Origin: Candidatus Barnesiella excrementigallinarum
GTDB taxonomy: Bacteria > Bacteroidota > Bacteroidia > Bacteroidales > Barnesiellaceae
Direction of reading: 5' to 3'
DNA length: 64,000 nt
Assembly (NCBI GenBank): GCA_019114445.1
Contig: DXFL01000017.1
Span: 1-64,000, forward strand
Shown one piece after another: positions 1-64,000 of this stretch. A program made the position numbers and the translations under genes. Each line of letters starts with the position of its first letter. The stretch's first letter is position 1. Under the pieces are notes generated by a model. It ran no database searches. It was given only the letters and a program-made list of their open reading frames with translations, and had not been told where the DNA came from.

Positions 1-13
1 AACTCTTCGTTGT
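1..13 (-). rRNA. rrs: 16S rRNA gene, extreme 5' end (partial)
   Basis: Read on the minus strand, the last bases before the window edge are ACAACGAAGAGTT, which match the conserved start of bacterial 16S rRNA (the next bases in the family would be TGATCCTGGCTCAG). A perfect promoter and a roughly 155-base leader lie behind it. The 5' end is placed by comparison with E. coli 16S. Only about 13 bases are visible, so the call rests on this match plus the promoter and leader context. Confidence 0.72.
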
Positions 14-168
14 ATATCTTGTTTTATTTCTTTTTTTCCCTCGAAAAGTGCCCCGGCCAAAATTGACTTCTTGCTCTACTTTGCTTGTACTACACTTGCT
101 TCCTTCCAATCTTTCAATGATCTCGCTTCCCGTTTTCCGAGCCCCTTGCGGTGCCCCTCTCTCGAAAA
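14..168 (-). other. rRNA operon leader (5' external transcribed spacer)
   Basis: This non-coding stretch lies between the promoter and the presumed 16S start. It contains two related blocks, each a GGGGCAC next to or near CTTTTCGAG (around 34-55 and 139-170). It also has a segment at 106-122 (minus strand GATCATTGAAAGATTGG) that could be a boxA-like antitermination site. The short ORFs here look like chance frames. The pairing partner for 16S processing would lie outside the window. Confidence 0.6.
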
Positions 169-174
169 GCGTTG

Positions 175-207
175 CAAAGGTACACCCTTTTTCCCTTTCC
201 TTCCAAA
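175..207 (-). promoter_or_regulatory. Bacteroidetes sigma-ABfr promoter of the rrn operon
   Basis: On the minus strand there is TTTG (204-207), a 21-base spacer, and TACCTTTG (175-182). This is an exact match to the Bacteroidetes housekeeping consensus TTTG-N19-21-TAnnTTTG. The predicted start is near 168, reading towards the 16S gene at the left edge. The sequence upstream of -33 is rich in A and T, as expected for a strong rRNA promoter. Confidence 0.8.
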
Positions 208-304
208 TTTTTTATCAACTTTTTTTATAAAAAAATTGTCATTTTACGAGAATCCGCCCCAACCCTTTTATTTTCTGACCATTATAAATTCATTCTTCTT
301 TTTA
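208..304. other. AT-rich intergenic spacer, no gene seen
   Basis: Between the rrn promoter and the terminator I see only A/T-rich sequence that may serve as upstream element for the rRNA promoter. No reading frame here has protein-like composition or a family resemblance. Confidence 0.5.
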
Positions 305-346
305 CACAAAAAGTCCTCCTCGGTTACATGAGGAGGGCTTTTTGTG
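305..346. terminator. bidirectional intrinsic terminator
   Basis: A 17-base-pair hairpin (one G-T pair) runs from CACAAAAAGTCCTCCTC to GAGGAGGGCTTTTTGTG with an 8-base loop. T-runs flank it on both strands. It lies downstream of the minus-strand operon that ends at 378 and shields the rrn promoter from read-through. Confidence 0.8.
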
Positions 347-377
347 ATACCTATATAATCATTACAATCCTATACGG

Positions 378-839
378 CTACAACAATTTAAATCGTAACC
401 GCAAGAGCCCGTCTTTAAAATCGTAACTAATTATTTTAAATGTACCTATCTCTGCGGTATTCTCGACATGGCGCCCAATACAAAGGCACTTGTCATAATC
501 GCCCACTTTGACAACACGTACCGTTTCGGACGCATTTTGAGGCAATCGCCTTAAATCGAAGCGGGTCTGCGCCTCGGCTTGGGTAATGTATTCGACGGTC
601 ACGGGCAATTGGCTTTGGATTACCCGATTGACACACTCTTCTATCCGCTGTATATCGGAGTCATCAATCGGATTCGGCAACTCAAAATCGAGTTTGCTCT
701 TTTTCTTTTCCACATGAGCCGACACCGCCCGGCCACACCCGAAAAGGCGAATCATGGTTTGATTGAGAATATGCTCGCAGGTATGCATGGGTGGATATTC
801 TTCCTTATTATGGTCATTAAGCCGAGGTATATCGTTCAT
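378..839 (-). CDS. AlaX-like alanyl-tRNA editing domain protein (second additional domain family)
   Basis: A 153-residue protein resembling the free-standing editing domain of alanyl/threonyl-tRNA synthetases (AlaX/SAD superfamily), which hydrolyses mischarged aminoacyl-tRNA. The zinc-binding pattern is visible: HTCEH (His19, His23) near the N-terminus and CIGRH (Cys120, His124) near the C-terminus. It is much shorter than full AlaX proteins and lacks the glycine-rich and synthetase parts, so substrate specificity is unknown. It is the last gene of a minus-strand operon, 21 bases after the membrane protein gene, and is followed by a strong terminator. A start further in, at Met18, is possible but would sit directly at the first metal ligand. 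Confidence 0.75.
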   Translation of the reverse strand: MNDIPRLNDHNKEEYPPMHTCEHILNQTMIRLFGCGRAVSAHVEKKKSKLDFELPNPIDDSDIQRIEECVNRVIQSQLPVTVEYITQAEAQTRFDLRRLPQNASETVRVVKVGDYDKCLCIGRHVENTAEIGTFKIISYDFKDGLLRLRFKLL

Positions 840-860
840 ATTAAAAAAAATTTTCCTCTT

Positions 861-1481
861 TTACTTCAACAAAAAATCATATCGGAACGAGACCAGTACC
901 CGAGTGAAGCGAATATTGTCGGTCAACGGAATGGAGAGTTCGGGGCGTACCCACAGTTTTCGAGCCTGAAACAAAAGTCCAGGGACAATACGATGTTCGG
1001 CCATACGGTACTCGGGGATATTGGTTATATCGACCACTATCGAGGCTTCCTGAATAATGCGGCAAGCCATATTTACCGAATAACAAGTGTTATATCCAAA
1101 GCCCGAATCGTATATTGGCATAACACCCGCCCCAATGGAAAAACGTCCGATAGGCTTTTCCAACGCCACTTTCAATCCGCAATCGTAAAACCGGCCTTTA
1201 TAATTGGCACCGACAAACGCATCGGCTGTGAAATTTATTCCCCATACTCCTAATCCTTGACGGAAGCCGCCATTGGCTCGAATATACTGTTCATCAAAAC
1301 CTCGAATAAACATCGTATTTTCCAACCCCACAGACCAATTCCGCGACTGGTAGCCAATGTATCCATATTTGTTGTCTCGCAGTCCCACAAAAACCGAATG
1401 CGAAAAGAGCGAATCGTTTTGCGCCCAACCATTCAACGACAAAAGCGCTCCTATGATGACAATTAAAAATCGTAGTTTCAT
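861..1481 (-). CDS. outer-membrane beta-barrel-like protein of unknown function
   Basis: A 206-residue protein with a clear signal peptide (MKLRFLIVIIGALLSLNGWA, cleavage before QND). The rest is made of alternating short strands rich in Gly, Tyr and Phe, and it ends in an aromatic-rich strand (VLVSFRYDFLLK). This is the look of a small outer-membrane beta-barrel. I do not recognise a family. Its start codon overlaps the stop of the upstream SGNH gene by 4 bases (ATGA arrangement), so the two are translationally coupled. Confidence 0.7.
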   Translation of the reverse strand: MKLRFLIVIIGALLSLNGWAQNDSLFSHSVFVGLRDNKYGYIGYQSRNWSVGLENTMFIRGFDEQYIRANGGFRQGLGVWGINFTADAFVGANYKGRFYDCGLKVALEKPIGRFSIGAGVMPIYDSGFGYNTCYSVNMACRIIQEASIVVDITNIPEYRMAEHRIVPGLLFQARKLWVRPELSIPLTDNIRFTRVLVSFRYDFLLK

Positions 1482-2077
1482 AATTCTCTTGATATTCTTG
1501 CATTAAGTATATTATATCCCATATCGTTCAAATGAAGTCCGTCTGTCGAATAGTTCATATTCAGTTTCCCTTCATATAAAAAATCGTCATATACATCGAC
1601 AAACTTTCCATAACCTAACGAACCAACCATTTGAGACAATGCCTTGTTCAGATTTTTGATACTCTCGTTCAACAACGAGGGATCATGCTCCAAATTTCTC
1701 GGAAGGACCGAGAGTACAAACGCTCGACGAGGGGCCAAAATCTCGATTGTACGACGATACTCCTCGACAAAATCGGCAATGAATCGAATTTGAAATTCGG
1801 GATTGACAATATCGCCAATCAAATTGTTCGTCCCTATCAACATGATTACATCTTTATTCCGATAGTCGAGATTCCAAGTCAGAATATCTTCCAACCGAGC
1901 GCCACTCACTCCGTCATTCCTAACCATATAAGTAGGGAATCCCGATTTTACATCCCACCCGGCGACCAGCGAATCGCCCACAAAACACAACTCTGCGTCG
2001 TCACGGGTCGAACAGGAAGACAATCCCCACAACAAAAAAGGAAGCATAATAGCCCAAATTTTAGATTTTACATTCAT
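1478..2077 (-). CDS. SGNH/GDSL-family hydrolase lipoprotein
   Basis: A 199-residue lipoprotein of the SGNH hydrolase superfamily, probably an esterase or deacylase acting outside the inner membrane. The start at 2077 is chosen because it begins a lipoprotein signal (MNVKSKIWAIMLPFLLWGLSSC, cysteine at residue 22); the longer frame to 2137 adds 20 residues with no signal character. Family blocks are present: FVGDSL (nucleophile Ser), Gly in DGVSGARLED, GTNNLIGD, and DGLHLNDMGY with the catalytic Asp and His. First gene of the three-gene operon running leftwards. The natural ester substrate cannot be told from sequence. Confidence 0.8.
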   Translation of the reverse strand: MNVKSKIWAIMLPFLLWGLSSCSTRDDAELCFVGDSLVAGWDVKSGFPTYMVRNDGVSGARLEDILTWNLDYRNKDVIMLIGTNNLIGDIVNPEFQIRFIADFVEEYRRTIEILAPRRAFVLSVLPRNLEHDPSLLNESIKNLNKALSQMVGSLGYGKFVDVYDDFLYEGKLNMNYSTDGLHLNDMGYNILNARISREL

Positions 2078-2182
2078 TCCTATTCCTTTAATTATTCGCC
2101 AGCCGAACTTCTCGTCGAAAAAGTCTATAAAACACATCGGCTCATTAAAATGGCCGAAATACAGCCAGCTCTATTTTCTGCA

Positions 2183-2190
2183 CAAATGTA
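2183..2190 (-). promoter_or_regulatory. possible -7 element for the SGNH operon
   Basis: The minus strand reads TACATTTG, an exact TAnnTTTG match, about 105 bases before the chosen start at 2077. No clear TTTG is present at the expected -33 distance, so only half of the consensus is supported. Confidence 0.4.
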
Positions 2191-2257
2191 ATGCATAATT
2201 TAAATAAAAAGATATTTTCACCATCTACAATTTTGCCATCAATCTATTTCCCTTCTT

Positions 2258-2286
2258 GACTACCCCTCCGACAAATGCTTCCCGTC
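2258..2286 (+). promoter_or_regulatory. weaker ECF-type promoter motif upstream of the sigma factor gene
   Basis: GACTACCC (2258-2265) is followed after 16 bases by CCGTC (2282-2286). It resembles the two stronger copies at 8372 and 16343 (GACTACCC, 15 bases, CTGTC), and continues with a similar C-rich stretch. It lies 166 bases before the sigma factor start, where an autoregulated ECF promoter would be expected. The spacing differs by one base, so this copy is less certain. Confidence 0.4.
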
Positions 2287-2398
2287 GTCTTCGAAATCTA
2301 TCGCAGAACCTCCCTCTCTGCTCCATCACAACTGTGAACTTTGTATTAAATCTCTATGACGTACAAAGTTTGTTTCCTAAAATCTGAATTTATTTATT

Positions 2399-2406
2399 TA
2401 TATTTG
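2399..2406 (+). promoter_or_regulatory. possible housekeeping -7 element of the sigma/anti-sigma operon
   Basis: TATATTTG matches TAnnTTTG, 46 bases before the chosen sigma factor start. The nearest TTTG upstream (2369-2372) is 26 bases away, longer than the usual 19-21, so the promoter would be weak or unusual. The rest of the spacer 2078-2452 contains no gene that I can support. Confidence 0.4.
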
Positions 2407-2452
2407 CAAAGGACCTATGATACATCACAATGCTTCTCTATCAAGAAAGTCT

Positions 2453-3055
2453 ATGAAAATAAACGAAAACAATATTATAGAACGCCTGCGAAGAGGAGAA
2501 GAAGATGCTTTTCGATATATCTACGACACATATTATGGCTATCTGTGCGCCATAGCCAAAGGATATTTGTCGGATAACGAAGCGGCCGAAACCGTGGTAG
2601 GGGACGTAATCTACAATATTTGGGAAATGCGCGAGAACCTGAACATTCACACATCGCTGCGCTCGTACCTCATACGTAGTGTAAAAAACCGCTCGATAAA
2701 CTATTTACAACAAGAATACATTTCAAAAAAAATATCCATTAATTCATTACCAGAATATACCGAAATAGAGTCGTTCTATTTCATCGAAAAAGAGCACCCG
2801 TTAGAAAAAGTTCTCGAATCGGAGCTCGAAAAGACCATCGCTGCCGCTATTGGCAATCTGCCGGAAGAGTGTCGAACCGCTTTTATTCTAAGTCGTATTT
2901 ACAACAAAAAGTACGACGAGATCGCAGATCAAATGGGCATATCGGTCAACACCGTAAAATACCATATTAAAAACGCTTTGTCAAAATTAAGATTAGAATT
3001 AAAAGACTATCTCATCATTCTTTTATTGTTTTTATTCTCGAATTTCATCACCTAA
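2453..3055 (+). CDS. ECF-family RNA polymerase sigma-70 factor (SusC/D-associated type)
   Basis: A 200-residue ECF sigma factor. Region 2 is seen in the first ~90 residues (DAFRYIYDTYYGYLCAIA, and EAAETVVGDVIYNIWE) and region 4 near residues 135-185 with a helix-turn-helix (KKYDEIADQMGISVNTVKYH). It ends in an unusual hydrophobic tail (IILLLFLFSNF). In this family the sigma factor is held by a FecR-type membrane partner and released when the cognate TonB receptor binds its ligand; here the FecR gene follows directly. The start at 2453 fits the family better than the longer frame from 2417. The promoter motif at 8372 is its likely target. Confidence 0.9.
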   Translation: MKINENNIIERLRRGEEDAFRYIYDTYYGYLCAIAKGYLSDNEAAETVVGDVIYNIWEMRENLNIHTSLRSYLIRSVKNRSINYLQQEYISKKISINSLPEYTEIESFYFIEKEHPLEKVLESELEKTIAAAIGNLPEECRTAFILSRIYNKKYDEIADQMGISVNTVKYHIKNALSKLRLELKDYLIILLLFLFSNFIT

Positions 3056-3154
3056 AAAATTCTCTCCAAAAAACATTTATAAAACTTAAAATATATTAAA
3101 ATTGAGATCTAATACCACCCTATAACGAATACAAACTGTCTTTTTTTTTGAATT

Positions 3155-4183
3155 ATGAAGAGAGTTGATACACATATAGACCACATAAACGATTTAATTC
3201 TTTCCTTTTTGAATCGGACAATTTCCCCCGCCGACTTGAAAATTCTGAAAGAGTGGATCGATGAAAGCGAGGAAAACCGAAATTATTTCTCCGAAATACA
3301 AGAAGTTTGGCTCATATCGTCTATTCAGGAGAAAAAAAATTTCGACTTGGTAAAAGACCGGGCATTCCAGCAATTCAAAAACCGTATTGCCCAAAGCGAA
3401 AAGAATAAATCCGCACGTTATATCAAGCTCACCCGGCAACGTATTTTTTATGCCGCCGCTTGTATTCTCATCGCATTTCTTGCCGGTATAGGAGTCATGT
3501 ATTTTACCGACACTCAAAAACTATCGGTTCCTACGCTCTCTTATTCGGTAGAATCTCCACGGGGCTCAAAATTAAAAATGACTCTTCCCGACGGGACATC
3601 GGTGTGGCTTAATGCCGATTCCAAACTGCTATACAACAACAACTTCGGGATAAGCAACCGCGATATTCAACTTTTTGGAGAAGGCTATTTCGAAGTCGCC
3701 AAAAACAAAGATATTCCTTTTCATATCATTTCGGACGACATAAAAGTAGAGGTATTAGGTACAAAATTCAATGTCAAAAATTATCCCGAAGACGAAAGCA
3801 TCAAAGTTGCCCTGTTAGAGGGGTCGGTTGCCTTGTACGACCCATCTGGGAGCACAAAGTTATTGCCCAATCAAATAGCGCATTACCACAAGAAAAACAG
3901 AACAACTACTTTGAAATCCATGAGTGCAGAATATGCACGTTCGTGGATCGACGGACATTTGTACTTCGACGAAGAAAACATGGAGACTATTGCTTTGGCT
4001 TTGGAACGAGCCTTCAACATAAAAATTTCCATCAAAAACGACACGTTGAAGAAAATGATATTCTACGGCGATTTTGTTATCGAGTCAAACAACATCAACG
4101 AAATCATGAATATCATGGCTGCTACCAACAAGTTTAACTACCACTACAAGATACGCAAGAACGAAATAGAAATATTTCAATAA
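3155..4183 (+). CDS. FecR-family anti-sigma factor
   Basis: A 342-residue inner-membrane regulator. A cytoplasmic N-terminal part (about residues 1-96) would bind the sigma factor. One membrane segment follows (residues ~97-117, IFYAAACILIAFLAGIGVMYF region), then a periplasmic FecR domain (about 130-235, including SPRGSKLKMTLPDGTSVWLNADS) and a C-terminal DUF4974-type domain (about 265-342). In known systems the last part contacts the STN domain of the TonB receptor. It lies 99 bases after the sigma gene and completes the trans-envelope signalling set with the SusC at 8466. Confidence 0.9.
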   Translation: MKRVDTHIDHINDLILSFLNRTISPADLKILKEWIDESEENRNYFSEIQEVWLISSIQEKKNFDLVKDRAFQQFKNRIAQSEKNKSARYIKLTRQRIFYAAACILIAFLAGIGVMYFTDTQKLSVPTLSYSVESPRGSKLKMTLPDGTSVWLNADSKLLYNNNFGISNRDIQLFGEGYFEVAKNKDIPFHIISDDIKVEVLGTKFNVKNYPEDESIKVALLEGSVALYDPSGSTKLLPNQIAHYHKKNRTTTLKSMSAEYARSWIDGHLYFDEENMETIALALERAFNIKISIKNDTLKKMIFYGDFVIESNNINEIMNIMAATNKFNYHYKIRKNEIEIFQ

Positions 4184-4254
4184 ACACCCACATTATTCAT
4201 TAGAGTAATAGACAAACAAAATTTGCCTAACTACCTGTTTTATACCTGAGAATC

Positions 4255-6669
4255 ATGCGCCAAGAAGACACATTCGCACACTGCTTTTCGTATTTTGCAA
4301 AAATTGTCCTGTTATGGGGCGTTCTATGGCTGACTGCGGAAATGGCCTATGGGAACGGCAACGAATATATTGTCGAAGGCCGGGACTGGAAAGCCTTTAT
4401 CCGAACCTCCGATGCGACTATCGACCGCTATGAATTTATCGAGCAAGGAGAGTGGAAAACAATTCCATTTCGCAAAGATCGAATGGCAGGACCCGCTTGG
4501 GAAGGGGTAATGCTCGCTCCCGACAAGAAAAACCCCGGTTCGTTTATCGGAGAAAAAGATTTTATCGCATATCGCATCACATACCTTCCTTCGCCAGATC
4601 ATCTCATAGTAAAATGCACCATGACCAATTTGGGGGAAACGCCCTTTTACCCCGAACGAAGCCGTCTGATTATAGGTATCGACAGCGAAATGCACTCTTA
4701 CCCCCAATGGGATAACAAATTTTTTCCCACCCTGTTGCGATGCGAAAAAAGTTTTGCATGGGGATATTTCATGTCGCCGCAACAAACCATATTCGGGTTC
4801 GCCACCTCCGAGCCGGCAGCCTCGTATGCCATCAACTACATTTACGAAGGGTGGTACAAGTGGAAATGGGGGCACCAAATACGAACAGCCAGCCTCGAAA
4901 TGCTCCACACGCTACCCCTACCCGAACGGCATCCACAACAACTGACCGGACTTTTACCCGGTGAAAGCCGCTCATGGAACATACACATGGGCCCTATCAG
5001 CTCGCTCGCCCATGTAAAACCCACCTTATCGGAGTGGGCCGATGTACCTCTGATGGAATGCAGCCGATATACCCTATTACCCGACGAAAAGTTCGATATA
5101 CAAATCCATTCTTCCGAGCCTATCGCCTTGTCGATAATTGGCCCCGACTTAAAAAAACAAGATAAAAGTGTGCAAAAGACAGCGGACAATCGCTATACGG
5201 CAGACTTCTCACTCCACCAAAAAGGCGAATATAAAATTACCGCAACCACACCGTCGGGGAAGTGTGCCGAAGCCCGCGTCTTTGTACGACAACCCTGGTC
5301 GTGGTATATGAAAAACGCACGGGATTTCGTAGCCAACAACCAGCCTATTTTTTCGAATGCCTGCGAAACATTTTACGGTTATTACACCGCTTTTCTCGCA
5401 GCAAAATATTTCCCCGACCCAAATAAAGACAAAGCTCTGCGACAACGATTCGACCGCACCCTGCCCCTCATCATCGATACCGTCACGTGGACACCCAACC
5501 CCGCTGCACTGCCCCACCGCATACAAAATTTTTCGGCGTTAATGGGAATGTTGGTCGATTTGTGGGAAGCCACAGGCGAACGGAGCTACTTAGACAAAGC
5601 CGCCAATATAGCCGACTACCTTTGCTCCGATAAAATTCAAGGTCCCGACGGTGCCTATCGATCGAAAGGGACACACTACACCGCCGTTATCTACACGGCA
5701 AAGTCGATGCTCGAACTGGCCGCTGCCGAACGGCAACTTATCGACGAACCGCTTTGGGCAGAACGATACAACCGGCACTCGACCTCCGCGCAAAAAGCGA
5801 TAGACGACCTTTGCTCCCGCCGGGACAACATAGAAACCGAAGGAGATATGACTTTCGAAGATGGCATGATCTCGTGCAGCGCCCTGCAATTGGGTATGTG
5901 TGGGCTCCAAACTCCCGATTCCTCCCGAAAAAAAGAGTACACCGAAGCCGCAAAATATTTGATGGACAAACATCAATGCCTCGAACAGCTATTAATTCCC
6001 GACTGCCGTATGCGGGGAGCCACCTTGCGATACTGGGAAGCCCTCGACGTCTACTTCGTGCCCAACCAAGTGATGAATTCGCCACATGGGTGGACGGCTT
6101 GGAAAATCTACGCTTCGTACTACCTTTATCTGCTCACCGGCGAAGAATTTTATCTGACCGATTTCATGGACACCCTCGGTGCCTGCGCCCAAATTATGCG
6201 TGAAGACGGTATATTGCGCTGGGGATTTATTCCCGATCCTTACGTGAAAGCCCGGCTCTATGTAGAGAACCCCGAAAAGAGACATCACGGAATGGAAGTC
6301 GATTCGATCGTAGGCGAACAATATCTCGACATGATAAGCCCCTGGCTACGCCCCGACGATGAAGATACCATTTGCCAATTCAAAGAACGGGGAGGTGCCG
6401 GCGACAACACCGTTCAAGAGATATTCAAAGTGATGGAAGAGTGTGCACTCACCTCGGCCTATGTCTTGGTACGCGACGACAATTCCGTTACGGCATACAA
6501 CTGCCGGGTTCAAGAAAAAAATGGCACTTTACACGTCACCCCCAACGAGTCTGTCATCTCGAAAATACACGTAAATACGCCTCGAAAAACAACGATAACA
6601 ATCCATCCCGAAGGTCAAAAAGCGCTCAAACGGAAAGTGGAAGGTTGTCAATGGATTCACCTGAAATAA
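4255..6669 (+). CDS. secreted probable six-hairpin (alpha/alpha barrel) glycosidase, family not recognised
   Basis: An 804-residue exported protein with an N-terminal signal segment (IVLLWGVLWLTAEMAYG). The first ~270 residues are beta-rich, then comes a short Ig-like stretch (about 275-350). From about 350 to 720 the sequence is helical, with repeated aromatic helix pairs such as MLVDLWEATGERSYLDKAANIADY and WKIYASYYLYLLTGEEFYLTDF, typical of (alpha/alpha)6 toroid carbohydrate enzymes. The C-terminal ~70 residues look like a beta domain. I cannot assign a CAZy family or catalytic residues. It sits 12 bases before the GH20 gene, so it is co-expressed with a hexosaminidase and is probably a glycan-cleaving or epimerising enzyme of this locus. 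Confidence 0.6.
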   Translation: MRQEDTFAHCFSYFAKIVLLWGVLWLTAEMAYGNGNEYIVEGRDWKAFIRTSDATIDRYEFIEQGEWKTIPFRKDRMAGPAWEGVMLAPDKKNPGSFIGEKDFIAYRITYLPSPDHLIVKCTMTNLGETPFYPERSRLIIGIDSEMHSYPQWDNKFFPTLLRCEKSFAWGYFMSPQQTIFGFATSEPAASYAINYIYEGWYKWKWGHQIRTASLEMLHTLPLPERHPQQLTGLLPGESRSWNIHMGPISSLAHVKPTLSEWADVPLMECSRYTLLPDEKFDIQIHSSEPIALSIIGPDLKKQDKSVQKTADNRYTADFSLHQKGEYKITATTPSGKCAEARVFVRQPWSWYMKNARDFVANNQPIFSNACETFYGYYTAFLAAKYFPDPNKDKALRQRFDRTLPLIIDTVTWTPNPAALPHRIQNFSALMGMLVDLWEATGERSYLDKAANIADYLCSDKIQGPDGAYRSKGTHYTAVIYTAKSMLELAAAERQLIDEPLWAERYNRHSTSAQKAIDDLCSRRDNIETEGDMTFEDGMISCSALQLGMCGLQTPDSSRKKEYTEAAKYLMDKHQCLEQLLIPDCRMRGATLRYWEALDVYFVPNQVMNSPHGWTAWKIYASYYLYLLTGEEFYLTDFMDTLGACAQIMREDGILRWGFIPDPYVKARLYVENPEKRHHGMEVDSIVGEQYLDMISPWLRPDDEDTICQFKERGGAGDNTVQEIFKVMEECALTSAYVLVRDDNSVTAYNCRVQEKNGTLHVTPNESVISKIHVNTPRKTTITIHPEGQKALKRKVEGCQWIHLK

Positions 6670-6681
6670 CCCATACCCATC

Positions 6682-8265
6682 ATGAATACGAAATCGACAA
6701 TCCTGTTTATTATACTTCTAATCTCGGTAACAGCCACGGCACAACCGCATTTGGTTCCCTTCCCGCAATCGATAGAGATGCGAGACGGGCACTTCTCGCT
6801 CACCGCCAAAACCGGTATTGTGAATCGCAGTGCTCCCAATAATGCCCGGCTCTTGAAAAAATACATCGAGGAAGATATCCATATCAACCTCCACGAGCAA
6901 CCGGGAGAGAACCACATTCTCCTGATCCGGGAAAAGAGCCTCGACAAGTTGCTGGGGGAAGAGGGGTATCGCATGAGCATATCGCCCGACTCGATTGTGA
7001 TCGAAGGCGCCGCAGATGCCGGAGTCTTTTACGGTATACAAACCCTGCGCCAATTAGCGGCTCAAAACCGGCTGAACATTCCCTGTTTGCAAATAACCGA
7101 CAAACCCGAATACTCTTGGCGGGATTTCATGCTCGACGAGGCCCGGCATTTCAAAGGGGCAACGGTGGTAAAACAGTTGCTCGAAGAGATGGCCTACCTT
7201 AAAATGAACACCTTCCACTGGCATCTCACCGACGATCAAGGCTGGCGTATCGAAATAAAAAAATACCCCAAGCTCACCCAAATAGGAGCTTATCGCGACA
7301 GTAGCCAAATAGGAGGTTGGAACAGCCCCGACTACGATACGAATATCCACGGCGGTTATTATACCCAAGACGAAATCCGCGAAATCGTAGCCTTTGCCGC
7401 CGAACGGCATATCAATATCGTTCCCGAAATCGAAATGCCGGGGCACACTTCGGCAGCCATAGCCTCTTACCCCAACCTCGGTTCTTTGAAAACTCCGCCT
7501 TACGTACCCTCTTTTTTCAATCCGTTTTGGGGTGTATTCAATGTAGCCGACCCGCAAGTAATGGATTTTATCCACGATGTTCTCGACGAAGTATTTTCAC
7601 TCTTCCCAAGCCGGTACATACATATCGGCGGCGACGAAGTCCACTCCGAATCGTGGGAATCGAACAGCGACATCACCCGATTGATGAACGCGAAAAACCT
7701 CAAAAATTACAACGAGGTACAAATGTTGTTTACCAACCAAATAGCCACATTCATACACGACAAGGGCCGTATCATGATCGGCTGGAACGACATCATGGGT
7801 AAAAACATTCACGAATGGGCCGACTCGACGAACGAAAGTTCGCACAAACTGGTACCTTATGCGGCTGTACAGTTTTGGAAAGGCGATCCCGCACTCATCG
7901 CCGAAGCGCTAAAACAGGGGCATCAAGTCATCAATTCGTCACACCGCTACACCTATCTCGATTACAGCTACGAGAAACTGCCTCTTCAAAAAGCGTATGA
8001 ATTCTCGCCATTCCCCAAAGATGTCGACCCCAAGTACAAACCCCTGTTGCTGGGGTCGGGCTGCCAAATGTGGAGCGAATGGATTCCGCAAGTCGAAGAG
8101 CTCCACCGGCAAGTGTTCCCACGCATAGCCGCCTATGCCGAATTGGGCTGGACGACCGAAGAGCAAAAAAATTTCGCTCGATTCTCAACGGCTTTATCCC
8201 AACTCTTGGCACCACATTGGGAAAAGAACAATATCAAATGGTATCAAGAAGCCCTGCCTGAATAA
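6682..8265 (+). CDS. beta-N-acetylhexosaminidase, GH20
   Basis: A 527-residue GH20 enzyme that releases terminal beta-GlcNAc or GalNAc by substrate-assisted catalysis. A signal peptide (ILFIILLISVTATAQ) is followed by a GH20b domain (about 20-135), with GVFYGIQTLRQL at its end, and the catalytic barrel. Key motifs: HWHLTDDQGWRIEIKKYP, EIEMPGH, and HIGGDE with the catalytic pair Asp318-Glu319. The protein ends straight after the barrel, without the extra C-terminal domains of the second GH20 at 26938. Probably periplasmic. It is co-transcribed with the preceding 804-residue protein. Confidence 0.95.
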   Translation: MNTKSTILFIILLISVTATAQPHLVPFPQSIEMRDGHFSLTAKTGIVNRSAPNNARLLKKYIEEDIHINLHEQPGENHILLIREKSLDKLLGEEGYRMSISPDSIVIEGAADAGVFYGIQTLRQLAAQNRLNIPCLQITDKPEYSWRDFMLDEARHFKGATVVKQLLEEMAYLKMNTFHWHLTDDQGWRIEIKKYPKLTQIGAYRDSSQIGGWNSPDYDTNIHGGYYTQDEIREIVAFAAERHINIVPEIEMPGHTSAAIASYPNLGSLKTPPYVPSFFNPFWGVFNVADPQVMDFIHDVLDEVFSLFPSRYIHIGGDEVHSESWESNSDITRLMNAKNLKNYNEVQMLFTNQIATFIHDKGRIMIGWNDIMGKNIHEWADSTNESSHKLVPYAAVQFWKGDPALIAEALKQGHQVINSSHRYTYLDYSYEKLPLQKAYEFSPFPKDVDPKYKPLLLGSGCQMWSEWIPQVEELHRQVFPRIAAYAELGWTTEEQKNFARFSTALSQLLAPHWEKNNIKWYQEALPE

Positions 8266-8299
8266 GGCTCATTTCATTGCTTCATAAGCCTCCTCACCA

Positions 8300-8336
8300 C
8301 GCATAAATACTATGCGGCAGTCCCTTTTTGTGTTTT
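8300..8336 (+). terminator. possible weak terminator after GH20
   Basis: A short hairpin CGCATA / TATGCG (8300-8316) is followed after four bases by TCCCTTTTTGTGTTTT. The stem is only six base pairs, so termination would be partial. It separates the GH20 gene from the susC promoter region. Confidence 0.35.
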
Positions 8337-8371
8337 ATATACAAAAAAATTAAAAAAAACTTTTCATTACA

Positions 8372-8399
8372 GACTACCCGCTCGACCCACAAATCTGTC
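8372..8399 (+). promoter_or_regulatory. candidate ECF sigma promoter of susCD
   Basis: GACTACCC (8372-8379), a 15-base spacer beginning GCTC, and CTGTC (8395-8399). The same arrangement with identical spacing recurs at 16343. In both cases the motif ends exactly 67 bases before the start codon. No housekeeping TAnnTTTG element lies in this 200-base gap. This makes it the best candidate for the promoter recognised by the ECF sigma factor at 2453. Confidence 0.6.
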
Positions 8400-8465
8400 T
8401 AAATATTACAACACACAATTCGTCAACTATTAACATAAATACTAACCTTTAAATCAAATCAATCA

Positions 8466-11400
8466 ATGATTAAGCATTACAGACACTTGCTATTGGCTTT
8501 GGTGATTTTCTGTAGTACTGCGATTGTTCAAGCACAGAATATCTCTCTGCGGTTGAACAATGTCACTGTCAAGGAAGCCATTGAAGCGGTCAAAAAGCAA
8601 ACCGGAAAATCGTTTTTTTTCAACGTAAATGACGTAGATTTGAACCGTGTGGTAACCATACAATTACAAAATGCCACACTCAACGAAGCTCTTTCACAGA
8701 TTCTTCGAGGCCAAAATATCCACTACGAAGTAAAAGACAATCACATTGTGCTTACTAAAAATACCCAACCGGTCACCGATGGGGCTATCAAGATCTCGGG
8801 ACAAGTAACCGACGAGAATGGGACGCCCCTTATCGGTGTAAACATTACGGCCCAATCCGGGGAAACCACCGTCACCGATATCGACGGTAATTACTCAATC
8901 CGAACAACTCCCGGCACAACTATCACGTTCTCGTACATCGGATATTTACAACAACGCATAAAAGCCGATAACCAACGAAATATCAATGTTCAAATGGTCG
9001 AAGACACAAGGGCTCTCAATGAAGTTGTCGTAATTGGTTACGGAACACAAAAGAAAGCCAACCTTACGGGTGCCGTCGACGCCATTTCGTCCAAAGAAAT
9101 CGAAGACCGCCCCGTAGCCAACCTCGGACGTGCTTTGCAGGGTGCCGCTCCCAACCTCAACATCACCTATGGTTCGGGACGCCCCAATGAAAGTACGACG
9201 ATCAACATTCGTGGATTCGGTTCTATCAACGAAGAGGCCAAACCGTTGGTCCTCATCGATGGTGTTGAAGGTAGTATCGACAACATCAACCCGCGCGACG
9301 TAGAGTCCATCTCGGTATTGAAGGATGCCTCTTCGGCCGCCATTTACGGAGCCCGTGCCTCGTTTGGTGTAATCCTCGTCACGACGAAAAAAGGTGAAGC
9401 GGGTACTGCCAAAGTGAACTACAACGGCCGGTTCAGTTTCTCGGGAACCACCGTTAGCACCGACTTTATCACAACGGGATACGATGCCGCCATGCTGGTC
9501 GACGAATTCTTCCGTTCCTACAACGGGACAACATATACCAAATATACCGCCGAAGATTATGCCGAATTGGAAGCCCGTCGCTACGACAAGGTGGAAAATC
9601 CCGACCGTCCGTGGACCGTGGTTAAAAACGTGGGTGGTATAGACCGTTATATGTACTATGCCAACTTCGACTGGTACAACTACCTTATCAGCCACACACG
9701 GCCGACTTGGGACAATAATCTGAGTATCTCCGGCGGAACGCAAAAGATGAACTATTTCGTCAGCGCCAACTACCGTACCGAAGAAGGTATCTACAAACAA
9801 AATCCCGACCGCTTCAACACGGCGAATATCCGTTCACGTATTAGCGGCGACATCAAGGACTGGTTCAACCTGACCGTGACCACTCACCTCTATCACTCGC
9901 AATACTATGCCCCCGGTTTGGAAGATGGTAGCAACATTCCCAACTACACCTTCCACGCCCTGCCGTTCATGATGCCCTATAACCCCGACGGCACATGGGT
10001 ATTCAACAATGCCGTCATCGCCCAACAACCGGCCGACGGTGTCCACATCATGACAGGCGACGCAACAACCTTTTCCAACGACAAGAAAAAACAATTGACC
10101 ACAACCGTCAATGCTATTTTCAAACTCTATAAAGGCCTCACATTCCATGCCAATTACAGCTTCCGTTACTACACGCAAGATAAGGTTGTCCGCACCTCGT
10201 TTGCCGAATACTCAACCGAACCCGGTGTGATCGAAAGTACCGGATCGGCCAACCTTTTCAAAAACAAATTGCGTCAGCATAGCGACAGCGAATACTACCA
10301 CATGGTCGATGCCTATCTCAATTACGACAATACCTTTAACGGCCACCACATTCGTGGCGTACTCGGTTTTGACTACGAGCAGGATTATTACAAAAATCTC
10401 TACTCCTATATGTTGAACCTCCAATCCAACGAATTGAACGACTTCAACTTGGGCGATCCCTCCAAAGATGTTTATCTCGAAGGTGGACAGTATGAATGGG
10501 CTTTGGAAAGTTTCTTCGGTCGTTTGGGATATGACTGGAAAGGCCGCTATTTGGCCGAGTTCAATATGCGCTGGGATGCCTCCTCGCGTTTCCGCCGCGA
10601 CAAACGGGCTGCCTTGTTCCCCTCGGTATCGGCCGGCTGGCGAGTAAGTGAAGAACCTTTCTTTGCTCCTATCCGCAACACTTTCTCCAATTTCAAAATC
10701 AGAGGTTCGTTCGGTACACTCGGCAATCAAGCCGTTTCCAGCAATTATCCCTATATACAGACCCTGAATTTGGTACAAATGGATAACTACCTCGCCAACG
10801 GCGAATTTCTTACCTATGCTTCGATTTCGGCTCCTACATCGGGCGACTTTACTTGGGAAACAGTTATCCACAAAAATATCGGTCTCGACCTCGGATTCTT
10901 CAACAACCGGTTGAATTTCTCCGGCGACTTGTACATTCGCGATACCAAAGATATGCTCGTCCCGGGCAAAACCCTCCCCGCAACTTATGGAACCTCTTCT
11001 CCGCAAGAAAACGCAGCCGACCTGCGCACGAAAGGATACGAATTGACTCTTAGCTGGAACGACAAATTCAATCTCGCCGGCAAACCATTCACTTACGGAG
11101 TATCTTTGGCATTGGGCGATAATATCTCAAAAATTACCAAATATGACAACCCCACCAAAGATTTCAACGTATCGAAATATTACGAAGGTATGACCATCGG
11201 TGAAATTTGGGGATACTCCATCGACGGGCTGTTCCAAACCGATGAAGAGGCTGCCGCCTATCAAGCCGCAGTAGACCACTCGCTCATCGCCAAGAACATT
11301 CTGCAAACAGCCGTAGGCGAATACAAAGGGCTGAAAGCCGGTGACCCCAAATTTTTCGATATCGACGGAAACGGCCGTATCGACGATGGTAAAAAAACAG

Positions 11401-11951
11401 CCGACGACCGTGGCGATATGCGCATTATCGGTAATTCGCGTCCTCGCTACAATTACAGCGGAAGCCTCAATTTCGGCTGGATGGGCTTCGATTTATCGGC
11501 CTTCTTCCAGGGTATCGGCCGCCAAAACATCTATCCCGGTACCGACGCCATGCTTTTCTGGGGCGGATTTGCTCGTCCGTATGCTTCATTTACCCCGGTC
11601 AACTTCCTCGACGACGTATGGAGCGAGGACAATCGCGATGCCTATTTCCCCAAAATCAGAGGATATGCGGCACAAGGCGACCGTCACTTGGCCTACGTGA
11701 ACGACCGCTATTTGCAAAACTTGGCTTATTGCCGTCTCAAAAACCTGACATTCGGTTACACTTTGCCGCAATCGCTCACACAGAAAGCCAAAATCGATCG
11801 CGTCCGCTTCTATTTCAGCGGCGACAACCTGTTCACTTGGACAGCTCTCAGAAGCAAATACATCGACCCCGAACAATTCGCAGTAGACGGTAATGCTCGT
11901 GTTTATCCCTACGCAAAAACATTCTCTTTCGGTATAGACATTACATTCTAA
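8466..11951 (+). CDS. susC: SusC-family TonB-dependent outer-membrane receptor with STN signalling domain
   Basis: A 1161-residue glycan importer. Order of domains: signal peptide (1-23, ending IVQAQ); STN domain (about 24-98, LRLNNVTVKEAIEAVKKQTG), which signals to FecR anti-sigma factors; carboxypeptidase-regulatory-like domain (about 105-180); plug (about 195-310, with NIRGFGSINEEAKPLVLIDG and the SVLKDASSAAIYGARA block); then a 22-strand-type barrel to the C-terminal aromatic strand. The STN domain and the nearby sigma/anti-sigma pair show that it both transports and senses its ligand. It forms a pair with SusD, 21 bases downstream. Confidence 0.95.
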   Translation: MIKHYRHLLLALVIFCSTAIVQAQNISLRLNNVTVKEAIEAVKKQTGKSFFFNVNDVDLNRVVTIQLQNATLNEALSQILRGQNIHYEVKDNHIVLTKNTQPVTDGAIKISGQVTDENGTPLIGVNITAQSGETTVTDIDGNYSIRTTPGTTITFSYIGYLQQRIKADNQRNINVQMVEDTRALNEVVVIGYGTQKKANLTGAVDAISSKEIEDRPVANLGRALQGAAPNLNITYGSGRPNESTTINIRGFGSINEEAKPLVLIDGVEGSIDNINPRDVESISVLKDASSAAIYGARASFGVILVTTKKGEAGTAKVNYNGRFSFSGTTVSTDFITTGYDAAMLVDEFFRSYNGTTYTKYTAEDYAELEARRYDKVENPDRPWTVVKNVGGIDRYMYYANFDWYNYLISHTRPTWDNNLSISGGTQKMNYFVSANYRTEEGIYKQNPDRFNTANIRSRISGDIKDWFNLTVTTHLYHSQYYAPGLEDGSNIPNYTFHALPFMMPYNPDGTWVFNNAVIAQQPADGVHIMTGDATTFSNDKKKQLTTTVNAIFKLYKGLTFHANYSFRYYTQDKVVRTSFAEYSTEPGVIESTGSANLFKNKLRQHSDSEYYHMVDAYLNYDNTFNGHHIRGVLGFDYEQDYYKNLYSYMLNLQSNELNDFNLGDPSKDVYLEGGQYEWALESFFGRLGYDWKGRYLAEFNMRWDASSRFRRDKRAALFPSVSAGWRVSEEPFFAPIRNTFSNFKIRGSFGTLGNQAVSSNYPYIQTLNLVQMDNYLANGEFLTYASISAPTSGDFTWETVIHKNIGLDLGFFNNRLNFSGDLYIRDTKDMLVPGKTLPATYGTSSPQENAADLRTKGYELTLSWNDKFNLAGKPFTYGVSLALGDNISKITKYDNPTKDFNVSKYYEGMTIGEIWGYSIDGLFQTDEEAAAYQAAVDHSLIAKNILQTAVGEYKGLKAGDPKFFDIDGNGRIDDGKKTADDRGDMRIIGNSRPRYNYSGSLNFGWMGFDLSAFFQGIGRQNIYPGTDAMLFWGGFARPYASFTPVNFLDDVWSEDNRDAYFPKIRGYAAQGDRHLAYVNDRYLQNLAYCRLKNLTFGYTLPQSLTQKAKIDRVRFYFSGDNLFTWTALRSKYIDPEQFAVDGNARVYPYAKTFSFGIDITF

Positions 11952-11972
11952 CAATCCTTATACAATAAACCT

Positions 11973-13778
11973 ATGAAAAAGAATATAATATATATTTTGA
12001 CGGCGGTCGGAGCCTTATCGCTCGGGAGTTGTGTCGATAATCTCGACCGTTATCCGTTATCTTCACTCTCACCCGAAACCTATTTCAATAGCGAAGAAGA
12101 GTTGAGAACCTACACCAATAATTTCTATGGACAATTCCCCGTTGCCTCATCGGGATACGGCGAGTCGGAAGATGTCGTATGTATCTTCACCCTACCCGCC
12201 ACAACCGTAGGGCTCACTCGTACGATCCCCACAAAAGGCGGTGGTTGGGATTGGGGCTACCTGCGTAATATCAACCTCTACCTGCAATATTCACACCGCT
12301 GCAACAGCCAATCGGCCCGGGAACACTACGACGGCATAGCCCGTTTCTTCCGTGCCTATTTCTACTTCGAGAAAGTAAAACGGTTCGGCGATGTACCCTG
12401 GTACAACAGGCCCCTCGAATCGACCGATCCCGATTTGAAAAAACCGCGCGACTCGCGTCAACTCATCATGGACTCGGTTTTGGCCGACATCGATTATGCC
12501 ATCAAATACATACCGAGCGATCAAGACCTTTATTTGGTAACCAAATGGACCGCCATGGCGCTAAAATCGAGAATCTGTTTGTTCGAAGGTACTTTCCGTA
12601 AATATCACGGTATCGAGGGATATGAGAAATTCCTCAACGAGTGCGTCAGCATTTCGGAACAATTCATCGACGAAAGCCCTTACAGCATTTATCAAACCGG
12701 CGATAAACCTTACCGCGACCTTTTCGCCTCGATGGATGCCATCAAACAGGAAGTGATTTTGGCTCGCGACTACGATGCCACCAAAGCCGTGAAACACGAA
12801 GCCAACTACAACACCATGGCTACAACATACGGACGACCGGGCATGAACAAAAAAATTGTCAACAGCTACCTTATGACCGACGGCTCTCGCTTTACCGACA
12901 TTCCCGGATATGAAACCATGCAGTATTACGACGAAATGCAAAACCGCGATCCCCGCTTGACACAAACGGTGGTAGGGCCCGGTTATATGCGTATCAACAG
13001 CGACGCCGTTATGTCGCCCGACTTCTCGGCATCGACTACCGGCTACCAAATTATCAAATGGGTAACCGATGCTTCGGGCGACGGCTACATGGGTTCGTCG
13101 AACGACTATATCCTCTTCCGTGCCGCCGAAGTCTACCTGAACTTTGCCGAGGCCAAAGCCGAATTGGGAACCCTCACACAAGCCGATTTGGACAAATCGA
13201 TCAAGAAAATTCGCGACCGCGTAGGTATGCCCAACATCGACCTCGCTGCGGCCAATGCCAATCCCGACCCCTACCTGATGGGCGAACAAACCGGCTACCG
13301 CAACGTAACCGGAGCCAACAAAGGTGTTATTTTGGAAATCCGTCGCGAGCGCACCATCGAGTTGGTACTCGAAGGGTTCAGATACTACGACCTTATGCGT
13401 TGGAAAGAGGGTAAGATGTTTGAACAACCCTATTTGGGTATGTACTTCCCCGAACTTACCGAAGGTGAAGGTGAAAACCGCTATGGTGTATTCGATATGA
13501 ACGACGGTACCCTCCAAGACGGAGCCAAAGTAGATATCTGCGTCTACACCGGCAAGAAACCTTCGGTAAAGAATATCCGTAAATTCTACAAATTGGGCGA
13601 AGAATTCGTATTGACCGAAGGTGATCACGGCAACATCATTTGCCACGACATCACCAAAGAGCCTCGCGAGTTTAACGAAGAGCGCGATTATCTCTTCCCC
13701 ATACCTACGACCGAACGCTCCTTGACCAATGGAGCCCTCACTCAAAACCCCGGTTGGAACGACGGGTTAAGTTTCTAA
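11973..13778 (+). CDS. susD: SusD/RagB-family surface glycan-binding lipoprotein
   Basis: A 601-residue lipoprotein (signal IIYILTAVGALSLGSC, cysteine at residue 20) that forms the lid over the SusC barrel and captures oligosaccharide. It carries typical family features: N-terminal YPLSSLSPETYFNSEEELRTYTNNFY, TPR-like helices with RFFRAYFYFEKVKRFGDVPW, and the C-terminal block EIRRERTIELVLEGFRYYDLMRWK. Length is within the normal range. A hairpin follows the gene at 13789, so susCD may be a discrete transcript with partial read-through. Confidence 0.95.
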   Translation: MKKNIIYILTAVGALSLGSCVDNLDRYPLSSLSPETYFNSEEELRTYTNNFYGQFPVASSGYGESEDVVCIFTLPATTVGLTRTIPTKGGGWDWGYLRNINLYLQYSHRCNSQSAREHYDGIARFFRAYFYFEKVKRFGDVPWYNRPLESTDPDLKKPRDSRQLIMDSVLADIDYAIKYIPSDQDLYLVTKWTAMALKSRICLFEGTFRKYHGIEGYEKFLNECVSISEQFIDESPYSIYQTGDKPYRDLFASMDAIKQEVILARDYDATKAVKHEANYNTMATTYGRPGMNKKIVNSYLMTDGSRFTDIPGYETMQYYDEMQNRDPRLTQTVVGPGYMRINSDAVMSPDFSASTTGYQIIKWVTDASGDGYMGSSNDYILFRAAEVYLNFAEAKAELGTLTQADLDKSIKKIRDRVGMPNIDLAAANANPDPYLMGEQTGYRNVTGANKGVILEIRRERTIELVLEGFRYYDLMRWKEGKMFEQPYLGMYFPELTEGEGENRYGVFDMNDGTLQDGAKVDICVYTGKKPSVKNIRKFYKLGEEFVLTEGDHGNIICHDITKEPREFNEERDYLFPIPTTERSLTNGALTQNPGWNDGLSF

Positions 13779-13788
13779 ATGATTGAAA

Positions 13789-13824
13789 ACATAGTTGTCG
13801 GACATTCTTATCCGACAGCTATGT
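13789..13824 (+). terminator. hairpin terminator after susD
   Basis: ACATAGTTGTCGGA pairs with TCCGACAGCTATGT (14 base pairs, one mismatch or wobble) across an 8-base loop, followed by TGATTT. The sequence just before it, CTAAATGATTGAAA, recurs before the related hairpin at 16248, so the two intergenic regions are copies of each other. Confidence 0.6.
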
Positions 13825-13900
13825 TGATTTAATCATCTTTATCCTTATCAAGGGAAAACCATTAAAAACACATTATATCATTAACTATAATTTTCTACGT

Positions 13901-16162
13901 ATGAAAAAGTTTACTTTATTCAGTAAGAAAGCGCTCATGGCAGCTTTCTTATGCTGCTCTTTACCAGCTTTCTGTGAAGACACTTGGACATTCAATTCCA
14001 CAGAAGTTGCAGAATATGCTGCATTCTTCAAACAACCATCGGCCATCGAAGGGAAATGCAATGCCGAAGTAATGGGCATCGACATCAACCGCGAAGGCTT
14101 CTCATGGGACGATATGAATACTTGGAAAAATGCCGAAGGTGTACTGTGGCGGGCCTACTCGTCGGGGTATGCCGAAACTGTATTCGGAGTCTGTGTAAAT
14201 AATTCGGCTCCATTTAACGGGAAAACCAGCGGTTTGACATGGACTACGACAGAAGGTGACAACCAATGGTATCCTGCAATAGCCGGAGTAGCCAACCTGA
14301 AAGGGACATTCTCACTCACAAACTGTTTGGCTACGGTAGTACATATCTCCGGCACACAAATGGATACAGTGCGAATCCAAATGACCAACACAAACAGCGA
14401 TTGCTACCTGCACGTACGTCGTAACTTGAATCTCAAACAACTCGACCTGAGCGGTTCGACCGGTAAATGCCGTCAGCTGGCCGGATACCGCAACGCCTTT
14501 ACCGACGCCAACTCGTTCATTTGCAACGACTGCCGTCAAACCGAATTCCTCGACTGGTTACTCAATCTCGAAGACAACCTCTATACCTTCTCCACGCTAC
14601 CCGTTCACCCGGCTACCGGAGCCATACTCACCAGCGGGTATAAATCTCAATGGAATGCCCGTGGCGGATATCCCATCGGCACGAAAAACCAAGATGGGGA
14701 GTATATGGTTGCCATCGATGAAGAGATCGATCTTTCCAGCGAATATTCGGTTCAAGGTAATACCACCGTATACACTTGGAAAGATACAAACGGTAGCGTA
14801 ATTACCCCTTCCGTAGCTACAGGAGGACGATTCAGTTTCGATACCTCGCACGCAGGGAATACCTATTACTGCGAAATGACAAATGCTACTTATCCTCAAC
14901 TAACATTGAAAACCGTACAAGTAACCGTAAAAGAGCCGAACAGATTTAATTTCAATGCCGAAGAAGTGAAGGCTTACGCCGATTTCTTCAAACAACCATC
15001 GGCCGTCGAAGGGAAATGCAATGCCGAAGTTGTAGGTATCGATATCAACCGAAAAGGTTTTTCGTGGGACGACATGAACACATGGAGAAATGCCGAAGGT
15101 AACCTTTGGGTAGGAGCCGAACCTGCCGAAGACGGATCGGGCTACTGTGTCACCTTCTTTGGCGTGGCCGTAAACAGTTGGAGCCCCTATTATGGAAAGA
15201 CTTCCAATTTGAAATGGTTCCCGTATGAAGATTCCGAAGAATCGTATCAAGATCCGGTTCCCGGAGCCGAAAACCTGAAAGGTACATTTGCTATGGAAAA
15301 CTGCCTCGTAAACGTACTCCGCATTCAAGACACACAAATCGATACCATTCGTTTGCAAATGAACAATACGGCCAACAGCTATATGCATGTGCGCCGTAAC
15401 TTAAACCTCAAACAGCTCGACCTGAGTGGTTCGACCGGCAAAATCCGTCAGTTGGCCGGATACCGTAACGCCTTTACCGATGCCAATTCGTTCATTTGCA
15501 CCGGTTGCCCCCAAACCGAATTCCTCGACTGGCTGCTCAACCTCGAAGACAACCTCTACACCTTCTCGACAATACCGGTACACCCGGCCACCGGAGCCAT
15601 ACTCACCAGCGGTTACAAACTGCAATGGAATGCCCGTGGCGGATATCCTATCGGTACGAAAAACCAAGATGGTGTATACGAGATTGCTATCAACGAAGTA
15701 ATTGATCTTTCCAGCGAATATAACGTCCACAACAACACAACCGTATATACATGGAAAGACCACGCCGGAAATACAATCACCCCGACCGTAGCTACGGAAG
15801 GCCGATTCAGTTTCGATAAGTCGCACATAGGGCAAACTTACCGTTGCGAAATGACAAACGCTACCTATCCCCAAATGACATTGAACACCGTGGAGGTAAC
15901 CGTTATCGATCCGCAGGCATCGGGTATTGAACAAGCCAATAAAGCCCATGTGACAGTGGCTCCCAATCCGGCAACCGACTACATCGTAATCGAAGGTACC
16001 GAGGTATTGAAAGCACAAATCTATTCGTTGGCTGGCGCTTGCGTGAAGAGTGTCGAAGCCGGAGTACAAACTATCGATGTCGCCGATTTGGCATCGGGTA
16101 TGTACTTGGTACAGATTTCGACACCCGAAGGTGTTCAATCGGTGAAATTTATCAAGAAATAA
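13901..16162 (+). CDS. secreted two-module LRR/Ig-like repeat protein with T9SS sorting domain
   Basis: A 753-residue exported protein of unknown family. After the signal peptide (1-26) come two copies of one module: residues 28-346 and 347-672. Each begins with a block around FFKQPSA.EGKCNAEV and FSWDDMNTW. A single leucine-rich-repeat-like block follows (RRNLNLKQLDLSGSTGK, RQLAGYRNAFTD), then TEFLDWLLNLEDN. Each ends in a ~75-residue Ig-like part (VYTWKD...Y.CEMTNA.YPQ). Residues 686-753 form a type-A T9SS sorting domain (VAPNPATDYI...AGMYLVQIS pattern). It takes the place of SusE/F-type binding lipoproteins after SusD, so a surface glycan-binding role is inferred, not shown. Confidence 0.75.
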   Translation: MKKFTLFSKKALMAAFLCCSLPAFCEDTWTFNSTEVAEYAAFFKQPSAIEGKCNAEVMGIDINREGFSWDDMNTWKNAEGVLWRAYSSGYAETVFGVCVNNSAPFNGKTSGLTWTTTEGDNQWYPAIAGVANLKGTFSLTNCLATVVHISGTQMDTVRIQMTNTNSDCYLHVRRNLNLKQLDLSGSTGKCRQLAGYRNAFTDANSFICNDCRQTEFLDWLLNLEDNLYTFSTLPVHPATGAILTSGYKSQWNARGGYPIGTKNQDGEYMVAIDEEIDLSSEYSVQGNTTVYTWKDTNGSVITPSVATGGRFSFDTSHAGNTYYCEMTNATYPQLTLKTVQVTVKEPNRFNFNAEEVKAYADFFKQPSAVEGKCNAEVVGIDINRKGFSWDDMNTWRNAEGNLWVGAEPAEDGSGYCVTFFGVAVNSWSPYYGKTSNLKWFPYEDSEESYQDPVPGAENLKGTFAMENCLVNVLRIQDTQIDTIRLQMNNTANSYMHVRRNLNLKQLDLSGSTGKIRQLAGYRNAFTDANSFICTGCPQTEFLDWLLNLEDNLYTFSTIPVHPATGAILTSGYKLQWNARGGYPIGTKNQDGVYEIAINEVIDLSSEYNVHNNTTVYTWKDHAGNTITPTVATEGRFSFDKSHIGQTYRCEMTNATYPQMTLNTVEVTVIDPQASGIEQANKAHVTVAPNPATDYIVIEGTEVLKAQIYSLAGACVKSVEAGVQTIDVADLASGMYLVQISTPEGVQSVKFIKK
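13982..14938 (+). repeat. repeat module copy 1
   Basis: First ~319-residue module of the protein at 13901. Copies 2 and 3 are at 14939-15916 and 16527-17480. Cysteines in GKCNAEV and in the CxxC of ICNDC, and the central LRR-like block, are shared. Confidence 0.85.
14939..15916 (+). repeat. repeat module copy 2
   Basis: Second module of the same protein. The first third has diverged (for example VGAEPAEDGSGY instead of RAYSSGYAE), while the LRR-like middle and the part through NARGGYPIGTKNQDG are nearly identical to copy 1 even at DNA level. This uneven pattern suggests gene conversion between the copies. Confidence 0.85.
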
Positions 16163-16247
16163 ATTTTATACGCGAAAAGGCAAAGCAACAGAGTTAAAAC
16201 GACCTGTTTGCCGAATCGTATAAATTCTCTAAATGATTGAAATGCGG

Positions 16248-16284
16248 CATAGTTGCCGAGAAGTTCATCTCCTCGGCAACTATG
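16248..16284 (+). terminator. hairpin terminator after the two-module gene
   Basis: CATAGTTGCCGAG pairs perfectly with CTCGGCAACTATG (13 base pairs) around an 11-base loop and is followed by TTTGTAC. It is related in sequence and position to the hairpin at 13789. Confidence 0.65.
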
Positions 16285-16342
16285 TTTGTACAATCGGGAA
16301 AGTAAAAAAAGAATCGTCGCATAATATTTTTTCACATTTACC

Positions 16343-16370
16343 GACTACCCGCTCAGCTCAAAAAACTGTC
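16343..16370 (+). promoter_or_regulatory. candidate ECF sigma promoter of the one-module gene
   Basis: GACTACCC (16343-16350), 15 bases, CTGTC (16366-16370), ending 67 bases before the start codon at 16437. Motif, spacing and distance are identical to the susC copy at 8372, with 12 bases of perfect identity (GACTACCCGCTC) in the upstream half. It would let the downstream gene set respond to the same sigma factor. Confidence 0.6.
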
Positions 16371-16436
16371 ATTCTATTAAAAACACACGAAATCATTAAA
16401 AACACATTCATATCATTAACTCAAAAATTTTTACGT

Positions 16437-17732
16437 ATGAAAAAAGTTACATCTTTTGGTAAGAAGGCTCTGTTGGCTGCCTTTTTATGTTGTTGTTCTC
16501 TCCCCGGCTTTGCCGAAGATACCCAAACTTGGTTGTTCGACGCTGAAGAAACAGCTCAATATGCCGAATTCTTTAAACAACCGTCGGCTATCGAAGGGAA
16601 ATGCAATGCCGAAGTTTTAGGCATCGATATCAACCGCGAGGGTTTTTCGTGGGACGATATGAACACTTGGAAAAACTCCGAAGGTAAATTGTGGCGAGCC
16701 TACTCGTCGGGATACTCCGAGACACTGTTTGGAGTTTGTGTAAATGCTTCGGCTCCATTCAACTATAAGACCAGCGGTTTGACATGGACTACGACAGAAG
16801 GTGACAACCAATGGTATCCGGCCATTGCCAGTGTGAAAGATTTGAAAGGCTCATTTACCTTTAACAACTGTGTGGCCACAGTCGTTCATATCTCGGGTAC
16901 ACAAATGGAAAAAGTGAAAATCCAAATGACCAACGAAGACGCAGATTGCTATTTGCACATTCGTCGTAACTTACAGTTGAAAGAACTCGATTTGAGCGAT
17001 TCGAACGGTAAATGCCGTCAGTTGGCCGGATACCGCAACGCTTTTACCGATGAAAGCTGCTTGATCTGCAACAACTGCCGCCAAACCGAATTCCTCGACT
17101 GGTTGCTCAACCTCGAAGACAATATGTACACCTTCTCGACAATACCTATGCACCCGGCAACTGGCAAAAAACTCGAATCGGGTTACAAACTGCAATGGAA
17201 CGCTCGTGGCGGTATGCCTATCGGATACCAAAATCCGGACGGTGAATACGAAATCATGGTCGATGAAGATATAGACCTTTCGGGTGAATATGATATCGAT
17301 GGTTTCATGACTATCTATACTTGGAAAGACATCGATGGCAATGTCATTGAACCCACCGATGCCGTAGAAGGATGGTTCTGCTTCGATGAATCGCACGTAG
17401 GAAAAGAATATCGTTGCGAAATGATCAACGAAGCTTATCCTCAATTAGCTTTGAACACCGTCTTTGTAAAAGTTGTTGACGAATATACTTCGGGTATTCA
17501 AGGTGCCACTAAGGCTGCTGTAAAGGTTGGTCCCAACCCTGCCGACGACTATATCACTATCAAAGGTGCCGAAGTACTGAAAGCTCAGGTTTACTCTTTG
17601 GCAGGTACCTGCGTGAAGAACGTAGCAGCCGGAGCCCAAAAAGTCGACATCGCCGACCTCACACCCGGTATGTACCTGATCAAGATCGTTACGACCGAAG
17701 GTGAAACAACTGCTAAATTCATCAAGAAATAA
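16437..17732 (+). CDS. secreted one-module LRR/Ig-like repeat protein with T9SS sorting domain
   Basis: A 431-residue paralogue of the protein at 13901. The frame is open from 16233, but the start at 16437 is chosen: it opens a signal peptide (MKKVTSFGKKALLAAFLCCC, ending FAED) matching that of its neighbour, and the leader sequences before both ATGs align. It has one module (residues 31-348) and a type-A T9SS sorting domain (364-431, VGPNPADDYI...PGMYLIKI). The module shares the FFKQPSAIEGKCNAEV block, the LRR-like centre and the Ig-like end. Function unknown; a surface binding protein acting with SusCD is the most economical idea. Confidence 0.75.
   Translation: MKKVTSFGKKALLAAFLCCCSLPGFAEDTQTWLFDAEETAQYAEFFKQPSAIEGKCNAEVLGIDINREGFSWDDMNTWKNSEGKLWRAYSSGYSETLFGVCVNASAPFNYKTSGLTWTTTEGDNQWYPAIASVKDLKGSFTFNNCVATVVHISGTQMEKVKIQMTNEDADCYLHIRRNLQLKELDLSDSNGKCRQLAGYRNAFTDESCLICNNCRQTEFLDWLLNLEDNMYTFSTIPMHPATGKKLESGYKLQWNARGGMPIGYQNPDGEYEIMVDEDIDLSGEYDIDGFMTIYTWKDIDGNVIEPTDAVEGWFCFDESHVGKEYRCEMINEAYPQLALNTVFVKVVDEYTSGIQGATKAAVKVGPNPADDYITIKGAEVLKAQVYSLAGTCVKNVAAGAQKVDIADLTPGMYLIKIVTTEGETTAKFIKK
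16527..17480 (+). repeat. repeat module copy 3
   Basis: Single module of the protein at 16437, closer to copy 1 in its first third (both have WRAYSSGY and TSGLTWTTTEGDNQWYPAIA), which shows that the intergenic duplication started from copy 1 or its ancestor. Confidence 0.85.
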
Positions 17733-17747
17733 AATTTACTACTAAAT

Positions 17748-17786
17748 AATGACAGGCAAAATATTTTTCGTATTTTGCCTGTCATT
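17748..17786 (+). terminator. hairpin before the phosphodiesterase-like gene
   Basis: AATGACAGGCAAAATA pairs perfectly with TATTTTGCCTGTCATT (16 base pairs) around a 7-base loop. There is no T-run after it on the plus strand, and it ends 20 bases before the next start codon. It may be an attenuator or an RNA-stabilising structure instead of a full terminator. Confidence 0.5.
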
Positions 17787-17806
17787 AAAAAATAGATTTA
17801 TCAATT

Positions 17807-18895
17807 ATGAAAAAAATTGTCCTACTCTTTATTATTTGTTTTGTCGCTCTCGGGGTAAGTGCCCAAACCTATCCCAAAGCCTCTAATGTTATTCGATTGC
17901 TCACCTACAACACCCACTATTGCAAAGGTGGTAGTGATCCCGGGTCAATCGACAATTACAATACGAGGCGCCTCGCTTTGGTCATCGAAGCCCTCGATGC
18001 CGATGTAGTAGCTTTACAAGAGTTGGACAGCGCCATGAATGGTCGGGGACGCAGAGATTTGTTGAAACAAATCGCCGACTATACCAATCTCCCCTATAAC
18101 CGCATATTCGGAGGGATTTACAGCCTGGATGGAGGTAAAATAGGCCCGGGGATACTGGTTAAAAACAATCTCCCCATCGTAAAGACAAAACTTATCTCAC
18201 TGGGAGGATCCAGCGAAGAACGTTGCGCTGCACGCGTCGACTTAGAACATTTTACCTTTATCTGTACTCACCTCGATTTGGACGACAATTTGCGAATTAT
18301 GAGTGCCAATACATTAATCAACGAAGTGGACTACATACGCAAACCGGTATTTTGCGCCGGTGATATGAACGACTCACACCTTTGGGGACAAGGAGGCATT
18401 GCTTTCCCTACGCTGCTCACCAAATATACCATTGTAAGCGACACCGAGGGTAATACCATGCCGGGACGTGACTACGGCGAAGCTCTTATCGACTATATCC
18501 TGTACCACGATTACAAAAATTCGGGTATCAAAATTATCGACACCCATATCGTGAGAGAGCTGAAAGTGGAAGGTTCGGTTATCGATTTGGCCTCCGTATC
18601 GGATCACTATCCGGTATTTGTCGACATCGAAGTCCCCGGATACAACAGTATAGAAAATACGGTAGTCAACAATGCCGTCAATATCTATCCCACTTATGTT
18701 CAAAACACACTGAACATAGAAAGTGAAACCCCGATTGAAAACATAAACATCTACTCCATAACCGGACAGAAACAAATGCAAATCGACGGTTCGAACCTCG
18801 AAACCATTGATGTTTCGGCTTTATCGAAAGGCATCTATATTGTAGAAGTTTCGGCCGGGAATTCTTCTTTCAAAACCAAGATCATCAAACCATAA
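17807..18895 (+). CDS. endonuclease/exonuclease/phosphatase-fold enzyme with T9SS sorting domain
   Basis: A 362-residue exported enzyme of the EEP fold (a metal-dependent phosphodiesterase or phosphatase superfamily). Signal peptide 1-19. Family motifs are complete: LLTYNTHYCKG (Asn), VVALQELDS (Glu), CTHLDL, AGDMNDS (Asp/Asn), and SDHYPVF (Asp-His). Residues from about 290 form a T9SS sorting domain (NIYPTYVQNTLNIE, ending SKGIYIVEVSAG). A shorter paralogue without this tail lies at 21165. EEP members include sphingomyelinases, inositol phosphatases and nucleases; its setting suggests removal of a phosphate-linked group from a host glycoconjugate, which is inference. Confidence 0.85.
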   Translation: MKKIVLLFIICFVALGVSAQTYPKASNVIRLLTYNTHYCKGGSDPGSIDNYNTRRLALVIEALDADVVALQELDSAMNGRGRRDLLKQIADYTNLPYNRIFGGIYSLDGGKIGPGILVKNNLPIVKTKLISLGGSSEERCAARVDLEHFTFICTHLDLDDNLRIMSANTLINEVDYIRKPVFCAGDMNDSHLWGQGGIAFPTLLTKYTIVSDTEGNTMPGRDYGEALIDYILYHDYKNSGIKIIDTHIVRELKVEGSVIDLASVSDHYPVFVDIEVPGYNSIENTVVNNAVNIYPTYVQNTLNIESETPIENINIYSITGQKQMQIDGSNLETIDVSALSKGIYIVEVSAGNSSFKTKIIKP

Positions 18896-18930
18896 GGAAT
18901 CGTCCGAAAAAACGCCTTAAAGCTATATCC

Positions 18931-20214
18931 ATGTTTCATTCGAAATCCATATTATATGGACTTCTGGCCATCTCTTTTTCCTTATTGGCGTGCCAAGAGA
19001 AGAGTTCGGAAGTTTCGACGACGATGACCGAAATTACCTTAAACGGAGTCTCATATACCCAAAACGGAATAGGAGAGTGCCGTGATGGAAGCTCGGTTTT
19101 CACCGCCCAGATATTATCGCAAAATAACGGAAATACTTATATATCGGTCTATTTCGAAGAAAAAATCCAACCGAAAGTAGGAACGTCATACACGCCTACC
19201 TACATAACCATAACCCAAAACGGGACAACCCAACAAGGGAAATGGATAAACGGAGAAGCCCAAAGCTCTTCTTATCAAAATGGACGCCCCTCCCTGCTCT
19301 TTAACGAGTGTCGGTTCGAAAACGACATTTGTTTGTCGGGCTCTTTTATCTACCGACAAAAATCAAAAACGGCCACCGAAGATCTGTTTCTATGGGAAGG
19401 CGAACACCCGTTTAAAAAATGGCTGTCGGGAGAGCCCACTTGGAGCGGGAATAACCTGAGCAACATACAAAACCCGCAAATGATTATCTATCGTCCCGAT
19501 ATGCAAACCGCTCCGGCTCCGGCGGTTCTCATCTGCCCGGGCGGCAGCTATGTTTCCGTGGCCACCTACCACGAAGGGAGCTTGGTTGCCGAGTGGTTCA
19601 AGCAACAGGGCTTTGTCGCGGCTGTCCTCTACTACACATTCCCCGCAGGACACCCCGAAATACCACTTAGCGATGCCCAACAAGCCATACGCCTGCTCAG
19701 AGAAAACAGCTTCGAACTGAACATCAATCCCGAACAAGTGGGAGTAATAGGCTTCTCGGCCGGCGGACATTTGGCTGCATTCGTCTCGACTGCTTTCAAA
19801 CAAAACATCATTCCGGTGGCGCTTCTCGAAAAAGAGGCCGATTCTCGTCCCGATTTCTCCATCTTGTTCTATCCGGTAATCACCATGTCCAACTCTTTTG
19901 TACACGTGGGAAGCCGCAACAATCTGCTGGGCACCTCGCCCTCGGAAGAGATGAAGAAAGCCTGCTCGCCCGAATTGCTCATCGACAGCGACACTCCGCC
20001 GGCATTACTGTTCCATGCGTTGGACGACAACGGGGTGGATATCCGCAACGCCCAGTCGTACCACGACGCTCTGCTTGCCCACAACGTCCCCTCTCAATTT
20101 ATCACACTCCCTTCGGGCGGACACGGATTTGGATTTTATCCCGACTATGCCTATATCGGTCAAGTCGAAGAAGAAATTTTAAATTGGTTATATGAAATCC
20201 CGTTAAAAAAATAA
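18931..20214 (+). CDS. alpha/beta-hydrolase esterase lipoprotein with unknown N-terminal domain
   Basis: A 427-residue lipoprotein (lipobox SLLAC, cysteine 21). Residues ~30-155 form a beta-rich domain that I do not recognise. From about 170 it is an alpha/beta hydrolase of the acetyl-xylan-esterase/BD-FAE-like group: oxyanion-region VLICPGGSY, nucleophile GFSAGGH, acid in HALDDNGVD, and catalytic His in GGHGFGF. The likely job is removal of acetyl or other acyl esters from sugars at the cell surface or in the periplasm. It lies 35 bases after the EEP gene and 4 bases before the SGNH gene, so a polycistronic message is clear. Confidence 0.85.
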   Translation: MFHSKSILYGLLAISFSLLACQEKSSEVSTTMTEITLNGVSYTQNGIGECRDGSSVFTAQILSQNNGNTYISVYFEEKIQPKVGTSYTPTYITITQNGTTQQGKWINGEAQSSSYQNGRPSLLFNECRFENDICLSGSFIYRQKSKTATEDLFLWEGEHPFKKWLSGEPTWSGNNLSNIQNPQMIIYRPDMQTAPAPAVLICPGGSYVSVATYHEGSLVAEWFKQQGFVAAVLYYTFPAGHPEIPLSDAQQAIRLLRENSFELNINPEQVGVIGFSAGGHLAAFVSTAFKQNIIPVALLEKEADSRPDFSILFYPVITMSNSFVHVGSRNNLLGTSPSEEMKKACSPELLIDSDTPPALLFHALDDNGVDIRNAQSYHDALLAHNVPSQFITLPSGGHGFGFYPDYAYIGQVEEEILNWLYEIPLKK

Positions 20215-20218
20215 TACG

Positions 20219-21118
20219 ATGAAAAAAATAGTTTTGGCAATCGCCTTATTACAAGCGACACTACTTCCCTCTTTTGCACAAGACTGGCCTAATTTGGCTC
20301 AATATCAGGAGGCCAATGCCGCACTGTTAGCCGGGGGAGACGACCCCAAAAGAGTAGTTTTCATGGGTAACTCCATATTTGAACGTTGGGAAAGCACTTG
20401 TCCCGAGTTTTTCTCCGGTTCGTATGTGTGTCGGGGTATCTCGGGACAAACTACCCCACAAATGCTTATCCGGTTCAAACAAGATGTGGTACATTTGAAA
20501 CCCCAAGTCGTTGTCATTTTGGGCGGAACAAACGATATTGCAGGTAATACAGGCCCCTCGACTATCGAGATGATCGAAGACAACCTCTCGTCTATGGCCG
20601 AAATCGCCACAGCCCACGGAATAAAAGTAATACTTTGCCAGTTACTGCCGGCATACCAGTATAATTGGGCTCCCGATGTAGATCCCAAACAAACGATTAT
20701 CGACCTCAACAAATGGATTCAAGAATATGCCGCCGAGCACAACTATCCGTGTGTCGACTTCTATACCCCGCTGGTAAATCCCTTCAAAGCGCTGAAAGTT
20801 GAATATTCGGTAGGCGATGGCGTACATCCCAATGCCGACGGATATGCCGTAATGGCTCCCCTTGTCGAAGCAGCGATAAACGAAGCCTTTGAGGAAAGCG
20901 GCATTTCGCAAACCTCACAAAAAGAGGCCCAAGCGTGGGGCGGGAAATCGACAATCTATTTCAACGCACAATCGCCCGAACAGATTAAAATCTATACACT
21001 CGACGGCATTTGTATAGGCGAACACCTTTTACCCGCCGGAATATCCAACGTAAATATCGCCGCCGGAACCTATTTGGTAAAAACGGAAAAAGAGACTACA
21101 AAAGTTGTCGTACGATAA
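20219..21118 (+). CDS. SGNH/GDSL hydrolase with degenerate T9SS-like C-terminal tail
   Basis: A 299-residue exported esterase of the SGNH superfamily, close to platelet-activating-factor acetylhydrolase-like bacterial proteins. Signal peptide 1-20. Blocks: FMGNSIFERW (nucleophile Ser, with Asn instead of the usual Asp), GISGQTTPQML, LGGTNDIAGN, and DGVHPNADGY with catalytic Asp and His. After residue ~240 there is a tail (IYFNAQSPEQIKIYTLDG, AAGTYLVKTE) that looks like a shortened T9SS sorting domain. With the neighbouring esterase it gives the locus two deacylases, suited to O-acetylated glycans. Confidence 0.85.
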   Translation: MKKIVLAIALLQATLLPSFAQDWPNLAQYQEANAALLAGGDDPKRVVFMGNSIFERWESTCPEFFSGSYVCRGISGQTTPQMLIRFKQDVVHLKPQVVVILGGTNDIAGNTGPSTIEMIEDNLSSMAEIATAHGIKVILCQLLPAYQYNWAPDVDPKQTIIDLNKWIQEYAAEHNYPCVDFYTPLVNPFKALKVEYSVGDGVHPNADGYAVMAPLVEAAINEAFEESGISQTSQKEAQAWGGKSTIYFNAQSPEQIKIYTLDGICIGEHLLPAGISNVNIAAGTYLVKTEKETTKVVVR

Positions 21119-21164
21119 AACAGAATTCATCACTTTTATATTGTAAAATATCCATTCTTCAGCC

Positions 21165-21998
21165 ATGCAAAAATTACTATTATTCTCCCTTTTCATTTCG
21201 GTAATACTCCTGCCTGTTCAAGCTCAAACCTATCCCAAAGCACCCGGTACCATACGGTTGCTCACCTACAACACTCACTATTGCAAGGGAGGAGGCGATC
21301 CCGGCGAATTGAAAGACGAATATATAACCAACCTCGCCCGTGTCATACGCGCCCTCGATCCCGATGTCATTGCGTTACAAGAACTCGACAGTGCCGCCCG
21401 CAGCCGCGGGAAACGCTACCTGCTGCATGAGATCGCACAACGAACCGGCTTGGAATATACCGACGTTTACGGCAACGCCGCACACTTCGACAAAGGGAGT
21501 ATAGGCTGCGGAGCCTTAATCAAAAAAGATCTACCTATACTTAGCCGATATATTGCCTATCTCCCCGGTGACGAAGGCCGCGCGGCAGTAGAGGTCGAAC
21601 TCGATAAATTCGTGTTCATCGCTACCCATTCCGACCTCCACAACGAGAAACGGCGACAAGGTATGAAAATCATCTGCAACGATGTCCACAAAATGGACAA
21701 GCCCGTATTCGTTGCCGGCGACTTGAACGACTCGTTCCGATGGGAGGAACAGTATTCGTCGTTCCCCGTATTATTGAATGACTTTGTAATTGCCAGCGAC
21801 ACGATTGGCAGTTCGGTTACCAATAGGACCGACGGCAAAGGATTGATCGATTTCGTCCTGCTCAGTAAAAAACACCAAAAGAAGATTAAGATTGTAGATA
21901 CCCACATTATCCGGGAAATGGAGATAGACGGAGAAAAAGTGGATATGAAAACCGTCTCGGATCACTACCCCGTATTTGTAGACATATATTGTAAATAG
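21165..21998 (+). CDS. endonuclease/exonuclease/phosphatase-fold enzyme (paralogue without sorting tail)
   Basis: A 277-residue exported EEP-fold protein, clearly related to the one at 17807: the segment TYPKA, TIRLLTYNTHYCKGGGDPG and the end SDHYPVFVDI align closely. Motifs: NTHYCKG, IALQELDS, ATHSDL, AGDLNDS, SDHYPVF. It has a signal peptide (1-20) but stops straight after the catalytic domain. With no T9SS tail it should remain in the periplasm, unlike its paralogue. The two may act on the same phosphodiester before and after import; that is inference. Confidence 0.85.
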   Translation: MQKLLLFSLFISVILLPVQAQTYPKAPGTIRLLTYNTHYCKGGGDPGELKDEYITNLARVIRALDPDVIALQELDSAARSRGKRYLLHEIAQRTGLEYTDVYGNAAHFDKGSIGCGALIKKDLPILSRYIAYLPGDEGRAAVEVELDKFVFIATHSDLHNEKRRQGMKIICNDVHKMDKPVFVAGDLNDSFRWEEQYSSFPVLLNDFVIASDTIGSSVTNRTDGKGLIDFVLLSKKHQKKIKIVDTHIIREMEIDGEKVDMKTVSDHYPVFVDIYCK

Positions 21999-22043
21999 CA
22001 ACCTATATAACGTTCATCACTTCCCCAAACAACAATCTGCCCC

Positions 22044-24242
22044 ATGATTAAACAGCTCTTATTCATCTTGGTACTTGGCATATTCCTTTCGGTAACCTCC
22101 TGCTCGAAATCTCCCGATTACGAAAAATCGGCACAACAGTTGGCCGAACGTATCATTCCGGGACATGAGAAAGAGTTTGTCTTCACCCTTGTCCCTGCCG
22201 AAAAAGATTTTTTCGAACTGAGACAAAAAGGTGACAAAATAGAGATTTTGGGAAACAACGGAATCTCCATGTGCCGCGGGTTGAACCACTATCTGCGTCA
22301 CTACTGCCATGCTTCCGTATCGTGGTGCGGCGAAAATGTTTCGAACATTCCCGATACATTACCCACAATAACCGCCCCGATCCATATCGAAGCCTCCCAA
22401 CCGCTCCGATACTATCTCAATTATTGTACATACAGCTATTCGATGGCTTTTTGGGGGTGGAACGAATGGGAAAAAGAGATCGACCGTATGGCACTTCAAG
22501 GTATCAACCTCCCGCTCATGGCCGTCAACAGCCAATATGCCGTTTGGCAAAACACCCTCAAACGGTTGGGATATACCGAGGAAGAGATACTCGACTTTCT
22601 CCCCGGAGCCGGTTATGAGGCATGGTGGCTGATGGGGAACCTCGAAGGATTCGGCGGACCCGTTTCTCAAGAATTTATTGCACGGCAAACCGAACTCCAA
22701 CAAAAGATGCTCCACCGCATGAGAGAGCTGGGTATGCAACCGGTATTTCAAGGGTTTTACGGTATGGTGCCGAACAGCCTGAAAGAAAAATTCCCAACGG
22801 CCCGCATTTTCGAACAAGGTGAATGGTGTACCTACCAACGCCCTGCATTTCTCGATCCCAACGACCCGCTCTTCGACCAAATAGCCGATATATATTATCA
22901 AGAACAGGAAAAGCTATTCGGCGAGGCCAAATATTTTGCGGGCGACCCATTTCACGAAGGTGGGCAGTCGGAAGGAATCGACGTAAAAGCGGCTGCCGGG
23001 AAAATATTGCAGGCCATGCGCCGCCACTCCTCCCAAGCCGTATGGATTTTGCAAGGTTGGCAACACAACCCCATGCGTGCGCTCATGGAGGGATTGCAAC
23101 AAGGCGATGCCATCATTCTCGACCTAATGGCTTGTGAAAGGCCGCAATGGGGCGGAATAAAAAGTTCTATGTTCCATAAACCCGAAGGGCATATGTACCA
23201 CAACTGGATTTGGTGCGCCCTCCCCAATTTCGGAGGGAAAACCGGGCTGCACGGAAAGATGAGCAGCTACGCATCGGGACCTGTCTTTGCCAAAAATCAC
23301 CCATTGGGCAAAAACTTGTGCGGAATAGGTGCCGCCCCCGAAGGGATAGGTACCATACCGGTCGTATACGATATGGTATATGATATGGCGTGGAGAGAAG
23401 ACAGCATAACGATTCACGACTGGCTCGAAGAGTACACGCTATACCGATATGGGAAACCCGACTCGGCCTGCAACCGTGCTTGGGATATACTGTCGAAATC
23501 TATTTATGAATGTCACAACGAAACAGGAGGCCCGGTAGAATCGTACATCTGTGCCCGGCCTGCCGACACGATCAAAACCGTATCGGCTTGGGGTAACGCC
23601 GAAATATTTTATAACCCTGCGGTTATTGTCGACGCATGGGAACTGATGTTTTCCGCACGGGAAAACTTCGCCCAATGCGATACCTACTCGTACGACTTGG
23701 TCGATTTGACCCGGCAGGTACTAAGCGACTACATGAAATATTTGCACACCCATGCCGTACGGGCATTCAACCGAAACGACATCGAGGGATTTCAACGCCA
23801 TGCCTCCCGAATGCTCGACATCATACGCGACGACGACAAACTACTCTCTTCCCGAAAAGAATTTAACGTGGGGACTTGGATAAAACAGGCCGAAAATGCC
23901 GGGTGTACCCCCCATGAGAAAGAGCAATTCGTGGCTAATGCCAAACGGCAAATTACCACGTGGACCGACTACGATTCGAAACTGCACGACTACGCCCACA
24001 AAGAATGGGGCGGGTTGATACGCGACTTGTATCTGCCCCGATGGGAAGCTTGGTTCAACTATAAATTGGCCTTGCTAAAAGGCGAAAAAGTTGAGAAACC
24101 CGACTATTTCAATTTAGAACAGGCTTGGGTCAACAACGGGAAAAAATACGACGAACCGGTCGACACTCAATCGATAAATATTGTAGCGGATATTTACAAA
24201 AGCTATATCGACGAGTTACGGCAATCCTATAAAAATAGTTAA
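22044..24242 (+). CDS. alpha-N-acetylglucosaminidase, GH89 (NAGLU family)
   Basis: A 732-residue lipoprotein (VTSCSKS, cysteine 20) of family GH89, which removes terminal alpha-linked GlcNAc from mucin O-glycans or heparan-type chains. The N-terminal domain (about 25-110) is followed by the catalytic barrel starting near YLNYCTYSYSMAFWGWNEWEKEID, a family hallmark. Likely catalytic residues are Glu305 in GDPFHEGG and Glu433 in AAPEGIG, at the positions of Glu316 and Glu446 of human NAGLU. The helical C-terminal third is complete. It points to alpha-GlcNAc as a key sugar of this locus. Confidence 0.93.
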   Translation: MIKQLLFILVLGIFLSVTSCSKSPDYEKSAQQLAERIIPGHEKEFVFTLVPAEKDFFELRQKGDKIEILGNNGISMCRGLNHYLRHYCHASVSWCGENVSNIPDTLPTITAPIHIEASQPLRYYLNYCTYSYSMAFWGWNEWEKEIDRMALQGINLPLMAVNSQYAVWQNTLKRLGYTEEEILDFLPGAGYEAWWLMGNLEGFGGPVSQEFIARQTELQQKMLHRMRELGMQPVFQGFYGMVPNSLKEKFPTARIFEQGEWCTYQRPAFLDPNDPLFDQIADIYYQEQEKLFGEAKYFAGDPFHEGGQSEGIDVKAAAGKILQAMRRHSSQAVWILQGWQHNPMRALMEGLQQGDAIILDLMACERPQWGGIKSSMFHKPEGHMYHNWIWCALPNFGGKTGLHGKMSSYASGPVFAKNHPLGKNLCGIGAAPEGIGTIPVVYDMVYDMAWREDSITIHDWLEEYTLYRYGKPDSACNRAWDILSKSIYECHNETGGPVESYICARPADTIKTVSAWGNAEIFYNPAVIVDAWELMFSARENFAQCDTYSYDLVDLTRQVLSDYMKYLHTHAVRAFNRNDIEGFQRHASRMLDIIRDDDKLLSSRKEFNVGTWIKQAENAGCTPHEKEQFVANAKRQITTWTDYDSKLHDYAHKEWGGLIRDLYLPRWEAWFNYKLALLKGEKVEKPDYFNLEQAWVNNGKKYDEPVDTQSINIVADIYKSYIDELRQSYKNS

Positions 24243-24324
24243 AAACGCTCCGCCGCCTATGTAATACTCACCCGTTTGTTTGTCTTGTTAATGAAACAAA
24301 ATCCTTAAAAACACATACCACATT

Positions 24325-26907
24325 ATGCAATTCAAAATTTCTGCTCTTTTATGGTTTTTGGCCATAACTTCGTTATTTTGTTCGGCAATCGATGCCCAAA
24401 CACTCCCTTACAAGGACAAAAATCTACCCATCGAGAAACGGGTAGACGACTTGTTAAGCCGAATGACATTAGACGAGAAAATAGCTCAAATACGGCATAT
24501 CCACTCTTGGAACATCTTTAACGGACAAGAGCTCGACGAAACAAAACTCTCGGCTTTGGCAGGCGATATTTCGTGGGGATTTGTCGAAGGATTTCCGCTC
24601 ACCGGAGAAAACTGCGCCAAAAATATGTACCCGATACAAAAATACATGGTCGAGAAAACCCGGTTGGGCATACCCATCTTCACCGTGGCCGAATCGCTGC
24701 ACGGAGTTGTACACGACGGAACCACCATATACCCTCAAAACATAGCTTTGGGCAGTACGTTCAATCCCCAACTGGCCCGAGAAAAAGCACGTATGATCGC
24801 CGACGATCTGCACAGTTTGGGATTCCGACAGGTGCTGGCTCCTTGTATCGATGTAGTGCGTGAGTTGCGATGGGGACGTGTGGAAGAATCCTATGGCGAA
24901 GATCCCTATCTGTGCGGGCTCTTTGGTATCGAAGAGGTGAGCGGATATCTCGAAAGCGGTATATCGCCCATGCTCAAACACTACGGCCCGCATGGCAATC
25001 CCCTCAGCGGATTGAATTTGGCTTCGGTAGAATGCGGCTTGCGCGACTTGCACGAAATTTACCTCAAACCCTTCGAAATGGTTGTGAAGAACACCGGCAT
25101 ATTGGCTGTCATGTCGACTTATAACTCGTGGAACCACGTTCCCAATTCGGCATCTCACTATTTGCTTACCGAAGTGCTCCGCGACCAATGGGGATTCAAA
25201 GGATATGTATACTCCGACTGGGGTGCCATCGAAATGTTGAAGACCATGCACTTCACCGCCCGCAACTCGTCGGAGGCTGCCATACAAGCCATCTCGGCCG
25301 GCCTCGACGCCGAAGCATCGAGCAACTGCTATCCATTCCTGAAAACATTGATCGAAAAAGGCCAATTCGACGAAGAAATCCTCAATACGGCCGTACGACG
25401 CGTCCTCTTTGCCAAATTTGCCATGGGACTTTTCGAAGACCCCTATGGAGAACAATATAAAGGGCGGAAACGTCACTCCCCCGAAAGCATAAAACTGTCC
25501 AAAAAGATTGCCGACGAATCGACCGTACTGCTGAAAAACGAAAATCGGTTGCTCCCGCTCGACACGAAACGAATCCGATCGATCGCCGTCATCGGGCCCA
25601 ACGCCGACCAAGTACAATTCGGCGATTACAGTTGGAGCCGCAACAACAAAGACGGTATAACCCCTTTGCAAGGTATCAAGGAGAGAGCCGGCAAGAAAGT
25701 GGCCATACACTATGCCAAAGGGTGTAGCCTCACCTCGTTAGACACATCGGGAATCGACGAAGCTGTCGAAGCTGCCCGCAAAAGCGATGTCGCCATCATT
25801 TTCGGAGGGAGCGCCAGCGCGGCTCTCGCCCGCGATTACAAAAGCTCCACCTGCGGCGAAGGTTTCGACTTGAACGATTTGAATCTGACCGGAGCCCAAT
25901 CGCAACTCATTCGCGAAGTCTATCAAACCGGAACCCCGGTTATCCTCGTACTCGTCACGGGTAAACCCTTTGCCATCGAGTGGGAAAAGAACAATCTTGC
26001 CGCCATTCTCGTCCAATGGTATGCCGGCGAACAAGCTGGCTATTCGATTGCCGACATTCTATTCGGCAACGTGGTGCCTTCGGGTAGGCTCACCTTCTCC
26101 TTCCCCCGAAGCACCGGACACCTGCCCGTCTATTACAATTACCTGCCCTCGGACCGGGGATTCTACCGCAATCCGGGAAGCTACGAAGCTCCGGGACGCG
26201 ACTATGTATTCGCTCCGCCCACGGCTCTCTACTCTTTTGGATACGGACTTTCATACACCTCGTTTGTGTACAGGAATCTTACGACCGATAAAGACAAATA
26301 TTCGTTGACCGATACCATTCACGCAACTGTCGAGGTGAAAAACATAGGCGAATACACCGGGAAAGAGGTGGTACAACTATACGTACGCGACAAAGCCAGT
26401 ACTTATGTAACGCCCGTAAAACAACTGCGCGACTTCAAAAAAATAGAACTGGCTCCCGGTGAAAGCCGCACCGTACAGCTTCACGTACCCATTGCCGAAC
26501 TCTATTTAGTAGATGAAGCCAACCATCGGTTTGTCGAACCCGGCGAATTTGTCATCGAAGCCGGACAATCGGCCGACAATATTATTCTTTCGAAAACCAT
26601 CGTAGCCGGCGAACCGTCGACCATTGGCGATGACGAAATCGTTGCCCCGAAAATTAAGAAAAGCTCCCGGCAAATGCAGGTTCGAGGCGAAGTACGCGAC
26701 ATACAGGCAACCCTCGTCCCCGGTATGCAGATAATCGAAAAAAGCACGGGAAAAACCATTGCGGTCACCGATACACAAGGTCGATACAACGTAACGACGG
26801 GAAACCACGAATACCTCATCTTTAAAAAGTCGGGGTATCGCGCGGTCGAGGTTGAGGTCAACAACATGGATATAATAAATATCACCGTCAACTACGGAGA
26901 AAATTAA
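24325..26907 (+). CDS. beta-glucosidase/beta-hexosidase, GH3, with extra C-terminal regulatory-like domain
   Basis: An 860-residue exported GH3 enzyme. Signal peptide 1-24, barrel domain with KRVDDLLSRMTLDEKIAQ and the nucleophile Asp298 in YSDWGA, a sandwich domain, and an Fn3-like domain (about 660-755, VVQLYVRD...RDFKKIELAPGESRTV). Residues from about 790 to 860 form a carboxypeptidase-regulatory-like beta domain (MQVRGEVRDIQ, TDTQGRYNVTTG), unusual at the C-terminus of GH3. Many such enzymes are beta-glucosidases, but GlcNAc-active or xylose-active members exist and the specificity cannot be read here. Preceded by a TTAAAAACACA leader motif shared with other genes of the locus. Confidence 0.92.
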   Translation: MQFKISALLWFLAITSLFCSAIDAQTLPYKDKNLPIEKRVDDLLSRMTLDEKIAQIRHIHSWNIFNGQELDETKLSALAGDISWGFVEGFPLTGENCAKNMYPIQKYMVEKTRLGIPIFTVAESLHGVVHDGTTIYPQNIALGSTFNPQLAREKARMIADDLHSLGFRQVLAPCIDVVRELRWGRVEESYGEDPYLCGLFGIEEVSGYLESGISPMLKHYGPHGNPLSGLNLASVECGLRDLHEIYLKPFEMVVKNTGILAVMSTYNSWNHVPNSASHYLLTEVLRDQWGFKGYVYSDWGAIEMLKTMHFTARNSSEAAIQAISAGLDAEASSNCYPFLKTLIEKGQFDEEILNTAVRRVLFAKFAMGLFEDPYGEQYKGRKRHSPESIKLSKKIADESTVLLKNENRLLPLDTKRIRSIAVIGPNADQVQFGDYSWSRNNKDGITPLQGIKERAGKKVAIHYAKGCSLTSLDTSGIDEAVEAARKSDVAIIFGGSASAALARDYKSSTCGEGFDLNDLNLTGAQSQLIREVYQTGTPVILVLVTGKPFAIEWEKNNLAAILVQWYAGEQAGYSIADILFGNVVPSGRLTFSFPRSTGHLPVYYNYLPSDRGFYRNPGSYEAPGRDYVFAPPTALYSFGYGLSYTSFVYRNLTTDKDKYSLTDTIHATVEVKNIGEYTGKEVVQLYVRDKASTYVTPVKQLRDFKKIELAPGESRTVQLHVPIAELYLVDEANHRFVEPGEFVIEAGQSADNIILSKTIVAGEPSTIGDDEIVAPKIKKSSRQMQVRGEVRDIQATLVPGMQIIEKSTGKTIAVTDTQGRYNVTTGNHEYLIFKKSGYRAVEVEVNNMDIINITVNYGEN

Positions 26908-26937
26908 TTCAAGCTATTCACCTAAAACAGAACGAAA

Positions 26938-29220
26938 ATGAAAAAAATCCTCATCATCTCTTGCCTGTGGTGCTGTATCGCCCTGTTTACAGGATATGCT
27001 ACAACCGTCACACAAGACACTCCTTTAAATATCACCCCCACGCCCAAAAGTCTGGTACAAAAAAGCGGGACCTTCGCCATAACCCCGAAAACCGTTTTTG
27101 TCACCGGCAAAACCCAACGGGACGAACTGCAAAAAATAGCCGGCTATTTCCAAACCAAAATACAACACGCTACCGGCTACGACTTGGCAATCAAGAACAG
27201 CGGCAGCTCCAACTGCATTTCGCTGCAAATCGACCGATCGCTGAAAGTCGGCGACGAAGGTTATCAATTGAGCGTCACCTCCAAACGGGTATCGGTCAAG
27301 GCAAAAACCCCGCAAGGCCTATTTTACGGTATGCAATCGGTCATGCAACTGCTCCCCCCTCAAATCGAGAGTGAGCAGCCTGTCGAGGGTATCGACTGGG
27401 TCATGCCTTGTGTCGAAATCAGTGACGAACCGGCCTACGGTTATCGGGGTATGATGCTCGACGTGTGCCGTCATTTCCACGACGTCGAATTTGTGAAAAA
27501 ACAACTCGACATCATGGCTATGTTCAAGATGAACCGGTTCCATTGGCACCTCACCGACGACCAATTATGGACCATCGAAATAAAAAAATATCCTCGCCTT
27601 GCCCAAGTAGGCTCGGTACGCAGGAATGCCGACGGCTCCATACACCGGGGCTTCTACACCCAAGAACAAATTAAAGAGGTCGTAGCCTATGCCGCCGACC
27701 GCTTTATTACCGTCATTCCCGAAATAGAACTTCCGGGACACGCTTTGGCTGCCCTTACGGCCTACCCCGAATACTCCTGCACAGGAGGTCCATTTGAATT
27801 GCGCAACAAATGGAGTATCGAAGAAAATGTATATTGCGCCGGGAACGACAAGACGTTTGAATTTTTAGAGGATATTATCAACGAAGTAATCCCGCTCTTC
27901 CCCGGCAAATATTTCCATATCGGTGGCGACGAATGCCCCAAAAAGAGATGGGACGCTTGCCCCAAATGCCAACAACGGATTAAAGACGAGAACTTGAAAG
28001 ACTCGCACGAACTGCAAAGCTATTTCATACACCGTATCGAAAAAATCATTCTGGCTCACGGGAAATCGATGATTGGCTGGGACGAAATACTCGAAGGCGG
28101 ACTGGCTCCTTCGGCAACAGTTATGTCGTGGCGGGGCGAAGAGGGTGGCATTACGGCTGCCTCGATGGGACACGATGTAATTATGACTCCCTCGAAATGG
28201 CTCTATGTCGACGCCGGTCAAGGGGCTGTCGAGGCCGAACCCATTGCCATCAAATTTGCGGTCATGCTCGACAAAATTTACAATTACGATCCCTCCTCCG
28301 AGAAAATACCCGAAAACCTGCGCCACCACGTGCTGGGAGCACAATGCAATATGTGGACCGAATATGCCGTCACACCCGAATATACCGAGTATCTGCTCTA
28401 CCCGCGTATGCTGGCTTTGGCCGAATTGGATTGGACACCCAAAACAAAAAAAGACTACAACTCTTTCGCCCGACGGCTCGATTCTCAATTGGTACGGCTC
28501 GATATGCACCATATCAATTACCACATTCCCATGCCCGAAGGCCCCATGGCGAACCGTATCGCCTACATCGACAATACGACACTCACCTTCCACAACAGCC
28601 GCAACTATCCTATGGTATACACCATCGACGGTAACGAACCGAATGCCTCATCGACCAAATACGAAACTCCCCTATCGTTCGATCACGACGCTACCGTGAA
28701 GATAGCCACATTGCTACCCTCCGGCAAACTGAGCCCCACACGCACCATCGAAGTCGTTAAGGAAAACCTCATGCCCGCCACCGACAAAGCCACGCAACCG
28801 GGCATCGAAGTCCGTCGTACCGAAGGGAATCTCTATTTTGTAAAAGATGTGGAAGGCGCCTATTGGAGCGACCCGGAAGTGGTGAAAGATTTCGACTTCA
28901 AACCCAATATCGACGATAAAGGAGCATACTGCTATACCGGCTATTTCGAAGTGCCCGCCGATGGCATATACTATTTCTCCTCCGAAATGGACGAGTTGCA
29001 AATCGACGGCCGAGTGGTTATCAGCAACGACGGCAAACTCATACGCCACTCGCACACCCGCAACTCCATAGCCCTGCAAAAGGGGAAACACGCATTCCGG
29101 TTGTTAATGATCAACAACAACATAGGTGGATACTTGCGGACTTGGAACAACAAAGGATTCATCATGGCTACCGAAGGTAGCGAACTGAAACTGCCCGACA
29201 TCCACACATTATCGCATTAA
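26938..29220 (+). CDS. beta-N-acetylhexosaminidase, GH20, with C-terminal PA14-like domain
   Basis: A 760-residue exported GH20 enzyme. Signal peptide 1-22; GH20b domain (about 30-155); catalytic barrel with HWHLTDDQLWTIEIKKYP and HIGGDECPKKRW, catalytic pair Asp331-Glu332. Then a chitobiase-type beta domain (about 545-610) and a C-terminal PA14-like domain (about 640-760, ADGIYYFSSEMDELQIDGR, RNSIALQKGKHAFRLL), which in other enzymes helps bind glycan. The four cysteines near CPKCQ may bind metal or form disulfides. It ends the locus and is followed by a strong hairpin. Confidence 0.94.
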   Translation: MKKILIISCLWCCIALFTGYATTVTQDTPLNITPTPKSLVQKSGTFAITPKTVFVTGKTQRDELQKIAGYFQTKIQHATGYDLAIKNSGSSNCISLQIDRSLKVGDEGYQLSVTSKRVSVKAKTPQGLFYGMQSVMQLLPPQIESEQPVEGIDWVMPCVEISDEPAYGYRGMMLDVCRHFHDVEFVKKQLDIMAMFKMNRFHWHLTDDQLWTIEIKKYPRLAQVGSVRRNADGSIHRGFYTQEQIKEVVAYAADRFITVIPEIELPGHALAALTAYPEYSCTGGPFELRNKWSIEENVYCAGNDKTFEFLEDIINEVIPLFPGKYFHIGGDECPKKRWDACPKCQQRIKDENLKDSHELQSYFIHRIEKIILAHGKSMIGWDEILEGGLAPSATVMSWRGEEGGITAASMGHDVIMTPSKWLYVDAGQGAVEAEPIAIKFAVMLDKIYNYDPSSEKIPENLRHHVLGAQCNMWTEYAVTPEYTEYLLYPRMLALAELDWTPKTKKDYNSFARRLDSQLVRLDMHHINYHIPMPEGPMANRIAYIDNTTLTFHNSRNYPMVYTIDGNEPNASSTKYETPLSFDHDATVKIATLLPSGKLSPTRTIEVVKENLMPATDKATQPGIEVRRTEGNLYFVKDVEGAYWSDPEVVKDFDFKPNIDDKGAYCYTGYFEVPADGIYYFSSEMDELQIDGRVVISNDGKLIRHSHTRNSIALQKGKHAFRLLMINNNIGGYLRTWNNKGFIMATEGSELKLPDIHTLSH

Positions 29221-29237
29221 TCATAAAATCGGCAGAC

Positions 29238-29282
29238 AAGAGGCGGGGAAAATAAGCCGGCAACGGTTACTCCCCGCCTCTT
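29238..29282 (+). terminator. intrinsic terminator at the end of the glycan locus
   Basis: AAGAGGCGGGGA pairs perfectly with TCCCCGCCTCTT, with a smaller inner stem (AGCCGGCAACGGTT) in the loop, followed by CTTGT. Position and strength fit the end of the polysaccharide utilization transcript. Confidence 0.75.
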
Positions 29283-29318
29283 CTTGTATCAGGAGGAACC
29301 ATCGAACGCAAAATAAAA

Positions 29319-29349
29319 TTTGTTTCTCCCTTCCTTTACACTATCTTTA
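29319..29349 (+). promoter_or_regulatory. promoter of the small TPR gene
   Basis: TTTG (29319-29322), 19 bases, TATCTTTA (29342-29349), one base off the TAnnTTTG consensus. The start codon at 29371 lies 22 bases further on. Confidence 0.6.
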
Positions 29350-29370
29350 CGCCTCAAAAAGAGAAAAAAC

Positions 29371-29643
29371 ATGGTATCGACAGAAAAGATAAACCAACTT
29401 ATCGGAGAGAACCAACTGGAAAAAGCTCTCGCCTGTATCGACGAACGTTTGGCCGGCAACCCGCACGACGATACCGCCTACTATTTGAAAGGCAAAGTTT
29501 TTTGGAAACAAGGAAACTGGAAACTCACCATCGAAAATTACCTGAAAGCCGTAGAGATAAATCCCGAAAGTCCGGCCAAACAGGCCTACGAAATGGTGAT
29601 GGAAATTATCAATTTTTCTAACCCCGACCTGTACAACCCATAA
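29371..29643 (+). CDS. small tetratricopeptide-repeat protein
   Basis: A 90-residue cytoplasmic protein consisting of about two TPR units (KALACIDERLAGNPHDDTAYYLKGKVFWKQGNWKLTIENYLKAVEINPES). The upstream in-frame ATG at 29320 is rejected because it falls on the promoter -33 element. TPR proteins mediate protein contacts; no partner can be named. It has its own promoter and faces the membrane protein gene at 29675 tail to tail. Confidence 0.75.
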   Translation: MVSTEKINQLIGENQLEKALACIDERLAGNPHDDTAYYLKGKVFWKQGNWKLTIENYLKAVEINPESPAKQAYEMVMEIINFSNPDLYNP

Positions 29644-29674
29644 TACCGCAAGCGGGAAAATCTCCTATATGCCT

Positions 29675-29968
29675 TTACAGCACCAAAATAAACATGGCCA
29701 AATAGACCAAAATCTGCAAACCCTGTAATATCCACGCCACCTCCTTGCGCGTGGCATAGACCCGATAACTGATCCACGTCGACAGCACCACATACAGCGG
29801 AAGCAACATGACAAAAGTCCACGGCAAAGTATTGTCCATACCACTATCGGTAAAAACATCGGTAGCCCGGCTCATCAACAAGGGCCAAGCAAAAAGGGGT
29901 GAGGCTGTCACCAAAATCAAAATCTTAAACCAGCCGGGTATACGTGGCGATTGCTTTTCGGTTGTCAT
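29675..29968 (-). CDS. small inner-membrane protein of unknown function
   Basis: A 97-residue protein with probably three membrane segments (about residues 17-34, 50-68 and 76-96, the last IVY-rich and ending LAMFILVL). The start at 29968 (MTTEKQSP) is preferred over the frame from 30061, whose extra residues come from the repeat array. A -7-like TATCTTTG (29986-29993, minus strand) sits 18 bases upstream. I do not recognise a family. Confidence 0.65.
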   Translation of the reverse strand: MTTEKQSPRIPGWFKILILVTASPLFAWPLLMSRATDVFTDSGMDNTLPWTFVMLLPLYVVLSTWISYRVYATRKEVAWILQGLQILVYLAMFILVL

Positions 29969-29979
29969 AACACAAATAT

Positions 29980-30205
29980 TTTCTTCAAAGATAGCGAAAG
30001 TCGAAAGCAGAAAGCCAAACTTGTTTGAGCTTTTTGCTGAGACGCATCCTATTTTCTTCAAAGATAGCGAAAGGTGAGTGCAGAGGCAAATGAAAACGAA
30101 GTTTTCAATTTTACTATGCCGAACCGCATCCTATCTTATGTAAAGATAGCGAAAGTCGAAAGCAGAAAGCCAAACTTGTTTGAGCTTTTTTGTTCAGCCG
30201 CATCC
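29980..30205 (-). repeat. three-unit tandem intergenic repeat with promoter-like elements
   Basis: Three units begin with (C/T)AAAGATAGCGAAAG at 29986, 30059 and 30140 (about 73 and 81 bases apart). The first and third share 40 further bases through GCCAAACTTGTTTGAGC. The middle one carries a different insert with the palindrome GAAAACGAAGTTTTC. Units end with CGCATCC. Read on the minus strand each unit shows TATCTTTG or TATCTTTA, the Bacteroidetes -7 box, and two have TTTG 22 bases upstream. They could act as stacked promoters for the membrane protein gene. No protein gene lies in this 340-base gap. Confidence 0.75.
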
Positions 30206-30272
30206 CACTCGTATAAAAAATAGGGAAATTGAGATTGAAATGTAAAAAAGGTGTCAATATAAAAATTTGATG

Positions 30273-30280
30273 TACCTTTG
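30273..30280 (+). promoter_or_regulatory. -7 element of panB
   Basis: TACCTTTG is an exact TAnnTTTG match ending 27 bases before the panB start at 30308. No exact TTTG is present at -33. Confidence 0.55.
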
Positions 30281-30307
30281 TCCCAGCAATTAAAACATTC
30301 AAACATT

Positions 30308-31126
30308 ATGTCTACTTATACCGAAGATACTCGTAAAGTAACGACTCACCGCCTGATGGAAATGAAACTGCGCGGCGAAAAAATCTCGATGTTGACTGCC
30401 TACGATTTTTCGATGGCAACCCTTATAGACCAAGCCGGGATTGATGTGATTCTGGTAGGCGACTCGGCCTCCAACGTCATGGCAGGTAATGTCACCACTT
30501 TGCCGATTACACTCGACCAAATGATCTACCACGGCAAATCGGTAGTCCGCGCTGTAAAACGCGCTTTGGTAGTGGTAGATATGCCGTTCGGGTCGTACCA
30601 AGGCAACTCCAAAGAGGCTGTCGCTTCGGCAATCCGAATTATGAAAGAGACTCATGCCGACTGTGTGAAGATGGAAGGCGGCGCCGAAATACGCGAATCG
30701 GTAGAACGTATCCTCAGTGCCGGTATCCCGGTAATGGGACATTTGGGCTTAACCCCCCAATCGATTAACAAATTCGGCACCTACACCGTACGCGCCCGCG
30801 AAGAGGCCGAAGCCAACAAGCTAATCGAGGATGCCCATCTGCTCGAAGAAATCGGGTGCTTCGCGCTCGTTCTCGAAAAGATACCGGCCTCACTGGCTAC
30901 GCGGGTAGCCCAAGAATTGAAGATACCCGTTATCGGTATCGGAGCCGGTGGCGGTGTAGACGGGCAAGTACTCGTCATGCACGATATGCTGGGCATAAAC
31001 AAAGGGTTCTCGCCTCGTTTCCTTCGCCGATATGCCGATTTGAGCACAACCATCACCGAAGCCGTACAAGCCTATGTAAAAGATGTGAAGACCAAAGATT
31101 TCCCCAACGAAAAGGAACAATACTAA
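30308..31126 (+). CDS. panB: 3-methyl-2-oxobutanoate hydroxymethyltransferase
   Basis: A 272-residue cytosolic enzyme that transfers a hydroxymethyl group from methylene-tetrahydrofolate to 2-oxoisovalerate, giving ketopantoate, the first committed step to pantothenate and CoA. Strong family motifs: [53 protein letters not shown], and the end-part [24 protein letters not shown]. The start at 30308 is used because the ten extra residues from 30278 overlap the -7 promoter box. It stands alone, closed by the terminator at 31159. Confidence 0.96.
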
Positions 31127-31158
31127 CCGGCCGACACTCAACCCCATTTATAACATTA

Positions 31159-31200
31159 ACCGAGAGGCTCCCGTTTTTTGTCGGGAGCCTCTCGGTCTTT
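31159..31200. terminator. bidirectional terminator between panB and mscL
   Basis: ACCGAGAGGCTCCCG pairs perfectly with CGGGAGCCTCTCGGT around an 8-base T-rich loop and is followed by CTTTT. The two genes are convergent, so it serves at least panB. Confidence 0.85.
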
Positions 31201-31226
31201 TACAAAACAACCCAACCGCCCCGAAA

Positions 31227-31661
31227 CTATTTCCGTTCCTGAGTTTTCAACAAATCGCGAATCTCGGTCAACAGTTTCACCTCGGCCGAAGGTTCCGGCG
31301 CTGCCGGCGGAGCCGCCTCGACTTTCTTCTTCTCGGTAAGCCGAGTTACAATCCGAATAAACAAGAATATCGAAAATGCAATAATGAGGAAATCGAAAGT
31401 CGTCTGCAAAAAATTCCCGTAATTGAGCGTAACAGCCGGCTGTTCCACCCCGTTTACCACCTTCGCGGCCTTCATGACCCACTTCAACTCGGTGAAATTG
31501 ACACCCCCGACCAAAACTCCAAGCAAAGGCATAATAATATCGGCTACCAACGACGAGACAATCTTCCCGAATGCTCCGCCAATAATCACACCCACGGCTA
31601 AATCGATCACGTTGCCGCGCATGGCAAATTTTTTAAAGTCGGCTAAAAAAGAACTTTTCAT
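31227..31661 (-). CDS. mscL: large-conductance mechanosensitive channel
   Basis: A 144-residue inner-membrane channel that opens under extreme membrane tension to release solutes in hypo-osmotic shock. The N-terminal amphipathic helix and pore-lining TM1 are clear ([31 protein letters not shown]), as are TM2 (about residues 85-105, [15 protein letters not shown]) and the charged C-terminal helix ([11 protein letters not shown]). The loop between the helices is slightly long. Start at 31661 (MKSSFLADF) is chosen over the ATG seven codons upstream. Confidence 0.96.
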
Positions 31662-31772
31662 AACGGTACAATTTATTATCATCAGATAGTTTACTCACAT
31701 TCAAGGAAATGCAAATAAAGAAATTTTTCTTTTATTTTCACATTCACGTATACTGTATTCAAAAAAAATATA

Positions 31773-31780
31773 TACCTTTG
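31773..31780 (+). promoter_or_regulatory. -7 element before the small lipoprotein and gapA
   Basis: TACCTTTG is an exact TAnnTTTG match 31 bases before the small lipoprotein start. No such element lies between that ORF and gapA, so both are probably on one transcript. Confidence 0.6.
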
Positions 31781-31811
31781 CAGTGCAATTTTAGGAATAA
31801 AGTACAAAATT

Positions 31812-31886
31812 ATGAAATATAAAATTGCCTTTTTGATTGTTTGGCTTGTCCTCATGAGCAGTTGCGCTACCCCATGCGGTTGTTAA
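31812..31886 (+). CDS. 24-residue small lipoprotein upstream of gapA
   Basis: ATG to TAA encodes MKYKIAFLIVWLVLMSSCATPCGC. It has a positively charged start, a hydrophobic core and a lipobox-like MSSC, leaving a mature lipopeptide of only about seven residues (CATPCGC) if processed. It is too short for standard gene calling. It sits between a consensus -7 box and gapA, about 100 bases before the gapA start. A hairpin (AAACAAT / ATTGTTT, 31885-31910) follows its stop. It may be a real small lipoprotein or a leader ORF; no function is known to me. Confidence 0.6.
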   Translation: MKYKIAFLIVWLVLMSSCATPCGC

Positions 31887-31975
31887 ACAATGCGGCAATA
31901 GTAATTGTTTGAAGGAAGCGGGACAAAAGAAAAGAAGAAAAACGAAACATTATTTTTTATTCAATAAACACTTAA

Positions 31976-32998
<1,023 letters not shown>

Positions 32999-33020
32999 TC
33001 AATATCCCGCGATAAATCAC

Positions 33021-33052
33021 AAAAAAGCCGGTCAACAATGACCGGCTTTTTT
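33021..33052 (+). terminator. intrinsic terminator of gapA
   Basis: AAAAAAGCCGGTCA pairs with TGACCGGCTTTTTT around a 4-base loop (14 base pairs including the A/T tracts), followed by CGTTT. Confidence 0.9.
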
Positions 33053-33145
33053 CGTTTAATCCGACAGGTACACCCTCGCCATATACCCCTGAGGTATCCT
33101 TCTTATACCACGCCACACCTCCCGGATTCTCCCTTATCGAGTAGT

Positions 33146-33469
33146 TTATACATATATAACACCATACCCCGACAAAAAGTTACTCAACAACGGTAAAATT
33201 TCACCTACCGCACGCCCCATGTTACCCGTCACTCTCACCGGCATATCGGTATATTGCGGTTCTATACCGCAAATCATCGACACCGCCTTATGCTCACGCT
33301 CAGACAATCCAATCTCACACATCAGCAAATAGGCCACCCCTTCGAACTCGATCTCGGCCTCGTGACGCACACTCTTGCGCGGTTTTTCCTCCCGTTCATA
33401 AGCTACCAGCCAATGCGCCGCTGCCAAAGAAGCCAAAGCCGGCGCCTCCCATTCAATTGTTTTCATCAT
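33146..33469 (-). CDS. hypothetical protein divergent from the S24 repressor
   Basis: A 107-residue soluble protein (MMKTIEWEAPALASLAAAHW...). The start at 33469 is preferred because GGGGAG lies just upstream; an in-frame ATG at 33511 would add 14 residues. It has an alternating helix/strand look and no membrane segment or known motif. It is transcribed away from the repressor gene, and the palindromes between them could control both. I do not recognise it. Confidence 0.5.
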   Translation of the reverse strand: MMKTIEWEAPALASLAAAHWLVAYEREEKPRKSVRHEAEIEFEGVAYLLMCEIGLSEREHKAVSMICGIEPQYTDMPVRVTGNMGRAVGEILPLLSNFLSGYGVIYV

Positions 33470-33566
33470 TCGCTTCTCCCCTTTTACCACATCCCGCCGG
33501 GGTATATTCACACAGCATTTACCTGTTTTGCCTGTGCCTCTCTCCCTTTTGTTTATTTTTATAATA

Positions 33567-33577
33567 GGTAATATACC
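33567..33577 (+). promoter_or_regulatory. possible third repressor site (partial match)
   Basis: GGTAATATACC resembles the cores GGTAATAAAACC and GGTAATTTTACC of the two palindromes downstream but is one base shorter. It lies between the two divergent genes. Confidence 0.3.
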
Positions 33578-33618
33578 CCGGTTAGATATGGATAATTATG
33601 TTAATTATTTGTCTATTA

Positions 33619-33649
33619 TTTGATTATTTGAAAAAAGTTTCTACCTTTG
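33619..33649 (+). promoter_or_regulatory. promoter of the S24 repressor gene
   Basis: TTTG (33619-33622), 19 bases, TACCTTTG (33642-33649): an exact match to the Bacteroidetes consensus. The downstream end overlaps the palindrome at 33647, so a protein bound there would block the promoter. Confidence 0.75.
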
Positions 33650-33672
33650 TTGTGGTAATAAAACCACAACAA
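33647..33672 (+). promoter_or_regulatory. operator-like palindrome at the repressor promoter
   Basis: TTGTTGTGGT, six bases, ACCACAACAA: a perfect 10-base inverted repeat overlapping the -7 box and transcription start. With its relative at 33707 it gives the pattern TTRTGGTAATWWWACCAYAW. Confidence 0.65.
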
Positions 33673-33706
33673 ATATACCATACAGATTTTCGAAATGCAA
33701 ATTATT

Positions 33707-33724
33707 TATGGTAATTTTACCATA
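33707..33724 (+). promoter_or_regulatory. second operator-like palindrome
   Basis: TATGGTAA, TT, TTACCATA: a perfect 8-base inverted repeat in the leader of the repressor gene. Its centre lies about 56 bases (five to six helical turns) from that of the first palindrome. Confidence 0.6.
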
Positions 33725-33750
33725 TAACAGCTAAAATAATTTTTCTTCTT

Positions 33751-34446
33751 ATGGAAAACGAAGCTAAAATAGAGAGGATCAAGCAACTAATAGACGACCT
33801 CGGGATTACCCAGTCGGAGTTTGCCAAACGAATATCGATCGATGCCTCCAATTTTTCGAAACATCTCACCGGCAAATTGGCCATAAGCGATTCGCTCATC
33901 AACAAAATAGTCGTCGAACTGGGAGTATCGAAAGAATGGCTCGCAACCGGTAACGGAACCATGTACCCGGTATCGAACAACGACTTGCACACACACATAC
34001 GCACAGTCACCCTCCCCTCGGAAGCCATCACCACCGAAGGGCGCAGCGGCGCAAAAGTCTACGGGCTCGATGTCACAGCCGGCAACTTTGCCCGCGACCG
34101 TATGTTCACCGACGATTTGGTCATCGGGAGTATCGATGTCCCCTTTATCAATCCCGATTGCAGTATTGTAAAAGTGAGCGGCGACAGCATGAAACCCATC
34201 ATCAACAACGGCGATATGATTGCTATTCGCGAGATAAAAAATCCCAACCTCATTTTTTGGGGGCAGATTTACGTTGTCTTGCTCGAAGACTACCGTATGG
34301 TGAAATATGTGCGCAAGCATGAAAACCCGAACCGGGTAATCCTGCGCAGCGAAAATAAGGAGTACGACGACATCGAAATCGAAAAGCGGGATATCTGCGA
34401 CCTTTTTATTGTCGAAAACATTATCCACATCGACAATCGCATTTAA
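33751..34446 (+). CDS. XRE-family repressor with S24 (LexA/cI-like) peptidase domain
   Basis: A 231-residue regulator. Residues ~5-65 form an XRE helix-turn-helix (GITQSEFAKRISIDASNFSKHLTGK). Residues ~105-225 form an S24 self-cleavage domain with the nucleophile Ser146 (SGDSMKP) and general base Lys185 (YRMVKYV). Such proteins bind operators as dimers and inactivate themselves by cleavage when stimulated, classically in the DNA-damage response. A consensus promoter and two palindromes directly upstream suggest autorepression. There are no phage genes nearby, so it appears to be a chromosomal regulator. Confidence 0.9.
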   Translation: MENEAKIERIKQLIDDLGITQSEFAKRISIDASNFSKHLTGKLAISDSLINKIVVELGVSKEWLATGNGTMYPVSNNDLHTHIRTVTLPSEAITTEGRSGAKVYGLDVTAGNFARDRMFTDDLVIGSIDVPFINPDCSIVKVSGDSMKPIINNGDMIAIREIKNPNLIFWGQIYVVLLEDYRMVKYVRKHENPNRVILRSENKEYDDIEIEKRDICDLFIVENIIHIDNRI

Positions 34447-34485
34447 CCCGAATTCCGTCACACCACAAACCGAAAGAGGAGAAAC

Positions 34486-34836
34486 ATGGCAGCTACATTG
34501 GAACAGGTAATCGCAGAATCGAACGACGAAATGGAAATATGGTCGTCGGTTACCGTATGGCGCAACAGCAACAACGAACTGATGGTCCGATTGGAATTTG
34601 CCGACAGCGATGATCCCAAACGGAATTATCAACTCTCTGCAATTATCGACAGAGACGAAATAAAGAGCTTAGCCGCCTCCTTAGGCAGCACCACCGATTC
34701 GTTGCCGGCCGTCTTTTTCGACCGCTTCGGCACCACCTCCAACTGCATGGTTCCATCGGAAGTAGAAGCCCTCTTTCAAGAAATCTTGAATTTTATTCTC
34801 GACAACGGAGCCCGCTATCGGCTAAACAGAGAGTAA
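34486..34836 (+). CDS. hypothetical protein following the repressor
   Basis: A 116-residue soluble acidic protein (MAATLEQVIAESNDEMEIWSS...). It begins with a short helix, continues with strands (TVWRNSNNELMVRLEFADSD), and ends in a helix (VEALFQEILNFILDNGARY). There is no signal peptide and no motif that I recognise. It starts 39 bases after the repressor gene with no promoter between, so it is probably in the same operon and regulon. Confidence 0.6.
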   Translation: MAATLEQVIAESNDEMEIWSSVTVWRNSNNELMVRLEFADSDDPKRNYQLSAIIDRDEIKSLAASLGSTTDSLPAVFFDRFGTTSNCMVPSEVEALFQEILNFILDNGARYRLNRE

Positions 34837-34846
34837 ACCAAATAAA

Positions 34847-34878
34847 TTTGCTTCTACACTCGGTTTGCACTATCTTTG
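34847..34878 (+). promoter_or_regulatory. promoter of the BspA-like gene
   Basis: TTTG (34847-34850), 20 bases, TATCTTTG (34871-34878), an exact consensus match. The expected start near 34885 leaves a 37-base leader to the ATG at 34922 and rules out the ATG at 34865. Confidence 0.75.
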
Positions 34879-34921
34879 CACATTAAATATGCAAAAATCA
34901 CCAACGGCTTATTTTTTCTCC

Positions 34922-36421
34922 ATGAAAAAACTGTTACACATCGCATTATTCCTGCTCATAGGATTATCCTTACAGGCGGCAAACTATACGTGCCAGACCA
35001 ATGCGGGTGAATTGCGCATACACATCAAAGAGGGAAGCAGCACCATCACCCACCTAACCATTACAGGGCAACTCGACGGACGCGACTTCTCCTTCATCAA
35101 CGACTCGTTGAGCCATCTCGTGGAAATAAACCTGAAAGGCTGCACAATAACGGCATTCGAAAGTCGCGACGCCTATCTCGGCAATCAAACCAAGTTCGAA
35201 GCGAATGCCATTCCGGCAAACACATTCTTCGGATTTAGTGAGCTTTCGGCCATACAACTACCGAAAAATACCCGAAAAATAGGCGATTATGCCTTTGCCG
35301 GCTGCGAGAACTTACAAACCATCGACTGGGGATCGTCGTTACAAGAGGTCGGGAGTTTTTCCTTCTGCGATTGCGCCAAACTCAACGCGCCACTCCCGAA
35401 TACGCTCACAAAAATAGGCGAATACGCTTTTAAAGAATGCCTCGCCTATACCACACTCGATTTTTCACAGTCTACCCTTCGGGAAATAGGGAGCCACGCA
35501 TTCCTCAACTGTACCGGAATAAGCTCCATAACCTTCCCCATTACCCTACAAAGCCTCGGTGCAAAAACTTTTGCAGGGTGCTCGTCGCTCACAGCCCTAT
35601 CGTTACCTCTCTCGTTAGACACCATCGGCGAAGGCTGTTTTGCCTACTGTACCAAACTTGCCGAGGTATCGATGAAACGCACATTGCTCACATCACTGCC
35701 TCCTTACCTGTTCGACCATTGTTCGAGCCTCACATCGCTTCATGCGCCCTTAGCTCTTACCGAAATAGGCGAAGGAGCTTTCTACTATTGCACGGCACTG
35801 ACGAGCTGCGTCCTGCCAAAATCGCTCAAACGTATCGGCGATTACGCCTTTGCCGGCTGTTCATGGCTGGTTAAGTTGTCGTTCCTACCCGAAGGGTTGC
35901 AATACATCGGCCGATGGCCTTTCTACGGTATGCGTATGCTCTTCTCGGCCCAAATACCTTCAACTGTCCAAGAGATAGGCGACCACGCATTCGACAGTTG
36001 CACCAGATTATACACCATAATGGCCTACCCGACAGAACCGCCCCTATTGGGCGAGGCGGTATTCGAAAACGTCCCGCAAAGCGAATGTTTTTTGGGTGTC
36101 CCCGACGATAGCCGATCGCTCTATTTGAACGCCCCGCAATGGAAAGAATTCAACATTTGCAACATATCGGGGAAAGACGAGATAGAAACCGACCCTCAAC
36201 TGCTCGCCTATTTCGAACACGCGACGCTCATCGTCAAGGCCGACGAGCCTTTGACAAACATCGCCCTTTTCACCATCGACGGGCGCATGATATACCGGCA
36301 ACAAGGTGAAACTACCGAAACCGCAATAGAAACGCAAGCCTATCCCGGAAAAATATTCATCTTGTCCGTTCAACTGAAATCGGGAGAATACCGCCATTTG
36401 AAATTGGGAAGGACCAACTAA
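34922..36421 (+). CDS. BspA-like leucine-rich-repeat surface protein with T9SS-like tail
   Basis: A 499-residue exported protein. Signal peptide 1-18 (LLHIALFLLIGLSLQAA). From about residue 75 to 400 it consists of LRR_5/BspA-type repeats with the rhythm IG.YAF.GC..L..I.LP, about ten or eleven copies. The last ~70 residues (PLTNIALFTIDGRMIYRQQGE...GKIFILSVQLKSG) look like a T9SS sorting domain. BspA relatives mediate binding to host proteins or other bacteria. The start at 34922 is fixed by the promoter position and by the signal peptide. Confidence 0.85.
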   Translation: MKKLLHIALFLLIGLSLQAANYTCQTNAGELRIHIKEGSSTITHLTITGQLDGRDFSFINDSLSHLVEINLKGCTITAFESRDAYLGNQTKFEANAIPANTFFGFSELSAIQLPKNTRKIGDYAFAGCENLQTIDWGSSLQEVGSFSFCDCAKLNAPLPNTLTKIGEYAFKECLAYTTLDFSQSTLREIGSHAFLNCTGISSITFPITLQSLGAKTFAGCSSLTALSLPLSLDTIGEGCFAYCTKLAEVSMKRTLLTSLPPYLFDHCSSLTSLHAPLALTEIGEGAFYYCTALTSCVLPKSLKRIGDYAFAGCSWLVKLSFLPEGLQYIGRWPFYGMRMLFSAQIPSTVQEIGDHAFDSCTRLYTIMAYPTEPPLLGEAVFENVPQSECFLGVPDDSRSLYLNAPQWKEFNICNISGKDEIETDPQLLAYFEHATLIVKADEPLTNIALFTIDGRMIYRQQGETTETAIETQAYPGKIFILSVQLKSGEYRHLKLGRTN

Positions 36422-36445
36422 CCCCAAACGACACAAACACTGGCT

Positions 36446-37222
36446 ATGGGAAAAAACAAACTGAAAAAATTCGACGATCTGCAAGAGTACCCGCACGTGT
36501 TTCAATACCCTTTCGCTGCCTTACAGGAAAAGGGATTCGAAATGCAAGGCAAGTGGGGCGAACTGTTTTTCAAAAACGATAACCCCATTGTTCTCGAATT
36601 GGGTTGCGGAAAAGGAGAATATGCCGTGGGACTTGCCAAACGGTTCCCTCAAAAGAACTTTATCGGTATCGACATTAAAGGAGCCCGTATGTGGAGTGGT
36701 GCCAAACAGGCTCTCGAAGAGGGGATCAAGAACGTAGCCTTCCTCCGCACCCACATCGAATTGATAGACCGCTTTTTCGCTCCGGGCGAAGTGTCCGAAA
36801 TATGGATCACCTTCCCCGACCCACAGATGAAAAAGGTGCGCAAACGGCTCACCTCCACCCGGTTTATGCAACTGTATCAACAGATACTGTCGCCCAACGG
36901 ACTGATTCACTTGAAAAGCGACAGTCCTTTCATGTACACCTATACCTGCGAAATGGCCAAAGCCAACCATTATCCGGTAGAAATCGCCACCAACGACCTC
37001 TACCATTCGGGGATAGCCGACGACATACTCGAAATTAAAACCTTTTACGAACAACAATGGCTCGAACGGGGCATGAACATCAAATACATTCGGTTCGTAT
37101 GCCAGCCCCGTGAACAATTTATCGAACCCGACGTTGATATTCCCTACGACACCTACCGGAGTTTCAACCGGGGGAAACGCAGCGGCAAACAAAGCAGCCA
37201 AGACAACACGACACTAAATTAA
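36446..37222 (+). CDS. trmB: tRNA (guanine-N7-)-methyltransferase
   Basis: A 258-residue SAM-dependent enzyme that makes m7G46 in the variable loop of tRNA. Family motifs: [19 protein letters not shown] (SAM binding), [37 protein letters not shown], and [11 protein letters not shown]. The N-terminal extension of about 45 residues is typical in Bacteroidetes. It starts 24 bases after the BspA-like gene and ends 9 bases before the Mrp gene. Confidence 0.95.
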
Positions 37223-37231
37223 CTTTACGAT

Positions 37232-38338
37232 ATGCAACTATATCCTAAACTCATACTCGATGCACTCGCCACAGTGCGCTATCCCGGAAACGGGAAAGAC
37301 CTTGTCGCCAACGGCATGATCGAAGACGACATTCGTATCGACGGCAACAAGGTGAGTTTTTCCATCATCTTCGACAAGCCCAACGACCCCTTTATCCGTT
37401 CGGTCGTAAAAGCTGCCGAAACAGCCATACTCACCTTCGTCAGCCCCGAAGTGGAAATAAAAGGGAACATTGCCGTCAAGGCTAAACAGATAGCCCGTCC
37501 GAACCCCGAAAACCCGTTGCCCGGCGTGAAAAACATCATTGCCGTATCGTCGGGAAAAGGCGGTGTAGGCAAGTCGACCATTGCGTCCAACTTAGCAGTG
37601 GCATTGGCCCGGCTGGGCTACAAAGTGGGATTGTTGGACGCCGATATCTTCGGTCCCTCGGCTCCTACGATGTTCGACATCGAAGATACCGATGTGTATA
37701 GCGAGCGTATCGACGGGCGCGACCTTATCATTCCCGTCGAACGATACGGCGTAAAAATCCTCTCCATCGGCTTTTTCGTTCGCAAAAACGACGCCGTCCT
37801 TTGGCGCGGCGGCATGGCAAGCAACGCCCTGAAACAGCTCATCACCGACGCAGCTTGGGGCGAACTCGACTATTTCGTCCTCGACCTGCCGCCCGGAACC
37901 AGCGACATACACCTCACTTTGGTGCAAACCCTCGCCATCACCGGAGCCATTGTAGTGACTACGCCGCAAAAAGTAGCGTTGGCCGACGCCCGTAAAGGAA
38001 TCAGTATGTTCACCGGCGATAAAGTAAACGTACCCATATTGGGTTTGGTTGAAAACATGAGTTGGTTTACCCCCGCCGAACTTCCCGAAAACAAATACTA
38101 CCTATTCGGTAAAGATGGCGGCAAACGATTGGCCGAAGAGGCTGGCGTGGCTCTGTTGGGGCAGATTCCCATCGTACAGAGCATTTGCGAAAGCGGCGAC
38201 TCCGGTCACCCCGTCGCACTCGACGACTCCATCACCGGCCTGGCATTCAAACGGCTGGCCGAAGCTGTTGTCGAAGCTACCGACGAACGCAATGCCACAA
38301 AGCCCTCTACCCAACGGGTCGAAGTACATAAAGGGTAA
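37232..38338 (+). CDS. Mrp/ApbC-family P-loop ATPase
   Basis: A 368-residue member of the Mrp/NBP35 family, implicated in Fe-S cluster carriage. An N-terminal MIP18/DUF59-like domain (about 1-80) precedes the deviant Walker A ATPase (SSGKGGVGKST, ADIFGPSAP, DLPPGTSD). The stretch after VENMSW reads FTPAELPENKYYLFG, where classical Mrp proteins have a CxxC that bridges a 4Fe-4S cluster between subunits; here those cysteines are missing. The cluster-carrying role is therefore uncertain. Last gene of the plus-strand trmB pair, closed by the 20-base-pair hairpin at 38361. Confidence 0.9.
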   Translation: MQLYPKLILDALATVRYPGNGKDLVANGMIEDDIRIDGNKVSFSIIFDKPNDPFIRSVVKAAETAILTFVSPEVEIKGNIAVKAKQIARPNPENPLPGVKNIIAVSSGKGGVGKSTIASNLAVALARLGYKVGLLDADIFGPSAPTMFDIEDTDVYSERIDGRDLIIPVERYGVKILSIGFFVRKNDAVLWRGGMASNALKQLITDAAWGELDYFVLDLPPGTSDIHLTLVQTLAITGAIVVTTPQKVALADARKGISMFTGDKVNVPILGLVENMSWFTPAELPENKYYLFGKDGGKRLAEEAGVALLGQIPIVQSICESGDSGHPVALDDSITGLAFKRLAEAVVEATDERNATKPSTQRVEVHKG

Positions 38339-38360
38339 TTCCCCTTACACCCTCACCCCA

Positions 38361-38406
38361 TATAGCATAACGGCTGCGAACAGAAATTCGCAGCCGTTAT
38401 GCTATA
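38361..38406. terminator. bidirectional terminator between Mrp and purN
   Basis: TATAGCATAACGGCTGCGAA pairs perfectly with its complement at 38387-38406, a 20-base-pair stem with a 6-base loop, between convergent genes. It has no long T-run but is very stable. Confidence 0.75.
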
Positions 38407-38430
38407 CAAACACCTATGTCTCTTTCGGAT

Positions 38431-39003
38431 TCAGTCCGCCAACAATCGGGTAATCGTCTCGGGATACAGTTGATGTTCAACGGCATGGATAAGCCCGAAC
38501 AACTCATCTATATCATCGCCCTCATAGGGGAATGCCCGTTGGGCAATAATCTTGCCGCCATCGACAGTTTGGTCGACGTAGTGAATCGTCACCCCGAAAA
38601 TCTTCACCCCATACTCCATGGCACGCTCCACTGCGCGGGCTCCCTGAAAAGCGGGAAGCAGCGAAGGGTGTATGTTGATAATACGACCGCCGTAACGCGA
38701 CAACAGCGTATCGGAAATAATACGCATATATCCGGCCAAACAAACCAAATCGACATTACGCTCGTCCAAAAAATCGGCGATGGCACACTCCATCTCGGCC
38801 TTCGAAGGGAACGACTTCGGGTCGAAAGCAAAAGTCTCCACGCCGTGAAGTGCAGCGCGTTCCACAACCCGGGCCGCCGGCTTGTCGCAAACCATCGCGA
38901 CCACATCGGCAGGAACCCGACCCTCCTCGCAAGCTACCGTTATCGCTTCGAAATTACTGCCAGTTCCACTGGCAAATATGGCAATTCGTTTTTTGTGTGA
39001 CAT
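38431..39003 (-). CDS. purN: phosphoribosylglycinamide formyltransferase
   Basis: A 190-residue enzyme of purine synthesis that transfers the formyl group from 10-formyl-THF to GAR. Motifs: IAIFASGTGSNFEAI, LVCLAGYMRIIS, NIHPSLLPAFQGARAVERA (catalytic Asn and His), GVTIHYVDQTVDGGKIIAQ with the catalytic Asp. Full length. It starts 13 bases after the transporter gene ends, so the two are probably co-transcribed. Confidence 0.96.
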   Translation of the reverse strand: MSHKKRIAIFASGTGSNFEAITVACEEGRVPADVVAMVCDKPAARVVERAALHGVETFAFDPKSFPSKAEMECAIADFLDERNVDLVCLAGYMRIISDTLLSRYGGRIINIHPSLLPAFQGARAVERAMEYGVKIFGVTIHYVDQTVDGGKIIAQRAFPYEGDDIDELFGLIHAVEHQLYPETITRLLAD

Positions 39004-39016
39004 GGCTTAAATCTCA

Positions 39017-40882
39017 TTAAAAGGGGAACAACAAAGGTAAAACAAAAATCATAACCACACCCATGATAATCTGTAAAGGCAACCCTACCTTCACATAATC
39101 CATGAATGTGTATTGTCCGGCCGGCATAACCAGCGCATTGGGCGGTGTGGAGAAGGGCGAAGCAAAACACATACTCGCCCCGACGGCGACCGCAAACAGG
39201 AACGGATAGGGACTAACTCCTATCTGTAAGGCCGATTGCATGGCAATAGGCGAAAGCAGAACCGCCGTGGCGGTATTGCTGATAAACATGGTCATCAACG
39301 ATGTGGTGAAATAGATTCCCGCCAAAAGGGCCAACGGGCCAAAACCGCCCAATCCGCTTACCAAACTATTCGATATGTATTCCGATGCTCCTGTCTTTTC
39401 CAGTGCCAACGACATGGGCAACATGGCCGCAATGAGCACTACACTTTCCCAGTTGATGGTCTTATAGGCCGCCTCGACATTCCTGAAACAACCGGTAAGC
39501 ACCATGAGTATGGCCGCAATCATTACAGCCGTAACCGGGGCGACCGGTATCGAGTCGAACACCATCATTACAATCATCAAAAGCATGATCGAGGCTGCAA
39601 CCGGCGCCTTATAATCGAGGGTAACCTTAGCGGCTTCGCTCAACGGCTGCCCCAAGACCACCCAGTCGGAATCCTCCCGGTTCAATCGATCTATATTTTT
39701 CCATGTACCCTGCACCAGCAGCACATCGCCCGAATGCATCTTCACATCTTTCAAGTCGTGCAGGATATACTCGTTCTTCCGGCGTATACCCAACACATTG
39801 ACATTGAACTTCTCCCGAAAGCCCGAATCGCCCACCGTCTGTTTCAACAAGCGCGACGAAGGCATCAACACGATCTCGGCAATGCCGATGTCATAAAAAG
39901 CCATCTCGGAAGAGGAGCCCGGCTTACCGTCTTCGATCGTATGCGAATCGAGCAATTTCAAAGAGTAATGCGACACGAACTCGTTTAACTTCTCGAAATC
40001 GCCCCGCACATAAAGCACATCGCCCGGACGCAACACGGTTCCGGGATCGGCCAATTTCTGATTGACGGTCTTTATCAAACGAGCTTGCGACGAGGTCGTA
40101 CGTCGGACCTCCAAAATATTCAACTGGTACTGTTGCCTGATATTCAATTCGATAATGGTTTTCCCCGCCACTGCCGACTTTTCGGGAATCTGTACCCGAA
40201 ACAGGTTCTCCGAAAGTTGATACTCCTGAGCCAATTCGTTCAACGATTTGCCTCTATTCCTCCGGTCTTTCTTTTCTGTACCCCGTTTCGACAAAAATAT
40301 CTTGCTGAGAGGCATCAATACCACCAGTCCCACCAATATGCACACCAACCCTACCGGCAGGAACGAAAAGAAGGTCAAAGGTTCGAACCCGGCTTGGGTC
40401 AACGCACTTTGAATAACCAAGTTGGGCGGTGTTCCTATCAATGTCATCATACCGCCCATGCTGCTGGCAAAGGCCAAAGGCATGAGCAACCGGCTCGCAT
40501 TGATATGGGCATTGGCCGCCATACTTACCACAATAGGCAACATCAACGCCACCGTTCCGGTATTGCTCACAAAAGCACCTATCGCCGCCGTTACAAGCAT
40601 TACCAGCACAAACAACCGGGTCTCGCTCTTACCGGCCAGTTGCAATATGGTACCGCTTATCATCTTGGCCAGCCCCGTTTGAAAAATCGCACCGCCCACG
40701 ACGAAAAGCCCCACCATCATAATCACCACCGAGTTGGAAAAACCCGACAACGCCTCTTCGGGAGTGAGAATATGAAAGAGCAGCAACAATACCAATGCAC
40801 ACAAAGCCACCACATCGGAACGAATTTTCCCGATAGCAAAAAAGATAGCCGACAGAGCTAAAATAACTAATGTTATAACCAT
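39017..40882 (-). CDS. SLC13/DASS-type transporter with two RCK_C (TrkA-C) domains
   Basis: A 621-residue inner-membrane protein of the ion transporter superfamily (sulfate, dicarboxylate or related anions coupled to Na+ or H+). Two blocks of membrane segments flank a cytoplasmic part (about residues 205-395) holding two TrkA-C domains (SAVAGKTIIELNIRQQ, LRPGDVLYVRGD; HSGDVLLVQGTWKNIDRL), which usually bind regulatory ligands. Substrate-site signatures occur in both halves: SNTGTVALMLPIVVSMA and SNTATAVLLSPIAM. The substrate cannot be named; a sulfate-type role is as likely as dicarboxylate. Confidence 0.88.
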   Translation of the reverse strand: MVITLVILALSAIFFAIGKIRSDVVALCALVLLLLFHILTPEEALSGFSNSVVIMMVGLFVVGGAIFQTGLAKMISGTILQLAGKSETRLFVLVMLVTAAIGAFVSNTGTVALMLPIVVSMAANAHINASRLLMPLAFASSMGGMMTLIGTPPNLVIQSALTQAGFEPLTFFSFLPVGLVCILVGLVVLMPLSKIFLSKRGTEKKDRRNRGKSLNELAQEYQLSENLFRVQIPEKSAVAGKTIIELNIRQQYQLNILEVRRTTSSQARLIKTVNQKLADPGTVLRPGDVLYVRGDFEKLNEFVSHYSLKLLDSHTIEDGKPGSSSEMAFYDIGIAEIVLMPSSRLLKQTVGDSGFREKFNVNVLGIRRKNEYILHDLKDVKMHSGDVLLVQGTWKNIDRLNREDSDWVVLGQPLSEAAKVTLDYKAPVAASIMLLMIVMMVFDSIPVAPVTAVMIAAILMVLTGCFRNVEAAYKTINWESVVLIAAMLPMSLALEKTGASEYISNSLVSGLGGFGPLALLAGIYFTTSLMTMFISNTATAVLLSPIAMQSALQIGVSPYPFLFAVAVGASMCFASPFSTPPNALVMPAGQYTFMDYVKVGLPLQIIMGVVMIFVLPLLFPF

Positions 40883-41035
40883 AATCTCAATTTATAAATC
40901 ATGTTTTTCTCCTCTAACCGAATAACCACAAATTTTGTTCTATGCGATTACACGAGATTGTTTCTTTCGAAAATGATAGGCCATGCACCTCGGCGTTACA
41001 CGAAAAATCGCTGAATCGCTCGCCAAGTCCCTATC
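40883..41035. other. non-coding gap before the transporter gene
   Basis: This spacer presumably carries the minus-strand promoter of the transporter-purN unit. I found no exact TTTG/TAnnTTTG pair in it and no reading frame worth calling. Confidence 0.4.
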
Positions 41036-41085
41036 GTTAAAAACGGCACCCAAAAGGCTGTCCTCACAGTCGTTTTGAGTGCCGT
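41036..41085 (-). terminator. intrinsic terminator of korAB
   Basis: On the minus strand ACGGCACTCAAAACGACTGT pairs imperfectly with ACAGCCTTTTGGGTGCCGT around GAGG, then TTTTTAAC follows. It lies 20 bases after the korB stop. Confidence 0.7.
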
Positions 41086-41105
41086 CCCTTATCGTAAAAA
41101 AAGTC

Positions 41106-42122
41106 TTATTTTACTTCCCAAGTTTCACCCTTCAACAAAAATTCGCGCAACGAAGTGTAAGGAACCTTAGCCGTTACCTCGCTCACCTGTTTGGCAACCT
41201 CTTCGTCGTAGACCGGAGCCTCCACATTGCGTATCACGCCTATGGCCAGCGGCAACTCGTGCCCGTCCATCATGGCCAAACTTTGGTGCAGGAAATTGCT
41301 GGGCGATTTGGCATCGTGTACCAAAATATCGTCGAGGGTCACCCCCTCCTCACCGATGGTCACAGCTTTGAGTTTGTACCCATCGAGAACAAGACCCCGA
41401 TTGTTATCTTTGCCGAAAATCATCTTTTCGCCGTGGCGCAGATGAATGGTACGGTCGGCCCGGAACTCCTTATCGGCCACATAGCTGTGAATATTGTTAT
41501 TGAAAATCACACAGTTTTGCAACAACTCTACCACCGACGTTCCTTTGTGGCGGGCAGCCTCGACCAATACCTCTTGCGAAGTAGCCAAATCGACATCGAG
41601 CGAACGAGCAAAGAAGGTTCCCCGAGCCCCGAATACCAGTTCGGCCGGAATAAAGGGATCTTCTACCGTTCCATAAGGCGACGATTTGGTGACAAACCCG
41701 CGGTCGCTCGTAGGAGAATACTGACCTTTGGTAAGACCATATATCTTGTTATTCATCAAAACCACGTTAATATCGACATTACGGCGCACCGAATGGATAA
41801 AATGGTTACCCCCGATTGCCAAGCAATCGCCATCGCCCGACACCTGCCAAACCGTCAAATCGGGATTAGCGGTCTTTACTCCGGTAGCCACGGCAGCAGC
41901 ACGCCCATGAATGGTATGGAAACCATACGTATTCATATAATACGGCAACCGCGACGAACAACCTATACCCGAAATTACCACTGTTTTATGAGGCGGTATG
42001 CCCAATGTAGCCATAGCCTTTTGCAACACATTTACAATGGCATGGTCGCCGCAACCCGGGCACCAACGCACGTATTGGTCGCTCTTAAAATCTTTGGCTG
42101 TATATTCCTTTTGTTCTTCCAT
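41106..42122 (-). CDS. korB: 2-oxoacid:ferredoxin oxidoreductase, beta subunit (probably 2-oxoglutarate)
   Basis: A 338-residue thiamine-diphosphate-binding subunit. Motifs: RWCPGCGDHAIVNVLQKA, with the conserved Cys-x-x-Cys region, GIGCSSRLPYYMNTYGFHTIHGRAAAVATGVK, and the ThDP/Mg motif SGDGDCLAIGGNHFIHSVRRNVDINVVLMNNKIYGLTKGQYSPTS region. With the alpha subunit it converts 2-oxoglutarate (or a similar oxoacid), CoA and oxidised ferredoxin to the acyl-CoA, CO2 and reduced ferredoxin. It follows korA with a 3-base gap. Confidence 0.93.
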   Translation of the reverse strand: MEEQKEYTAKDFKSDQYVRWCPGCGDHAIVNVLQKAMATLGIPPHKTVVISGIGCSSRLPYYMNTYGFHTIHGRAAAVATGVKTANPDLTVWQVSGDGDCLAIGGNHFIHSVRRNVDINVVLMNNKIYGLTKGQYSPTSDRGFVTKSSPYGTVEDPFIPAELVFGARGTFFARSLDVDLATSQEVLVEAARHKGTSVVELLQNCVIFNNNIHSYVADKEFRADRTIHLRHGEKMIFGKDNNRGLVLDGYKLKAVTIGEEGVTLDDILVHDAKSPSNFLHQSLAMMDGHELPLAIGVIRNVEAPVYDEEVAKQVSEVTAKVPYTSLREFLLKGETWEVK

Positions 42123-42125
42123 TGC

Positions 42126-43970
42126 TTATTCCTCCAATAATTTTGTAAAATGGTCAACCAGTTCGCTCACCATAAACGGTTGTGCCTGAACCTTGTTATA
42201 CCGCAAGAAATTCACTCCCGGAACTTTCCCGGACAGATAGGCGGCAAATTGACCGTTGTTCAACTCGCAAACGACTACCCGCTTGTACCGGCGCAACACC
42301 TCTTCGGTATTGGCGGGCAGAGGATTGATGTAGTTGAAGTGGGCAAAAGCAACCGGTTTGCCTTTTGCCTTCATAGCTTCCACAGCCGAGAACAAATGGC
42401 CGTAAGTACCGCCCCAACCGACAACCAACAAATCGGAATCGGGATCACCTTGTACATTCAACAGGGGTATATCGTTCGCTATATTGTCGACCTTTTGCTG
42501 ACGGGCGCGCACCATCTTCTCGTGGTTGGCCGGGTCGGTAGAGATAGCACTGCTCTTATAATCTTTTTCCAAACCGCCGAGCCGGTGCATAAAGCCCTCC
42601 GTCCCCGGACGAGCCCAATAGCGCACCGCATTGTCGTTGCGATCGTAAGGTTTCCACATTCCCTGTTGCGATGCCATCACATAGTTGGGTTTTATTTCGG
42701 GATACTCGTCCATATCGGGGATACGCCAAGCCGAAGAGCCATTACCGATAAATCCGTCGGTCAACAGAATAACAGGCGTCATGTGTTCCAACGCTATTTT
42801 AGCCGCATTAAACGCCATATCGAAACAGTTGGTCGGTGTCGACGCCGCCACTACAACCACCGGACTTTCGCCATTACGGCCATAAAGAGCCTGCAACAAA
42901 TCGGTCTGCTCGGTCTTGGTAGGCAATCCGGTCGAAGGTCCACCCCGTTGAACATCGATAACCACCAAAGGCAACTCGGCCATCACAGCCAGTCCTATAC
43001 CTTCGCTCTTCAACGCCAAACCGGGCCCCGAAGTAGAGGTCGCCGCCAAATTTCCCGCAAACGATGCACCAATAGCCGTACATACACCGGCAATTTCGTC
43101 CTCTACTTGAATGGCTTTCACGCCCAAATCTTTCCGCTTGGCAAGTTCGTGTAGAATATCGGTGGCCGGGGTAATGGGATAACTGCCCAAGAACAAGGGC
43201 AATCCCGACTTTTCCGAAGCGGCAATCAATCCCCATGCCGTTGCGGTATTGCCGTTTACATCGGTATAAATACCGGGGCGTACCTGTGCCGATTCCACCC
43301 GATAGGTCGAAACCGAAGCGTGTATGTTGTTGCCATAATTGTAGCCGTCGCGCATCACTTTGGCATTGGCCTCATAGATGGCAGGTTTCTTGGCAAACTT
43401 ATTTTTCAACAAATGTTGAGCCTGTTCCAGCGGGCGGTCGAACAACCAGCAGACCAAGCCTAAGGCAAACATATTTTTACACCGTACAATCGACTTGTTG
43501 TCCAAGCCCGAGTCGGCTAACGAATCTTTCACCATTTGTGTGATGGCAACCGGCACAACCTGTGCATGGGATAGCCCCGCCTCTTGAATGGGATCGTCGG
43601 TCTTAAACGCCGCTTTCTCCAAATCGGCTGCACGGAAACTGTCCGAGTCGATAATCACTACCCCGCCCTTCTTCACATATCGGGCATTGGTTTTCAGCGC
43701 CGCCGGATTCATCGCCACCAATACATCGGCCAAATCGCCCGGAGTATGGACTCCGCGGCCTATATGAACTTGAAAACCGGACACACCGCCCAATGTTCCT
43801 TGCGGAGCCCGAATCTCTGCCGGATAGTCGGGGAAGGTAGATATTTCATCGCCGATTCCTGCCGAGACATTGGAAAAAATATTTCCGGCCAACTGCATTC
43901 CGTCACCGGAATCGCCGGAAAATCGTACTACGACTTCTTCCAATACTTTCACTTTTGTCTTTTCTGTCAT
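42126..43970 (-). CDS. korA: 2-oxoacid:ferredoxin oxidoreductase, fused gamma-alpha subunit
   Basis: A 614-residue protein. The first ~190 residues are the gamma domain (VVRFSGDSGDGMQLAGNIFS, DYPAEIRAPQGTLGGVSGFQVHIG), and the rest is the alpha domain with the pyrimidine-binding fold (GSYPITPATDILHELAKRKDLGVKAIQVEDEIAGVCTAIGASFAG region, TSGPGLALKSEG, VDVQRGGPSTGLPTKTEQTDL). The gamma-alpha fusion and absence of a ferredoxin-like delta subunit match the two-subunit enzymes of anaerobic Bacteroidetes, where the enzyme feeds or drains the incomplete TCA pathway. Confidence 0.93.
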   Translation of the reverse strand: MTEKTKVKVLEEVVVRFSGDSGDGMQLAGNIFSNVSAGIGDEISTFPDYPAEIRAPQGTLGGVSGFQVHIGRGVHTPGDLADVLVAMNPAALKTNARYVKKGGVVIIDSDSFRAADLEKAAFKTDDPIQEAGLSHAQVVPVAITQMVKDSLADSGLDNKSIVRCKNMFALGLVCWLFDRPLEQAQHLLKNKFAKKPAIYEANAKVMRDGYNYGNNIHASVSTYRVESAQVRPGIYTDVNGNTATAWGLIAASEKSGLPLFLGSYPITPATDILHELAKRKDLGVKAIQVEDEIAGVCTAIGASFAGNLAATSTSGPGLALKSEGIGLAVMAELPLVVIDVQRGGPSTGLPTKTEQTDLLQALYGRNGESPVVVVAASTPTNCFDMAFNAAKIALEHMTPVILLTDGFIGNGSSAWRIPDMDEYPEIKPNYVMASQQGMWKPYDRNDNAVRYWARPGTEGFMHRLGGLEKDYKSSAISTDPANHEKMVRARQQKVDNIANDIPLLNVQGDPDSDLLVVGWGGTYGHLFSAVEAMKAKGKPVAFAHFNYINPLPANTEEVLRRYKRVVVCELNNGQFAAYLSGKVPGVNFLRYNKVQAQPFMVSELVDHFTKLLEE

Positions 43971-44030
43971 GTTTATCTTACATTTTTAATCCAACATGAG
44001 GTGTTTCAATTCCAATATTGATATTTTGGG

Positions 44031-44062
44031 CAAAGATAATGTTTTTTTGTAAGCATTTGAAA
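44031..44062 (-). promoter_or_regulatory. promoter of korAB
   Basis: On the minus strand TTTC (44059-44062), 20 bases, TATCTTTG (44031-44038). The -7 box is an exact match and the -33 box differs by one base. It lies 60 bases before the korA start. Confidence 0.6.
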
Positions 44063-44102
44063 CATTTTCATAGAAATATGAAAGTAACCCGTAAAGTCGG
44101 AT

Positions 44103-45299
44103 TTAAAACATCGACATAAACAGGTTCATATCGTAGCAGGGCAACCCTAACCGTATGCTCAAATCCTTATAGGTAAGTTTCCCGCCAAAGAGGTAAACCG
44201 CATTGCGCAACCGCTCGTCAGACTTGATATGGCCGTAGATCATAGCCGGGTCGGCCAAACCTGCCAATACCGGGACCAACAGGTTGCTCAATGCCATCGA
44301 TGCCGTGCGAGCGACCGCCGAACCTACACTCGACAGGCAATAGTGCAACACCCCGCATTGCTCGTAAACCTTGTTGCAGGGCGCCTCGCTGCAACTCGAT
44401 GTTTCGAAACAGCCTCCCTTATCCATGCACAAGTCGAAAAGCAAGGCTCCCCGTTTCATCATCTCGATGTAATTCATACCCAAACGTCCTTCGTCAGGGA
44501 CCTCGGTCCCGATAACCACATCGGCCGAACGCATGGCATTCTCCAACACATGAGGGTGCATATTCGAAGTGAAAACCGCCGGGCTGACCTCTTGCTGGGT
44601 CGCTTTCAGCCGGTAGTAATCGTTATCGAAAATCCTTACCAACGCTCCCAAACCGCAAGCCGAACGCGCGGCTGCCCGGCCGGCAATACCGCCCCCTACG
44701 ATCAGAACCTCGGCTGCGGCAACTCCGGGAATACCGCCCAACAAAACTCCTTTCCCGCCGCTGCGGTTGCTCAGCAACTCCGAAGCCAGTACAATGGCTG
44801 CCCTCCCGTCTATCTCATCTAAAATGTCGGCAAAAAGGGAGCGACCTTTCTCATCGGAAATCCGGTCTATCGCCACCGCCGTAACCCGTTTTTGCATCAG
44901 CACCCGCACCACGGCGGCCGATTGGTATTGCGGCTGCAACAGCGTCAGCAACAAAACGCCCGGACGAATCAAAGAGGCTTCGTGTTCGTTCAACGGCGTA
45001 ATTTTAAGCACCACATCGCAGCTAAACACCTCGGTGGCAGAGACCGCTTCGGCTCCCGCCTCGGTATAGTGGAGGTCGGAATATTTGATTCCTTCGCCTG
45101 CCCCACTCTCGATAAGTATGCGGAATCCCCGTTTCGTCAACAAGGCGACCCCTTCGGGGGTAAGCGGAAACCGTTTCTCCCCGCCGTTATGTTCTGCCGG
45201 CAAACCTATCGACAAATGGCGGCTTCCCGTCATTGTTCCCAACAGTTGCTCTTGGGGTGCTATCCCTTGTTTCGATTTACAAGTCATATCGTCTGCCAT
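44103..45299 (-). CDS. alanine dehydrogenase/transhydrogenase-like protein, catalytic His replaced
   Basis: A 398-residue member of the alanine dehydrogenase/NAD(P) transhydrogenase alpha-subunit family. The N-terminal substrate domain (EKRFPLTPEGVALL with Arg, VVLKITPL with Lys) and the Rossmann domain (GGIPGVAAAEVLIVGGGIAGRAAARSACGLGA) are intact, as is DKGGCFE with its Asp. In M. tuberculosis alanine dehydrogenase His96 lies in a LHLA motif; here the matching position reads LQPQ. The enzyme may use another amino acid or have lost activity. A cysteine-rich stretch (CFETSSCSEAPCNKVYEQCG) is unusual. The first ~28 residues may not be translated. Confidence 0.75.
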   Translation of the reverse strand: MADDMTCKSKQGIAPQEQLLGTMTGSRHLSIGLPAEHNGGEKRFPLTPEGVALLTKRGFRILIESGAGEGIKYSDLHYTEAGAEAVSATEVFSCDVVLKITPLNEHEASLIRPGVLLLTLLQPQYQSAAVVRVLMQKRVTAVAIDRISDEKGRSLFADILDEIDGRAAIVLASELLSNRSGGKGVLLGGIPGVAAAEVLIVGGGIAGRAAARSACGLGALVRIFDNDYYRLKATQQEVSPAVFTSNMHPHVLENAMRSADVVIGTEVPDEGRLGMNYIEMMKRGALLFDLCMDKGGCFETSSCSEAPCNKVYEQCGVLHYCLSSVGSAVARTASMALSNLLVPVLAGLADPAMIYGHIKSDERLRNAVYLFGGKLTYKDLSIRLGLPCYDMNLFMSMF

Positions 45300-45371
45300 A
45301 ATGTTTCAAGTTTTAGATTTATTCAGGTATGGGAATATCGTTTTATCCCGAAATTACTGCACAAGGCAAAA

Positions 45372-45920
45372 TTACGCTTTGTCGGCCGGTTTGCTCGCAC
45401 TGGAAAGAAGAGCCAACTGCCGGACAGCCTTGTCGACCGAAGCCGTCGATTCGTATTCTTCGGCATCGAACGTATAGTGAGCCTGACGATAATACTCTTC
45501 GCGACGTTCCAACATCTCGGACACATAGGCATGAAGCTCTTCGGTCGTTTTGCCGGCAACCAAAGGGCGTTTCACTTTTGCCCGGGAAAGACGTCGGCAC
45601 AACGTAGGAACCGAAACGACCAAATAAATGGTGATACCCCGGTTACACATATATTCCATATTGTCGAAAAAACAGGGAGTTCCCCCGCCGGTAGCCACCA
45701 GCACATTGTCAAACTCGCCAACCTCGTGCAACATTCGACGTTCTATTTCACGGAAACCTGCCTCTCCATACTCGGCGAATAAATCCGACACCCGTTTCCT
45801 ATACCGAGCCTCGATATAGGCATCGAGATCGATAAACTCAATTCCCAAAAGTTGTGCTGCCCGGCGCCCCAATGTGGTCTTCCCGGCAGCCATATATCCG
45901 ATTAAAAACAACGGTTTCAT
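45372..45920 (-). CDS. aroK: shikimate kinase
   Basis: A 182-residue cytosolic kinase that phosphorylates shikimate in the route to chorismate. Walker A is GYMAAGKTTLG, the shikimate-binding Asp is in FIDLDAYIE, the Gly-Gly-Gly site is LVATGGGTPCF, and the lid carries KRPLV. The start at 45920 is chosen because it begins at the family start (MKPLFLIGYM) and overlaps the stop of the upstream lipoprotein gene by 4 bases (translational coupling). The longer frame to 45995 lies within that gene. Confidence 0.94.
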   Translation of the reverse strand: MKPLFLIGYMAAGKTTLGRRAAQLLGIEFIDLDAYIEARYRKRVSDLFAEYGEAGFREIERRMLHEVGEFDNVLVATGGGTPCFFDNMEYMCNRGITIYLVVSVPTLCRRLSRAKVKRPLVAGKTTEELHAYVSEMLERREEYYRQAHYTFDAEEYESTASVDKAVRQLALLSSASKPADKA

Positions 45921-46597
45921 CTCTCTGTATTCTTCGATAACGTATCGGCCACGACCTGCCCGTTGGCACTCAAAGCCTCGTGCTTCGCCCGCCAAGTCTC
46001 GCCGAACCGGCTAAATTCAAAATCCGACAAGTGACTGGATAGCAACTCCTTGTCCTCCTCCTTCAACGGCAAACGCTCAATATATTCCTCGGCCGCCGGG
46101 CGTCCTTCAAGTCCCGCCAGCAGCACCGCCTTGTTCAACAAATAATCGACATTGGCAGGCTCCTCTTTCAGATAGCTGTCGTACAGGGCCAAAGCCTCGG
46201 ACAACTGCTTCCGGGCATCGGCCTCATCGCCCTTGTCATAAGCAATAAAACCCTTCACCGTATAAAAATAGGCTTTTATTCTATTCTTCCCGTCGGGCCC
46301 TATCTTCTCTATGGCGATCGACGCCGTGCGATATGCACTGTCGGGACGCCACAGATTCAATTCGTTCAGCACCTTCCCGAAATAGATATCGATATTCCCA
46401 TCGTCGATTTTAAGCGCCTGTTCCAACAATTCTTGCGCCGCCAGACAATCGACCAATGTAGCCGATTCGCTACTCAATAATGCCACCGCCTCTTCATACA
46501 GGCGTGCACTCTCCTCCCGGTTGCTTTTCCCGGAGGTACACCCCACCGCACCAAGCAGCCAACCGGCTAAAACCACATAGGCAAAAAACTTTTTCAT
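45917..46597 (-). CDS. tetratricopeptide-like lipoprotein
   Basis: A 226-residue lipoprotein (signal FFAYVVLAGWLLGAVGC, cysteine near residue 20). The body is helical with TPR-like spacing (AAQELLEQALKIDDGNIDIYFGKVLNELNLWRPDSAYRTA, and QLSEALALYDSYLKEEPANVDYLLNKAVLL). The start at 46597 is preferred over the longer frame, which adds 13 residues before the signal. Function unknown. It is coupled to aroK downstream, but nothing else connects it to aromatic biosynthesis. Confidence 0.75.
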   Translation of the reverse strand: MKKFFAYVVLAGWLLGAVGCTSGKSNREESARLYEEAVALLSSESATLVDCLAAQELLEQALKIDDGNIDIYFGKVLNELNLWRPDSAYRTASIAIEKIGPDGKNRIKAYFYTVKGFIAYDKGDEADARKQLSEALALYDSYLKEEPANVDYLLNKAVLLAGLEGRPAAEEYIERLPLKEEDKELLSSHLSDFEFSRFGETWRAKHEALSANGQVVADTLSKNTER

Positions 46598-46717
46598 CGC
46601 TATCGTATTCAATATATCGGGAGACGGCAAAAGCACCTCCGGCGAAAAGGGGGCCTCTCATTACAAAAAGACAAATGCTTATTGCCTCTAAACTGTGTAA
46701 AGATACGACAATTTTTA

Positions 46718-46725
46718 TATTTTTG
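46718..46725 (+). promoter_or_regulatory. -7 element of the RNase H gene
   Basis: TATTTTTG matches TAnnTTTG, with TGTG (3 of 4 bases of the -33 box) 20 bases upstream at 46694-46697. The start codon at 46755 follows 29 bases later. On the other strand TATCTTTA in the same gap may serve the divergent lipoprotein-aroK operon. Confidence 0.5.
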
Positions 46726-46754
46726 TACCTATCAAATCTAACGATCAACAAATT

Positions 46755-47393
46755 ATGCCCAAATACAAATATTACGTCGTATGGGAAGGACGTGCCCGGG
46801 GGATTTTCGACTCTTGGGAAGAGTGCAAGGAACAGGTCGAAAACTTCAAAGGAGCCAAATATAAAAGTTTCGACTCGCTGGAAGCCGCCACAGAGGCTTT
46901 CCGCTCTACTCCCGACGAATACGACGTAATCCGCAAAATAGGCGAATTTGCCCATAACCGGCAGACTACACCCGTACTCCCCTCGACGGTTGTGGCCGAC
47001 AGCCTCGCAGTCGACGCGGCTTGTAGCGGGAACCCCGGCAAGATGGAGTATCGCGGCGTCGATACGAAATCGGGAATCGAACTGTTTCACGTAGGGCCGA
47101 TGGAACAAGGCACCAACAACATAGGCGAGTTTTTGGCTCTCGTCCACGGGTTGGCCTATCTGCAACAACGCAACTCTTCTATTCCCATCTACTCCGACAG
47201 CCAAAACGCCATCACTTGGGTCAACCAAAAAAAATGCAAAACAAAATTAGCCCCCAATGCGGTAAACGCGCCCATCTTCGATCTTATAGCCCGGGCCGAA
47301 CGATGGTTGCAAACCCACACCTACACCAACCCCATCATCAAATGGAACACCGAGGCTTGGGGTGAAATTCCGGCCGACTTCGGGCGTAAATAA
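46755..47393 (+). CDS. rnhA: ribonuclease HI with N-terminal viroplasmin (caulimovirus-type) domain
   Basis: A 212-residue nuclease that degrades RNA in RNA-DNA hybrids. Residues ~4-48 are a viroplasmin/RNase H N-terminal hybrid-binding domain (KYYVVWEGRARGIFDSWEEC). Residues ~80-212 form the type 1 RNase H domain: Asp87 in VDAACSGNPG, Glu in NIGEFLAL, Asp in IYSDSQNAI, and a final Asp in IPADFGRK. All four carboxylates expected for catalysis are seen. It stands alone, convergent with serS. Confidence 0.9.
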   Translation: MPKYKYYVVWEGRARGIFDSWEECKEQVENFKGAKYKSFDSLEAATEAFRSTPDEYDVIRKIGEFAHNRQTTPVLPSTVVADSLAVDAACSGNPGKMEYRGVDTKSGIELFHVGPMEQGTNNIGEFLALVHGLAYLQQRNSSIPIYSDSQNAITWVNQKKCKTKLAPNAVNAPIFDLIARAERWLQTHTYTNPIIKWNTEAWGEIPADFGRK

Positions 47394-47428
47394 ATTGGGG
47401 TTAACCGTCCCCCGAAAAACATCATAAA

Positions 47429-47464
47429 CAAAAAAGCCCACACGAAGAAATGCAGGCTTTTTTG
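47429..47464. terminator. bidirectional terminator between rnhA and serS
   Basis: CAAAAAAGCC pairs with GGCTTTTTTG across a 16-base loop, giving T-runs on both strands between convergent genes. The long dcw transcript probably ends here. Confidence 0.75.
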
Positions 47465-47486
47465 TTTGTATTTGCGTCGATCCCAA

Positions 47487-48758
47487 TCAATCGATTATAT
47501 CGAAACCGCAATAGGGCACCAGCACTTTGGGAATCCTGATACCTTCGGGGGTTTGGTTGTTCTCCAACAACGCTGCGACAATACGGGGCAATGCCAATGC
47601 ACTACCGTTGAGCGTATGGCACAAATGGGTCTTTTTGTCGGCCCCACGGTAACGGCATTTCAAACGGTTGGCCTGATAGCTTTCGAAATTGGATACCGAA
47701 CTTACCTCCAACCAGCGTTTTTGAGCGGCCGAGTATACCTCGAAGTCGAAGGTTATCGCCGACGTAAAGCTCATGTCGCCACCGCACAAACGCAAGATGT
47801 GCCACGGCAATTCGAGCCGTTCTACCAAACTTTGTACATGGGCTTTCATCTCTTCGAGTGCCTCGTAAGAGTGATCGGGATGCTGTATCTGCACAATCTC
47901 CACCTTATCGAACTGATGCAGGCGGTTCAACCCGCGCACATCTTTTCCGTAAGAACCGGCTTCGCGACGGAAACAAGCCGAATAGGCCGTATTCTTGATA
48001 GGCAGATCCGATTCATTGAAAATAACATCGCGGTAAAGGTTGGTTACCGGAACCTCGGCCGTAGGAATCAAATAGAGGTCATCTTCGTTACAATGGTACA
48101 TTTGGCCCTCTTTGTCGGGCAACTGTCCCGTACCGTACCCCGAAGCAGCATTTACCACATAAGGCGGTTGTATTTCGAGGTAGCCGGCTTCGCGGGCGGC
48201 ATCGAGGAAGAACGAAATCAAGGCTCTTTGCAACCGGGCACCTTTACCTTTATATACGGGGAATCCGGCACCGGTAATCTTCACACCCAGTTCGAAGTCG
48301 ATAAGATCGTATTTCTTGGCCAGCTCCCAGTGAGGAAGAGCATCTTCGGGAAGGTTGGGCATTACGCCACCCGTTTTCTCTACAATGTTATCCTCGGCGG
48401 TACGTCCCTCAGGAACGCCGGCATAAGGCAGGTTAGGCACCGTAAGCAAAATATCGGTAATCTCTTTTTCGGCCGAAACCATAGCCTCTTCCAAAGCCTT
48501 GTTCGACTCTTTGATGGCTGCCGTTTTCTGTTTTACAGCCTCGGCCTCGTCTCTCTTCCCGGCTTTCATAAGCTGACCGGTTTGAGCAGCCAGATTTTTC
48601 AATTCGGCCAGTTTCCCGTCCAACTCGGCTTGGGAAGCCCGACGTATTTTATCCAATTCGAGAACTCTGTCGATGGCAGCTTTCCCGTCGAAATGTTTAA
48701 TGGCCAAACGGCGAACAACCTCTTCGGGATTTTCTTTAATGACACTTAATGTAAGCAT
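47487..48758 (-). CDS. serS: seryl-tRNA synthetase
   Basis: A 423-residue class II synthetase that charges tRNA-Ser. An N-terminal coiled-coil arm (about 30-100, ELDKIRRASQAELDGKLAELKNL) contacts the tRNA. Class II motifs follow: motif 2 with FRREAGSYGKDVRGLNRLHQFDKVEIVQ and motif 3 with LNGSALALPRIVAALLENNQ. It ends the minus-strand gene series, 27 bases after the YqeY gene. Confidence 0.97.
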   Translation of the reverse strand: MLTLSVIKENPEEVVRRLAIKHFDGKAAIDRVLELDKIRRASQAELDGKLAELKNLAAQTGQLMKAGKRDEAEAVKQKTAAIKESNKALEEAMVSAEKEITDILLTVPNLPYAGVPEGRTAEDNIVEKTGGVMPNLPEDALPHWELAKKYDLIDFELGVKITGAGFPVYKGKGARLQRALISFFLDAAREAGYLEIQPPYVVNAASGYGTGQLPDKEGQMYHCNEDDLYLIPTAEVPVTNLYRDVIFNESDLPIKNTAYSACFRREAGSYGKDVRGLNRLHQFDKVEIVQIQHPDHSYEALEEMKAHVQSLVERLELPWHILRLCGGDMSFTSAITFDFEVYSAAQKRWLEVSSVSNFESYQANRLKCRYRGADKKTHLCHTLNGSALALPRIVAALLENNQTPEGIRIPKVLVPYCGFDIID

Positions 48759-48785
48759 AGTCTAATTCTAAATATTTACTCTGTA

Positions 48786-49235
48786 TTAAGCTAACAGTTC
48801 TTTTACTTTTGCCGAAATAGCCCGGCCGTCGGCACGCCCGGCCAGTTGTTTGGTAGCCACACCCATCACTTTTCCCATCTCCTGCGGAGTGGTAGCCCCT
48901 ACTTGGGCAATAATGGCTTTGAGGGCTTCGGTAAGCTCCTCCTCGGTCATTTGTTTGGGCAGATAAGTTTCGATGACAGCGGCTTCGGCCAACTCGGGTT
49001 CGGCCAAGTCGGGACGATTTTGCTCGGTATAGATTTGAGCACTCTCCTTCCGTTGCTTCACCATCTTGGCCAATATCTTCATGGCTACCTCGTCCGACAG
49101 TTCACCATCGGCTCCCTTAGCGGTTTTTGCTTCCAAAAACTCTTTTTTGATTCCCCGCAGGGCTTCCAGTTTCACTTTGTCTTTTGCCAGCATGGCACTT
49201 TTTATGTCGTTGCTGACCTGATCAAATAAATTCAT
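48786..49235 (-). CDS. GatB/YqeY-domain protein
   Basis: A 149-residue protein of the YqeY family (MNLFDQVSNDIKSAMLAKDKVKLEALRGIKKEFLEAKT). The family is related to the C-terminal tRNA-binding part of GatB, but free-standing members have no proven reaction. The end (GKVMGVATKQLAGRADGRAISAKVKELL) is typical. It lies 15 bases after ftsZ, a common position in Bacteroidetes. Confidence 0.92.
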   Translation of the reverse strand: MNLFDQVSNDIKSAMLAKDKVKLEALRGIKKEFLEAKTAKGADGELSDEVAMKILAKMVKQRKESAQIYTEQNRPDLAEPELAEAAVIETYLPKQMTEEELTEALKAIIAQVGATTPQEMGKVMGVATKQLAGRADGRAISAKVKELLA

Positions 49236-49250
49236 AGCTCTATATTTATT

Positions 49251-50486
49251 TTATAATTTCCTATCGAAATACAACATGGAGTTTCTCCCCGACGGCTCGC
49301 TTCTTTTATCGGTCGTATCAAAGTTGTCTCGAAAATCTTTGGGCCGATCGTAGGCCGGGGTATTGTCCAACTTGTCGAGCAACGCATCGTTGTCGAGCTG
49401 GTCGGGACGTAAAACAATATATTGCGACTGGGCTATATGCTCATCGGCATCGCCTCCATATTCGCCTTTGAACGTCAAGTCGGAGACTTCGAACCCGGTA
49501 GCCAAAATGGTAATCTTCACCTTCTTGCCCAACGACGGGTCGTGGGTGTATCCCCAAATGACCTTCACCCGTTTTTTGAACCGGGTCATAAAGCCGCTCA
49601 ACTCTTTCGTCTCTTGGATACGCAACTCGTCCGACTCTTCGGGCGAGAAGTAGAGGTTGAACAGCACACGCTCCGAATCGTAAATATCGCTCTCTTTGAG
49701 CAACGGCGAAATCAAGGCATTTTGTATTGCCTTGCTCATACGATGTTCGCCCTCACCCTCGCCGGTACTGATAACCGCCGCGCCGCCGTTTCTAAGGGTT
49801 GTACGCACATCGGCAAAGTCGAGATTTATTTTTCCGTTTTTCGACACCAGTTCGGCAATACTCCGGGCGGCATTGGCCAATGCATCGTCGGCTTTGGAAA
49901 AGGCGTTGGTCCACGAGAGATCGGGATAGATTTTGCACAACCGTTCGTTATTGATTACCAACAAGGCATCGACGTGCTTGCGCATCTCCTCCACACCGGC
50001 AAACGCCTGCAAAATTTTGGGTTCACCCTCGAAAAGGAACGGAATAGTCACGATACCCACCGTGAGCATACCTTTCTCTTTGGCGATACGGGCAACCACC
50101 GGGCCTGCACCCGTACCGGTTCCTCCACCCATTCCCGCCGTGATAAACACCATGCGGGTCTCGTCCTCGAACAATGCCGAAATGCGGCCGTCTTTCTTCT
50201 CGAACTCCTCGGCCAAGCGTTTGCCCTCCTCGGGCTCTCCACCGGCACCTTCGTCGCCAATAGCGACTTTGATAGGCACGGGCGAATCGGACATGGCTTG
50301 CGGGTCGGTGTTGCAAAGAGCTAAACTCACGCCCTGAATGTTTTGGCGATACATATAGTTCACGGCATTACCGCCACCGCCACCGACACCCACTACTTTT
50401 ATCTTAATGGGATCCTCTTTCTCCTTTTCGGCTCCGGGAACAATGAAATCGGGCAATTTCGATTCATTTATATCTATTTCGTTCAT
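49251..50486 (-). CDS. ftsZ: cell division protein FtsZ
   Basis: A 411-residue tubulin-like GTPase that polymerises into the division ring. GTP-binding motifs: VGVGGGGGNAVNYMY, the tubulin signature GGGTGTGAGPVVARIAKE, and the T7-loop NLDFADVRTTLRNGG (with catalytic Asp). The linker is short. A conserved NTPAYDRP peptide, a likely partner-binding site, lies about 35 residues before the C-terminus and is followed by a basic tail. It starts 11 bases after ftsA. Confidence 0.97.
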   Translation of the reverse strand: MNEIDINESKLPDFIVPGAEKEKEDPIKIKVVGVGGGGGNAVNYMYRQNIQGVSLALCNTDPQAMSDSPVPIKVAIGDEGAGGEPEEGKRLAEEFEKKDGRISALFEDETRMVFITAGMGGGTGTGAGPVVARIAKEKGMLTVGIVTIPFLFEGEPKILQAFAGVEEMRKHVDALLVINNERLCKIYPDLSWTNAFSKADDALANAARSIAELVSKNGKINLDFADVRTTLRNGGAAVISTGEGEGEHRMSKAIQNALISPLLKESDIYDSERVLFNLYFSPEESDELRIQETKELSGFMTRFKKRVKVIWGYTHDPSLGKKVKITILATGFEVSDLTFKGEYGGDADEHIAQSQYIVLRPDQLDNDALLDKLDNTPAYDRPKDFRDNFDTTDKRSEPSGRNSMLYFDRKL

Positions 50487-50497
50487 AGCGTTCTTCT

Positions 50498-51952
50498 TTA
50501 ATAGTTATCATTCTCATCATCTAAGAGTTTCTCGGCTTTCTTCACAATAACTTTCAATTTACCAAAGATATCGGAACCTTTCTCTTTTGCCTTTTCTTTC
50601 TCTTTACGCTCTTTCTCCTTGCGTTCCTTCTCTTTTTTCTTTGCCTCCTCGGCCTCGCGTTTCCGCCGTTCCTGCTCGTTCTTTTTCAGCTCTGCGGCTT
50701 CACGTTTCTGACGTTCCTGTTCGGCTTTCTCACGAGCTTTCTTCTCTTTGGGCGACAACACCTCGACCGGTTCTTCAATAGGCTCCGGTTCTTCCACCTC
50801 TTTGGGCAGAACCTCCACGCAACTTTCCCGGCAGCAATAAAGCAAACCAAGTATCTGCAAATAATCGGAGCTCTTCGATTGCGAAGCGACATCGAGTAGC
50901 ATATCTTGGCGCAAAGCTCCTTTTCTCACCCGGATATCGCACTTTTCGGCTATCAACTCGGCCAAATTGGAAAGTTTAGCAGCCCCCCCGACAATGACCA
51001 TACCGGCGCCCAAACTGTTTCGGTCGCACTTGGCATATTCGAAGTGGGCATCGAGATTGGCAACGATCTCTTCGATACGGGCCTTCACCACTTTCGACAG
51101 ATCGAGGCTTTTTATTTCGGAGTGGCTTTCGCCCCGCAAGGTAATGTTCGATTCCTCGCTAACGGCTTTGGCCGACCCTAACCGCACCTTGAACGATTCG
51201 GCCTCGGCCTCGGTCACGTTCAACGTCATAATATCGCGTGTAATGTTGTATCCTCCCAGCGGTATGGTCGAGAGGTAACGCAAGAACCCGTCTTTGTAAA
51301 TCGATACGGTAGTCGTTTCGGCTCCGAAATCGACCAGCATGACACCGGCCTGACGATCTTCGTTACTCAGTGCCACATAAGCGGTGGACAACGGTGTAGG
51401 AATATATCGCACAACCGACAAATCGCCTGTAAAACAACGAGCCGCACTTTTCGACAAATCCTCACGTGCCACTATCAATTTCATGTTTACCTTCAAATTG
51501 GCACCCGACATTTCGCCTTTGCCCACTCGAAGTTTATCGTCGACGAATACTTCGGAACGAACCACCTCCAAAACATTGGCACCGGCAATAGGCATCTCGC
51601 GAGCTTCCTCCTGCAAAAGCCTAATCATATCTTCGGTAATAGGCGTACCCTCGGGGTAATCGCGGCTTATCGTGAGATCCTCGGTATGGAGCGACTGTCC
51701 CCCGATTCCCACATATACACGTTTTATTTTTTTCGATGCGCCTATACGGTTGTTCAATTTCAGTATCAACCGTTTTATTTTCGCTACAACTTCATTGGGA
51801 TTAGTCACAATCCCGCGCTTCACACAACCGGCTAACGGTTCGGTTTCCACGCCATTCACAGTAACAACCCCTTTCAAGGAACGGGTTCCTATCGCGCCCG
51901 TAATTTTCGAGCTTCCTATCTCGATAGCTACTATGTATTTTTCCGTATCCAT
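50498..51952 (-). CDS. ftsA: cell division protein FtsA with long charged helix
   Basis: A 484-residue actin-like membrane tether for FtsZ. The ATPase core (YIVAIEIGSSKITGAIG, VMLVDFGAETTTVSIY, GMVIVGGAAKLSNL) spans about 1-380. From about residue 400 to 458 there is a stretch made almost only of Lys, Glu and Arg (repeats like KKEKERKEKERKEKEK), probably a long rigid helix. The last ~25 residues (IFGKLKVIVKKAEKLL) form the amphipathic membrane-binding helix. E. coli FtsA (420 residues) lacks this linker. Confidence 0.95.
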   Translation of the reverse strand: MDTEKYIVAIEIGSSKITGAIGTRSLKGVVTVNGVETEPLAGCVKRGIVTNPNEVVAKIKRLILKLNNRIGASKKIKRVYVGIGGQSLHTEDLTISRDYPEGTPITEDMIRLLQEEAREMPIAGANVLEVVRSEVFVDDKLRVGKGEMSGANLKVNMKLIVAREDLSKSAARCFTGDLSVVRYIPTPLSTAYVALSNEDRQAGVMLVDFGAETTTVSIYKDGFLRYLSTIPLGGYNITRDIMTLNVTEAEAESFKVRLGSAKAVSEESNITLRGESHSEIKSLDLSKVVKARIEEIVANLDAHFEYAKCDRNSLGAGMVIVGGAAKLSNLAELIAEKCDIRVRKGALRQDMLLDVASQSKSSDYLQILGLLYCCRESCVEVLPKEVEEPEPIEEPVEVLSPKEKKAREKAEQERQKREAAELKKNEQERRKREAEEAKKKEKERKEKERKEKEKAKEKGSDIFGKLKVIVKKAEKLLDDENDNY

Positions 51953-51973
51953 ATTATATCGTTTTTTCTTTTT

Positions 51974-52708
51974 CTATTTTTTTCGCCGGGTACAAACCAC
52001 CTGATCCTTGAATTTCAACGAAACCGTGTCATACACGTTCCAACCTGTTTTGTCGAACACATTTTTATACGTCAACATCAAGTTGTCCAACTTGTTTTCG
52101 AAGTCGTCTACCGCCCCCAACAAAATGGTCTGTTTCCCCACCCGGGGTATCAATTCTATCTCATGACGCTCATTCACATAAATTTGTTCAATTTGAGCAT
52201 TCCAAAAAATATTCTTGTGAATGTAGTGAGCCAAAGGCAATATGTCGCGATAGGTCAGTACACTGTCCACACGCCCGGTTACCAACGGCAAATACTCCCT
52301 ATACGACGTGCTTGCCGCTATGCGACAGCCCTCCTCATCGACATAATAATTCCCGTCATCGGCCATTACCCGCATAACCGGTATACGTTGCGTCACATTC
52401 ACATTCACTGTACCGTTGGCATTTTTATAACATTGCACGGTTTTCAACACGCCATTCATTAAAAGGGTTCGTTCCATCTTCTCGGTATCGACCCCACCTA
52501 ACGGTTTCCCACAGGGATCCAAATCGTATTCCGTAATATAGTCATACACATCGGCAGGCGAGATATAATGTCGCACAGCACTGTCCTCCACCTCTATCTG
52601 CAAGCCTTTGCACGTCTCTTCTGCCGCATGGGAACGCAAGACAAAGAACGAGACAAACAGGTAGAGAAGCAACACCACCATCAACAAAAATCTCAACAAA
52701 ACTTTCAT
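51974..52708 (-). CDS. ftsQ: cell division protein FtsQ
   Basis: A 244-residue single-pass inner-membrane protein. Membrane segment at about residues 5-25 (LLRFLLMVVLLLYLFVSFFVL), then a POTRA-like domain (LQIEVEDSAVRHYISPADVYDYI) and an FtsQ beta domain (VTQRIPVMRVMADDGNYYVDEEG). It links early and late divisome proteins. Sequence identity to the E. coli protein is low, but position and architecture are decisive. Its start overlaps the murC stop by 4 bases. Confidence 0.88.
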   Translation of the reverse strand: MKVLLRFLLMVVLLLYLFVSFFVLRSHAAEETCKGLQIEVEDSAVRHYISPADVYDYITEYDLDPCGKPLGGVDTEKMERTLLMNGVLKTVQCYKNANGTVNVNVTQRIPVMRVMADDGNYYVDEEGCRIAASTSYREYLPLVTGRVDSVLTYRDILPLAHYIHKNIFWNAQIEQIYVNERHEIELIPRVGKQTILLGAVDDFENKLDNLMLTYKNVFDKTGWNVYDTVSLKFKDQVVCTRRKK

Positions 52709-54075
52709 TTCGCCTCCACGATTGATGCTATTTCGGGGAGCAAACGATCTATATCGCCGGCTCCCATTGTCAATAAAATGTCAAAGTTACACTCTTTTAT
52801 TCGTTCTAACAACTTTTCGCGCAAACAAAGTTCTTTATTCCTGCACGTTATCTTGTCAAAAATAATTTTCGAAGTCACACCCGGTATAGGTTCTTCACGT
52901 GCCGGATAAATATCCAGCAAAAAGAGTTCATCGGCCAACGACAACGCCTCGGCAAAACTATCGGCAAAATCGCGGGTGCGACTGTACAGATGAGGCTGGA
53001 AAATAACCGTAAGCTTGCGACCGGGATAAAGAGCCTTTACCGAACGAATGCTGGCCTTCAACTCATCGGGGTGATGGGCATAATCGTCGATCATCACCCT
53101 ATCGGGACGTTTCACCCAAAACTCGAATCGCCGTTTGGCTCCCTGAAACGAGGCCATCGCCCGCCGCATATCGTCGGCTTCTACACCGTTCAGCCGGGCA
53201 ATAGCCATTGCCGCCACGGCATTCTCGATATTTATTTCGACAGGTACCCCCAACTCTATATCGGTCACAACCCCGTCGGGAGCGACAAAATCGAAAACAA
53301 TCGTCCCATTTCCCACCCGGATATTCGTAGCGTGGAAATCCCCGCCGTCACGTGCCGAATAGGTATAAAGTTTCACTCCCGGCTGAATCCGGGGCACTAA
53401 CTTAATCCCTTTTTTCATCACCAAACACCCCCCCGGTTGTATCAAGGAGGTAAAATGAGCAAAACTCTCCAAATAAGCCTCTTCGGTACCGTATATATCC
53501 AAATGGTCGGGATCGGTGGCCGTCACCACAGCCATATAGGGGTGCAGCCAATGGAACGAACGGTCATACTCGTCGGCCTCGATAATTGTATAGGGCGATG
53601 ACTCCGACAAGATGAGGTTGCTGTCGTAGTTGCGGAGTATGCCTCCCAAAAAGGCATTGCACCCTATGGGCGACTCGTGGAAGATATGGGCCGCCATACT
53701 CGATGTCGTAGTCTTTCCATGCGTACCGGCAAAACACAATCCTTTGCTCGCACGAGTAATCAAGCCCAATAATTCGGCTCGTTTCACCACTTTGAAACCA
53801 TGTTCCCTGAAATAGGTCAGCCCCGCATGAGTTGCGGGAATAGCAGGGGTATAGACAACCAGCGTGGTTTCGGGGTCCCGGCAATAATCGGGAATCAACT
53901 CCACCGATTCGTCGTAAACAATTGCCAAACCTTCGGATTGCAACTGAGCCGTCAACGGCGAGGGGGTACGGTCATATCCGGCTACCCGATAACCTTTCGA
54001 CAAAAAGTAGCGAACCAGCGCGCTCATACCTATACCGCCGGCTCCTATAAAATAAAGGGAAGTATATTGTTTCAT
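52705..54075 (-). CDS. murC: UDP-N-acetylmuramate--L-alanine ligase
   Basis: A 456-residue ATP-dependent ligase that adds L-Ala to UDP-MurNAc, starting the peptidoglycan peptide. Motifs: IGAGGIGMSALVRYFL (UDP site), GTHGKTTTSSM (ATP loop), EADEYDRSF, and DDYAHHPDELKASI. Full length. It overlaps murG upstream and ftsQ downstream by 4 bases each. Confidence 0.97.
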   Translation of the reverse strand: MKQYTSLYFIGAGGIGMSALVRYFLSKGYRVAGYDRTPSPLTAQLQSEGLAIVYDESVELIPDYCRDPETTLVVYTPAIPATHAGLTYFREHGFKVVKRAELLGLITRASKGLCFAGTHGKTTTSSMAAHIFHESPIGCNAFLGGILRNYDSNLILSESSPYTIIEADEYDRSFHWLHPYMAVVTATDPDHLDIYGTEEAYLESFAHFTSLIQPGGCLVMKKGIKLVPRIQPGVKLYTYSARDGGDFHATNIRVGNGTIVFDFVAPDGVVTDIELGVPVEINIENAVAAMAIARLNGVEADDMRRAMASFQGAKRRFEFWVKRPDRVMIDDYAHHPDELKASIRSVKALYPGRKLTVIFQPHLYSRTRDFADSFAEALSLADELFLLDIYPAREEPIPGVTSKIIFDKITCRNKELCLREKLLERIKECNFDILLTMGAGDIDRLLPEIASIVEAK

Positions 54076-55184
54076 TTTCTATCGGCTATATCAAAAATTA
54101 TATCGGCTATCCGTGCCGCCGAATCGCGTTGCGCCAACGACGCAATCGCCCGGCTCATGGAGAGCAATGCCTCTTCGTCGTGAATCATAGAGAGCGCACA
54201 AGGCATCAGCCGTTGCCGAGCCTCGGCATCCCGGACTAAAATGGCAGCACCTTTCGACGACAAAGCCTCGGCATTTTTGGTTTGATGGTCCTCGGCCACA
54301 TTGGGCGAAGGTACTAATATGGCCGGCTTGCCCAGCAGGCACAACTCCGAAATGGAACTGGCGCCGGCACGCGAAATCACCAAATCGGCGGCTTTATATG
54401 CCAAATCCATGCGGGCAATGAATGGCATCTGCTTCACACACACCGGATTTCCCGCTACCTCCAAAGCCTGTTTGGCTTGCTCGTCGAACCGTTTACCGCA
54501 TTGCCATATCAACTGAACGCCGCTTTTGGCTATTTCGGGAAGCGACTCTACCACTGCCCGGTTCAAGGTCAAGGCGCCCAAACTGCCGCCAATCAGGAGA
54601 ATAACCTTTTTATGCGGGTCGAGGCCAAACGACTCACACGCTTCGGCCCGGCTCAACGAAGTATCGCACAAATCCTGCCGCACCGGATTCCCCGTAAGGG
54701 TAATTTTTTCGGCCGGGAAGAACCGCTCCATTCCCTCGTAGGCCACACAAATAGCCTTGACTTTCGAAGCCAGCAATTTATTGGTTACTCCCGCATAGGA
54801 ATTCTGTTCCTGAATAAGCGCCGGCACACCCTTGCGGGTAGCCGCCCACAACGTAGGGCCGCTGGCATAACCGCCCACACCCACAGCTACATCGGGCTTG
54901 AACTCCCGCACAATACGGCGAGCCATACGCAGGCTCTTCCACAACCGCCACAACACCTTGACGTTAGCCAACAGATTGCTGCGATTAAATCCGCTCACGG
55001 GCAAACCTTTGATGGTATATCCGGCTGCCGGAACCTTCTCCATCTCCATTCGATTTTCGGCACCGACAAACAAAATCTCCGAATCGGGGCTTTCTGCCTT
55101 TATCGCATTGGCAATGGAAATTGCCGGGAAGATATGACCTCCGGTTCCACCGCCACTAATCAATACTTTTATTGCACGTTTCAT
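54072..55184 (-). CDS. murG: UDP-GlcNAc--lipid I N-acetylglucosaminyltransferase
   Basis: A 370-residue membrane-associated GT28 enzyme that adds GlcNAc to lipid I, making lipid II. G-loops: GGGTGGHIFPAISIANAI and GGSLGALTLNRAV; acceptor loop VGVGGYASGPTLWAA; and the UDP-GlcNAc site ISRAGASSISELCLLGKPAILVPSP. Full length. 8 bases separate it from ftsW. Confidence 0.97.
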   Translation of the reverse strand: MKRAIKVLISGGGTGGHIFPAISIANAIKAESPDSEILFVGAENRMEMEKVPAAGYTIKGLPVSGFNRSNLLANVKVLWRLWKSLRMARRIVREFKPDVAVGVGGYASGPTLWAATRKGVPALIQEQNSYAGVTNKLLASKVKAICVAYEGMERFFPAEKITLTGNPVRQDLCDTSLSRAEACESFGLDPHKKVILLIGGSLGALTLNRAVVESLPEIAKSGVQLIWQCGKRFDEQAKQALEVAGNPVCVKQMPFIARMDLAYKAADLVISRAGASSISELCLLGKPAILVPSPNVAEDHQTKNAEALSSKGAAILVRDAEARQRLMPCALSMIHDEEALLSMSRAIASLAQRDSAARIADIIFDIADRK

Positions 55185-55192
55185 ATCACTCT

Positions 55193-56488
55193 TTATGCTA
55201 AATTCGTAGGATTGGCCGCTTGCAAATCGTCCGGCAAATTATTCTCTCGTTCTGTTTTTATCTCGCTTCCCGAATCTTTTACGGCATAACGGCTCACGCT
55301 CAACATCACCCCAAAGGCAAAACTAATCATCCAAATAGAGGTTCCGCCCTTGCTGATTAAGGGCAACTGTTGCCCCGAAACCGGGAAAACCCCCACCACA
55401 ATAGCCATATTGAACAGCGCTTGCAAAACAATCATTACCGCCATTCCCATCACCAGCAATGCGGGAAATGCTTTCGTACACCTACGGGCTATCAATCCCG
55501 CCCGGGCAAGAATCATCAAATAAACCAGCAAAAGCCCCACGCCGCCAAAGAGGAATCCCAAATCCTCGATGATAATGGCATAGATATAGTCCGAGAAGGC
55601 CAACGGTAACCGCGAAGCCTCCCGGCTGTTTCCGGGACCCACACCGATAATCCCACCATGAGCCATCGCCATGGCAGCCCGGTGTTCCTGCAAATTGTCC
55701 GAGGTGGTTGGTTTTTCATATTCGGGTGTAGAGTCGAAAAAATCGTCCAACCGACTTTTCCAAGTAGAAATTCGTATGGGATGATCCGACTTTTCAGCCC
55801 CTTCGCCCTGAGCGACCACCTCTTGTGTATCGGGTTTCCCCCCGACGCCTTCGCTTATCAAGTCCTTCGCCTGCATGGTGGCAAGCGCCAAAACAACATA
55901 TACCAAAAATATACCCAACAGTTTGTACAACTCTACACCACCTATCAGCATCATGCACAAACTTATTCCTATAAACAACAAGGTGTTTGTCAGCCCTTGC
56001 GTAACCAGCAATGCACTGAAAACCGTCACCAGCCCCACGACCCACAGCACGCCTTTCATCTCCACGCCTCGCTTTATCTGCGATTTGGCCAGCACCGTAG
56101 CCATAGCTAAGACGATCGTAATCTTGGCAATTTCCGAACCTTGTATCGAAACGCCCAACAGGGTGATAGACCGCTTGGCACCATTTATCACATCGCCCCA
56201 AAAGAGGATACTGATAAGCAGTACAATCGATAACGGTATCATCAAATAGGCCAATCCCTTGAACCACTTATAATGAATATAGGAAGTAAAATAGGTAATG
56301 AAGAAACCCGAAAACAGAAACAGAATATGCTTCATGATAGGCGAATAGACATCACCTCCCGTAATCTCCCGGCTTATCGCGCTATAAACCTCGACTACCG
56401 AAACGATATACAGGATAATGATGATTCCCCAAATATACGGGTCGCTTCTTCTTTGCTCTCGTTTTAATGCTGCTACTTCCATAAACAA
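55193..56488 (-). CDS. ftsW: lipid II polymerase FtsW
   Basis: A 431-residue SEDS-family inner-membrane glycosyltransferase for septal peptidoglycan. About ten membrane segments; family motifs include HILFLFSGFFITYF, GVSIQGSEIAKI, and GVFPVSGQQLPLISKGGTS near the C-terminus. A long loop (about 215-275) between TM7 and TM8 is expanded and charged. It is encoded next to its partner enzymes and 3 bases after murD. Confidence 0.95.
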   Translation of the reverse strand: MFMEVAALKREQRRSDPYIWGIIIILYIVSVVEVYSAISREITGGDVYSPIMKHILFLFSGFFITYFTSYIHYKWFKGLAYLMIPLSIVLLISILFWGDVINGAKRSITLLGVSIQGSEIAKITIVLAMATVLAKSQIKRGVEMKGVLWVVGLVTVFSALLVTQGLTNTLLFIGISLCMMLIGGVELYKLLGIFLVYVVLALATMQAKDLISEGVGGKPDTQEVVAQGEGAEKSDHPIRISTWKSRLDDFFDSTPEYEKPTTSDNLQEHRAAMAMAHGGIIGVGPGNSREASRLPLAFSDYIYAIIIEDLGFLFGGVGLLLVYLMILARAGLIARRCTKAFPALLVMGMAVMIVLQALFNMAIVVGVFPVSGQQLPLISKGGTSIWMISFAFGVMLSVSRYAVKDSGSEIKTERENNLPDDLQAANPTNLA

Positions 56489-56491
56489 CGC

Positions 56492-57841
56492 TTATAATGC
56501 CCGAACACAGGCTTTAAACTGCTCTCCCCGGTCTTCGTAACTTTTGAATAAATCGAAACTGGCACAACAGGGCGACAACAACACCGTATCGCCCGGCGAC
56601 GCCAACGCATACGATTTGTTAACCGCTTCCTGCATAGACCGGGCCTCGGTGATATAAGGAACTTTCCCCTCGAAAAAGGCATGGAGTTTGCTGTTGTCCA
56701 CTCCCAAAAAGACCAAAGCCTTCACCTTATCCCGAACCAACTGTTCTATTTCGGTATAATCGTTGCCTTTGTCCTTGCCTCCCAAAATAAGCACCACCGG
56801 GGTTTTCATGCTCTCCAACGCATACCAACACGAGTTGACATTCGTCGCTTTCGAGTCGTTGATAAATTGCACCCCGCGTACCGAAGCGACCCGTTCAAGC
56901 CGGTGTTCCACCGACTCGAAATCGCTCAACGCCTTGCGTATAGACTCTTTTTTCACGTTCAGCAAACAGGCCGACAGACCGGCTGCCATCGAATTGTATA
57001 AATTGTGCCGCCCGTGAAGCGAAAGTTCGTTGGTATCCATAGTCAACCTCTCCTCAGGCGTGTCGATAGTCAATTCCCCATGTTCGGTATAAGCCTGAGT
57101 GCCGGGTTCGTGAGTTTCGGCAAACGGATACCGTTGCGATTTAAGGGAGAGGTGCGACAACTTCTCGGAAATCACCGGGTCGTCGTTCCAATAGATAAAC
57201 GCATCCTCCTCTGTTTGATTGCGTATAATGCGGAACTTGGCGTCGACATAATTCTCCATCTTATAATCGTAACGATCTAAATGGTCGGGAGTTATGTTCA
57301 ACAACACCGCAATATCGGCCTTGAAGTCGTACATATTGTCCAACTGGAAACTGCTCAACTCAATCACATAATAATCGTAGTCGCACGTGGCCACTTGCAA
57401 CGCCAAACTTTTTCCCACATTGCCTGCCAGCCCTACTTTCAAGCCGGCGCTTTTAAGTATATGATAGGTAAGAAGCGTGGTAGTTGTCTTTCCGTTACTG
57501 CCGGTAATACAAATCATGCGGGCATGGGTATAGCGTCCGGCAAATTCTATTTCGGAGATAATAGGAATATGGCGTTCGCGCAAGGCAACAATTACCGGAG
57601 CTTTATCGGGGATACCCGGACTTTTTATCACTTCGTCGGCATTCAATATCGAATCGAGGGTATGTGTCCCCTCTTCCCACGCAATACCATATTGGTTGAG
57701 CTGTTCCTTATACTTGTCCTGAATCGACGACATATCCGAGACGAACACATCGAACCCTTTCACTTGTGCCAGTACGGCAGCTCCGGCTCCGCTTTCTCCG
57801 GCGCCCAACACTACAATTCGTTTTTTCTTTTCCATATACAA
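56492..57841 (-). CDS. murD: UDP-N-acetylmuramoyl-L-alanine--D-glutamate ligase
   Basis: A 449-residue Mur ligase that adds D-Glu. Motifs: VVLGAGESGAGAAVLAQ, GSNGKTTTTLLTYHIL, LNITPDHLDRY, HRLERVASVRGVQFINDSKATN, and LSPCCASFDLFKSYEDRGEQF. Full length. 9 bases after mraY, 3 bases before ftsW. Confidence 0.97.
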   Translation of the reverse strand: MYMEKKKRIVVLGAGESGAGAAVLAQVKGFDVFVSDMSSIQDKYKEQLNQYGIAWEEGTHTLDSILNADEVIKSPGIPDKAPVIVALRERHIPIISEIEFAGRYTHARMICITGSNGKTTTTLLTYHILKSAGLKVGLAGNVGKSLALQVATCDYDYYVIELSSFQLDNMYDFKADIAVLLNITPDHLDRYDYKMENYVDAKFRIIRNQTEEDAFIYWNDDPVISEKLSHLSLKSQRYPFAETHEPGTQAYTEHGELTIDTPEERLTMDTNELSLHGRHNLYNSMAAGLSACLLNVKKESIRKALSDFESVEHRLERVASVRGVQFINDSKATNVNSCWYALESMKTPVVLILGGKDKGNDYTEIEQLVRDKVKALVFLGVDNSKLHAFFEGKVPYITEARSMQEAVNKSYALASPGDTVLLSPCCASFDLFKSYEDRGEQFKACVRAL

Positions 57842-57850
57842 AGGACCTTT

Positions 57851-59116
57851 CTATCGCATTTTCAGCGTCACTATCGTAAATGCTGCAAGCATGATACACA
57901 CAATCCAAAACCGAACGACGATTTTCGATTCGGGCACTGCCTGCAACGGTTTTTGTATCAAAGCATTTATTCCTGCATTTCCCGGTTTCTGGAAGTGGTG
58001 ATGCAATGGGGTCATCTTAAATACCCGACGTCCCTCGCCATACTTCCGCTTGGTCATCTTGAAATAAGCCACCTGAATCATCACCGACAAATCTTCCACA
58101 AAGAAAATGGCGCACAAAATGGGAATGAGCAACTCTTTGTGAATGCACAAGGCAAAAACAGCAATAATACCGCCCAAAGTAAGGCTGCCCGTATCGCCCA
58201 TAAATACCTGTGCGGGGAAGGCGTTGTACCACAAGAACCCGATAGTCGCACCCATAAAGGCACTGGCAAATACCACCAACTCCTCGCTGCCCGGAATATA
58301 CATTATATTAAGGTACGAAGCATACGCAATGTGGCCCGACAGGTACGCCAATATTCCCAACGTCAATCCCATAATCGCCGAAGTTCCTGTGGCAAGGCCG
58401 TCGAGGCCGTCGGTAAGATTAGCACCATTCGACACAGCCGTCACCACGAAAATCGTCAACAGGATAAAAATAATCCACCCGCCGGTTTGCGCGTGTTCGC
58501 CCAAGAAAGGGACCAAATCGGCATAATCGAGGTTGTTGTTCTTAAAAAACGGTATGGTTGTTTGGGTCGACTTGATATTCTCCGATTCATACTTAATGAC
58601 TTCGGTCTCGGTGCCGGGTGTTTGCACCGCTACATTTTCCCGGATAACCACATCGGGGCTCAAATACAGTGTAAGGCCCACGATAAGGCCGAGGCCCACT
58701 TGCCCCACGATCTTGAATTTACCGTGCAATCCCTCCTTATCTTTTTTGAAAACTTTGATATAATCGTCGAGAAATCCTATGGCTCCCAGCCAAACGGTGG
58801 TGACCAGCATCAGTATCATGTAAATATTTCCCAGCCGACCCACCAACAAACAAGGAATCAAAATGGCGATAATGATAATAATGCCTCCCATCGTGGGGGT
58901 ACCTTTCTTGGCCATCTGTCCCTCCAACCCGAGGTCTCGTACAATTTCGCCAATTTGCAAAAGTTGCAACTTGTTGATAATACGTCGGCCGATAATGGTG
59001 GCAATGAACAGAGATAATATAAAAGCTACTCCCGAACGAAACGATATGTACGAGAACAAACGGGCTCCCGGCAAATCGAACGACGATTCGAGATATTGAA
59101 ATAAATAATATAACAT
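57851..59116 (-). CDS. mraY: phospho-N-acetylmuramoyl-pentapeptide-transferase
   Basis: A 421-residue polytopic enzyme that makes lipid I on undecaprenyl phosphate. Motifs: [10 protein letters not shown], the catalytic aspartates in FLDDYIKVF and [10 protein letters not shown], and HHHFQKPG. E. coli MraY has 360 residues; the extra ~55 residues are mostly in one periplasmic loop (about residues 160-205, [18 protein letters not shown]...), an insertion seen in Bacteroidetes enzymes. Confidence 0.97.
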
Positions 59117-59145
59117 AGTGCTTTGCTTGTTTTCCTGTTTTTATA

Positions 59146-60627
59146 CTATGCCTTTTCCTCGGCAAACAATTTCTCTACCTCTTCCTTGTCATCGAAATGG
59201 TGCTTTACGCCCTCTATCTCCTGATAGTCCTCGTGACCTTTCCCGGCTATCAACACCACATCGCCGGCTGCGGCAAACTGCGTGGCGGCACGAATAGCCT
59301 CCCGACGATCTACAATAGCAAGCGTCTTGCGGCGTTGTTCGGCATCCAGCCCCTCCAACATATCGTTGAGAATATCGTTGGGGTTTTCGAACCGGGGATT
59401 ATCCGAAGTTAGAATCACCCTGTCGCTCAGGTTCACCGCTTCGCGAGCCATCATGGGCCGTTTCCCCTTATCCCGGTTTCCACCGGCGCCCACTACCGTG
59501 ATAATGGATCCTTTACCACCCAATACATCACGGATAGAAGTCAATACATTGTTCAACGCATCGGGCGTATGGGCATAATCGACAATAGCCGTATAGCCTC
59601 TGGACGAATGGAGGGTTTGGAATCGACCGGCCACCGGCACCAACAGGCTCATTTTGCACAACACCTCGTCGGGGTCGCACCCCAACAGGCAAGCGGCGCC
59701 ATAGACAGCCAACAGGTTATAGGCATTGAACCTCCCCACAAACATCACCTCCACCTCTTTACCGTTGATCGCCAATGTCATGCCATCGATACGGCTCTCC
59801 ACGATTTTTGCTTTGAAATCGGCCATTGTCCGCAGCGAATAGGTGTGTTTCGAGGCTTGGGTATTCTGCAACATCACCATACCCGATTTATCGTCGATGT
59901 TCGTTAAGGCAAACGCCCCTTTGGGCAATCCGTCGAAAAACGACTTCTTGGCTTTCAAATAGGCCTCGACAGTCTTGTGATAATCGATGTGGTCCCGGGT
60001 AAGGTTCGAAAAAATAGCTCCGTTGAAATCAAGACCGGCAATACGGTGCTGGGCCGCCGAATGCGAACTCACCTCCATAAAAGCGTAGGTACACCCCGCA
60101 TCGACCATCTCGCGCAACAACCGGTGCAGGTGCAAAGGATCGGGGGTCGTATGGGTGGCAGGTACCGCCACGTTGTCTATATAGTTACAAACCGTCGAGA
60201 GCAGTCCCACCTTGTAACCAAACAGGCGGAACATCTCGTACAGCAATGTAGCCGTAGTGGTCTTTCCGTTCGTACCGGTAACTCCTACCAACGTCAGCTC
60301 TTTCGAAGGGTGGTCGTACCATGCCGAAGCCAACAACCCGAAGGCCACCGAACTGTCCTCGACACGAACATACATCACTCCTGCGACCAATTCATCAGGG
60401 AAACTCTCGCACACGATCACCGTCGCGCCCTGCGCGACAGCCTGGCCGATAAAGTTATGTCCATCGACCGTTACACCACGAACGGCCACGAAAAGATTAT
60501 CTTTTTTTACTTGGCGGGAATCCGACTCTACCCCCGAAACCTCGGTTACGGCTGCGCCCCGGCGCTCTATCACGCCTATCCCCGACAATAAATTTTCTAC
60601 TTGTTTCATATCTTCGTTATCAATCAA
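59146..60627 (-). CDS. murE: UDP-N-acetylmuramoyl-tripeptide ligase (meso-diaminopimelate-adding)
   Basis: A 493-residue Mur ligase adding the third amino acid. Motifs: [46 protein letters not shown]-like [19 protein letters not shown], and DNPR in [12 protein letters not shown], the signature for meso-diaminopimelate over lysine. The peptidoglycan is therefore predicted to be of the DAP type. 1 base after the PBP gene. Confidence 0.97.
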
Positions 60628-60628
60628 T

Positions 60629-62698
60629 CTATTCCAATTTCAATATCACGGTCGTGCCGGGCTGTATGGTCGCACCTGCGGGAACCGATTGCGCAACAAC
60701 GCGTCCCCGACCTTGAATATTTACATTCAAACCGGCCCTTTCCAGCATATACAAGGCATCGCGGGCTCCCATATCGCGCAAATCGGGCATACTGTCGCAC
60801 CCCGACTCGATGTCACAACAACGTGCCATATCGCCTCGAATACCCAAATGTTGAAGCACCTCCTTCGTGCCGGCTAAACTGCCTCGTAAAACCGACGGTG
60901 TATATACCCGAGTGGTATCGGTAGGAACCACGGTGGGAACATCGAGACGACCCATTGCATAAAGGGTTTCGGCAATCCGTTTCAACACGCCACCGCAATA
61001 GCGGCCGGCCGAAGGCATACCCGGCAGATCGGGTTTCCCCAACAGGACGATACACGAATATTGGGGATTCTCATACGGGAAAAATCCGCAAAAGGTAATT
61101 CGATAACGTGTTTCGTACTTCCCGTCGGCACCTATTGTCCGCACCGTCCCGGTCTTCCCGGCAATGGTAACTTTTTTCGAACGGGCCAAACGTCCCGTCC
61201 CGTCATCGTCATTTACGACAGTATACAACATATGCCTCAATGCCCTTGCCGTTTCGGGCTTGCAAGCCTGCTCCCTGATGTAGCTAAGGCCGAATATCGT
61301 ATCGCTTTTCCCCTCCCGCAGCAACTCTTTTACCAACCGGGGCTTGACAAACTTCCCGTCATTGGCAATGGTATTGTACAACGCCAGCGTATAGATAGGC
61401 GGTATTTTTGTCGTATAACCGTAAGACATACGGGTGAGGTTGATGCGGTCTTGCACCGTAGGTTTCAAATGACGTATCGTAGGGCGTACCGCTCCGGGAA
61501 TAAACAAATCGAAAGGCTCCATGAACCCTACCTCGTAAATACGCTGCACAAAACGGTCGGGATCACGCTCGTACCCCCGCAACGTAATTTCGGAGAGACC
61601 AATATTCGACGAATACTTCATGGCCTCGGTAGCCGTCATCGAAGCCCGCCCATGCGTATCGGTTATAGGGCGCACCCTTACCCCCGACGGATAATGGAAT
61701 ACACCATTGTGTCCGTTGATTATATCGTTGGGACGTACCACCCCGTCGTCCAAAGCGATCATCATCGACAACGGTTTCACTACCGATCCCGGTTCATAAG
61801 CCCGCACGGCATTGTTGACCGTTTCGACATACTCCCCGCCGGGAAGCCGCGACAAATTGGACATCGCCTTGATTTCACCCGTAGCTACCTCCATCACCAC
61901 GGCAACGGCAAACTCGGGTTGAGTTTCTGCAATTGTCTGCATCAAAGCCTGCTCGGTAATATCCTGTATGTCTATATCGATAGTCGTCTTTACGTCGAGC
62001 CCCCGTTGCGGTGGGTCGGAAATCCAATCGACCATACCGGTAGGGACCTGTTTCTTTATCGTTCGTCCGGGCACACCATACAACAAAGAGTCCAATGCTT
62101 TCTCCAAGCCGCTGCTGCCGTGAAAGGTCTCATTCAACCCGCCGACAGCCCGCGAAGCCATCGTACCGTAAGGTTTCTCGCGCTTAATGATTTTCTCTCG
62201 TTCGGGATTGATATAAAATCCCGAATATTTGGTTTTTTCGCGCAAAAACGGGAAGGTCTTCAACATCTCGTAATCCCCCACCGTAATCTCACGCAGCAAC
62301 ACAAAATAGCGTTTTTTCTCTAAAAAAGCCCTCCGCATGGCCCGTTCGTAAGTCGCCGCATTCTTTTCGGGAAAGTGCTGCTCCAACAGTTTGCACAACG
62401 CTTTCAAGCTATCGTTAAACAAAGCCTTGTCGAACTGAGGCACTTTGAAATCGATCAACGCCCGGTAATAAACCATGTTTGTAGCGAGAACTTCGCCATC
62501 TTGGGCCAAAATATCGCCCCGGTCGGGCATTACCTCGCGGGAAATGGAGAGAAGCGAATCGGCCTTCTTATTCCACTTATCGGCATGAATAATGCACGTG
62601 TCGGCTGCCTTGCGCATAATAGCGACACTAAAAATCAGTACCCCCACAATCACAAGGGCATATCGCAACAATATGTGAGTTTTATTTCTTGTTTCCAT
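60629..62698 (-). CDS. ftsI: septal penicillin-binding protein (FtsI/PBP3) with PASTA domain
   Basis: A 689-residue transpeptidase that cross-links septal peptidoglycan. One membrane segment (residues ~9-26), a PBP dimerisation domain, then the transpeptidase domain with Ser305-x-x-Lys308 (PGSVVKP), YSSN, and Lys515-Thr-Gly (AGKTGTVRT). A PASTA domain ends the protein (about 625-689, [23 protein letters not shown]...). The partner polymerase FtsW is in the same operon. Its start overlaps the ftsL end by 17 bases. Confidence 0.96.
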
Positions 62699-63044
62699 CT
62701 TGCTGTCCTATTTTCACAGGAGGAGTATCGGGTATTTCGAGGCCCAAATGTCTTTCGTTTACGAGAAAAACGATGCTGGAATGGCGAACCAACCCTTTAT
62801 ATCGAGCCATAGCACGTACCCGCTCGGTCTTTGCGCCCGACAGTTCGAAACGCAACTCCTTGATAGTCGAGACTTTTGTTTGGCAAACATATCGGTTGGC
62901 TATCGACAATAAAAAAAGAGCAACCACACAAACGATAAATTTCCAATGCGATTTAAAAAAATCCAATGAAAATATTCGTCCCTGTATGACCAATTTCAGA
63001 TATTTGACAAATCCTACTTTCTCTGCTTTCTCTTTTTTACCCAT
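62682..63044 (-). CDS. ftsL: FtsL-like cell division protein
   Basis: A 120-residue single-pass protein: cytoplasmic head (1-34), membrane segment (about 35-52, FIVCVVALFLLSIANRYV) and a periplasmic coiled-coil-like part (VSTIKELRFELSGAKTERVRAMARYKGLV). Sequence is too diverged for a direct match to E. coli FtsL, but size, topology and position between rsmH and ftsI define it. 2 bases after rsmH. Confidence 0.85.
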   Translation of the reverse strand: MGKKEKAEKVGFVKYLKLVIQGRIFSLDFFKSHWKFIVCVVALFLLSIANRYVCQTKVSTIKELRFELSGAKTERVRAMARYKGLVRHSSIVFLVNERHLGLEIPDTPPVKIGQQDGNKK

Positions 63045-63046
63045 AG

Positions 63047-63964
63047 CTACATTATTTTCTCTGCAATTCTCAACTTGGCGCTTCGCGATCTGGGATTACG
63101 CTCTATTTCTGCCTCATCGGGAACAATCACTTTATTGTTTACCGGGCGAAGCGGAGCATTTATCCGCCCGAAAAAATCCTGTTCGGCACGGCCTTCCACA
63201 TTGCCCGCCTTCATAAAATTTTTCACCATGCGATCTTCCAGCGAATGATAGGTGAGAACGACCAACCGTCCGCCCCCGGCCAGTAATTCGACCGACTGTT
63301 CGAGCAAACAACGCAAACTCTCCATCTCCCGGTTTACCTCTATACGCAAAGCCTGAAAGAGTTGGGCCAACTCTTTCTTCTCTTGCTTGCGATTGATATA
63401 AGGCCGCACGATTTCGAGCAGTTGCTCCGTCGTCTCTACCGGCGATACCGACCGCGCCGACACCACCGCCGAAGCTATACGGCGAGCACTTTTCAATTCG
63501 CCGTACAGGAAAAACAAATCGGCCAACTTCTCTTCGCTGTATGTCGCCAGCACATGAGCTGCCGTTTCGGTAGCCCGCCTGTTCATGCGCATATCGAGAG
63601 GCCCTTCGAACCGGAACGAAAATCCACGCTCCGAATCGTCAAAATGATGGAAAGACACCCCCAAATCGGCTAATATCCCGTCCACTTGCTCGACTTCGTA
63701 ATAGCGCATGAAATTTTTCAGAAACCTAAAATTGCTGTGCACAAACGTAAAGCGGGAGTCGTCGATGCTATTGCGACGGGCATCTTCATCTTGATCCAAC
63801 GAAAAAAGCCTCCCCTGTTCCCCCAACCGGCTCAAAATAGCTCGTGAGTGGCCACCGCCTCCGAACGTCACATCGACATAGGTTCCACCGGGCTTGATGT
63901 CAAGCCCGTCCATACACTCATCGAGAAGCGCAGGCACGTGATAAACAGGTAATTGCAATTCCAT
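63047..63964 (-). CDS. rsmH: 16S rRNA (cytosine1402-N4)-methyltransferase
   Basis: A 305-residue SAM-dependent enzyme that methylates C1402 in the ribosomal decoding centre. Motifs: HVPALLDECMDGLDIKPGGTYVDVTFGGGGHS, DGILADLGVSFHHFDDSERGFSFRFEGPLDMRM, ALRIEVNREMESL, and LTYHSLEDRMVKNF. The protein is complete; a GGAGGA lies 10 bases before its start at 63964. It opens the visible part of the dcw cluster. Confidence 0.97.
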   Translation of the reverse strand: MELQLPVYHVPALLDECMDGLDIKPGGTYVDVTFGGGGHSRAILSRLGEQGRLFSLDQDEDARRNSIDDSRFTFVHSNFRFLKNFMRYYEVEQVDGILADLGVSFHHFDDSERGFSFRFEGPLDMRMNRRATETAAHVLATYSEEKLADLFFLYGELKSARRIASAVVSARSVSPVETTEQLLEIVRPYINRKQEKKELAQLFQALRIEVNREMESLRCLLEQSVELLAGGGRLVVLTYHSLEDRMVKNFMKAGNVEGRAEQDFFGRINAPLRPVNNKVIVPDEAEIERNPRSRSAKLRIAEKIM

Positions 63965-63967
63965 CTA

Positions 63968-64000
63968 CTACGATTCCTCCAACTTTGTTTTTTCGCAGTG
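63968..64000 (-). CDS. mraZ: possible C-terminal end of mraZ (partial)
   Basis: On the minus strand an open frame entering from the right edge (residues HCEKTKLEES) stops at TAG 63968-63970, three bases before the rsmH start. In bacteria mraZ almost always precedes rsmH. Ten residues are too few to prove it; the call rests on position. Confidence 0.35.
   Translation of the reverse strand, partial: HCEKTKLEES

What the first reader, a model, noticed from the sequence alone, without database searches (positions are those of the whole stretch)
13901..17732. New-looking T9SS-exported repeat module replacing SusE/F-type binding proteins
Two adjacent genes after susCD encode three copies of one ~320-residue module: a conserved N-terminal block (FFKQPSA.EGKCNAEV, FSWDDMNTW), a single LRR-like turn, a W/L-rich strip and an Ig-like end. 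Both proteins carry a signal peptide and a type-A T9SS sorting tail. In most Bacteroidales loci this position holds lipoprotein surface glycan-binding proteins. Here the candidates would leave through the type IX system instead. I know of no described domain matching the module.
Basis: partly seen in the sequence, partly recalled or inferred. Interest (0 to 1): 0.72.

Follow-up and report, generated by a model that had tools for sequence, protein, structure and literature searches.

The report
Exported repeat proteins in sugar locus
Two neighbouring genes in a gut bacterium's sugar-harvesting locus make probably exported surface proteins built from a worn-down form of a known leucine-rich-repeat module, sitting where such loci usually carry a fat-anchored sugar-binding protein.

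Summary
Three ~320-residue modules (70-75% identical) lie in two genes directly after susD, each gene with a signal-peptide-like leader and a T9SS type-A tail; T9SS core genes are in the genome. 'No described domain' holds only at Pfam/NCBIfam/PDB level. Profile comparison shows the module is a reduced LRR-Ig unit, as in large leucine-rich-repeat proteins of other Bacteroidales, several T9SS-tailed (hhalign E 1.8e-30 over the whole module; N-block, middle and Ig end each match alone; best of 50 column shuffles E 0.074). Relatives carry InlJ-type repeats; here one turn is marginally recognisable. The full-length module turned up in five genomes, always in one locus type (804-aa protein, EEP x2, GH89, GH3, GH20; susCD in four of five), and among 9 genus genomes only in the 3 with the susD ortholog. 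Of 15 SusD-family matches in this genome, only this one is followed at once by a T9SS-tailed gene; 11 of the other 14 are followed by a gene with a lipobox-like signal. Best reading: a T9SS-displayed, LRR-derived surface binding protein serving this locus. Ligand and glycan binding are untested; the structure model is poor outside the Ig part and tail. New variant of a known kind.

The parts
13901..16162 (+). P1: signal-peptide-like leader, two modules, T9SS type-A tail (753 aa)
13985..14944 (+). module 1 (N-block, worn leucine-repeat stretch, Ig-like end)
14945..15919 (+). module 2; groups with module 1 in the tree (support 100/99), so probably an internal duplication
15956..16159 (+). T9SS type-A sorting domain of P1
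16437..17732 (+). P2: signal-peptide-like leader, one module, T9SS type-A tail (431 aa; the frame opens at 16233)
16530..17489 (+). module 3; groups with the single module of G003 (Barnesiella sp. An22)
17529..17729 (+). T9SS type-A sorting domain of P2; in the model this part (residues 330-400) matches solved T9SS cargo tails
13772..13850 (+). stable hairpin between susD and P1
   Evidence: z -7.58
16225..16305 (+). stable hairpin between P1 and P2
   Evidence: z -6.47
17728..17800 (+). stable hairpin between P2 and EEP1
   Evidence: z -8.33
8466..11951 (+). SusC with N-terminal STN domain
11973..13778 (+). SusD
17807..18895 (+). EEP1: endonuclease/exonuclease/phosphatase-family protein with T9SS tail
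21165..21998 (+). EEP2: second protein of that family, no tail found
22044..24242 (+). GH89 (NAGLU) alpha-N-acetylglucosaminidase of the same locus
2417..4183 (+). ECF sigma factor and FecR anti-sigma pair that probably drives the locus

Best explanation
P1 and P2 are non-enzymatic surface proteins, exported by the type IX system, whose body is a reduced LRR-Ig unit: an N-terminal leucine-repeat cap, a short worn stretch of leucine-repeat turns, and an Ig-like end. The unit shares ancestry with the long leucine-rich-repeat proteins of other Bacteroidales and was taken over by one locus (ECF sigma/FecR, SusCD, GH20, GH89, GH3, EEP proteins). Most likely working: the SusC STN domain and the FecR/sigma pair switch the locus on; P1 and P2 pass the inner membrane by Sec and the outer membrane by T9SS, PorU removes the tail and links them to surface LPS (general knowledge of T9SS); the conserved cap face then holds a GlcNAc-containing target next to SusCD and the co-exported EEP protein, the job SusE/F-type lipoproteins do elsewhere. 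Shown here: homology, tails, T9SS genes, position, constraint. Inferred: export, anchoring, ligand binding and the ligand.
Against: No binding evidence of any kind. No Pfam or NCBIfam LRR model recognises the module. The one recognisable leucine turn is marginal (32 of 1000). The AlphaFold model is poor (mean pLDDT 52.6; residues 1-110 about 33), so the LRR part is not confirmed structurally. A susCD paralog in G002 is followed directly by an EEP gene with no module, and L077 has the module with no susCD between it and the 804-aa gene, so the pairing is not strict. 15 of the 19 N-caps come from two related proteins, and the hhalign relatives were chosen for being under 300 aa, apart from L054.
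Confidence: 0.5

Rival explanations
1. The module does what LRR surface proteins of this kind are known for: it binds a protein (mucin core, host or partner-cell protein, or the EEP and GH partners as a scaffold) and anchors cells or enzymes at the food source, without binding sugar.
For: The closest characterised proteins by repeat type are InlJ-like adhesins; P. gingivalis InlJ interacts with Candida Als3 and Listeria InlJ can bind MUC2 (passages of PMC5915736). In 10 fetched loci of LRR relatives (6.8-18 kb each) no SusC or SusD like the window's was found at E 1e-8 over more than 120 residues, so the wider family is not tied to glycan uptake.
Against: Tight link of the module to one susCD/GH89 locus; the long repeat surface such adhesins use is nearly gone.
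Confidence: 0.3
2. The module is an enzyme or enzyme subunit (esterase, phosphodiesterase or hydrolase) rather than a binder.
For: A 34-residue N-terminal stretch (module residues 14-47) is nearly invariant across the modules compared, with several acidic residues.
Against: No enzyme family match in Pfam, NCBIfam or PDB sequences; the stretch is homologous to a cap of LRR proteins; tandem copies in P1 fit a binder better (inference).
Confidence: 0.07
3. The module is a wholly new domain and its likeness to LRR-Ig proteins is confined to a shared Ig-like end.
For: In the first order-wide search most outside matches covered only the Ig-like end, and the leucine-repeat signal is marginal.
Against: N-block and middle match on their own and in the same order; one outside match (G248) covers residues 2-156.
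Confidence: 0.06

Closest known systems
LRR-Ig proteins of other Bacteroidales with InlJ-type leucine repeats (e.g. L091, L094, L054, L084)
   Same: Same order of N-cap, repeat stretch, FSTLP-like junction and Ig-like end; L091 and L094 carry a T9SS tail over the Pfam cut-off, L054 just under the NCBIfam one
   Different: Most have many regular repeats; here one turn is marginally recognisable. The contrast is not absolute: two units of L084 (residues 1099 and 1326 on) have one and no motif match. The 10 relatives' loci tested have no SusC or SusD like the window's
SusE/SusF-type surface glycan-binding lipoproteins
   Same: Position right after susD in a polysaccharide locus; no catalytic family
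   Different: No visible lipobox; T9SS tail; glycan binding untested
T9SS-exported proteins in polysaccharide loci such as ChiA of Flavobacterium johnsoniae (PMC5127042, passages)
   Same: A locus-encoded protein leaves by T9SS instead of as a lipoprotein
   Different: ChiA is a chitinase; P1 and P2 match no enzyme family

Membership tests
T9SS type-A cargo | C-terminal sorting domain above the curated cut-off | tested here: met
   TIGR04183 48.5 and 43.7 bits, cut-off 23
T9SS type-A cargo | Sorting-domain fold | tested here: met
T9SS type-A cargo | Genome encodes the T9SS machine | tested here: met
   PorU family, SprA_N and GldN over cut-off; three core parts tested, not all
T9SS type-A cargo | Actual T9SS-dependent surface display | not testable with these tools
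   needs a porU or sov deletion and surface proteomics
LRR-Ig unit of Bacteroidales LRR proteins | N-terminal cap (L..FL.QPSA..GK.N) | tested here: met
LRR-Ig unit of Bacteroidales LRR proteins | Ig-like end | tested here: met
   C part alone against relatives E 6e-23; ten-residue pLDDT means of 54-84 over residues 231-320
LRR-Ig unit of Bacteroidales LRR proteins | Array of regular leucine repeats | tested here: not met
   No Pfam LRR match; one turn at 32 of 1000 shuffles. Hence described as a reduced relative, not filed as an LRR protein
SusE/F-type surface glycan-binding protein | Encoded directly after susD in a polysaccharide locus | tested here: met
SusE/F-type surface glycan-binding protein | Lipoprotein signal | tested here: not met
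   Leaders read by eye: no [AGS]C lipobox in P1, P2 or the four relatives; three of those four (G002, G068, L077) end in A-Q; no signal predictor was on hand
SusE/F-type surface glycan-binding protein | Binds glycan | not testable with these tools
   no assay

The most novel reading that the evidence does not exclude
The module is a new class of carbohydrate-binding domain evolved from an LRR cap, displayed through T9SS as a replacement for SusE/F lipoproteins, and specific for a phosphate-bearing GlcNAc glycan (such as a GlcNAc-decorated teichoic acid or a phosphoglycan) that the EEP proteins, GH89 and GH20 of the locus take apart.
Probability: 0.15. Interest if true: 0.7.

Novelty: new variant of a known kind. 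Interest (0 to 1): 0.42.

Why it matters
If right, it shows a T9SS surface-protein module shortened and locked into a polysaccharide utilisation locus in the place of the usual glycan-binding lipoprotein. It offers a small module with a near-invariant block, and a conserved locus (EEP plus GH89 plus GH20) whose unknown substrate could be found by binding and digestion assays.

Tried and rejected
Pfam, NCBIfam and PDB searches of the module gave no usable family; weak matches such as zf-C2HC_3 or DUF4124 are below cut-off, cover few residues and were set aside. Viral contigs gave nothing. The genome-contig scan used only two peptide patterns and confirmed 2 of 66 stretches, and the order search drew 393 genomes, so five genomes is a lower bound. 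AlphaFold on 5 sequences was poor outside the Ig part and tail; the VIA second look tests mainly residues 327-400; no row of its 50 is named an LRR protein, which says nothing about the N-terminal part. A plain Foldseek search could not be started. An exact Bacteroides-type promoter pattern (recalled) gave two + strand sites, 33619 and 34847, both outside the locus; the - strand was not scanned. Sigma-70-like sites were at chance level (8 found, 7.9 expected). The scan for T-tailed terminators found none on the + strand, though stable hairpins are there. Paper searches: T9SS with surface glycan binding protein (0 papers); type IX secretion with polysaccharide utilization and leucine-rich repeat; Barnesiella with type IX secretion; T9SS with leucine-rich repeat, C-terminal domain and Bacteroidetes; T9SS with SusD, polysaccharide utilization and secreted (12 listed); EEP with polysaccharide utilization loci and SusD. 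The titles and abstract starts listed do not describe this module; their full texts were not read apart from passages of PMC5915736, PMC8225759, PMC5831590 and PMC5127042, and subscription papers are not covered. PMC5831590 (passages) reports a T9SS-rich rumen genome that lacks polysaccharide loci, so it is no precedent for this arrangement.
Full report
What is there. Between susD (ends 13778) and an EEP-family gene (starts 17807) lie two genes on the + strand. P1 (13901-16162, 753 aa) holds two copies and P2 (likely start 16437, 431 aa) one copy of a module of about 320 residues; copies 2 and 3 are 72% and 73% identical to copy 1. Both genes have a hydrophobic leader without a visible lipobox and a type-A T9SS tail. 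In a tree of 7 modules, modules 1 and 2 group together and module 3 groups with the single module of G003 (root at the midpoint only), which suggests a gene duplication followed by an internal one. dN/dS of module 3 against G003 is 0.056; other pairs that could be computed over the whole module gave 0.157 and 0.193.

Where it lives. The window's genome is in the genus of G003, whose contig C5 has the length (85558) of the Barnesiella sp. An22 contig found. Full-length modules were found in G000, G002 and G003 (the other 6 of 9 genomes match only from query residue 283 on, that is Ig end and tail), in G068 of another family (18 of 393 order genomes match the profile at all, and only G000, G002 and G068 over the full length; G003 was not in that draw) and in L077, an uncultured Bacteroides MAG. 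All five share the locus: the 804-aa protein (56-77% identical to the window's), EEP1, EEP2, GH89, GH3 and a GH20 were matched in all four relatives; SusC and SusD in G003, G002 and G068 but not in the L077 stretch; FecR in all four; the GH20 before susC only in the genus, and the two esterase genes only in G003. Some of these matches are cut by the end of the fetched stretch. SusD at 84-100% identity is in exactly the 3 of 9 genus genomes with the module. A 74% SusD paralog in G002 is followed by an EEP gene without a module, and its SusC lies in two overlapping frames.

Is the SusE/F position really taken over? The genome has 15 SusD-family matches; one (C20) is weak and is followed by what looks like an unrelated gene. 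I read the first gene of 100 aa or more after each (the 14 others fetched). None of those 14 coincides with a T9SS tail listed. By a crude lipobox pattern 11 of the 14 have a lipobox-like signal; two of these look like enzymes by eye (an EEP-like one in L111 and a sulfatase-like one in L120). Of the other 3, L112 is EEP-like without lipobox, L115 looks like the SusC of the next pair, L123 is the weak case. So T9SS cargo directly after susD was seen only at this locus in this genome, while T9SS cargo as such is common: 74 tail matches at E up to 0.1, 59 marked over the cut-off.

What the module is. Alone it matches nothing usable in Pfam, NCBIfam or the PDB. An order-wide profile search found outside matches mostly to its last 80-150 residues, many in large proteins. 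Reading a set of those proteins shows, in several, a unit: a cap of the pattern L..FL.QPSA..GK.N, then leucine repeats, then an FSTLP-like junction, then an Ig-like end; others (e.g. L087, L088) have the repeats and Ig end without this cap. Because the relatives were picked mainly by the Ig end, the cap is a fair test: an HMM from 19 caps (15 from two related proteins) scores P1 45.0 and P2 28.5 bits; the best of 1000 shuffles of P1 and P2 scores 9.1. hhalign of 7 modules against 8 relatives' units (those under 300 aa in L084 and L085, plus L054) gives E 1.8e-30 over columns 3-318; the N part, middle and C part give 2.1e-8, 6.8e-6 and 6e-23 when taken alone, while 50 column shuffles reach at best 0.074. 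The relatives scanned match LRR_4 and the InlJ model. The cap profile also touches a plant LRR receptor, PSKR1 4z63, at E 0.0016 over its residues 32-72, a hint that it is an LRR N-cap in general; the other 7 rows of that search are above 0.2.

Export. PorU-family (two neighbouring genes), SprA_N and GldN are in the genome over their cut-offs. Leaders of G002, G068 and L077 end in A-Q, as many exported proteins of this phylum do (the Q-rule is the subject of PMC10653852, seen only as a listing with the start of its abstract); those of P1, P2 and G003 do not. Surface display is inferred.

Function. The locus has SusC with an STN domain and an ECF/FecR pair, typical by general knowledge of host-glycan loci. 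GH89 enzymes cut terminal alpha-GlcNAc, in mucin-type (GlcNAc-alpha1-4Gal) or heparosan-type glycans (passages of PMC8225759). The EEP proteins, and a NAGPA phosphodiester glycosidase beside an EEP protein in a related locus of G007, suggest that phosphodiester-linked glycans may be the food; this is a guess, and DNase activity of the EEP proteins is equally open. T9SS export from a polysaccharide locus has a precedent in ChiA (passages of PMC5127042). A binder that holds the substrate near SusCD is the most likely role; a protein-binding adhesin is the main rival, since InlJ-type proteins bind proteins or mucin (passages of PMC5915736).

Regulation detail. Stable hairpins follow susD, P1 and P2 (z -7.58, -6.47, -8.33; 0 of 200 shuffles each), so transcript levels may step down from susCD to the later genes; this is inference.

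Verdict. A real and conserved feature with a traceable ancestry, in an unusual place; new variant of a known kind.

Noticed in passing
window 4255-6669: An 804-aa protein with no family at cut-off (weak matches Pectate_lyase_2, Filamin; PDB best E 0.44) has relatives of 56-77% identity in the locus of all four other genomes that hold the module.
   Followed up: partly
L096 3700-12475 (and L097 6361-15169, similar by gene sizes and ends): Related susCD (about 50% SusD identity) followed by a protein with a below-cut-off T9SS tail, an 847-aa protein with a NAGPA phosphodiester glycosidase domain and an EEP protein with a weak beta-helix match (only L096 was scanned).
   Followed up: partly
L111 and L112 (G000:C19, G000:C23): EEP-like genes also follow two other SusD genes of the window's genome, one of them next to a GH20-like gene (by eye).
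   Followed up: no
window 13772-13850, 16225-16305, 17728-17800: Very stable hairpins after susD, P1 and P2; the first two share flanking letters by eye, as if copied with the gene, though the MAFFT alignment does not pair them.
   Followed up: partly
L095 13858-18918: Second susCD copy in G002 with SusC in two overlapping frames, followed by an EEP gene whose end looks like a T9SS tail, and no module.
   Followed up: no
G000:C29:52059-52274; L104-L109: A frame of 350-406 aa with the same N-cap is found in 33 of the 43 genomes that match the cap profile; the five read are leucine-rich-repeat proteins.
   Followed up: partly
G000:C7:21988-30145: Two neighbouring PorU-family sortase genes.
   Followed up: no
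window 20219-21118: GDSL esterase with a below-cut-off T9SS tail (18.8 bits, cut-off 23), perhaps a further T9SS cargo of the locus.
   Followed up: no
L077 6611-6960: In this MAG the module gene follows the 804-aa gene directly, with no susCD between; loss or assembly gap not settled.
   Followed up: no
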